Source: a virus
DNA: 29,150 bases
IMG/VR virus record: IMGVR_UViG_3300007346_000145
Location: 1 to 29,150 of that record
Reading direction: 5' to 3' (one strand)
In this document: positions 1 to 29,150 of the stretch, in pieces
How positions within the stretch are numbered: the stretch's first letter is position 1
Layout of the letters: each line of letters opens with the position of its first letter
The notes under the pieces: generated by a model
The model's input: only the letters and a program-made list of their open reading frames with translations
Databases searched by the model: none
What the model was told of the DNA's origin: nothing
Position numbers and translations under genes: made by a program

Positions 1-1649
1 ACAACCTGGTTCAACGTACGAAGCCCCTGCTGTTCTTTCGTAGCAGGGTTCAGCGCCTTCATCGAACCACCCTCAATGCTAATCAGGAACTCGCCGTACA
101 GGTCTTCTTTCGAAACCTCAGGCCACTGCGCCCCCTCGAACCCTGCCACTCGGATAGCCGTCGGCTCGTCCAGATACTCCTGGCAGAGAAGGAACATGAG
201 CGTTCCGATCTGCGCCGCAGCCTCTTCAACCGACTGGATCTTGTCCTGCGCACGCAACGTAGCGACACCCTCAACGACAGCAGCGGCCGTAGCGGACATA
301 CGGTCGGCGCCCATACCGCCGGACTGGAAGTCGTTGATACCAAGAACTTCTTGCATGTACGCCTGAATTTCGGCTTTAGCAGCATAAATGTCGTTTGCCA
401 AAGCGGCGCGGAACACAGGAACAATAATCTGGTCCAGCGGTTCACCGTTAGGAACTTCGACCTGCGCAACAACGTCCGACTCGGACGACTCCAGCGCGGC
501 GATCAACTCTTCGGTCACGGCGTCCTTGCGAACAAGATACTTCTGTCCGGCCCGGCGCGCGTTCTCGAACTGTTCGGTGATCAGTTCGTTCATCATCTCC
601 TGCAGCGAAGCAACATTGTCAATGTCGCCAAAACCCCAGAAGTCGTTCCCGCTCGAAGTGAAGTTACGGACGTGGACGAACGGCGGGTAGCGGTGCGACC
701 AAGGAAGGTCACCCTGCCACAGCGGGTCGGGGGACTCCAACTGGAACACGGACAACTGCCGGGTTCGCATGTCGTAGAACTCCCAGTAGGTAGCAGTGTC
801 AAGGGCCAAGTCGGAATAGTGGCTGCCCTGAACCTCTTCGACCTGACGTCGCCACTCGGCCTGATACTCATCGGCAGGGTTGACCGTCGCCCCGTCACGA
901 ACAACAGTGTCTTCATTGACGTCAAATTCCGGGTTGGCGAGAACTTCGTCGACATGCATTGTGATACGGTGAGCGACCCACTGCGCGTCTTCGATACGTC
1001 GGGCGTTGTTCGGGACAAAAATGTCGTACGGGGACACGTACTCTGCGAACGGCTCCGACCGGATGACGCGCATCATGCTGGATGGCACAGAACGTTCCAT
1101 GACTTCGATACGGCCGTCGAAATCGCGGTCTTCCAAAATGGCAGTAAGGCGTTCGTCGTTGTACTTGTCCAAAGCGATCTCACGGCGAGCCGAACCGTCA
1201 AGTTCGGCTTCTTCCTCGATGTGAGTCCAACCGACCTTGACAAACCCTGAGCCAAGGCGGACCGCGTCGGCGGTCGCATCACGCAGTTCGCGGGTGGTCC
1301 GGAGCCGCTTCCAGAAGTAGTTGATAACAGCGTCGGCAACTTCGGAGTTCAGTTCGGCTTCTTCCCCTCCGGCGTACGGCACTGCAACAAACTGCGGGTC
1401 TCGCGAAACGACAGACGCAAGAATGATGTTAATATGTGGCAGAATCATGTTGACAACATGCTCAGACAGGTGCGGGAAGAAGTCGGTCAGTTTCCCAGCC
1501 TGGACCTGCTCAGCCTGACGAAGCGACCCGGTTCGGTACAGGGCTTCGATAAGCCGCCAGCGGCGGTGGCGCTCGTCCATCGTCGCAACAGAGTGGCGGA
1601 CAAGGTCCTGCATCTGCGTCAACGAGTAAGGCTGAATCTTTACCGCCAT
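1..1649 (-). CDS. portal protein (partial, 3' end beyond window)
   Basis: The portal forms the dodecameric ring at the capsid vertex through which DNA is packaged and ejected. The frame is open from ATG at 1649 to the window edge, giving 549 codons without a stop. The protein starts MAVKIQPYSLTQMQ. It contains the mixed helical and acidic pattern of phage portals, including WEFYDMRTRQLSVF, then GFGDIDNVASLQEMMNELI and EQFENARRAGQKYLV, close to the P22/podovirus-type head-tail connector pattern. The ATG overlaps the end of the large terminase gene by 10 bases, and a GGAGAG sits about 9 bases upstream, so translation is probably coupled. The position directly after terminase is the classic packaging gene order. 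The family is recognised by pattern, not by search. Confidence 0.85.
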   Translation of the reverse strand, partial: MAVKIQPYSLTQMQDLVRHSVATMDERHRRWRLIEALYRTGSLRQAEQVQAGKLTDFFPHLSEHVVNMILPHINIILASVVSRDPQFVAVPYAGGEEAELNSEVADAVINYFWKRLRTTRELRDATADAVRLGSGFVKVGWTHIEEEAELDGSARREIALDKYNDERLTAILEDRDFDGRIEVMERSVPSSMMRVIRSEPFAEYVSPYDIFVPNNARRIEDAQWVAHRITMHVDEVLANPEFDVNEDTVVRDGATVNPADEYQAEWRRQVEEVQGSHYSDLALDTATYWEFYDMRTRQLSVFQLESPDPLWQGDLPWSHRYPPFVHVRNFTSSGNDFWGFGDIDNVASLQEMMNELITEQFENARRAGQKYLVRKDAVTEELIAALESSESDVVAQVEVPNGEPLDQIIVPVFRAALANDIYAAKAEIQAYMQEVLGINDFQSGGMGADRMSATAAAVVEGVATLRAQDKIQSVEEAAAQIGTLMFLLCQEYLDEPTAIRVAGFEGAQWPEVSKEDLYGEFLISIEGGSMKALNPATKEQQGLRTLNQV

Positions 1650-3361
1650 GAGCCGGCTCTCCGCATTCTCCTGGCATAACTTTGGTTGTCACGGTCCTGC
1701 TGCCGCCAGATCGCAGCCGCCTCATCGAAGATGTGGCCTACCGTGAACACCTGCATGTTGTCGACAAGTCCATCCATATGGCTGTTTGTGGCCTTCGGAG
1801 CGTTCTGCTCAGCCACATAAACCCAGATTGCGGTTGACATGACTAGGTCGTCGTTCATTCCAACGTCTGCCGCGACTTTCCCGTCAGGTTTGACAACGAA
1901 AGCGCCAAGTTCCCGGCGCAACATCGCATCAACGCCACCCATGACCGTCTCATTCTCAAAATCAAGCCATTTTGCTAGCGTGTCAACGACCAGCGGACGC
2001 CGCGTTGCGGTCATAGGGAACCCGTACATCTGTTCCTGCCGGTATTTACGGTGTCCTGTGTACCTGTGGACGTACAGGTTCGTGTAACCTTCGGATCTCA
2101 TAATATGAACGACAGTTTCGCCGTACCCGCCTTGCCGTTCGACGACCATCAGCGCGTCACGGCCGGCAGAATCGGCAAAGAAACGTCCGGTAAGCATCGC
2201 ATCAACCGTATATTCGGCCGGTTCGACCATGTTTGAGTGCCAGAACCCTACTCTTTGCGGCACACCATCCTGATCGACCCACCCTATACACATCGACGTG
2301 TAGTCGCCGCCCGTCCCAGACGCTGGGTCAAGGGAAATTACCGCCCTGCAACCGTCAGGCACCCCAATCAGGGCGTCTTCGCGGAACCTGAAGTTCCCTT
2401 CGCTATCAGGTTTGAACGTAACATTGCCATAATCGTCGTTTACAAGGTCGCCGCGAAGCGGAAAGTCCTCAAATTCTTCCACATCAGGCAGATCTACAAA
2501 CCTGGAACGGCCAGACTGTCTAAAAGCCTCCTCAGCGGACGACGGATACTCGGCAAAAAACAGCCAAGGTTCCGACGCCATCGCTTTTTTCTTCGCATCA
2601 TAGTGCGTGTAGTCGATTGTTTCACGTGAAACGGCCGGGTTCATAAACCTGGACACGTACCACGGGTGAAAAATCGGAACAAACTGGTTGTCTCCACGTT
2701 CTGCGTCACGGTAAAGACGCGCGAAAGAGTTGTGGCCGCCACGTGCCGTGCTGAAAACGATCATTGAACCGCCCGCGTCGGTCGTCGGAAGCAGCGTACG
2801 CAGCGCATCGTCCTGATATTCGGCCAGAGCAGCCTCGTCCCACAGCACCAGCGTCGCCGTCTGACCGGCTGCCACCGTCCTAGTAGCCGCGTACGACGTG
2901 ATGCGGGACACCATACCGTCAGAAAACTTGTACGAATGGTGTTTTGCCGCGTCGTTGTCCAGTTTCGGGCCGCGTTCCAACACCCATTTTGGCAGGAACG
3001 ACCACATGAAATCGATCATTTCCAACGCTTTATCGGCTGCAGTCTGACTACGAGACACCATTACGATGTTCGAACCGGGCCGGAACATCAGCATCCACAG
3101 CGCATACGCCATAGCAAGCGTCGTAAGTCCCAACTGGCGGGCCTTCAGAACAACCACATACCGTTCCGAACGGAAGATATCGAGCGTCTCACGCTGGTAG
3201 TCGAACAGTTCGAAGTTTGTACGGCCAGAAGTCCCACCCATAATCTCGCCGGCAGGGATCTGCAGGCACTCTTCGAAGAAAAGCGCCGGATCGTCCCGGT
3301 ATTGGCGCCACTTCAACTCGGCGTAAGCCTGCTCCAAGGCGGCACGGCGACGCTGGTTCAC
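1640..3361 (-). CDS. terL: terminase large subunit (packaging ATPase/nuclease)
   Basis: This is the motor that pumps DNA into the prohead and cuts the concatemer. In the 573-aa product the Walker A-like motif KARQLGLTT lies at about 73-81. Walker B LVLWDE with the catalytic Glu lies at about 171-176. An RNase H-like nuclease follows, with acidic residues in SLDPASG (D about 345), VVERQGG (E about 408) and GMNDD (D about 504/505). Both halves look intact. I chose the GTG at 3361 because it forms a GTGA overlap with the small terminase stop. The open frame runs 20 codons further upstream, but entirely inside the small terminase gene. The C-terminus overlaps the portal start. All expected catalytic residues are present. 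Confidence 0.95.
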   Translation of the reverse strand: MNQRRRAALEQAYAELKWRQYRDDPALFFEECLQIPAGEIMGGTSGRTNFELFDYQRETLDIFRSERYVVVLKARQLGLTTLAMAYALWMLMFRPGSNIVMVSRSQTAADKALEMIDFMWSFLPKWVLERGPKLDNDAAKHHSYKFSDGMVSRITSYAATRTVAAGQTATLVLWDEAALAEYQDDALRTLLPTTDAGGSMIVFSTARGGHNSFARLYRDAERGDNQFVPIFHPWYVSRFMNPAVSRETIDYTHYDAKKKAMASEPWLFFAEYPSSAEEAFRQSGRSRFVDLPDVEEFEDFPLRGDLVNDDYGNVTFKPDSEGNFRFREDALIGVPDGCRAVISLDPASGTGGDYTSMCIGWVDQDGVPQRVGFWHSNMVEPAEYTVDAMLTGRFFADSAGRDALMVVERQGGYGETVVHIMRSEGYTNLYVHRYTGHRKYRQEQMYGFPMTATRRPLVVDTLAKWLDFENETVMGGVDAMLRRELGAFVVKPDGKVAADVGMNDDLVMSTAIWVYVAEQNAPKATNSHMDGLVDNMQVFTVGHIFDEAAAIWRQQDRDNQSYARRMRRAGSWR

Positions 3362-3933
3362 GCCGGAGCAACCTGCAACGACATCCAGCCGGTCATCGCG
3401 TCCATCCCGATAAGCCGGCACACCTCCCCAACCAGGTCTTCATCAGATATATCGGGGAACATGTTGCCAGATTTCTGCTCAGCCTCAATAAAAGGCTTCC
3501 CGTAATGTTTCATGTACATGTCGATAGCGCCCTGGTTGCCATCCATCGCCATCCTGACCAGCGTGTCTTTCACCTGCTGGTACCGCTGCTCGTCCTCCGA
3601 CAGCGACTCGTCCCACACAGGATCGTCAGACACCGTCAAAGCGGGCGTCTCGAATTTTTTCAAAGCATTACCATGAGAAGCAGGTTTCGGACCGCCAATG
3701 GCCGACACAGTCGAATTCGGTGCGGAGTGAGACACCTCGATCCGACGCTGTCTCACTAACTCCTGAAACGGCTCCTGAGCCTCCCAACGGGACAACGTAC
3801 GAGGATTCACACCCTTAAGATGTGCGAAATCCCGTTTCGTAGTAGGAAGACCAAAAGAAGTCTTTAAACGGGACGGCGTAGCCAGCCAAGTAGCATACTC
3901 ATACTTGACCGACGTTTTAGGAATATTCGCCAT
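3358..3933 (-). CDS. terS: terminase small subunit (DNA recognition)
   Basis: A 191-aa protein lying directly upstream of the large terminase and overlapping it by four bases. Residues about 25-52 read as a helix-turn-helix: a TKRDFAHLKGV helix, a turn, then NPRTLSRWEAQ as the recognition helix. This is typical of small terminases that bind the packaging initiation site. A hydrophilic linker follows, then a helical stretch (DEQRYQQVKDTLVRMAMDG, AIDMYMKHYGKP) that could be the oligomerisation part. The call rests on the helix-turn-helix, the size and the gene order. Its ATG overlaps the stop of the Lys-rich gene before it. Confidence 0.8.
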   Translation of the reverse strand: MANIPKTSVKYEYATWLATPSRLKTSFGLPTTKRDFAHLKGVNPRTLSRWEAQEPFQELVRQRRIEVSHSAPNSTVSAIGGPKPASHGNALKKFETPALTVSDDPVWDESLSEDEQRYQQVKDTLVRMAMDGNQGAIDMYMKHYGKPFIEAEQKSGNMFPDISDEDLVGEVCRLIGMDAMTGWMSLQVAPA

Positions 3934-4082
3934 TACTTCTTCTTCTTAGCAGCCTTCTTTTTCTTCGGAGCAGCACCAGCCTGCCGCAACGCCGCACCAG
4001 AACGGCTCTCCCGGCGAGCACGCGCCGCCGCAGCCTTACCCGCAGCCGTATACGGAAACTTCTTCCCACCAACCTTAGGCAT
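3933..4082 (-). CDS. small lysine/alanine-rich basic protein (49 aa)
   Basis: Unrecognised. ATG at 4082 is preceded by GAAGGA six bases away, a good ribosome binding site, whereas the longer open frame upstream lacks one. The product starts MPKVGGKKFPYTAAGKAAAARARR and ends in a lysine-rich tail with two KKKK runs. Such extreme basicity suggests binding of DNA, perhaps as a capsid-internal protein. It is one of three consecutive small basic genes before the terminase genes, which suggests a shared structural or packaging role. No catalytic motif is seen. Confidence 0.65.
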   Translation of the reverse strand: MPKVGGKKFPYTAAGKAAAARARRESRSGAALRQAGAAPKKKKAAKKKK

Positions 4083-4092
4083 AATCAGTCCT

Positions 4093-4386
4093 TCACCATT
4101 TGACACGGTCAGCCCAATAGGCTGCCGACATCTTACCCTTAGCAATATTCTTCGCATGCCGCGCCTTAAACGAAGCACGCTTCGTCTTCATACGCGCAGA
4201 CTCACCAGCCTTCGGCTTCCCAGCAGTCTTCGCACCCTGCTCGCCAAAACGGATCGTCTTCACCTGCGAACCCTGCTTAGCAACAACAATATGCGACTTC
4301 TTCGGATGATTCGGCGTACGCTTAGGCTTGTTATACCCGGACACCCCGGCACGCTTCAGACGAGAATCAGGCTTCTTAGCGGGCAC
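4093..4386 (-). CDS. small basic phage protein with conserved RFGEQG...KASFKARH motif (97 aa)
   Basis: The C-terminal half carries VKTIRFGEQGAKTAGKP, then RASFKARHAKNIAKGKM, then SAAYWADRVKW. I recognise this pattern from small basic proteins found near packaging genes in many podovirus-like phages, where the arrangement RFG...SFRARH...YWxxKxW recurs. No biochemical function is established to my knowledge. I chose GTG at 4386 because GAAGGGG lies just upstream. It overlaps the end of the preceding gene by 11 bases, while the longer frame would run through that gene. Strong basicity suggests nucleic acid contact. Confidence 0.65.
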   Translation of the reverse strand: MPAKKPDSRLKRAGVSGYNKPKRTPNHPKKSHIVVAKQGSQVKTIRFGEQGAKTAGKPKAGESARMKTKRASFKARHAKNIAKGKMSAAYWADRVKW

Positions 4387-4558
4387 GCTTACGCCCCTTC
4401 GCCGCCATAGTCTGAAACTTCTTCGCCCCATACTTCTTACGGCCAATAGACGCCGCCAAAGCCTTAGGATCCCTCACACCCTTCTTCGCCAAATCCTTCG
4501 ACAACTTCTCAAACCGACCGCCACCACCAACCTTCATCGACTTCTTCTTAGTAGCCAT
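4376..4558 (-). CDS. small basic protein (60 aa)
   Basis: The product starts MATKKKSMKVGGGGRFEKLS and continues with KKGVRDPKALAASIGRKKYG and KKFQTMAAKGRKRAR. The block RFEKLSKDLAKKGVRDPKALAASIGRKKYG resembles short phage proteins that usually sit beside the RFGEQG-type protein, as here. ATG at 4558 has GGAG five bases upstream. Function is unknown. It is likely nucleic-acid- or virion-associated, given its charge and its place in the late operon. Confidence 0.65.
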   Translation of the reverse strand: MATKKKSMKVGGGGRFEKLSKDLAKKGVRDPKALAASIGRKKYGAKKFQTMAAKGRKRAR

Positions 4559-4566
4559 CTTTACTC

Positions 4567-4620
4567 CGGTCTACCCTAGTGCGTCGAACCTTACGTTCGA
4601 CGCCCGGTCTAACCCTAGGT
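4567..4620. repeat. hairpin flanked by near-identical direct repeats
   Basis: A perfect 9-bp stem (GCGTCGAAC / GTTCGACGC, 4581-4589 with 4595-4603) has a 5-base loop. It is flanked on the left by CCGGTCTACCCTAG (4567-4580) and on the right by CCGGTCTAACCCTAGG (4605-4620 area), which differ by one inserted A. It lies between two leftward genes. No U-run follows on the minus strand, so a classical intrinsic terminator is unlikely. A protein-binding site or RNA processing site is possible. Confidence 0.55.
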
Positions 4621-4665
4621 ACCCTGGGAAACGCACGTCAAGCAGGCAGTCCAATTACCAACCAA

Positions 4666-5322
4666 TCAACCAAACCTAAAATTAGACCCACCAGAATCCC
4701 AACTACCAAGCGACCGCCCATAAAACGGAACCTCCTCAATCCCCTCAACAGGACGAGAAGTACTATCATAAATACGACCCAAACGGTCCGTAAACCACCC
4801 GCCAGGCATAGTACCACCCGGCGCATACACCTCATCAAAAACCTCAGTACCCATATAATCCGCCGGACGACCAGCCCCGCGCCCACGCCACTCAGGAACC
4901 CGATTATACGCAAACGGCACACCAGACTCCGCACGATACGGCCAAACCCTAAAACCCTCATACGGAGCCACAACAGGCGACCCCATATCCTGAGGCGGAA
5001 ACACCACACGACGCCCAGAATCAAAATCACGCATAGCCAACGGCCGCGCCCCACCAGCAGACGGCGAAGAAAAATGGCTACGATCCTGATCCATCGACTC
5101 CCACGGATCAACATCCCGACCCTGACGCCTCAAATAATCCTCAGCGCCATACTTAGCACGATCCCCACCATCCAAACCCAACGCACGCCCACCACCACCA
5201 CGCTGAATAGACCTATTCATCTCCCGCACCCCACGACGACGCCGAGACGCAGCCCGCGAAGCAGCCAACAACTGCCGAACATTCCCAGACCGCAACGCAG
5301 CCCGCAACAAACCAGACGCCAT
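4666..5322 (-). CDS. hypothetical protein, first gene of leftward packaging operon (218 aa)
   Basis: Not recognised. ATG at 5322 has a near-perfect GGAGG six bases upstream, so I prefer it to the open frame beginning at 5358. The N-terminus is arginine-rich (MASGLLRAALRSGNVRQLLA, then a SRRRRG run), followed by a glycine/arginine-rich low-complexity stretch. The rest is rich in Pro, Gly, Tyr and Trp (for example FPPQDMGSPVV, GGWFTDRLGRIYDSTSRPV), without transmembrane segments. The composition fits a virion-associated protein. It begins the leftward operon next to the structured divergent region. Confidence 0.7.
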   Translation of the reverse strand: MASGLLRAALRSGNVRQLLAASRAASRRRRGVREMNRSIQRGGGGRALGLDGGDRAKYGAEDYLRRQGRDVDPWESMDQDRSHFSSPSAGGARPLAMRDFDSGRRVVFPPQDMGSPVVAPYEGFRVWPYRAESGVPFAYNRVPEWRGRGAGRPADYMGTEVFDEVYAPGGTMPGGWFTDRLGRIYDSTSRPVEGIEEVPFYGRSLGSWDSGGSNFRFG

Positions 5323-5436
5323 AACCAACCTCCAAATAGGCCCTACAAATAGCCCCACACGTGGCCGACAAACCCAAACAAACGCCCCACACCCAAAACC
5401 CCAAAAAATACACCGCCAGACATCACTAACGCGGAG
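5323..5436. promoter_or_regulatory. divergent intergenic region with G-rich minus strand
   Basis: This stretch separates leftward and rightward transcription, so promoters for both are expected, but I cannot pick convincing -35/-10 pairs. On the minus strand 5373-5402 reads as four G runs (GGGG, GGG, GGGG, GGG) separated by 4, 3 and 9 bases, a loose G-quadruplex pattern in the leader of the 218-aa gene. The plus strand has an A-run at about 5403-5408. Confidence 0.4.
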
Positions 5437-5539
5437 GAGCCCGCCGGGGGAACCGGCGGGGCTCGCCCCGGCGATCTAGCCGCCGGGATCGAGCCGCGCC
5501 GGTCCGGCCCCGTCGCCCGCCAGCCGGGTGGCTGGCGGG
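5437..5539 (+). promoter_or_regulatory. cluster of three GC-rich hairpins (start of structured leader)
   Basis: Three independent stems lie in a row. At 5437-5464 an 11-bp stem has one bulged G and a GGGAA loop. At 5467-5487 a 7-bp stem CCCGGCG/CGCCGGG has a 7-base loop. At 5516-5539 a perfect 10-bp stem CCCGCCAGCC/GGCTGGCGGG has a GGGT loop. The open frames in this stretch on both strands have no credible start sites. I read the stretch as non-coding and structured, continuing into the two larger folds downstream. The strand of the RNA is inferred from the gene that follows. Confidence 0.55.
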
Positions 5540-5553
5540 CTGGCGGGTTCCTC

Positions 5554-5640
5554 CGTTCGCGTCGAGGCGGGGGCCTGCCCCCGTCCTCGCGAACGCTCCC
5601 GTGGCGAAGCCGCGGGAGCGTTCGTCCTCGAACGCGAACG
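5554..5640 (+). ncRNA. three-way-junction RNA/DNA fold
   Basis: Base pairing was traced by hand. The closing helix CGTTCGCG+TCGAGG (5554-5567) pairs with CCTCGA+CGCGAACG (5626-5640) with a single bulged A at 5632, 14 bp in all. Inside are two arms. Arm A is CGGGGGC/GCCCCCG at 5568-5583. Arm B is GAACGCTCCCG/CGGGAGCGTTC at 5591-5623, extended by T-G and GGC/GCC pairs to a GAA loop, about 15 bp. The 5' strand CGTTCGCG can alternatively pair with CGCGAACG at 5588-5595, which would break both the closing helix and arm B. This is a possible switch. No known RNA family is recognised. Confidence 0.6.
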
Positions 5641-5646
5641 TCGCTC

Positions 5647-5840
5647 CTCCGTGCTGCGTCGCCCCCCTGGGGCGACCCGGCGTGCCGGGTTGCGAGGGGG
5701 GCAACTTGGCAGGCCGGCACACCGCCCCTTGGGCGGTGTGGCCGCGGCCGCCTTGCGGCCGCTCGCCTGGCCTGCCGTTGTCCCCCCGTCGCACCGGCAC
5801 CAGCCGGGTCGCCCTGCGGGGCTGCGACGCTAGCACGGAG
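5647..5840 (+). ncRNA. 194-nt T-shaped structured element covering the ribosome binding site of the next gene
   Basis: A near-continuous helix of about 63 bp has small bulges and ends in two arms. Successive stems are 5647-5655/5832-5840 (9 bp), 5656-5662/5824-5830 (7), 5663-5666/5818-5821 (4), 5669-5681/5803-5815 (13), 5682-5688/5794-5800 (7), 5691-5695/5789-5793 (5), 5696-5701/5782-5787 (6), 5702-5705/5777-5780 (4) and 5708-5715/5769-5776 (8). The apex holds two perfect hairpins, 5718-5740 (10 bp) and 5744-5762 (8 bp), both with CTT loops. The outermost helix pairs CTCC (5647-5650) with GGAG (5837-5840), the Shine-Dalgarno of the ATG at 5847. A cis-regulatory RNA is the simplest reading; a DNA cruciform or replication origin is the alternative. 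Confidence 0.65.
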
Positions 5841-5846
5841 TTCGCT

Positions 5847-6158
5847 ATGTTCGAGTTCTCGTTCCTCACGATCCTCGCCGGCATCACCACGGGCGAGTTC
5901 AAGCGCGAGGACAAGGCGGGGCAGAAGTTCACCCGCCTGGTCCTGCGCGACGCGAACGGCGTCCGCCAGAGCCTCCCTTGGTGGGAGGCGCCGCTGCCCG
6001 AGGGCGAGGCCCTCGTGCTCGGCGAGGGCGACGAGGCGCGGTTCGCCGCGGGTGACGCGGTCCGCGTCACCCTGCGGCTGAACCGGGCCGGCTCGGCCTC
6101 GGTCGCGCGGATCGCGCACGCCGAGGTCGCCGTCCCGACGGCGTCGCTCGTCGGCTGA
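5847..6158 (+). CDS. hypothetical GC-rich small protein (103 aa)
   Basis: Not recognised. ATG at 5847 follows GGAG six bases upstream, and that GGAG is locked in the outer helix of the long upstream fold. The product starts MFEFSFLTILAGITTGEFKR and continues with repeated strand-like stretches (FTRLVLRDANGVRQSLPWW, DAVRVTLRLNRAGSASVARI), so a small beta-barrel such as an OB fold is possible but unproven. Codons end almost always in G or C, unlike the mixed third positions of its neighbours, which suggests separate acquisition together with the leader. A strong hairpin follows the stop. Confidence 0.75.
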   Translation: MFEFSFLTILAGITTGEFKREDKAGQKFTRLVLRDANGVRQSLPWWEAPLPEGEALVLGEGDEARFAAGDAVRVTLRLNRAGSASVARIAHAEVAVPTASLVG

Positions 6159-6169
6159 GGCCGACGGCG

Positions 6170-6195
6170 CCCCGGCCCCCTTCGGGGGGCCGGGG
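6170..6195 (+). terminator. strong hairpin after the GC-rich gene, terminator-like
   Basis: A perfect 11-bp stem CCCCGGCCCCC/GGGGGCCGGGG has a TTCG loop and lies 12 bases after the stop at 6158. There is no T-run afterwards, so it is an intrinsic terminator only in the loose sense used for high-GC actinobacteria. It may also protect RNA ends. Confidence 0.6.
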
Positions 6196-6254
6196 TCGCC
6201 TCGGGCCTCTGCCGTAAGTTCTTGATCGGCCGTTGTCAGTCTGGAGGAGGCCGT

Positions 6255-6281
6255 GTGTCTCCGGAGAGGAGGACGCCGTGA
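6255..6281 (+). CDS. possible 8-codon leader peptide
   Basis: GTG at 6255 follows GGAGGAGG (6243-6250) at a workable distance. It reads eight codons (V/M-SPERRTP) to a TGA that overlaps the GTG start of the next small gene as GTGA. The strong Shine-Dalgarno has no other well-spaced start. It may be a translational coupling leader, but it is too short to judge by coding statistics. Confidence 0.3.
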   Translation: MSPERRTP

Positions 6282-6367
6282 TCGACGGTGTCGATGTTGC
6301 TGTTCTGCTGGTGTTCTGTCCGCTGTTGGCTACGCTCGGCCTGGTGCTGAGCAGGAAGGGGTGGTGA
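6278..6367 (+). CDS. 29-aa single-pass membrane peptide
   Basis: GTG at 6278 follows GAGAGGAGG (6264-6272). The product is VIDGVDVAVLLVFCPLLATL followed by GLVLSRKGW. It has one hydrophobic segment of about 20 residues (about 6-25), an acidic N-terminal start and a basic tail (RK), as in small phage inner-membrane peptides. Its stop overlaps the next start as TGATG, so the two are probably co-translated. Function is unknown. Toxicity or membrane signalling are guesses only. Confidence 0.55.
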   Translation: MIDGVDVAVLLVFCPLLATLGLVLSRKGW

Positions 6368-6645
6368 TGGAACGGGATGTGGATGCCCGTGTGTATGACG
6401 CTTTGGAGCGTCACGGGCTGGACCTTCCCCTCTCTGAGTTTTGGGATCATCTTCAGGATGAAGTTTCTTTCTTTGATGATCTGAAGTTCGCCGCTTATGC
6501 GGTGCAGGTCCTTATGGATATGTCGGACTGGGCTTCGTTCGATGAGTCCGATAAGGAGATGGTTCGTAAGTTCGGCACCTTGTATGTGGAGTTGAAGGTG
6601 CTGGTGTCAGATCTGCTGCGTCGTAACCCTAACGCTCTGATCTGA
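6367..6645 (+). CDS. hypothetical acidic protein (92 aa)
   Basis: Unrecognised. The start ATG at 6367 overlaps the stop of the membrane peptide as TGATG. The product begins MERDVDARVYDALERHGLDL. It is acidic and helical (FFDDLKFAAYAVQVLMDM, DKEMVRKFGTLYVELKVLV), with no metal-binding or catalytic motif visible. Helix-rich, soluble and small, it fits the pattern of early phage host-interaction proteins. That is inference from context only. Confidence 0.7.
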   Translation: MERDVDARVYDALERHGLDLPLSEFWDHLQDEVSFFDDLKFAAYAVQVLMDMSDWASFDESDKEMVRKFGTLYVELKVLVSDLLRRNPNALI

Positions 6646-6652
6646 TTGGTCA

Positions 6653-6692
6653 GCCCCGAATGGGTTGTTACGGGTTCGAGTCCCGACGGGGC
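6653..6692 (+). other. tRNA-like minihelix (acceptor stem plus T arm without D and anticodon arms)
   Basis: GCCCCG (6653-6658) pairs with CGGGGC (6687-6692). Between them lies a T-arm-like hairpin, CGGG-TTCGAGT-CCCG at 6671-6685, whose loop matches the TTCRANY consensus of tRNAs. Only 12 bases connect acceptor and T arm, where a tRNA has about 40. No upstream 7-mer can complete a normal tRNA. It is either a tRNA remnant or a genuine minihelix. Confidence 0.4.
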
Positions 6693-6695
6693 GCT

Positions 6696-6712
6696 GGTAG
6701 CATCCTGCTACC
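6696..6712 (+). promoter_or_regulatory. small hairpin just before a ribosome binding site
   Basis: A perfect 7-bp stem GGTAGCA/TGCTACC has a TCC loop, directly after the tRNA-like minihelix and two bases before the GAGGAGGAG that serves the gene at 6729. It could be an RNA processing or translation-control element. Confidence 0.4.
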
Positions 6713-6728
6713 TAGAGGAGGAGATGCT

Positions 6729-6920
6729 GTGGACCTGTCCAATGTGGATGACGCGACGCTGATGATCCACGTCGCGATGCTGCTGGATGACCTGAGCGCG
6801 TGGGCACAGGAGTCGCGAGACTCGGAGGCGTCGCTGCTCTGCCAGAAGACGGCGGACATGCTGCGCACCGTGACCGCGAAGCACCTGCTCGCGCAGCGCA
6901 GGACGGAGGTGGTGCTGTGA
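6729..6920 (+). CDS. hypothetical protein (63 aa)
   Basis: I chose GTG at 6729 because GAGGAGGAG lies about seven bases upstream. The open frame extends back to 6660 but that part overlaps the tRNA-like element. The product starts VDLSNVDDATLMIHVAMLLD and is helical (LSAWAQESRDSEASLLCQKT). No motif is recognised. It ends in a GTGA overlap with the next gene, so the two are co-translated. Its codons are more GC-rich than those of the 92-aa gene before it. Confidence 0.65.
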   Translation: MDLSNVDDATLMIHVAMLLDDLSAWAQESRDSEASLLCQKTADMLRTVTAKHLLAQRRTEVVL

Positions 6921-7048
6921 AGTACCGTGTGGTGCTGCACCTGACCGTTGAAGGTCAGGATATGTTGGATGCGCTGATGCCTGTAGGAGAGGCGCTCCAC
7001 TTCGCTGAGGACGTTCTGGTGCTGGAGTTTGACCGTGTCCAGCCGTGA
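6917..7048 (+). CDS. hypothetical small protein (43 aa)
   Basis: GTG at 6917 lies in a GTGA overlap with the preceding stop, and GGAGG is about ten bases upstream. The product begins VKYRVVLHLTVEGQDMLDAL and ends in VLVLEFDRVQP. This is a short strand-helix-strand pattern and could be a small alpha/beta fold. Function unknown. The frame opens 39 codons earlier inside the preceding gene, but that part is a shadow. Confidence 0.55.
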   Translation: MKYRVVLHLTVEGQDMLDALMPVGEALHFAEDVLVLEFDRVQP

Positions 7049-7250
7049 AGACCAGATCGTCGTGCTGAACGAGTTGCTTCAGCATATGGATGATGTTGCC
7101 AGGTCATTCGCCTGGGTGGAGGACGACAGGTTCGTCCACCATCACGCGCGTATGAGGCTGGAGATCACCGCTTCTGCGGACCGTATTCGTAGTAAGATGT
7201 TGTCGCTTGAAGAGGATGTCGATGCCGCTCGGCAGCGAGGAGAAATCTGA
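7035..7250 (+). CDS. hypothetical helical protein (71 aa)
   Basis: GTG at 7035 is preceded by CTGGAG. It overlaps the previous gene by 14 bases. The product starts VSSREDQIVVLNELLQHMDD and is rich in charged helices, ending in RSKMLSLEEDVDAARQRGEI, a possible short coiled coil. No catalytic motif is visible. The stop overlaps the next ATG (TGATG). Confidence 0.6.
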   Translation: MSSREDQIVVLNELLQHMDDVARSFAWVEDDRFVHHHARMRLEITASADRIRSKMLSLEEDVDAARQRGEI

Positions 7251-7423
7251 TGAGCACGGAATCTTGGGAGCGTATCTACTGGATGCGTAAGGTTGAGCAG
7301 GCTGAGCGTGAGATCGAGCGGCTCCGTGAGGAGCAGCGCGAGTATCGCAAGGCTGCTCAGATGGCGAACGCCAGGTTCACGGAGGACTACTATGCAGAAG
7401 CATTACAACACTCTGCTCGTTGA
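7250..7423 (+). CDS. small coiled-coil protein (57 aa)
   Basis: ATG at 7250 follows GAGGAG of the preceding gene's end and overlaps its stop. The product is MSTESWERIYWMRKVEQAER, followed by a highly charged segment (EIERLREEQREYRKAAQMAN) with heptad-like spacing, so a coiled coil is likely. It runs 32 bases into the next gene in another frame. Function unknown. Confidence 0.6.
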   Translation: MSTESWERIYWMRKVEQAEREIERLREEQREYRKAAQMANARFTEDYYAEALQHSAR

Positions 7424-7562
7424 CGAGCAGGGCACCATCACTCTGGTTCTGCTCGGCGAGATCTTCGACGATGTAGACCCGGAGACCCTGATCAAACTGG
7501 CATCCTCCTTCATGGAGGGTGCTCGCGTTGCAATGATGCGTCGCATCGCTGTGACTAACTGA
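7392..7562 (+). CDS. hypothetical protein (56 aa)
   Basis: ATG at 7392 has GGAGGA (7381-7386) five bases upstream, so I prefer it to the longer open frame from 7293. The product begins MQKHYNTLLVDEQGTITLVL with an N-terminal beta hairpin and a C-terminal helix (PETLIKLASSFMEGARVAMM). No recognised family. It overlaps the coiled-coil gene by 32 bases. Confidence 0.6.
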   Translation: MQKHYNTLLVDEQGTITLVLLGEIFDDVDPETLIKLASSFMEGARVAMMRRIAVTN

Positions 7563-7573
7563 GGAGGAAGACG

Positions 7574-8065
7574 ATGCCGAACTGGTGTGACAACATGCTC
7601 CGCATTAGCGGAGACATGAAGGATGTGATAGGATTTCACGAGAAGTTTCTTGCCCGCCGGAAGGAGTATCTGGTGGTGCGCACGGATGAGAACAACCAGC
7701 CTGAAAGCGTAGTTGTCTCTGACCCTGAGCCGAACCTGTGGATGTGGAACACTTACGCCCCTGAAGGGGAGGAACTGGTCAAGTATCCGTACGATGGGTA
7801 CTGGTATGACTGGAACACTAACCATTGGGGTGTGAAGTGGGACTTGCGTGATCAGCGGTTCGAGATCGGTGATGATTTCATCGAATATTATTTCCGCACA
7901 CCATGGGGTCCACCTTCCCTGTGGATTGACAAGATGGCGCAAGATCATCCGACTATCAACTGGAACTGTGAGTGGGACGAGGAAGGTGGGTTCTATGGTG
8001 AGATGATCTGGAAGGATGGTGACATGGTGCACGGGTTTGAGCGGAACCATCACGATCCGGCGTAG
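7574..8065 (+). CDS. YubB/Api92-like ferredoxin-fold protein (163 aa)
   Basis: The N-terminus MPNWCDNMLRISG is the hallmark opening (MPNWC-N-L-I-G) of phage and plasmid proteins with the YubB ferredoxin-like domain (DUF1281, Api92 type). A typical interior follows, including WNTYAPEGEELVKY, NHWGVKWDL, RTPWGPPSLWIDKMA and WNCEWDEEGGFYGEMIW. No enzymatic role is established for the family; it is widespread in accessory regions of phages. ATG at 7574 follows GAGGAGGAAG. The gene is full length and precedes the hairpin-rich interval ahead of the amidoligase. Confidence 0.85.
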   Translation: MPNWCDNMLRISGDMKDVIGFHEKFLARRKEYLVVRTDENNQPESVVVSDPEPNLWMWNTYAPEGEELVKYPYDGYWYDWNTNHWGVKWDLRDQRFEIGDDFIEYYFRTPWGPPSLWIDKMAQDHPTINWNCEWDEEGGFYGEMIWKDGDMVHGFERNHHDPA

Positions 8066-8072
8066 CGAGGTT

Positions 8073-8107
8073 GACGGACGGCCAGGCGTAAGCCTGGTCG
8101 TTCCGTC
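8073..8107 (+). terminator. hairpin after the YubB-like gene, terminator-like
   Basis: GACGGA-CGGCCAGGC pairs with GCCTGGTCG-TTCCGTC around a GTAA loop, about 15 bp with one bulge. It starts 8 bases after the stop at 8065. No T-run follows. It may terminate part of the upstream transcripts and isolate the downstream leader. Confidence 0.55.
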
Positions 8108-8136
8108 ACCCTATGCCTTGCCAGAGTGGAGGAGGT

Positions 8137-8244
8137 CTTGCCGGTCGTCTCGTCCGGCTGCTTGGCATAGCAGGCTGGCAGCGCGCTTCGCGCGCTACCG
8201 CCAGCCTGCTATTGCCCGGTTCGCCGGACGATCCGACCGGCAAG
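8137..8244 (+). promoter_or_regulatory. 108-nt nested hairpin in the leader of the amidoligase gene
   Basis: Four coaxial helices can be traced. CTTGCCGGTCG (8137-8147) pairs with CGACCGGCAAG (8234-8244), 11 bp. CGTCCGGC (8151-8158) pairs with GCCGGACG (8223-8230), 8 bp. GGCA+TAGCAGGCTGGC (8164-8179) pairs with GCCAGCCTGCTA+TGCC (8200-8216, one bulged T), 16 bp. The apical AGCGCG/CGCGCT (8180-8185/8191-8196) closes the loop. Between the second and third helices is an asymmetric internal loop. CTATGCC at 8111-8117 can compete for GGCATAG at 8164-8170. The start codon is 46 bases downstream. Confidence 0.65.
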
Positions 8245-8289
8245 CCCGCCCTCACTGTGGAGTGGGGGTGTTACCCGAGAGGAGTAGAG

Positions 8290-9453
8290 ATGCCTGCTGG
8301 ACAGGTAGCATTGCTCGGATTGGTATGCACGCTATGTGATGCAACACTGACGGAGTACGACGCAGAGCAGTCGCAGTGGGAGTCCGTATGTGAGGACTGC
8401 TACAACGAACAGTTCGCAATGTGCGAACGCTGCGACCACGTCGGCCGTATGGGAGGCATTGGCCTTCCACATACGGTGTACCGCCAGTTGAGAACACGGT
8501 GGGGTCTCGCCTATGCAGAACGCATGGCGTATTCCGCGCCGGTTTCTTTTTTTGAAGACGGTGATATGTACCTGTGCTCTGGGTGCGATTACACGTGCGA
8601 AAACTGCGGTTCTATCTTCGCATACGAAGACAGCCGAGATGAGTGCTGTGGGATGGGAGACGAGGACGATCTCCACAACTATTCGTGGCGTCCTTTGCTT
8701 CGTTTCCACTCTGATCTTGGTGCACGGCATCTGCCGATCCCTGGCAGGCTGTACATGGGATTCGAAGTTGAGATGGAGAACGCTTCGACGCTTGCGAAGC
8801 AGGCGTGCGAAAGGTTCGGCGAGTCCTGGTATGAGCCTGACGCGGTGTACTTCAAGTCGGACGGTTCGCTGTCATGGTCTGGTGCAGAGATGGTCACTCA
8901 CCCTATGACGCTCGAAGCGTTCCGTGAGAAGATGCCATGGGACATGATCGAATGGTTGCGTAGTAATGGTGCACGTGCGTGGCATCGCAGCAACTGCGGC
9001 CTTCACGTTCACGTGTCACGTTCTGCGTTCACACCTTCGCACATGTGGAAGTTCGTGAAGTTCCAGGCTGTCAACGCTGGTCATTGCACGGCTGTTGCTG
9101 GCCGTGACTCTGAGCAGTGGGCATCGTGGACTAACGATTACATGGTAGAGATTACTAAGGAACCGTCGAAGGCTGTGAAGCGTACAGCCCGACATTCCAG
9201 GTATTCCGCCATCAACATCACACCATCTGAGACGATTGAGTTGCGATACTTCCGTCCGAATCTGACGAAGAACGGGCTGGTTCGTGTCGCAGAGTTTGTC
9301 GATTCGTTGTACGAATACACACGGACTATCACCGTGCAGTCGATCCTGTTCGGCAGGCTTGACTGGTCCGAGTATCAGAACTGGCTTTCGGACAAGCCGC
9401 AGTACGCTACCATCTACCAGTACATCACCGGATCAGTAGAGGAGAATGACTGA
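8290..9453 (+). CDS. amidoligase-family enzyme with N-terminal zinc ribbons (387 aa)
   Basis: Amidoligases are glutamine-synthetase/ATP-grasp-like enzymes that use ATP to join an amine to a carboxylate, forming an amide or isopeptide bond. The N-terminus carries Cys pairs C13/C16, C34/C37, C45/C48, C96/C99 and C103/C106, expected to bind zinc. The catalytic half follows: YMGFEVEME (about 155-163), FKSDGSLSWSGAEMVTHP (188-205), NCGLHVHVS (235-243), and INITPSETIELRYFRPNL near the C-terminus. These match family motifs. ATG at 8290 follows GAGAGGAG. The open frame upstream to 8113 runs through the big hairpin and is not used. The next gene, a glutamine amidotransferase, overlaps it and would supply ammonia or edit the product. 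The substrate is unknown. Confidence 0.85.
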   Translation: MPAGQVALLGLVCTLCDATLTEYDAEQSQWESVCEDCYNEQFAMCERCDHVGRMGGIGLPHTVYRQLRTRWGLAYAERMAYSAPVSFFEDGDMYLCSGCDYTCENCGSIFAYEDSRDECCGMGDEDDLHNYSWRPLLRFHSDLGARHLPIPGRLYMGFEVEMENASTLAKQACERFGESWYEPDAVYFKSDGSLSWSGAEMVTHPMTLEAFREKMPWDMIEWLRSNGARAWHRSNCGLHVHVSRSAFTPSHMWKFVKFQAVNAGHCTAVAGRDSEQWASWTNDYMVEITKEPSKAVKRTARHSRYSAINITPSETIELRYFRPNLTKNGLVRVAEFVDSLYEYTRTITVQSILFGRLDWSEYQNWLSDKPQYATIYQYITGSVEEND

Positions 9454-10280
9454 TGTGCATCGCCATCTACCAGGATGCTGGCAGCACGCTGACTGAGCAG
9501 GAGATTCGCAACAGTTGGAATGCGAATCCTGACGGCGGCGGCCTGGCATACATCGACGACTGCGGCAAGGTCTGCACGTTCAAGTCGATGAAGTTGAAGG
9601 GACTGCTCGAAGAGTACGAGCGTGTTGTGGACATGCACGGTCAGCACAGCCCGATGCTTGTGCACTTCCGTATTGCTACGCATGGCACGGTCAACGAGTA
9701 CAACTGCCATCCGTTCATGGTGAACAAGAACATTGCCATGATTCACAATGGTGTTATCCCTGTGCTAATCGACAAGAAGGACAAGCGGTCTGACACCAGG
9801 GTGTTCACGGAAGAGTATCTTCCGAAACTGCCGAAGGGCTGGCTTGACGACGACTACCTGTTCGACATGGTTCAGGAGTACATCGGGCACAGCAAGTTGG
9901 TGTTTCTTAGCACGGAGAACAGGGACCGTGCGTATATTGCCAACGAGCACATGGGCCATTGGAACCCTGTCAAGACGATCTGGTTTTCCAACAAGTCGTA
10001 CTGCAGTGTCAGCAGTATGTTCTCCAAGTACAACCCGAACGCTAAGTGGCAGCAGCCGTCTATGGCGGACAGCACGCAGGGCTTCGACCCGTACACGTAC
10101 GAGGAAGACCCGGCGATTGGTCAGTGCAAGTTCTGCACTGGCATGTCCGTGTATGACGGTGTCTGTTACGAGTGCGAAATCTGCCAGTCGTGCAGCATGA
10201 CTGACGATTACTGCACCTGCTACACCAGTATCGCTAACATGACCGATGAGCAGTGGAAGAAGTTCTCCACGCCTGTATGA
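9453..10280 (+). CDS. class II glutamine amidotransferase with C-terminal Cys cluster (275 aa)
   Basis: An N-terminal nucleophile hydrolase of the glutamine amidotransferase class: the start MCIAIY places the catalytic Cys at position 2, exposed after Met removal. NPDGGGLAYI (about 25-34), HFRIATHGTVNEYNCHPF and IAMIHNGVI are the conserved substrate-pocket segments. The C-terminus adds a cysteine-rich tail (CKFC, VCYECEICQSC, CTC) likely to bind zinc. The start overlaps the amidoligase stop as TGATG, so the two are co-translated. Amidoligase-amidotransferase pairing is an established association, pointing to one pathway that makes or modifies an amide-linked product. Confidence 0.85.
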   Translation: MCIAIYQDAGSTLTEQEIRNSWNANPDGGGLAYIDDCGKVCTFKSMKLKGLLEEYERVVDMHGQHSPMLVHFRIATHGTVNEYNCHPFMVNKNIAMIHNGVIPVLIDKKDKRSDTRVFTEEYLPKLPKGWLDDDYLFDMVQEYIGHSKLVFLSTENRDRAYIANEHMGHWNPVKTIWFSNKSYCSVSSMFSKYNPNAKWQQPSMADSTQGFDPYTYEEDPAIGQCKFCTGMSVYDGVCYECEICQSCSMTDDYCTCYTSIANMTDEQWKKFSTPV

Positions 10281-10291
10281 GAGGAACCGTG

Positions 10292-10438
10292 ATGGATTAT
10301 CTAGCGATGCAGATCGAAGCAGTTAATCAGGCCCTTCACATCATCTTCGGCCCTCGTCCTTCAGATTTGGAGGACGAGGTGACCGAAGGTATGCTGGAAG
10401 AGTGGAAGATCCACCGTGCAGAGGAGCGTAACCTGTGA
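10292..10438 (+). CDS. hypothetical acidic small protein (48 aa)
   Basis: ATG at 10292 follows GAGAGGA six bases upstream; GTG at 10289 is an alternative. The product begins MDYLAMQIEAVNQALHIIFG and is helical and acidic (EDEVTEGMLEEW). No family recognised. Its end overlaps the next GTG as GTGA. Confidence 0.55.
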   Translation: MDYLAMQIEAVNQALHIIFGPRPSDLEDEVTEGMLEEWKIHRAEERNL

Positions 10439-10695
10439 AGAAGTATCAGCGTATCTTTATCACCAGCATTTCCTTCACTACAGAAGACGGTATGAATATT
10501 ACTGTCGTGCCAGAGATGGCGCTCTGTAATGTGATGGAAGAGGAGGAGTATGTGGAGATGCAGATCCCGGTCATTACCGGAGATTTGACTACGCATATCG
10601 TTCTGACAGACCAGGAGATGCGGGCTGTTCAGAGAACTGCACTTATCCGTGAGTCTCTGCGTGCTGTGACACGGGCTATGCGTGGTGCACGATGA
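10435..10695 (+). CDS. hypothetical protein (86 aa)
   Basis: GTG at 10435 overlaps the previous stop, with GAGGAG about nine bases upstream. The product starts with beta strands (KKYQRIFITSISFTTEDGMN) and ends in a basic helix (REMRAVQ-like, IRESLRAVTRAMRGAR). Not recognised. The ATGA overlap with the WhiB gene suggests the two are produced together. Confidence 0.6.
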   Translation: MKKYQRIFITSISFTTEDGMNITVVPEMALCNVMEEEEYVEMQIPVITGDLTTHIVLTDQEMRAVQRTALIRESLRAVTRAMRGAR

Positions 10696-10958
10696 GGGAT
10701 TGGATAGATGATGCGAACTGTCGTGGGATGGATACAAGCATATTCTTCCCTGAGAATGGGATGCAGTATGACCCGTTCGTAAGGGAGGTGTGTTATTCCT
10801 GCGACGTTCAGGAACAGTGCCTGTTGTACGCAGTCAGTCATTCGATTGACTACGGAATGTACGGAGGGATGTCTCCAAGAGAGAGGGACGCATGGAGGAG
10901 CAAGAACAGGACTATCACGTCATCGTTGTGGAACGGGCAACTGGCGAGCCTTTCCTGA
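10692..10958 (+). CDS. whiB-like: WhiB-like iron-sulfur transcriptional regulator (88 aa)
   Basis: WhiB-family proteins bind a 4Fe-4S cluster and regulate transcription through the principal sigma factor. They are essentially restricted to actinobacteria and their phages. The four cysteines C10, C34, C37 and C43 give the canonical C...C-x2-C-x5-C spacing. GMYGGMSPRER at about 55-65 matches the G(V/I)(W/Y)GG turn followed by the basic segment. ATG at 10692 overlaps the preceding stop. The last part overlaps the next gene by 67 bases in another frame. This gene is the best clue to the host. Confidence 0.92.
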   Translation: MRDWIDDANCRGMDTSIFFPENGMQYDPFVREVCYSCDVQEQCLLYAVSHSIDYGMYGGMSPRERDAWRSKNRTITSSLWNGQLASLS

Positions 10959-11089
10959 TCGAAAGGTATTATGATCAGGAAACTGCTGTGACTGTTGCTC
11001 AGAATCTACGCAGATATTATGTTCTCGAACGAGAAGACGAAGAGTTCGAAGTCCAACTGAAGAGGAGAAGTTATGTCAGTGCAGTCTGA
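10892..11089 (+). CDS. hypothetical protein overlapping the WhiB gene (65 aa)
   Basis: ATG at 10892 has GAGAGGG four bases upstream. The product begins MEEQEQDYHVIVVERATGEP and has a strand-helix-strand pattern (FLIERYYDQETAVTVAQNLR). Its first 22 codons lie inside the WhiB gene in another frame. Downstream no other frame is open, which supports it as real. Not recognised. It overlaps the next gene by 17 bases. Confidence 0.55.
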   Translation: MEEQEQDYHVIVVERATGEPFLIERYYDQETAVTVAQNLRRYYVLEREDEEFEVQLKRRSYVSAV

Positions 11090-11381
11090 TCTGTTAGAGG
11101 AAGTTGCCGGTATTGTTTCTGGTGCACGTAACCGCGACTATGGTCCGCCGGGTGTCAACCTGGACCAGCGTACGGCTGCTCTGTGGAACGTGTATCTCAG
11201 CACAGCACCGTACGAGCAACTGGACGGTGTCGATGTGTGCAACCTGATGATCTTGCTGAAGATGGCACGGACCATGGAAGACAGGCACGTGAAGGATAAC
11301 TATGCGGATATGGCAGGGTACGCTGCTGCCGCATGGGAAATCGTGAATCCGATTGTCGATATCGAAGACGCTATGTTTTGA
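11073..11381 (+). CDS. DUF6378 family protein (102 aa)
   Basis: Recognised from the family pattern: a helical N-terminus, then ARNRDYGPPGVNLDQRTAAL, then W-YL, then LDGVDVCNLMILLKMARTME and KDNYADMAGYAAAAWEI. The conserved NRDYGPP, the D-V-x5-MI-LK-AR block and the DN--D--GY motif are all present. The function of the family is not established, though the fold resembles all-alpha nucleotide-pyrophosphohydrolase-like proteins; treat that as inference. ATG at 11073 follows GAGGAGA. Confidence 0.85.
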   Translation: MSVQSDLLEEVAGIVSGARNRDYGPPGVNLDQRTAALWNVYLSTAPYEQLDGVDVCNLMILLKMARTMEDRHVKDNYADMAGYAAAAWEIVNPIVDIEDAMF

Positions 11382-11389
11382 GGAGGAAT

Positions 11390-11536
11390 ATGATGTCAAG
11401 ATATATTGTGACGCAGACTGTGTGGTACGAGGTGTCTGCTGACAGTACGGACCAGGCGTTGGACCTGGTGTATAACGAATCGGATGAAGCCAAGGTGCTT
11501 GATATGGAGCACACTATCGAGGATGCGAGGTACTGA
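11390..11536 (+). CDS. small DpnD-like beta-alpha protein, paralogue 1 (48 aa)
   Basis: GAGGAGG precedes two adjacent ATG codons (11390, 11393). The product runs MMSRYIVTQTVWYEVSADST and DQALDLVYNESDEAKV. The pattern Y-x-V-x4-V-x-Y-E-V-S-A-x-S-x-D-x-A-L resembles short DpnD/PcfM-like proteins. Two nearby genes, at 11747 and 12334, show the same pattern, so they look like divergent paralogues. Function unknown. Confidence 0.6.
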   Translation: MMSRYIVTQTVWYEVSADSTDQALDLVYNESDEAKVLDMEHTIEDARY

Positions 11537-11537
11537 T

Positions 11538-11750
11538 ATGAACGAGTATGTTGTTTTGGCTCAGAAGTGGGCTAACCCTAGCGATCCTGAGTCTGACATT
11601 GCAGAGTGGAAGGTTGGTACGTTTGAGCAGATTGCGTACTGGCTGGAAAAGTGGGAGGATGAAGGTTATCTGTGCAACGTTCGGCGTTGCACTAACCCGC
11701 TAAACAACGAGTTCGTTAAGGCTCGGATTGAAAAGGTGGTTCAAGCATGA
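11538..11750 (+). CDS. hypothetical protein (70 aa)
   Basis: ATG at 11538 is one base after the previous stop; GAGG lies about eight bases upstream. The product begins MNEYVVLAQKWANPSDPESD and contains WKVGTFEQIAYWLEKWEDEG. It has many Trp residues for its size. Not recognised. It overlaps the next ATG by four bases. Confidence 0.6.
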   Translation: MNEYVVLAQKWANPSDPESDIAEWKVGTFEQIAYWLEKWEDEGYLCNVRRCTNPLNNEFVKARIEKVVQA

Positions 11751-11896
11751 GAGTGTATGAGATTCACAAAAAGACTGTGTACGAGATTTCTGCTAATGAT
11801 GACCAAGAAGCAATTAATCTTGCTATCGATGGTTACGGCAGCATTATGGAAGAGGAGTATCTTATTGATAAGACCTCAGAGGAGATTGAAGAGTGA
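11747..11896 (+). CDS. small DpnD-like protein, paralogue 2 (49 aa)
   Basis: ATG at 11747 lies in an ATGA overlap. The product begins MRVYEIHKKTVYEISANDDQ and continues EAINLAIDGYGSIMEEEYLI. TVYEISANDDQEAINLA parallels TVWYEVSADSTDQALDL of the gene at 11390. Function unknown. The position within a run of genes joined by overlaps suggests a shared transcript. Confidence 0.6.
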   Translation: MRVYEIHKKTVYEISANDDQEAINLAIDGYGSIMEEEYLIDKTSEEIEE

Positions 11897-12195
11897 AGTT
11901 TGCGGCTGGTGTGCTGCTGGGCCTGCTTCTTGCGGGCCCAGCAGTGCACCGTCACACTCACGTGACAGAGTACAACACGTTTCAGATTGAAACGAAAGGC
12001 TCTCTAGAATACGAATACACTACTGTGCCGTTAGAGATCGAAGTTATTGACGGTCAGGAGTGGTGCGTGATTGAGATTCTTGGCGGGCCTACTGCAGACT
12101 GGGATGCTGCCGATGTTATGGCTGTGTTGGATGAGGCATGGCTAGATTACAATGGTCCTTGTGACATGATGGAGGGTAAGGATGCCTTGGACTGA
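11893..12195 (+). CDS. membrane-anchored or exported small protein (100 aa)
   Basis: GTG at 11893 overlaps the previous stop as GTGA, after GAGGAGATTGAAGA. The N-terminus VKFAAGVLLGLLLAGPAVHR is a signal peptide or signal anchor: a basic residue, then a hydrophobic run of about 15 residues. A mostly beta domain follows (TTVPLEIEVIDGQEWCVIEI) and an acidic helical tail. The region encoding the signal (11914-11944) folds as a 10-bp hairpin CTGCTGGGCC/GGCCCAGCAG. Not recognised. Confidence 0.6.
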   Translation: MKFAAGVLLGLLLAGPAVHRHTHVTEYNTFQIETKGSLEYEYTTVPLEIEVIDGQEWCVIEILGGPTADWDAADVMAVLDEAWLDYNGPCDMMEGKDALD

Positions 12196-12334
12196 AACGT
12201 CTGTGTATGACGCACAGTTTTGTGACATGCTGTGTGCTGTGTGCACGGCAGTGATTGACCCTGACAACGAGGAGTATGCGTCAGGTTATGTGGACAAGTA
12301 CGGTTCCTACTACATGTGTGAGGAGTGCAAGTGA
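12182..12334 (+). CDS. small zinc-ribbon-like protein (50 aa)
   Basis: ATG at 12182 follows GGAGGGTAAGG. The product has cysteines in CDMLCAVC (about 14-21) and CEEC near the end (about 46-49), a four-or-more-Cys pattern consistent with a zinc ribbon. Between them is a short hydrophilic stretch with DPDNEEYASGYVDKYG. A protein or nucleic acid binding role is plausible but not shown. It overlaps its neighbours at both ends. Confidence 0.6.
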   Translation: MPWTETSVYDAQFCDMLCAVCTAVIDPDNEEYASGYVDKYGSYYMCEECK

Positions 12335-12522
12335 TGGATGCATACAATCATGGCAAGGATGTTTACCGTGTTTCTGTGGCAGTAGAGATTCTGGCGAACA
12401 GCGCCGATGAAGCAGTAGAGATTTCTGACATGCTACTCATCACCGATAAGGTTGCTAATGACCCTCGGTTTGTTTCGTTTAGCATCGCTACGCCCCGTGG
12501 AACAAGGGAGGTGAACGCATGA
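12334..12522 (+). CDS. small DpnD-like protein, paralogue 3 (62 aa)
   Basis: ATG at 12334 overlaps the previous TGA and follows GAGGAG. DVYRVSVAVEILANSADEAV is the same Y-x-V...I-A-N-S-A-D-E-A pattern seen at 11390 and 11747, followed by an extra strand (FVSFSIATPRGTREV). It overlaps the next gene by four bases. Confidence 0.6.
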   Translation: MDAYNHGKDVYRVSVAVEILANSADEAVEISDMLLITDKVANDPRFVSFSIATPRGTREVNA

Positions 12523-12749
12523 GCGGCTGGACTTTCGCCAGCGACCCCTGGGACAGGGACCTGCCCATCGACCCACCCACCACTGACTACGACAGGTACG
12601 AGTACAAGTGGGAGGATTGGCTCAACGACAACTACGACAAGGAAACAAAGACCGTCTTCGGCATCGATTCCGAAGATAACCAGAAGTTGTACGATGAACT
12701 GTGGGAGCAGTTTATGGACGAGATGGTTCGCTCAGTGTACGATATCTGA
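12519..12749 (+). CDS. hypothetical acidic protein (76 aa)
   Basis: ATG at 12519 overlaps the previous stop, with GGGAGG about nine bases upstream. The product begins MSGWTFASDPWDRDLPIDPP and is rich in Asp, Tyr and Trp (YDRYEYKWEDWLNDNYDKE). Its strongly acidic, aromatic composition resembles DNA-mimic-like or inhibitor proteins of phages, but nothing specific supports that. A tRNA follows directly. Confidence 0.6.
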   Translation: MSGWTFASDPWDRDLPIDPPTTDYDRYEYKWEDWLNDNYDKETKTVFGIDSEDNQKLYDELWEQFMDEMVRSVYDI

Positions 12750-12756
12750 GTGAACA

Positions 12757-12829
12757 GGGCCGGTAACTCAATAGGCAGAGTAGCGGACTTTTAATCCGAC
12801 AGTTGGGGGTTCGATTCCCTCCCGGCCCA
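12757..12829 (+). tRNA. tRNA-Lys (anticodon TTT)
   Basis: Acceptor GGGCCGG (12757-12763) pairs with CCGGCCC (12822-12828); discriminator A. The anticodon loop is CTTTTAA, so the anticodon is TTT. The T arm is GGGGGTTCGATTCCCTC-like. The 3' CCA is not encoded. It sits 7 bases after a stop codon. Confidence 0.93.
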
Positions 12830-12850
12830 CTCGCGATAGAAGGGAGCAAG

Positions 12851-13708
12851 ATGGAACGCTGGAGAAAGAGCACACTGAAGTCTCTGCTGGAAGGATGTTC
12901 TTGGCAGTATGCGTTGGAGAAGATCTATAATGTTCCGTCGTATGGCAGTCCATATACTGCACTAGGTACTGGTTTTCACGCAGGAGTAGAGCATTGGGAG
13001 AACTCTGGCCGTGAAGCAGACCAGGAAGAAGTTGCGAATGTTGCGGCAGATGCGGCTTTCAAGCAGGCTAAACTTCTTCCTATGGACAACTGGTTTGAGC
13101 ACGAACTAGATCCTCAGTGGGTTGTGGATTCTGCTCGTGAGGCTGTCCGGCTTTGGTACGAAGAGCCTTACGTGAAGGGCGGCGTAACTCTTCAAAAGAT
13201 TACTGAAGGACGGGAGTGCCTAGGTACTGAAGTGTACTTGGAGGCTGACCATCCTGATAGCGACCGTGGGCTGCAGGGTACGGTCGATGGCCTGTACCGT
13301 GACGAGTATGGGATTACCGTCGTGGACTTTAAGACTGCGTCGTCGTTCCGCAAGTGGGTGTACGACCAGCCGCCGTCAATCGAAGCGTCCGCTTACCTGT
13401 GGATGGTTTCGCAGAACTACGATGCGCCACAGTACACGTTCGAATGGCATATTGTTTCCCCGAAGACTGGTAAGACACGGCTAGTGTCTGCTGGAAACAT
13501 GTTTCCTGGCCAGTTGGAGAAGTTGTCCACCTCCTTGCGTGAAGCAGATGTGCTGGTAAAATACAATGCGTTCCGGCCTAACCCGGACTGGAACTTGTGT
13601 CAGAGAAAGTGGTGTGCTTTCTACGAAGGATGCCAAGTTGACGGCTCTCTCTCTCCGACCAGACTTCCGATCTCTGCCGCATCCACCTCAGATGCCCCCA
13701 GCGTCTGA
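12851..13708 (+). CDS. Cas4/RecB-like PD-(D/E)XK exonuclease with Fe-S cluster cysteines (285 aa)
   Basis: ATG at 12851 follows AGAAGGGAG. The protein has the His of motif I in GTGFHAGVEHWE. The nuclease core is GLQGTVDGLYRDE...VVDFKTAS, giving the Asp and D-x-K residues, followed by EASAYLWM where the family has its Q-x3-Y motif. One N-terminal Cys (C16) and three C-terminal cysteines (C250, C255, C261) reproduce the 4Fe-4S arrangement of Cas4/AddB nucleases. It likely resects DNA during phage recombination. No CRISPR array is nearby, so this is a stand-alone phage nuclease. It begins the DNA-metabolism block. Confidence 0.88.
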   Translation: MERWRKSTLKSLLEGCSWQYALEKIYNVPSYGSPYTALGTGFHAGVEHWENSGREADQEEVANVAADAAFKQAKLLPMDNWFEHELDPQWVVDSAREAVRLWYEEPYVKGGVTLQKITEGRECLGTEVYLEADHPDSDRGLQGTVDGLYRDEYGITVVDFKTASSFRKWVYDQPPSIEASAYLWMVSQNYDAPQYTFEWHIVSPKTGKTRLVSAGNMFPGQLEKLSTSLREADVLVKYNAFRPNPDWNLCQRKWCAFYEGCQVDGSLSPTRLPISAASTSDAPSV

Positions 13709-13767
13709 GAGTCAGAGGTCGGACGGCGTTGAGCACCGGACCCTCCTCTCCCGTGTGCTCCGCCCCA

Positions 13768-13799
13768 CCCCCCAGCCAGATCCGTGCCTGGCTGGGGGG
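13768..13799 (+). terminator. perfect 12-bp C6/G6 hairpin after the nuclease gene
   Basis: CCCCCCAGCCAG pairs with CTGGCTGGGGGG over an 8-base loop, 60 bases after the nuclease stop and 14 bases before the next ATG. No T-run follows. A terminator or translation-control element is likely. It is one of three C6/G6 hairpins in this block. Confidence 0.6.
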
Positions 13800-13813
13800 C
13801 TAGGTTTCCTCCC

Positions 13814-14311
13814 ATGATCGTAACTTTAGAGCCGTGGGAGTTGGACTGGGCATATCATGTTGCTGAGCGTCGCAACGCTGCGAACGAAGGAGTGCGTGAC
13901 GCTGCACATTATGATGTCCACCGTATGCAAGACAACCTTGTCGCAGGCCAGGCATCATGCTGCTGCGAGATGGCTGCCGCAAAAGCGCTGAATATGTATT
14001 GGGCTGGTGCATACTGGCCTCGGGCAGAACACTCTAAGCACAAGGCTGAACCTGACTTGTTTCCTGATGTTGAGGTGAGGAGGATTCGTGCCAAGTCGAA
14101 TCCGCTTGCAGTAAGGCAGCGGGATGCGGAGCGTAACCGGCGTATGGTGTTGGCGTATGCGGAGGCTCCGACGTTCTCAGAGATTGTTCTGCTAGGATGG
14201 GTTCGTGCGGCTGATGCTTGGCCGTACGCACAGCCGGCAGGATGGGACAAGTCACAGACGACTCGTCTCGTAGCACAAGACCAGTTGTCCCCGATGGGGG
14301 ACTTTGACTAG
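13814..14311 (+). CDS. hypothetical protein, possible nuclease-fold (165 aa)
   Basis: ATG at 13814 is close behind the C6/G6 hairpin; the nearest purine-rich match is a weak TAGG. The product starts MIVTLEPWELDWAYHVAERR. A segment PDLFPDVEVRRIRAKSNPLA followed by VRQRDAERNRRMVLAYA gives acidic and basic residues in an order faintly like PD-(D/E)XK proteins, but I cannot assign it. It lies between the Cas4-like nuclease and a possible ssDNA-binding protein, which suggests a role in DNA metabolism. Confidence 0.65.
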   Translation: MIVTLEPWELDWAYHVAERRNAANEGVRDAAHYDVHRMQDNLVAGQASCCCEMAAAKALNMYWAGAYWPRAEHSKHKAEPDLFPDVEVRRIRAKSNPLAVRQRDAERNRRMVLAYAEAPTFSEIVLLGWVRAADAWPYAQPAGWDKSQTTRLVAQDQLSPMGDFD

Positions 14312-14321
14312 GAGCAACAGG

Positions 14322-14978
14322 ATGGCAAGCATTTCCCACATCGACGTTGAGGTTCGCCCCTCGCGTAACTATCAGACGGTTGGCGTCACGGCACGGATCG
14401 TGTTCGATACGCCGGTCACCCCTGATGAGGCACGGTTCGAAGCCGACCTGGTGTACAGCCAGTTGGTGGATTTTGCTTCTTCAAAGATTGATTCGCTGTC
14501 GGAGCAGCGTGGCGCCGAGGTTGCGCCGGCCGTGCAGCAGACGGCTGCGCCGGTCAGTGGGGTCAACCCTGCTGATGCTGCAACGTGGCCTATTGCATAC
14601 AAGCCAAACGGTGCCGGTTCCTTTCGGTACCTCCCCACTTCGGTGGTTCCCCGTCAGCGGCTGATCGAGATGGTGACGGAAAAGTTGCCGGCGCTGGGTA
14701 TCGACCCTGAGCAGGTTGTCGTCTTCGACGACCGGACTGGTGACCGTGGCATTGAGGGCGGTGGGCAGTCGTACTGCGTCGGGAAGGTGAAAGCGAAGTC
14801 GGACTCGCCGCTTACTGCTGCGATGCAGGGTAAGCAGATTCTGGCGAACGTCGACTTCGAGCCGGGCGGTCAGGTCAAGGTCACGCTGTCGCGTGATGGC
14901 AAGACTGCTCTTCAGGCGATGCAGATCGCCGGTCAGTTCGCTAGCCTTGGGGCTGTGGAAGAGTCCGCGCCTTTCTGA
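14322..14978 (+). CDS. possible single-stranded DNA-binding protein (218 aa)
   Basis: ATG at 14322 follows AGGAGCAACAG. The N-terminal half begins MASISHIDVEVRPSRNYQTV and has strand-rich segments. A linker of Ala, Pro and Val follows (EVAPAVQQTAAPVSGVNPAD), then strands again (FRYLPTSVVPRQRLIEM). It ends in EESAPF, similar to the acidic-plus-PF tail by which ssDNA-binding proteins recruit partners. Its place between a Fe-S nuclease and a RecA-like ATPase fits. The sequence itself is not a recognised SSB, so this remains inference. Confidence 0.6.
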   Translation: MASISHIDVEVRPSRNYQTVGVTARIVFDTPVTPDEARFEADLVYSQLVDFASSKIDSLSEQRGAEVAPAVQQTAAPVSGVNPADAATWPIAYKPNGAGSFRYLPTSVVPRQRLIEMVTEKLPALGIDPEQVVVFDDRTGDRGIEGGGQSYCVGKVKAKSDSPLTAAMQGKQILANVDFEPGGQVKVTLSRDGKTALQAMQIAGQFASLGAVEESAPF

Positions 14979-14982
14979 TATC

Positions 14983-15036
14983 ATAAGACCCCAGCGCCCC
15001 CCGACCCGCCCCCGGTCGGGGGGCCGCTGGTCTTAT
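14983..15036 (+). promoter_or_regulatory. 22-bp hairpin with C6/G6 core before the ATPase gene
   Basis: ATAAGACC (14983-14990) pairs with GGTCTTAT (15029-15036), then AGCG/CGCT, then CCCCCCGACC (14997-15006) with GGTCGGGGGG (15014-15023), with a CC bulge and one C bulge. The Shine-Dalgarno GAGGAG starts two bases after the stem. The hairpin fills the whole gap between the two genes, so it may set the expression ratio of the genes on either side. Confidence 0.6.
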
Positions 15037-15049
15037 AGAGGAGATGAGG

Positions 15050-15781
15050 ATGTTGCAGATGATGTTTGACGATAAGCCACCTACCGACACGTTCCCGATG
15101 CTGTCGGTCGAAGACCTTGCAGAACTTCCGCAGCCTGAGTGGCTGCTGGAAAACCGGCTGCCTGAAGGGCAGACGTGGGTGTACGGAGAGCCTGGTGTTG
15201 GCAAGACGTTCGTCGTGCTGGATTGGGCTGCGTCGGTTGCAGCGCACGGAAACAAAGTCATCTACTGCCTTGGTGAAGGTGTCAAGGGGTTCAGTAAGCG
15301 TGTGCTGGCATGGCGCAAAGCCCATCCTGAGGCTGACCTTCGCAAGTTCAATGTCATCCCTATGACTCCGCACCTGCTAGACCCTCGGTCTGCTGAGGCT
15401 TTTCAAAGTCTGATCGCAAAGAACGAACCGAAACTTGTGGTGATCGACACGTTCGCCCGTGCTTCTGTCGGTGGTGACGAGAACTCTGCCAAAGACATGG
15501 GTATGGCTATCTCTGTGCTGGACACTATCTATCGTGTGAATGATTGTTCGTCGTTGGTTGTTCATCACTCGCAAAAGTCTGGCGGTTCAGAGCGAGGTTC
15601 GGGTGCTATTCGTGGTGCGGCAGATGCTACGTGGGAGATTGTTCCTGATTATACGCATCCAGGTTTGCACACTTTGCAGGCTATCTGCCGGAAGATGAAA
15701 GATTCTGAGCCGCCTCGTCCTGTGCTTGCGCAGTTGCGTCCGTGTGAGGATTCTGCTGTGGCGTATCCGTCTTCTCTGTGA
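15050..15781 (+). CDS. RepA/RecA-like AAA ATPase, probable replicative helicase (243 aa)
   Basis: ATG at 15050 is preferred over 15044 because GAGGAG (15038-15043) is six bases upstream of it. Walker A GEPGVGKT lies at about 46-53. Walker B is KLVVIDTFARAS; SSLVVHHSQKSGG follows as the sensor segment (motif 3). This is the AAA_25/RepA group, whose members are hexameric helicases or ssDNA-dependent ATPases for replication or recombination. No separate primase or polymerase is seen in the window. The stop overlaps the next gene. Confidence 0.88.
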   Translation: MLQMMFDDKPPTDTFPMLSVEDLAELPQPEWLLENRLPEGQTWVYGEPGVGKTFVVLDWAASVAAHGNKVIYCLGEGVKGFSKRVLAWRKAHPEADLRKFNVIPMTPHLLDPRSAEAFQSLIAKNEPKLVVIDTFARASVGGDENSAKDMGMAISVLDTIYRVNDCSSLVVHHSQKSGGSERGSGAIRGAADATWEIVPDYTHPGLHTLQAICRKMKDSEPPRPVLAQLRPCEDSAVAYPSSL

Positions 15782-16188
15782 TGTTCTACAACAAGGTGAA
15801 CTTCGTCCCCCCAGACCTGTTGGAGTCTGGGGGGATCGGGGCTTTGAGTGCGAACGATGGGGAGTCGTTCACACGGGAAAGCGTCGATGATGTGGTTCGT
15901 CTTGTTGTGGAGAAGTTTGTGGATCAGTTGCCGGAGTGGCAGCGGTCTGCTGTGCAGATGACGGTGATGTCGCAGTACACGTATGAAGAAGCCGCGGAGG
16001 TGATTTCAGGGCTGCGTGGTGTGCCGACCGATAAGAAGACGGTGTGGCGCTGGGCACGCAAGGGAATCCAGTCTATTAAAGAGTGGCTGGCAGTTTCTCC
16101 CTGGGTTGGGGCTATCACTCATAACAAGATCCCTGTTTCGTTCATCGATTTTTCAACGCCTGTCTTCTTAGATGAAGAGGAGGATTAA
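15781..16188 (+). CDS. HTH protein, sigma-region-4-like (135 aa)
   Basis: ATG at 15781, or GTG at 15778 in overlap with the ATPase stop; no good Shine-Dalgarno is seen for either. The central part (EKFVDQLPEWQRSAVQMTVMSQ-like, then YTYEEAAEVISGLRGVPTDKKTVWRWARKGIQSIKE) fits a two-helix sigma-70 region 4 / terminase-type HTH with a W-R-W-AR-KG recognition helix. It could be a transcription or replication regulator. The first 20 codons contain a C6/G6 hairpin, so the real start may be further downstream (for example TTG at 15844). Confidence 0.65.
   Translation: MFYNKVNFVPPDLLESGGIGALSANDGESFTRESVDDVVRLVVEKFVDQLPEWQRSAVQMTVMSQYTYEEAAEVISGLRGVPTDKKTVWRWARKGIQSIKEWLAVSPWVGAITHNKIPVSFIDFSTPVFLDEEED
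15807..15834 (+). promoter_or_regulatory. perfect 10-bp C6/G6 hairpin inside the start of the HTH gene
   Basis: CCCCCCAGAC pairs with GTCTGGGGGG over an 8-base loop. The stem lies within the annotated N-terminal codons, so it either tunes translation or marks a start placed too early. It shares its C6/G6 stem with the elements at 13768 and 14983. Confidence 0.55.
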
Positions 16189-16508
16189 TGGGTGCCGCGG
16201 AACGTGCGAAGGGTTCACGTGCTGAGCGTGCGGTTGTGAACTTCTTAAAGGAGAACGGGTGGGATGCGGAAACGACCCGTGCTAGGACGGGCACTCGACG
16301 TGGTGACGATATTGTAACTGACCTTCCTGTGTCGATTGAGGTGAAAGATCATGGCCGTATGGATCTGTCGGGCTGGTTGCGTCAGGCTCAGGAGAATGCT
16401 GAGGGCCGTCCGGCTGTGGTTTGGCATAAGAAGCGAGGTGTTGGAAGTCCAGGTGGCTGGTATGTTACGATGTCGGGGCAGGATTTTATGAGGTTGTTTG
16501 ATGTTTGA
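16188..16508 (+). CDS. Holliday-junction resolvase-like PD-(D/E)XK nuclease (106 aa)
   Basis: ATG at 16188 follows AGGAGG. Motifs in order: RAERAVVNFLKENGW (E of motif I), GTRRGDDIVTDLP (catalytic D), SIEVKDHGRMDLSGW (E-x-K). This matches the short Hjc/resolvase-type nuclease family of phages, which cut branched DNA during recombination and before packaging. The order beside a RecA-like ATPase and Cas4-like nuclease supports the role. The stop overlaps the next gene by 8 bases. Confidence 0.85.
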   Translation: MGAAERAKGSRAERAVVNFLKENGWDAETTRARTGTRRGDDIVTDLPVSIEVKDHGRMDLSGWLRQAQENAEGRPAVVWHKKRGVGSPGGWYVTMSGQDFMRLFDV

Positions 16509-16791
16509 GTCTGACGAAGAAGAAGAAGATTTTCGCGAGATGCTGCGAGAATGTTATGAGCATCATCAGCGTATCGACGAAGGTATGAAACAACTTCTTC
16601 AGTCAAACCCGTGCCACCATTTCACGCCGTTTGGTGACTACATGATTGGCCGCACGATTGTTATCGGCGAAGTGATTGACGAGTACGGTCATATGCATCT
16701 TCTAGCGTTCGGGTCGCATGACCTTCGCCCGTGGGAAGTTCAAGGTATGCTTGATTATGTGAAGTCTTCGGTGATTCAGGAGCACCCGTGA
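16501..16791 (+). CDS. hypothetical acidic protein (96 aa)
   Basis: ATG at 16501 lies within the end of the resolvase gene, with GAGG about 8 bases upstream. The product starts MFESDEEEEDFREMLRECYE, with a very acidic N-terminus, and then has hydrophobic strand stretches (YMIGRTIVIGEVIDEYGHMH). No motif recognised. It ends in a GTGA overlap with the next gene. Confidence 0.6.
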   Translation: MFESDEEEEDFREMLRECYEHHQRIDEGMKQLLQSNPCHHFTPFGDYMIGRTIVIGEVIDEYGHMHLLAFGSHDLRPWEVQGMLDYVKSSVIQEHP

Positions 16792-17120
16792 ACCTTTATG
16801 AGATGACGGAAGAGATGACGCGCCTTTCGGGGCTGCTTGATGCTGGTATTCAGACGCTGGCTGCAGCCTCGAAGGAGGCTGCTCATGCGGACTTTGAACT
16901 GAGGAAGGCTACGGCTATCGCCTGGACGAACGCTCCGAAGGGCACGGTGCCGCAGCGTGAGGCTCATGTTGAGGCTGAGACTGCAGAGTTGAAGCGGGCT
17001 TTGGATCTGGCTGAGGGCACTAGGTACACTGCTTTGGAGGCGGTAAGGTCTCGGCGTACGCAGATGTCGGCGTTGCAGTCGCTGATGGCGGCTCACAGGG
17101 CTGAGGCGGAACTGGCGTGA
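16788..17120 (+). CDS. helical coiled-coil protein (110 aa)
   Basis: GTG at 16788 overlaps the previous stop. The product begins VNLYEMTEEMTRLSGLLDAG and is almost all helix, with many Ala and Glu (KEAAHADFELRKATAI, EAHVEAETAELKRALDLAEG). A coiled coil is likely. Its neighbours are the resolvase and the HNH gene. Function unknown. The stop overlaps the GTG of the 50-aa gene. Confidence 0.6.
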   Translation: MNLYEMTEEMTRLSGLLDAGIQTLAAASKEAAHADFELRKATAIAWTNAPKGTVPQREAHVEAETAELKRALDLAEGTRYTALEAVRSRRTQMSALQSLMAAHRAEAELA

Positions 17121-17269
17121 CGAAGTGGGACAGGATGGTTGCGAAGGCGGAGAAGGAGTTGCGACGGTCTTCTGAGGCTATCAAGGCGTCTTCTCGTGGT
17201 GTCCCTTCGGGAAAGCGTTCTGACTGGAAGGTTGGGAAGAACCCAGGGTCGTTGCGAGGATGGCGTTGA
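17117..17269 (+). CDS. small basic protein (50 aa)
   Basis: GTG at 17117 lies in a GTGA overlap. The product begins VTKWDRMVAKAEKELRRSSE and ends GKNPGSLRGWR, with many Lys and Arg. Its 3' end overlaps the HNH gene start by 10 bases. No other frame is open across the whole interval, so it is probably real. A DNA-contact role is a guess from charge. Confidence 0.5.
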   Translation: MTKWDRMVAKAEKELRRSSEAIKASSRGVPSGKRSDWKVGKNPGSLRGWR

Positions 17270-17562
17270 AACGCTCTGAGATGCGACGTGAGAGCCGCAA
17301 GGGTGCGGCGCGTAGGAGGGCATATGACGAGGTCCGTAAAGCCGTCTGGGAGCGTTGTGGGGGCTCCTGTGAGATCAAGGCTACCTGGTCCTGCACGGGC
17401 CAGTGCGAGGAAGTCCACCACAAGCAGGGCAGGATCGGCGACAGAATGCTCGACATTGACAAGATGGTGGGTATCTGCCACAACTGCCACGACTTCATCA
17501 ACCGTAACCCAGCGTTGGCGTATGACCGTGGATGGATGCTGAAAAGGAACGTCAGCGAATGA
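17260..17562 (+). CDS. HNH endonuclease (100 aa)
   Basis: ATG at 17260. The HNH core is CGGSCEIKATWSCTGQCEEV, then HHKQGRIGDR (the catalytic His pair), then DKMVGICHNCHDFINRNPAL (Asn/His and zinc Cys pair). Paired Cys on both sides form the structural zinc site. The N-terminus is strongly basic. Small HNH proteins assist terminase or cut host DNA; this one is far from the terminase, beside tRNA genes, so either role is possible. Its stop is followed immediately by tRNA-Leu. Confidence 0.9.
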   Translation: MALKRSEMRRESRKGAARRRAYDEVRKAVWERCGGSCEIKATWSCTGQCEEVHHKQGRIGDRMLDIDKMVGICHNCHDFINRNPALAYDRGWMLKRNVSE

Positions 17563-17643
17563 GCCACCGTGGCGGAATGGCAGACGCGCCCGACTCAAAA
17601 TCGGGTCCCGAAAGGGGTGCAGGTTCAAGTCCTGCCGGTGGTA
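17563..17643 (+). tRNA. tRNA-Leu (anticodon CAA)
   Basis: Acceptor GCCACCG (17563-17569) pairs with CGGTGGT (17636-17642), with one G-T pair; discriminator A. The anticodon loop CTCAAAA gives anticodon CAA, reading TTG. The variable arm is long, as expected for tRNA-Leu. No encoded CCA. It abuts the HNH stop. Confidence 0.92.
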
Positions 17644-17644
17644 C

Positions 17645-17717
17645 GCCCCCATCGTCTAGCGGCCTAGGACACTGGCCTTTCAAGCCGGCAGCACGGGTTC
17701 GAATCCCGTTGGGGGTA
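17645..17717 (+). tRNA. tRNA-Glu (anticodon TTC)
   Basis: Acceptor GCCCCCA (17645-17651) pairs with TGGGGGT (17710-17716), with one G-T pair; discriminator A. The anticodon arm CTGGC-CTTTCAA-GCCGG gives TTC. The T arm is ACGGG-TTCGAAT-CCCGT. It lies one base after tRNA-Leu, so the two are likely co-processed. Confidence 0.93.
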
Positions 17718-17748
17718 CGCATATTCATCAGCCAGTGGAGATACTTGC

Positions 17749-17940
17749 GTGAGCAGCGAAGGAACATGTGACGTATGCGGCCTATCAGTATGGCACGAAA
17801 ACCACGAAGCGTTCCACAAAATCCACATATGGAACCAAGACGTGAAGAGGCTGGCAGTCGAAAGAGAAATGGCGAAGTTCGAAAAGCGTCTGCCAAAACC
17901 GGAGCCCCGAAAAGGCTCAGGTTCCTCCACGCTGATATAA
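17749..17940 (+). CDS. small zinc-finger-like protein (63 aa)
   Basis: GTG at 17749 has GTGGAG about nine bases upstream. The product starts VSSEGTCDVCGLSVWHENHE, where CDVC and the following His residues (HENHEAFHKIH) could form a zinc site. It continues with a helical basic segment. Function unknown. A second frame, which probably belongs to the metallopeptidase gene, is open across most of it. Confidence 0.55.
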   Translation: MSSEGTCDVCGLSVWHENHEAFHKIHIWNQDVKRLAVEREMAKFEKRLPKPEPRKGSGSSTLI

Positions 17941-17957
17941 AGGTTGTCGGTTGTGCT

Positions 17958-18194
17958 ATGGAAGAAAACCTAGGGGAATGGGACATCAGAACTGCGACCA
18001 TCAAATACGACAGTGCGGCAGCAGTGCAGGTTCAGAAGGAGACTGTCCTTCACGAAATGATGCACGCCATCCTGGAACACACAGCAGTGGACGCGGAGAT
18101 GCACGAAGATATTATTCGTGCCATCTCACCGCTGCTGCTTCACATGCTGACCATGAATCCTAAGATGGTCGGCTGGCTTACATCATCCGCCTGA
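17958..18194 (+). CDS. HExxH zinc metallopeptidase-like protein (78 aa from this start)
   Basis: The motif VLHEMMHAILEH gives the zinc-binding HExxH (about 32-36), followed by AEMHEDIIRAI, where a third ligand is expected. Short phage metallopeptidase-like proteins of the IrrE/ImmA type look like this. The start is uncertain. ATG at 17958 has no close Shine-Dalgarno. The frame is open back to 17775, and the stretch before the ATG (HADIKVVGCAM) fits the first strand of the family, so the real start may be ATG at 17790 or 17829, inside the preceding gene. The end overlaps the leftward 725-aa gene tail to tail by 17 bases. Confidence 0.75.
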   Translation: MEENLGEWDIRTATIKYDSAAAVQVQKETVLHEMMHAILEHTAVDAEMHEDIIRAISPLLLHMLTMNPKMVGWLTSSA

Positions 18195-20355
18195 GGGCCT
18201 CGCGCCATTCCATAGCAAGACGGCGGTACAGCCACGGTTCGATCTGCGACTTCTGCGAAAGCATCTGCGCATAAACTTCGTCGGCTTCTGCTTTGGTAGT
18301 AATACTGCGCACAGTTTCCAAAGCCTGCGCACCGTAACGCTGCGTCCAACGAAGTTGCGCAGGTGTGCTGGCACGATTGAACCTTGCCTGGCCTCCAGAG
18401 ACGACAGGAACATCGGTCTGCATAGCGATTGCTTCAGCGCGGCTAAGGCCAGGGACTTTCGGAGTCGTTAGAGATTCGTAACGGTCGAAGCCAGCCGCAC
18501 CTTCCGAAAGAATCTGGTCAATCGGCTTTGCAAGTTCTGCACGACGAGCCTCTTCCAGCCGAGAAGACATTGCCGACTTCTGACGCTGCTTGCTGCTCTG
18601 CTTACGAGGACGACGCTTACGACCCGTGTCCATAGGAATGCCACCCATGAAGTCGGGAGACTCACGCTCAAACTCTCCACCACGGTCCGTGACACGCCGC
18701 ATGCTCGTCGGGTCTTCCGAAACGCTACGGTAATCAGCGGTCTCAGTCAGCACACGGTTCTGCCGCTCAACCTCGGTCGGACCAAAGTCTTCCCCAAGCA
18801 CACGACTAGGCGGCTCAATCGAATCGACACCCTGCAACTCGTCCATCTTGGCAAGCGCAGCGTCGTTCAACTCCAAACGGAACCGTGCAGCATCAGCCTC
18901 CGACAAACCCTTGGTATTTGTTAGCGCCTCCTGGGCTGCAGCCGACACACTGTAAAGATCAGACCTTGTCTGAGCCTTAGCAATAGAATCTTTCGCATAC
19001 GCATGCTTACCAGCCGTGTAATCGCCAGAACGGATAGCGGCGACAGCAGCCTGCGAAGAAGCCGAAGGCTTCACCTGACCCATCTTCTCACGGGCTTTGC
19101 GGACTTTACCAAGGAGGAGGTCATACTGGTTGGCGTTCAGACCACCAGCAGTAGCGGCGTTGTAACGGCGCACACCACGTTCGCCAGCCTCGCCAAGCAA
19201 CTCTGCAGACTCGCGGGTAAGTTTGTTGATCGTCTCTTCAATCAGCGCTTCTTCACGACCACGGACAAGATAGTCTTCGACTTCGTCCAAGCCGGCCGCA
19301 TCCATCTTCTTTTCAAGGACTTTGATCCTGTCGTTCAAACCACGGAACACCGTAAGTTTGTTCGACGAAACTTCCAAAGCAATGCCAGTGACAGGACGCG
19401 AACCCTGCTTACGAGTGACCTTCTTAACGCCAGTGTCAACAATGTCACGAGGAACATCGAACCCCATGTCCTCAACCTGCTGAACAGTCAGACCAAGTCC
19501 GCCGTCCTTGACCGGCGTAAGCATCATCTCAGGAGTAATACCCTTAACCCCGGCCATCTTAAGACGCTTCGCAGTTTCAAGCGCAGCCTCATTGATAGCA
19601 GCAAGTTCACCAGAGTCAAAGTTAGAACCGACCTGAACCCCGCCACGGCCAGAATAACCTGAGACGCTACCGACCCCGACCTTGCGGCCCTGAGTGGCAG
19701 CACGCTGGGTGACCCGCCACATCATCTCAAACTGCTCGGGAGTTTCGGCCTGGGAAAGGAACGCCGCGTAAACGTAGCCCTCCTGCCCCTCAACACGCCG
19801 CTCAAACTCGCGGGCGTTATTAATGATGCGCTTTCTCTCCTTCGGATCCATGTCGACAAGAGTCGCAGCAATATCCTTCCACCGTCGGCGCAACTGCGGA
19901 CGGCCAGGAACCGGCTCCCGGAACGGCGTCAGCCGTCTGACAGGCGTACTGTCCGGAGGAACCCTGCTACCAGGAGCGACAAACCCAATGTCCTGAGGAT
20001 CTCTTAAAGTACGAGGGCGACGGATCGGGAACAGACCTTCGCCCTGAGGAACTCTCGGGCCAGCAAACCCGATCTGCTCAGGGGTCCGAGGAGCAGGCGG
20101 AGGGCCAGGGCGAAGATCAGGTCGAAGGGTAGGACGGCGGGAAAAAGGAACTTCCGCACCGCGAGACTCTTCAGGGATACCACGGCTGCGTCGAATTGCG
20201 GCCAGTTCATCGGAATTAAGAACGGCGCCGGGCCTAGAAATCAACTCGCCAGTGCCAACATCTTCAAAAAGATTGTCAGAGAATCGCCGAAGAGCGCCAG
20301 AACTAAGCCCATCGGCAATCCGCTGAGCCACCGAAACCCACGGTTTAACAGCCAT
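18178..20355 (-). CDS. large virion-associated protein (725 aa)
   Basis: Unrecognised by motif. ATG at 20355 follows GGAG five bases upstream; it overlaps the stop of the 58-aa gene. The N-terminus MAVKPWVSVAQRIADGLSSG is followed by Pro/Arg-rich low complexity (RPDLRPGPPPAPRTPEQIGF). The rest is long charged helices (RIKVLEKKMDAAGLDEVEDY, EEALIEETINKLTRESAELL). It is the last gene of the leftward cluster that includes the 1649-aa protein. Size and composition resemble inner virion or ejection proteins. Assignment by context only. Confidence 0.7.
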   Translation of the reverse strand: MAVKPWVSVAQRIADGLSSGALRRFSDNLFEDVGTGELISRPGAVLNSDELAAIRRSRGIPEESRGAEVPFSRRPTLRPDLRPGPPPAPRTPEQIGFAGPRVPQGEGLFPIRRPRTLRDPQDIGFVAPGSRVPPDSTPVRRLTPFREPVPGRPQLRRRWKDIAATLVDMDPKERKRIINNAREFERRVEGQEGYVYAAFLSQAETPEQFEMMWRVTQRAATQGRKVGVGSVSGYSGRGGVQVGSNFDSGELAAINEAALETAKRLKMAGVKGITPEMMLTPVKDGGLGLTVQQVEDMGFDVPRDIVDTGVKKVTRKQGSRPVTGIALEVSSNKLTVFRGLNDRIKVLEKKMDAAGLDEVEDYLVRGREEALIEETINKLTRESAELLGEAGERGVRRYNAATAGGLNANQYDLLLGKVRKAREKMGQVKPSASSQAAVAAIRSGDYTAGKHAYAKDSIAKAQTRSDLYSVSAAAQEALTNTKGLSEADAARFRLELNDAALAKMDELQGVDSIEPPSRVLGEDFGPTEVERQNRVLTETADYRSVSEDPTSMRRVTDRGGEFERESPDFMGGIPMDTGRKRRPRKQSSKQRQKSAMSSRLEEARRAELAKPIDQILSEGAAGFDRYESLTTPKVPGLSRAEAIAMQTDVPVVSGGQARFNRASTPAQLRWTQRYGAQALETVRSITTKAEADEVYAQMLSQKSQIEPWLYRRLAMEWREALRRMM

Positions 20356-20531
20356 CAGAACTCCAGTTCTTCCCACTCTTCCACAGTTTGTGGCCTATGC
20401 TTCAAAGAACGTTTGTATTCTGCGCCAGAAGGAATAGTCCTATCGCCCCAAGAAAGCCCGTCTTTAAGGTCCTGAAGTTTCCGTTGCCGCCGCAGCCTCG
20501 CATGAACCTTACGGTCGTACTCAGCGTCCAC
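20355..20531 (-). CDS. small basic protein (58 aa)
   Basis: GTG at 20531 follows GGGAG eight bases upstream and overlaps the end of the 1649-aa gene by 11 bases. The product begins VDAEYDRKVHARLRRQRKLQ and ends HRPQTVEEWEELEF: a basic head and an acidic tail. The longer frame upstream is a shadow of the giant gene. Function unknown; probably a virion accessory given its position. Confidence 0.6.
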   Translation of the reverse strand: MDAEYDRKVHARLRRQRKLQDLKDGLSWGDRTIPSGAEYKRSLKHRPQTVEEWEELEF

Positions 20532-23500
20532 GCTGCGAATACTCCCACAGAATCCTGGCCCGCTCATCAGCGTCCATACGACGGACATCCTCAGGCAAGA
20601 ACCCGAGGCTCTGAAGTTCGTCCTCCTCCAACGTCTGAACCCCGAACTGTCGGATTCCACGCTCTGCGTCAGAGTCGGCAGGCGGGACATACCGCCAGAT
20701 CGTCTGGATCAGGTCCAACTGCGGAGACCCTTCAGGCGCGTAGGCAGACAGAGCAGCGACAATCTCTTCTTCTGCCGTGCCAGAGGCAATTAGCGTTTCA
20801 ATACGGCGGAACATACGCCAGGCAGACACCGCTTTCCGAACGTCAACCTCTTCGGAGCCCATACCGACAATGTCAAGGTTGGCAATGAACTCTGGGGTAG
20901 CACCATCCTTGACCAAAGCACGAATCATTTCCATCTTGTATTCGTAATCTTCGCCGAACTTAGATTCCAACTGGCGCTTCACAAACTCGGTACGACGGTT
21001 CATCTCACCAGCAGTCTTCCAGTCGTCCAACGTAGACACAGGCAGGCCAAGCACACCAGACACGATGGCAGTAAGCCATCGGCCAGGGTCACGTTCGCCA
21101 CCAGCAACAGGCGCCGCATACCGTTCGATCATTCCCACCTGAGGCAAAGCGCTACGCAGCGCGATCATTGCACTACGGTTGACCACCCGTTCACCAGTCG
21201 AAGGGTCGATGCGGCTAAGAACCTGCTTGAACCCTGGCAACTGCGTCCAACCAGGGGCAGGTTCGGTAGGCATCTCAGAGATGGCAGGTTCGCCTTCCAT
21301 CCCTTTCATAATTTCGGCGCCCATCTTTGCGATAGGGTTCAGGTTCTGCCCAAACTCGCGGATGTTCAGATAGTTCAGCGGGTTAAACTTCGACACACCT
21401 TCGCCAGGGATACGAAGCCAAGTGTTCAAGTCGGTCAGCGGTTCCGCAAGGAACATGCCCATCGCCACGTCACCCTGAGGGCGCATCCATTCTGGCAGCA
21501 TCTCGAAGATTGCAGAGTTCTCGTCGATCTGGAACCCGAACCTGTCGGCAACATACGACGGGACCGGATTCTCGTCATCGTCCTGGAACATGTCGCCCAA
21601 AGATTCGTGGATACGAAGAGCCTGCTGGATAAGGCCGGGCTGGTGGATGGCGGCACGAACCTGCAGCGGGACGTTGTAACGGGTCCACGTGTAGAACGGC
21701 AGCAGCAGTTTCAGACCGTTCCGTTCAAAATCAGACAGGTCGGAGTAATCGAACTGGCTGGCTTTAACCCACTGCGAGGCACCATACCCACGGATGCCAG
21801 ACGCAGCATCTTCCAACCCCATTTCCTGCGCGCCCTTAAGGAACGCAGCCATACGCAGATACTCTTCAGAGGATTCGGCCATAGGAGCCATGACGTTACG
21901 GATCCACGGGTTATCGAACGCCGCTTTGTTCATCCACTTTTCGTACAACCCGATGTCGCCAGAAGCGACGACGGTCGTCGGCGCACCAGTCGAACCCATG
22001 TTCGGCTCAAAGTATTCGGTGATGACTTTGCCAGTGTTGGGGTCAAGCCGTTCGTTCTTCAAAGTTCCGGCTCGGCCGGTCTGGCTGCTGAACCCAAGGA
22101 TTTCTCCCACGAAACGTGAGGTGTTGCGGTTACCGCCAAGCCCGTTCTTGTGGAACAGTTCCCACAGTTCGATCAGAGCATCCCCGTCTTCAACGCCTTT
22201 GATGAAGTTGCCGGTTTTGCCAGCATACTGACCGCGAATAATCTTCGACACTTCGTCGCGCATCATGTTGCCGACAGTCAAAGGCTCGCGTTCAAAGATC
22301 GTGTCGCCCAACTTTTCTTTAACAATCCTGCGAGCCTTTACCTGCGCGGTAAGAAGTGCGGCAGAAGCGGACGTGTGGACACGCCCCACCCCGGTGATGT
22401 GCAGGTTCCACGAACCACCGAGGATGTTACGGGCCACGAATCCAGGGCCACGGCCCAGCGTCATCCAAGCCTTCTGCATTGCGTAAAACGGCATGTAAAG
22501 GTTCTTGATCATGCGTGCGACTTCAGACTTGGGTTCCTGGTAGACGGAAAACATCCGCTGCAAAGACTCCATCAACTTCTCAGACCCGTACATCTGCTGC
22601 ATCTGCAGCGACACACGGTCCTTGACCCGTTCGACAGAATCTTTAGCAATAGTCCCATCAGGGTTAAACGACATTCCTTCGATGTTCATGTAGTTCTGTG
22701 CAGTCAGCCAGTCACGAAACCCTTTTGCAAGGTCTTTGTCGGTAACCGCAGCAACCTTGTCACCTTTGCGAATGTACGGACGGCCGCTAGCAGAAACATC
22801 TGCGCCGGGCTTAAGCCGTCCAAACTTCTGCATCTGACGAAGACCAATTTCCACAAGGGCCTGGATCGTGGCGGGCTGATCCTGAGGAGGAACATTGTCA
22901 ACCATTCTCAGCCAACCCTGATAAACCGACCCGAACGTACGCTCGGTCCCAGCAATCTCCTCCAGAATCTTTTCACGTTCGTCAGCAATCGCCGTCTTAT
23001 AAGCAGCCGTACGCTTCGAACGGAAGATAGTTGCAGCAGAAACTTTCGCGTCCTGATAAGAGCCGAACACGACAGGGCTGCCGTCCTTGTTCAAAACAGG
23101 GTTGCCTTTAGCGTCCAGCAACTCCCATTCGGATGTGCCTTTCTTGTTGCGGATCGTAGTGCCATCCCACTTGTTAACAAACGAACCGCCTTTGCCCTGC
23201 GTGTATTCGTCAAGGTCAACACGCCGGGTGACTTCGATGCCGGCGGCAGCGATCCTGTCGGCAATAGCCTCTGCTTCGCGAAGAGTCTGACGAGACGCTG
23301 CCGCCCGCGGGACAAACTTTGTCTTCAACTCTTCTTCAAGGATCTTCAGCCAACCAGGCTGGTCAATGCCTAGCGCCTCAACGATCTCTTCGCCGACAAT
23401 GCTTTCGTTCACACGCCGAAGGCTTGCAATGTCCTTAGCACGAGGGCGCGCAATAACTCCAGAATCAACAAACAGGTTGATGAGACGCTGCTCGTTCAGC

Positions 23501-25470
23501 GCCATCTTTGTATCGATAAGATAGTCGGCCATAAACTGGGTTGGGTCTGCCTTGAAGACTTCGTCCCAGCCTTCGTCGCCCATCGTCAGAATGTTTTCCG
23601 GCGGCTCCCAGCCAACACGAACAATGTCACCGTTCTTTTTCTGCGCCCATCCGGAAGCAAACCGTGAACGGGTTTTAGAAAAGTCCGAAGTAGTACCCGT
23701 TGTGACAAACATCCGGCCCTTGCGAGCCCGCCGTGCCGCCTCACGACCAGTTGTAATACGCGGCGCATAGTCCTGAAGGAAATTGAAAGCACTGGTGTAG
23801 TCGCGGTTGTAGACGCTGACCGCTTCATTACCGATCTCATCCAACATATCCCGCCAGATTGCAGCAGAGTCCAAAGCGCGCTGCTGCATCTCCGTCAAAG
23901 AGTCACGCTGCTCCAACGCCTCCTTCAACTTTTGAGTGCTGTAAAAGTAGTTCTTCCACTGTTCATGGAACTGGTCGCCATACTCTTGACGGCCAGAAAT
24001 GTAAAGGTTGTTCGCTGTCGTATGCCGCTCATAAATCTTACGTTCAAACAGCGCGTCAGCCTGGCGGGCTTGGAACTGTGCAGCCTCAGCGACAGAATAG
24101 TCAAGGTAACTTGCCGCAGAACGGCCGGCACCATAAGGAATAGTCCGACCCGTCGCAGCAACAATCGCATCATAATAGATGTCAGCGTTCTTACCTGTGA
24201 TCTTCCCAAGAACCGGAGCAAGCCCAGCGCGAAGATAATCCCGGCCCCGTTCCGTCAGTTCCGTAGCCTTCCGAATAGCCTTGTACTTTTCACCAAGACG
24301 GCCAGCGCCAACACCCTGAACGCCCCAAGCCTTTGCCGTACCGTCTGCGTTTCGAACAAACGGCGCACGGATACGAAGACCACCCTGAATGTCCTTTGGA
24401 AGCGATGCAACATATGCTTCGCCGAAATCGTCACCGAAAGACTTACGCGCCCAGGCTCGCAAACCTGCAGCCGAACGGCGCGCATAGTTCAAAGCCGCAG
24501 CCTCAGGAGCCAACTGCAAGGCAACGTCGCGGCTGATGTCAAACCCGACATACTGGCGCAGCATGTCAGCATCCTGGAGCACACTACCAAGTTCGTCGGT
24601 CTGATCAAACGCCTGCTTGCGCCACTTGTTAAAGTTGCGAATCCAGTCCTTGTCCTTACCGTCAATGACCCTGTTCAAAAACTCTTTGTTTGAGAACAAT
24701 TCGTCCATGTCCCGGCGCATAATACGTGCCACAGCATCAGACTTGACAACATTGTCTTGAACCATCTCAGAAATAAACCGTCGCGCATCAAAAGTCGGGC
24801 GGCCAAGCGCACCCTTAAGAACGCTCCGAGTAGCCGACGCAACCTTACGCGACGCACCAAGACGGCCAAGAATAGACCCGCCGAAAGAAATGTAAGTCAG
24901 CGGGTCAACAGCCGTATCGATGACAAAACCAAGGGCGCTGTTAAACCCGCGTTCGATCAGCCCGACTTCTTCCCCGCGAGCCTTCTTATTCGCAACAGAA
25001 GTAAACTCTGCGAAACGGAACTGGTCCTCGCCGCTGATGCCTTCCATAGCGCGACGAATAGCAGTGTTGATGTTGTTTCGGTTTGCCGCATCAGCCTCGC
25101 GCTCCCCCGTTTCGGGCCGCGACATACCAAGAAGACCAGTAACAGCACCGACACCGGCAGACGAACCGCGCCCAAGGAAATCAAACAGCGAAGCAACGAC
25201 GCCCTTGTTCGGCTCTGTCCCAACTCCAGGGATCGCCTGCTCTGCAGCCTGGGCAACGTCGTATTCCGGCTGCGCCTGAATTTTTCTGACAGTGCCACCG
25301 GGGGCGCCAAGTGCTTCTGCGATAGAACCTTCGGTCATACCGAGTAGGCTTGCATAGGTTTGACGTTCTGGTGCGCCAAGACTTCCTGTGCCTCTACGGC
25401 GCTGGAAGAACGAACCGAAAGTCGGACTTCCCGAACGGGAACCTTCGGTAGGAAGAAAACCCTGTGACAT
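20521..25470 (-). CDS. giant virion protein, probable internal/ejection protein (1649 aa)
   Basis: This is the largest gene in the window. ATG at 25470 overlaps the previous stop (TAATG); no strong Shine-Dalgarno is seen, so coupling is likely. The N-terminus MSQGFLPTEGSRSGSPTFGS is low-complexity. Gly/Ala-rich hydrophobic segments follow (about 90-120, GVVASLFDFLGRGSSAGVGA; and around 190, FVIDTAVDPLTYISFGGSIL). Long helical regions fill the middle, and the C-terminus is acidic. Podophages encode similarly large inner-core proteins that are ejected to form a DNA channel. I see no lysozyme or transglycosylase signature with confidence, so the function is inferred from size, order and composition. 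Confidence 0.75.
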   Translation of the reverse strand: MSQGFLPTEGSRSGSPTFGSFFQRRRGTGSLGAPERQTYASLLGMTEGSIAEALGAPGGTVRKIQAQPEYDVAQAAEQAIPGVGTEPNKGVVASLFDFLGRGSSAGVGAVTGLLGMSRPETGEREADAANRNNINTAIRRAMEGISGEDQFRFAEFTSVANKKARGEEVGLIERGFNSALGFVIDTAVDPLTYISFGGSILGRLGASRKVASATRSVLKGALGRPTFDARRFISEMVQDNVVKSDAVARIMRRDMDELFSNKEFLNRVIDGKDKDWIRNFNKWRKQAFDQTDELGSVLQDADMLRQYVGFDISRDVALQLAPEAAALNYARRSAAGLRAWARKSFGDDFGEAYVASLPKDIQGGLRIRAPFVRNADGTAKAWGVQGVGAGRLGEKYKAIRKATELTERGRDYLRAGLAPVLGKITGKNADIYYDAIVAATGRTIPYGAGRSAASYLDYSVAEAAQFQARQADALFERKIYERHTTANNLYISGRQEYGDQFHEQWKNYFYSTQKLKEALEQRDSLTEMQQRALDSAAIWRDMLDEIGNEAVSVYNRDYTSAFNFLQDYAPRITTGREAARRARKGRMFVTTGTTSDFSKTRSRFASGWAQKKNGDIVRVGWEPPENILTMGDEGWDEVFKADPTQFMADYLIDTKMALNEQRLINLFVDSGVIARPRAKDIASLRRVNESIVGEEIVEALGIDQPGWLKILEEELKTKFVPRAAASRQTLREAEAIADRIAAAGIEVTRRVDLDEYTQGKGGSFVNKWDGTTIRNKKGTSEWELLDAKGNPVLNKDGSPVVFGSYQDAKVSAATIFRSKRTAAYKTAIADEREKILEEIAGTERTFGSVYQGWLRMVDNVPPQDQPATIQALVEIGLRQMQKFGRLKPGADVSASGRPYIRKGDKVAAVTDKDLAKGFRDWLTAQNYMNIEGMSFNPDGTIAKDSVERVKDRVSLQMQQMYGSEKLMESLQRMFSVYQEPKSEVARMIKNLYMPFYAMQKAWMTLGRGPGFVARNILGGSWNLHITGVGRVHTSASAALLTAQVKARRIVKEKLGDTIFEREPLTVGNMMRDEVSKIIRGQYAGKTGNFIKGVEDGDALIELWELFHKNGLGGNRNTSRFVGEILGFSSQTGRAGTLKNERLDPNTGKVITEYFEPNMGSTGAPTTVVASGDIGLYEKWMNKAAFDNPWIRNVMAPMAESSEEYLRMAAFLKGAQEMGLEDAASGIRGYGASQWVKASQFDYSDLSDFERNGLKLLLPFYTWTRYNVPLQVRAAIHQPGLIQQALRIHESLGDMFQDDDENPVPSYVADRFGFQIDENSAIFEMLPEWMRPQGDVAMGMFLAEPLTDLNTWLRIPGEGVSKFNPLNYLNIREFGQNLNPIAKMGAEIMKGMEGEPAISEMPTEPAPGWTQLPGFKQVLSRIDPSTGERVVNRSAMIALRSALPQVGMIERYAAPVAGGERDPGRWLTAIVSGVLGLPVSTLDDWKTAGEMNRRTEFVKRQLESKFGEDYEYKMEMIRALVKDGATPEFIANLDIVGMGSEEVDVRKAVSAWRMFRRIETLIASGTAEEEIVAALSAYAPEGSPQLDLIQTIWRYVPPADSDAERGIRQFGVQTLEEDELQSLGFLPEDVRRMDADERARILWEYSQRGR

Positions 25471-27194
25471 TATTCGACCGTATTCGCCGCAGCCGGGAGA
25501 GGAACGCTTTCAGCAGCAAGAGCATCAGCCTGCATCTGATCAACACGGCGCTGCAAAGCAAGGTCACTTGCCGCAGGGCCGTAAACATTCGAGTAAACCG
25601 ACTCTTCTTCAGGAGTCGGAAGCCGCCCAAACTGCTGAGCAAACAGGTAGACAAAGTCATCAAGACCCAACGTGCCGCTGCCAGCAACATCAGAAATAAA
25701 CTGCTGGGTAGCGGCCGGCCCAAACTGGTCGGCACGCTCAGCAGCCAGACGGGCGTTCAACTCCGAAGCAGACTGCGAAGCAGACAACTGCTGCATAAGC
25801 AGGTTCAACTCCGCATTCCGCATTTCAGAACGTTCCTGGTTGATACGGTTCGCAACATCCCGCTGATAGTTAGCAATACCACCAGAACGGGCAAACGCCG
25901 CAGCACGCTGCAGATCGCCCTGCTGGGCGGCACCCTGAGCGGACGTAACGTCGCCAAGCCAGTCCACGCCCTCTGCGCCGATGTCGCCTATACGCTGCGT
26001 GTACTGCTGCTCAACAGGAATCATAGCCTGAGCAAAGTTAAGCCATTCGTTCCCGGAAGGAGTTGCCGCAGCGCCCAATCCAAGGCCGCGCATATCCTGC
26101 GCCATGCCAGTCTGCTGCTCAGCAAGCCGGGTTTTAAGATCCGAAGCAACACCGCCAAGAGACTCGCCAAGACGGTCAACTTCCGCAGCAGTCCCCTCGC
26201 GGGACATCCGAGCACGGTCACGAATCTTAGATTCTTTCTCCGCATAAATCGAAGAGATCGCCTCAACACCAGCAGCACGCTGCGCCTCAATGTCTTCCAA
26301 CATAAACTTCAAACGGGCACGTTCTTCGTCAGTCTCAGCCAACTGGTACTGGCTTCGCAGATTTGCCAAAGCCTTGTTGTACTGAGCGTTCAAAGCGCCC
26401 ATGCTCGCACCGGCCTGGGCCGAAGGCTGATTGCCGCCACCGCTGGCAACAAGCGCCTCAGCAGCAGCGCGAGCATTAGGATTCTTACGCCCACCTTCAC
26501 CGGCCTGCATTTCAGCAAGACTCCGATACGACTTACCTGCGGGAGAAGCGCCCTGTTCTTTAATCCGGTCAGCCATCCCAGCATAACGTGCAGCGGCAGC
26601 ATTGGTCGGCGCAGTAGCGCCGCCAGTAAGAAGAGCGCTCGGCTGACCGGAACTTGCAGGAGCCGGATCATTGCCAGCAACATTAGCATAAATACCCGCA
26701 GCAAGAGCGGCAGGAATAGCAAGACGAGGATTACGACGAGCAACACGAAGCGCAGGCTTAACAACACCACCGATGCCTGCCCGTGCGGCCCTGAAGGGAT
26801 GACGCAAACCCGCCGCACGAGTTGCTGTTCCAGCAGCACGAAGAGCGCGACCAGAACGGCCAAGTGCACTAAGCGCACGGCCGCCTTTCAACGCCCCCGT
26901 GACAGCCCCGCCACCGTAAATCCAGGAAAGGGGACTTGCAATAGCAAACGCGCCTTCCTTCAGCGCCTCTCCCCAATCACCACGCTGCCCAGCATTCCAC
27001 GCACGACGCGCATTATCCAAACCAAGTTCGTTTGCAGCCAGCGTCATAAGAAGTTCGGCAGTATTAGGATCTTCGCCGCCAAAACGGTAAAACCCCGTGC
27101 CGTAATCATACCCGTTGCTAACACGCTGAGGCTGATACTGGACGCCCCCTGCTTCGGAGTACATCCCAGAAACTACATCTTCAAGAAAACCCAT
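25470..27194 (-). CDS. virion protein with hydrophobic segment and coiled coil (574 aa)
   Basis: ATG at 27194 has GGGAGG five bases upstream. The N-terminus begins MGFLEDVVSGMYSEAGGVQY. An Ala/Gly/Arg-rich stretch (about 95-160) leads to a hydrophobic segment PRLAIPAALAAGIYANVAG, a possible membrane-active region. A long helical, Gln/Glu/Ala-rich region (about 250-450) is predicted coiled coil. This resembles internal core proteins of podoviruses. Its complementary strand is also open over nearly the whole length, which I regard as a codon-bias shadow. Confidence 0.7.
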   Translation of the reverse strand: MGFLEDVVSGMYSEAGGVQYQPQRVSNGYDYGTGFYRFGGEDPNTAELLMTLAANELGLDNARRAWNAGQRGDWGEALKEGAFAIASPLSWIYGGGAVTGALKGGRALSALGRSGRALRAAGTATRAAGLRHPFRAARAGIGGVVKPALRVARRNPRLAIPAALAAGIYANVAGNDPAPASSGQPSALLTGGATAPTNAAAARYAGMADRIKEQGASPAGKSYRSLAEMQAGEGGRKNPNARAAAEALVASGGGNQPSAQAGASMGALNAQYNKALANLRSQYQLAETDEERARLKFMLEDIEAQRAAGVEAISSIYAEKESKIRDRARMSREGTAAEVDRLGESLGGVASDLKTRLAEQQTGMAQDMRGLGLGAAATPSGNEWLNFAQAMIPVEQQYTQRIGDIGAEGVDWLGDVTSAQGAAQQGDLQRAAAFARSGGIANYQRDVANRINQERSEMRNAELNLLMQQLSASQSASELNARLAAERADQFGPAATQQFISDVAGSGTLGLDDFVYLFAQQFGRLPTPEEESVYSNVYGPAASDLALQRRVDQMQADALAAESVPLPAAANTVE

Positions 27195-27195
27195 A

Positions 27196-27801
27196 TCAGC
27201 CTCCCAGATACTGCGAAACGTTCAAAAGATTCTCGATAGCAGAACGCATAGACGCCTCGTCCTGATCAACCCGAGCAATCTCCTGATCCCGGTCCAGACG
27301 CAATTCCTCAACCATCTGGGAAAGCGCAGAAAGATTCGTCGAAAGTTCCGAGTCAATCTCCCCATACTTCAAACGCAGATCCTCGCCAGCCCTACGCGCA
27401 TAACGGCCCGCAACCATAGGAGCCCGAGCCGTACCTTCTCCGCCAAACTCTCGCATCTGGTCTTCAAGATTCCGCTTAAACTTGCGGTCCTCAGCCTGCC
27501 GCTTCCGAATAGCAGAAAGTCGCGACAGCGACTCAGACCTGGCAGCCCCAGCCAAAGCCTCCTGGTACGCCTCATCAGCAACACGGCGGCGGTCAGCCAA
27601 CGCACCCAACTGCGCAGAAGTCAACGACGGAGCAATCTTAGGATACGTAGGGACCTCGGGGACTTTCAAATCCGTACGAGTGTTATCAGGCGTAGGGTCT
27701 GGGTCCGGGTCCGGGTCAGGCTTAGGAATAACAGGTTTTGCCGAAGGACGGTAGCCTCCGGCGGTTCTTCCAAGATCAATGTCCCAAGGTTTTACAGCCA
27801 A
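27196..27801 (-). CDS. virion-associated protein with PD repeats (201 aa)
   Basis: The start is TTG at 27801, since AGGAG lies about eight bases upstream and no ATG or GTG fits. The N-terminus MAVKPWDIDLGRTAGGYRPS shares its first six residues with the 725-aa protein. A repeat PKPDPDPDPDPTPD (about 26-40) forms an extended acidic-proline linker. The C-terminal two thirds are charged helices (RRRVADEAYQEALAGAARSE, EELRLDRDQEIARVDQDEAS), likely coiled coil. Function unknown; late operon. Confidence 0.65.
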   Translation of the reverse strand: MAVKPWDIDLGRTAGGYRPSAKPVIPKPDPDPDPDPTPDNTRTDLKVPEVPTYPKIAPSLTSAQLGALADRRRVADEAYQEALAGAARSESLSRLSAIRKRQAEDRKFKRNLEDQMREFGGEGTARAPMVAGRYARRAGEDLRLKYGEIDSELSTNLSALSQMVEELRLDRDQEIARVDQDEASMRSAIENLLNVSQYLGG

Positions 27802-27841
27802 ATTCTGCTCCTAAGCGTCCACTAATGAGAGAGACTGTGGC

Positions 27842-28657
27842 CTAAAGGCCAAGCAGAAACTTCCACAAACGCGGGTTAGCCACCCCAGACATAGGAAGAT
27901 TGGCCTTCTGCTGCGCACGCTTCACAGCCCCCTCCACAGATGGCCCGAACGCACCATCCAACCAGCCGTCCTTGTTCAGATTTCCTTCCAAAGTCATAAA
28001 CCCGCCAGAAAACAGCAGACCCTGAAGACGCCGAACCCACGAGCCACGTTTACCACGACCCAAACTGTTAGGAAAACTCATCTTCTTGTCCTTCCCTATG
28101 GGCCTGACAATCTCCCCACCTTCGACTTTAGTACCCATAAGATTTGTCACATAACGGCGGAACATGTCCATATCGACGCCGCGAGGATCTACCTTACGTT
28201 TAGGAGCCCACTCCTTATGGCCGACAACCATGCTTGGAGTAGCCTGCATGACTCGCAGCAGGGCGGCAGTTCCGACCCCAAGCGCTTCAATCTGCTTCTG
28301 AGGCCAAGGTTCCCCCACTCCGTCGTTAGCACATTCAATGCCAATAAAGTTTGTGTTCCCAGCCGTAATATTCCCCCACTTACCAGCCCCCGCATGGTTC
28401 GCTTTCCCCGCAGCAATCACCACAAAAGTGCCGTCACGCTCCAACTGAAGATGGCAGAGCGGCCCCTTCAGGTCCGGCCGTCCCTGCACCAGAAGCCGTG
28501 TAAGGCGTTCTTTGGACCAGTTCGGGCCGGTGGCCGTATGGTGGACCATAACGCCCTTAGGCGTGAACGTGGAGCCTCCACGAACCGTCCAGCGGGGCGC
28601 CTCCTCAACGGTAAGGCCGGCGCCCCGCAGGGTGTTGGCAAGCCAGGTGGCGGTCAC
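27842..28657 (-). CDS. endolysin: N-acetylmuramoyl-L-alanine amidase with peptidoglycan-binding domain (271 aa)
   Basis: Cleaves the bond between muramic acid and the stem peptide, releasing progeny phage. The amidase_2/PGRP-like domain spans about 1-160. Zinc ligand candidates are H39/H40 in VMVHHTATG, H147 in VVGHKEWAP, and D157 in KVDPRG. A substrate-pocket segment NTNFIGIECAND lies between. The C-terminal PG_binding_1-like domain (about 205-271) has WVRRLQGLLFSGG, DGAFGPSVEGAVKRAQQKA and the end segment RLWKFLLGL. GTG at 28657 overlaps the previous stop. The two membrane-protein genes before it fit a holin-lysin cassette. Confidence 0.92.
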   Translation of the reverse strand: MTATWLANTLRGAGLTVEEAPRWTVRGGSTFTPKGVMVHHTATGPNWSKERLTRLLVQGRPDLKGPLCHLQLERDGTFVVIAAGKANHAGAGKWGNITAGNTNFIGIECANDGVGEPWPQKQIEALGVGTAALLRVMQATPSMVVGHKEWAPKRKVDPRGVDMDMFRRYVTNLMGTKVEGGEIVRPIGKDKKMSFPNSLGRGKRGSWVRRLQGLLFSGGFMTLEGNLNKDGWLDGAFGPSVEGAVKRAQQKANLPMSGVANPRLWKFLLGL

Positions 28658-28983
28658 GGCAGATCCGTGTCCTCAATGTCAGGATAGTCGTACATCTCCT
28701 GCAGGTGCTTCAGAAAATCCTCAAAGGCCTTTCGCTCAGCCTCTGGATTTTCATATCGCGGAACAGCACGACCTCCCAGCAGCAGCCCAGCAGCAGGCAC
28801 TCGCAGTTCCAGGAAGCGCAGCGCAGAATAATATACGGTCGCCAGAAGCACCGTCGTCCACTCGGCGACCAGGTCAGCCGGAAGCCACGGGCCAAGCGCA
28901 GAGGCAGCAACAGCACCGACCGCAAGCGGAACCACCGTTCGGCGGAGTGACAGGAACAGGTCATACTTATCAAACCTCATCAT
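28654..28983 (-). CDS. small membrane protein, possible holin (109 aa)
   Basis: Two adjacent ATG codons (28983, 28980) follow GGACTG, a weak ribosome binding site; the frame open to 29022 is less likely. MMRFDKYDLFLSLRRTVVPL is followed by two hydrophobic stretches (LAVGAVAASALGPWL and TVLLATVYYSALRFLEL), then a soluble acidic tail (EAERKAFEDFLKHLQEMYDY). Two membrane segments and a charged tail directly before a lysin gene fit a holin. The stop overlaps the lysin start. The assignment depends on position. Confidence 0.65.
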   Translation of the reverse strand: MMRFDKYDLFLSLRRTVVPLAVGAVAASALGPWLPADLVAEWTTVLLATVYYSALRFLELRVPAAGLLLGGRAVPRYENPEAERKAFEDFLKHLQEMYDYPDIEDTDLP

Positions 28984-29150
28984 CAGTCCAGTCTGTAGGA
29001 TTGTAATGCCATTTGTCGTCAAACGTAGCGAACGCCGTGTACGCCGTCAGAATGATACTAATCAGACTGACACCACCGACAGCCATTTGCAAGGCAACCG
29101 ATGTATCCGTCCGGTAAGCGGCCATTGCAAACACAATCATCGCCACGCCC
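28970..29150 (-). CDS. membrane protein, partial (5' end beyond window), possible holin
   Basis: Reads into the window from the right edge and ends at the TGA at 28970. The visible 59 residues begin GVAMIVFAMAAYRTDTSVAL and continue QMAVGGVSLISIILTAYTAF, with two hydrophobic stretches and a hydrophilic tail ending in DWTDDEV. It overlaps the next gene start by 14 bases. With that gene it may form a two-component holin system. The missing N-terminus limits the assignment. Confidence 0.55.
   Translation of the reverse strand, partial: GVAMIVFAMAAYRTDTSVALQMAVGGVSLISIILTAYTAFATFDDKWHYNPTDWTDDEV

Follow-up and report, generated by a model that had tools for sequence, protein, structure and literature searches.

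What could a phage do with a protein of 1649 residues that has no recognisable enzymatic domain? The question is raised by a minus-strand open reading frame (ORF) with an ATG start, called from the letters of a complete IMG/VR record of 29150 bases (the window in the following), of which it takes up 4950 bases or 17%. Position, length and share of the window confirm a preliminary description made from the sequence alone, the frame being on the minus strand. In the same frame the plus strand is interrupted by stops. The ATG of the giant gene overlaps the stop codon of the gene for a 574-aa protein by one base (TAATG), and its relatives have two colinear conserved cores. Together these observations confirm that the frame is a real gene beyond chance.

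The lack of a recognisable enzymatic domain was upheld by whole-protein scans, which gave no Pfam family at E≤1 and no PHROG family at E≤0.1, and by a single-sequence search of PDB sequences, which gave none at E≤10. The preliminary description had also pointed to long helices and to Gly/Ala hydrophobic segments. The helices are seen in the structure model presented below, while the case for such segments is weak: alanine and glycine make up 19.8% of the protein, 40-residue stretches taken at steps of 10 residues never hold 15 or more of them, and the Kyte-Doolittle mean exceeds 1.2 in a single 19-residue stretch (1463-1481, 1.21).

Table 1. Coordinates of the giant gene, of its parts and of other features of the window.
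Feature	Position	Strand	Basis
Giant protein, 1649 aa, proposed gp16-like ejection protein (P0001)	20521..25470	minus	ORF, family, homology to 9k3a_A
Giant, N-terminal core, residues 60-260	24691..25293	minus	HMM from A6 columns
Giant, N motif GFVIDTAVDPLTY, residues 181-193	24892..24930	minus	Pairwise alignments and IMG/VR motif search
Giant, variable middle, residues 261-939	22654..24690	minus	Middle length tracks total length, 47 members
Giant, C-terminal helical core, residues 940-1400	21271..22653	minus	HMMs, structure model, 9k3a_A profile match
Giant, anchor VARNILGG, residues 1012-1019	22414..22437	minus	Alignment of relatives
Giant, anchor PFYTWTR, residues 1258-1264	21679..21699	minus	Alignment of relatives
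574-aa candidate partner gene	25470..27194	minus	Stop codon overlaps ATG of giant by 1 nt
201-aa gene ahead of 574-aa gene	27196..27801	minus	Size as P22 gp7/T7 gp14; position and size only
732-aa gene, function unassigned, 144 nt downstream of giant, co-directional	18178..20376	minus	ORF
Endolysin, Amidase_2 and PG_binding_1	27842..28657	minus	Pfam/PHROG scans
122-aa hydrophobic protein ahead of endolysin, possible holin	28654..29022	minus	Hydropathy
Terminase large subunit	1640..3421	minus	Library scan and relative search
Probable portal protein, runs off left end of window	3..1649	minus	Name from position and reading of sequence
WhiB-family regulator	10692..10958	plus	PF02467, E=1.4e-18

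A family of giants with two conserved cores

When the giant was compared by tblastn to 50,697 phage records, one match was obtained (phage DS1, residues 1235-1309, E=6e-5). A single-sequence search of viral contigs returned only the overlapping IMG/VR contig L002, which carries the same giant gene with 100% identity and extends past the right end of the window. Single-sequence searches of the phage records with the 574-aa and 732-aa proteins gave no match. A search starting from DS1 reached Jasmine, Adat and its relatives, Shocker and the metagenomic Podoviridae genome ctEqG8, and a second metagenomic Podoviridae genome, ct52p938, was found as the best terminase match.

Pairwise comparison of the giant with its counterparts in DS1 and ctEqG8 revealed a common N-terminal region (GFxxDxxxDPxTY) and a common C-terminal region (PGFxxRN, PFYTWTR). 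Shocker matched in the C region (2.5e-4) and weakly in the N motif. For ct52p938 the match was confined to the C region (7.7e-4), and Jasmine matched weakly in both regions (0.012 and 0.037). HMMs of both cores that were built without DS1, Shocker and Jasmine recovered both cores in all three. Residues G181, F182, D185, D189 and P190 of the N motif are invariant across 30 sequences.

A DNA-pattern search of IMG/VR for the N motif yielded at least 120 stretches. The matches listed, minus the window copy, gave 119 loci, 43 of them with a complete motif ORF of more than 600 aa; these 43 complete giants among the matches listed measure 823-3048 aa (median 1450). Because selection of the loci rested on the N motif, detection of the C core serves as an independent check. 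A C-core HMM built from the window and five reference giants only matched 57 of the 2778 six-frame ORFs of the listed loci and none of 2778 reversed ORFs, and of the 43 complete giants among the matches listed it recognised 42. With HMMs that include 27 loci proteins, the N core was detected in at least 118 ORFs (113 IMG/VR loci and 5 reference phages); 66 of the 118 also have the C core, and many others are cut by the locus end. Between the cores, 47 complete members (the 43 IMG/VR giants, DS1, Jasmine, Shocker and ctEqG8) have 219 to 2426 aa, and the length of this middle correlates with total length (r=0.99). These counts leave out seven complete ORFs with the motif that do not exceed 430 aa (L039, L040, L043, L068, L091, L111, L118), ORFs cut by the locus end, and L001, L002 and L074, which are copies of the window. 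To judge from these comparisons, the giant is not an orphan and is most likely a member of a large, little-described family; no description of the family was found in the openly licensed literature searched.

No Pfam family, those of the large polyvalent proteins (LPD) included, matched any of 49 members at E≤0.001. An additional LPD38 search, covering 18 records, gave no match, though its control also gave none. The family phrog_36598 (unknown function) matched 4 of 30 and 7 of 19 members. Lytic transglycosylase and tape-measure matches, named in the preliminary description as evidence that would speak against its reading, were looked for and not found; the transglycosylase reading was dropped, with no Pfam match in the giant and in the 49 members. 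An SLT domain is present in 2 of 44 family records, in both cases elsewhere than in the giant.

The C-terminal core and the cyanophage A4 pre-ejectosome

Profile A6, composed of 30 members, was compared to 177,635 distinct PDB sequences, of which only 9k3a_A matched significantly (E=7.6e-6; the next at 0.065). Profile A9, the 49-member C core, also placed 9k3a_A first (E=0.0068). The match emerged only with profiles of 30-49 members; PDB searches with profiles of only six members found neither 9k3a nor other relatives. Entry 9k3a is titled 'Cyanophage A4 pre-ejectosome', and its chain A is identical to ORF26 (1114 aa) of Anabaena phage A-4L. In this chain the N module went undetected.

Structure prediction for residues 881-1649 of the window protein resulted in a mostly helical model with a mean pLDDT of 67.7 and many core blocks at about 80-94. 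In a structural second look at 846 chains 9k3a_A came first (Z 5.5, 149 residues, 4.7 A), a score below the caution level for helical models; a T7 core-protein chain was also listed (Z 3.3). The structural alignment places residues of about 1006-1268 on residues 509-749 of 9k3a_A, and this overlap falls within the stretch of the chain aligned by the profile (462-810). Among predicted viral proteins (BFVD), the Foldseek matches included the A-4L protein (E=5.5e-5), Shocker and GurgleFerb. The structural search proposed in the preliminary description, carried out for the C-terminal part, gave a mixed outcome, with 9k3a_A in first place in the second look and no match at E≤0.001 when Foldseek was run with the window model against the PDB. 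A second model, of the whole 847-aa protein of relative L057, was poor (mean pLDDT 59.8), and 9k3a is not among the chains listed in its second look.

The Z score alone is unpersuasive, but the agreement of the predicted structure with the sequence profile does persuade. As judged by the profiles, homology of the C core of the giant to the cyanophage A4 pre-ejectosome protein is well supported.

Gene order, proposed function and alternatives

In 41 of 42 loci a co-directional gene lies -31 to +37 nt upstream of the giant (the count leaves out L123, which has no upstream gene within the locus). Two relatives, L122 and L079, have a match to phrog_598, the P22 gp7 homologue (4.2e-98 against P22 gene 7), two genes upstream of the giant. 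Because the order in both is gp7-like gene, middle gene, giant, as in P22, the giant there occupies the place of P22 gp16. This PHROG matched 3 of 142 neighbour proteins and was located in 2 of 44 records; a short protein of L079 scored 8.4 bits against P22 gp7 without filters. In the window the genes for 201, 574 and 1649 aa form a small-medium-large run with the giant third and largest, which the co-directional 732-aa gene then continues. According to the parts of a 2022 review used here (PMC8954989), a small-medium-large operon is typical for ejection proteins. The 201-, 574- and 732-aa proteins gave no match to 14 P22, T7 and A-4L proteins (best E 0.071). The 574-aa and 725-aa neighbours had been taken for partners in the preliminary description. 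Only its position speaks for the 574-aa protein; for the other, which is 732 aa long when read from its GTG and 725 aa if started at the internal ATG (codon 8), nothing was found.

We consider it probable (about 0.8) that the giant is a gp16-like DNA-ejection protein, without recognisable hydrolase, of a short-tailed phage with an actinobacterial host. The ejection role is well supported by the homology of the C core to the A4 pre-ejectosome protein, by gene order and by the short tail of the relative Jasmine, and the earlier proposal of an ejection protein gains support from the same three lines. The location of the giant in the virion, its ejection, its multimer state, the conduit and the host we infer. 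The protein would be packed as a multimer inside the head near the portal. Together with the 574-aa protein, and perhaps also the 201-aa one, it would exit before the DNA by way of the portal-adaptor-nozzle channel. These proteins would then build a conduit across cell wall and membrane, and the C core (residues of about 940-1400) would be the conserved assembly part in common with the A4 pre-ejectosome protein. As the giant has no recognisable peptidoglycan hydrolase, opening of the wall would come from another protein, for example the peptidase that DS1 encodes, or the endolysin that Jasmine encodes, directly after the giant.

The likeliest alternative is a polyvalent protein that would be packaged as an effector with several domains, acting mainly inside the host (anti-defence or takeover) and not as part of a conduit. 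Many of the Foldseek viral matches bear the name 'Large polyvalent protein associated domain-containing protein', the length of the middle varies as described, a ParB-like stretch sits in the middle of the giant of relative L082, and a DNA methyltransferase PHROG matched 1 of 30 members; polyvalent proteins have been proposed to be injected (PMC5512222). Against it stand the empty Pfam scan of the 49 members, the restriction of enzyme-type PHROG matches (ParB-like families and DNA methyltransferase) to single members, and the match of the C core to an ejectosome protein, yet packaging of an effector is compatible with the ejection-protein reading. We regard an effector acting in place of a conduit as unlikely.

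Far less probable still are two readings that would place the giant in the tail. A very long helical protein within a late operon is what one would expect of the tape-measure protein of a long-tailed phage, and phrog_10030, named tape measure, matched in 4 of 44 family records. These matches span 92-181 aa at profile positions 1706-2006 of 2105 and lie in separate frames of 243-443 aa, not in the giants. The morphologically examined named relatives are podoviruses; Jasmine encodes its 1803-aa giant as gene 29 and has a tail of 10.3 nm, as given in the part of its description cited (PMC5513430), and a tail of 10 nm in a relative disfavours a tape measure. Beyond the window, L002 encodes a 224-aa protein (weak phage head/tail PHROG matches), a fibre-like gene and a collagen-like frame, and in five L002 proteins scanned no tail tube, sheath or tape measure was recognised. 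A tail fibre or host-specificity protein is suggested by phrog_19395. In 17 of 30 family records the PFYTW region matches this PHROG, the gene of the window in L002 among them (E=2.5e-4); the PHROG was seen in the whole-record search of L002, was absent from the scan of the window protein at E≤0.1, and matched 4 of 30 members in the protein scan. The annotation of this PHROG, 'tail fiber protein; host specificity', recurs word for word in the GenBank record of A-4L ORF26. As this very protein forms chain A of the pre-ejectosome structure, the label is probably mistaken, and L002 has its separate fibre-like gene upstream. We give the fibre reading as little credit as the tape measure and retain DNA ejection as the probable function of the giant.

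As to the host, a WhiB protein is encoded in only 6 of 45 family records, including the window, and in 1 of 14 control genomes, that of a Corynebacterium; the confinement of WhiB to Corynebacterium among the controls suggests an actinobacterial host. Genome assemblies contain 52 stretches that match the N motif, 15 of them with the C core. Eight of these 15 are labelled Patescibacteria, and the labels of the other seven are Pacearchaeota, Ignavibacteriae, Phycisphaerae, Cloacimonadota, UBP3 and two bacteria. Host claims from these labels are weak, because most of the assemblies are bins from metagenomes, into which viral contigs may have strayed. A giant ejection system with fixed ends and a middle of about 200-2400 residues may be common to short-tailed phages of single-membrane bacteria (Actinobacteria, perhaps Patescibacteria), an extension that we put forward only tentatively and hold to be rather doubtful. 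If true, the middle would act as a spacer adapted to the wall of each host, or would travel with the DNA as cargo, and ejection proteins would concern thick-walled hosts as much as the usual Gram-negative ones. According to the 2022 review (PMC8954989), podoviruses of Gram-negative hosts commonly have ejection proteins, and phi29-like phages lack them. For Jasmine, Shocker and DS1 bacterial hosts are recorded, and the crossing of a thick wall is therefore directly testable.

Comparison with known systems

The giant resembles gp16 of P22 and T7 in that its gene comes third, and is the largest, in a small-medium-large run. No significant sequence similarity of the family to T7 or P22 gp16 was found: the HMM with default filters matched only A-4L ORF26, without filters the C-core HMM gave P22 gp16 4.3 bits (E 0.0092 among 7 proteins), and hhalign probabilities against P22 and T7 ejection proteins were 0-2.9%. 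T7 gp16 has an N-terminal transglycosylase, whereas the giant and the 49 members are without Pfam match. Several points in the sections of the review cited here (PMC8954989) bear on this comparison. P22 gp16 is also without a hydrolase domain, like the giant; gp16 homologues measure 609-1337 aa, compared to 1649 aa for the giant; gp15-like proteins were matched mostly by size and synteny; and the gp16-like proteins of P22 and Epsilon15 have little sequence similarity to T7 gp16 despite the same synteny.

The phage polyvalent proteins resemble the giant in size, in a variable middle and in the name of several structural neighbours, and differ in that no LPD or other Pfam match occurs in the 49 members; several enzymatic domains in one chain were not recognised in the window protein by Pfam or PHROG. 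Another giant gene without known function in an actinobacterial podovirus, of 13,470 bp, is reported from the Microbacterium EK cluster (PMC11883469). Its product, RicoCaldo gp31, has 4489 aa, and the gene lies directly before the portal gene. It was considered as a family relative and rejected, as none of six family HMMs matched it at E≤0.1.

The closest named counterparts, Jasmine gp29, Shocker gp37 and DS1 QSJ04773, have both cores by HMM, 1743-1803 aa and a 417-441-aa gene just upstream. Their giants are followed by a peptidase or endolysin, whereas in the window the unassigned 732-aa gene is downstream and the amidase is upstream. For the giant 'hypothetical proteins' of actinobacterial podoviruses, and for the at least 118 N-core frames (113 in IMG/VR), our analysis offers a probable function, and it ties both to one solved ejectosome.

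That ejectosome provides the most informative comparison. Like the giant, A-4L ORF26 has a C-terminal helical core, comes from a podovirus and is encoded by a large gene that immediately follows a second large gene for a virion protein. It differs by its 1114 aa, by a DPxTY N module that was not detected and by its cyanobacterial host, and its neighbours are a protein of 1717 aa (chain B) and a peptidase, compared to 574 and 201 aa in the window. Because the structure of a distant relative in an ejectosome is already solved, the 'new class' of the preliminary description is too strong a term. What is new compared to the A4 protein is the N module, the expandable middle and the actinobacterial hosts.

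Distribution of the N and C cores in bacterial assemblies

Both the N core and the C core of the giant family were found in eight records from assemblies labelled as Patescibacteria (L141, L142, L146, L147, L162, L175, L176 and L179), and five of these eight family members lie on contigs of 61–120 kb, which are possibly proviruses. Frames with the N motif were also present in twelve records from alphaproteobacterial assemblies, several of them of Parvibaculum (L132, L133, L135, L137, L143, L151, L154, L155, L159, L160, L171 and L177). These frames are 227–315 aa long and match the N core weakly (E 3e-6 to 5e-4), and no C core was found in the 12 records. They represent either a distinct small protein family or chance matches.

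Annotation of ORF26, and two giant genes

The pre-ejectosome structure contains a chain identical to ORF26 of Anabaena phage A-4L, despite the annotation of this protein, the wording of which recurs in the name of phrog_19395. In the 1450-aa giant the ParB-like domain sits within the variable middle. EK-cluster Microbacterium podoviruses carry a further giant of unknown function, and RicoCaldo gp31 matched none of the six HMMs of the window-giant family.

Features of the window and of other records (L002, contig overlapping the window)
Feature	Position	Strand	Remark
A-4L ORF26	L182:16766-20110	-	annotated tail fibre/host-specificity protein
Family member, 1450 aa	L082:532-4881	+	ParB-like domain
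275-aa protein	window 9453-10280	+	weak class-II glutamine amidotransferase matches, under curated cut-off
Glucosyltransferase-like protein	L002:51-992	+	phrog_854, E=6.7e-30
Three tRNA genes (Lys, Leu, Glu)	window 12757-12830, 17563-17718	+	
RicoCaldo gp31	L183:13700-27169		13,470-bp gene; EK cluster

Accessory and tRNA genes

The glucosyltransferase-like gene is located directly upstream of tail genes. Like the window, the actinobacterial podovirus DS1 has Leu and Glu tRNA genes, which are adjacent to each other in DS1.
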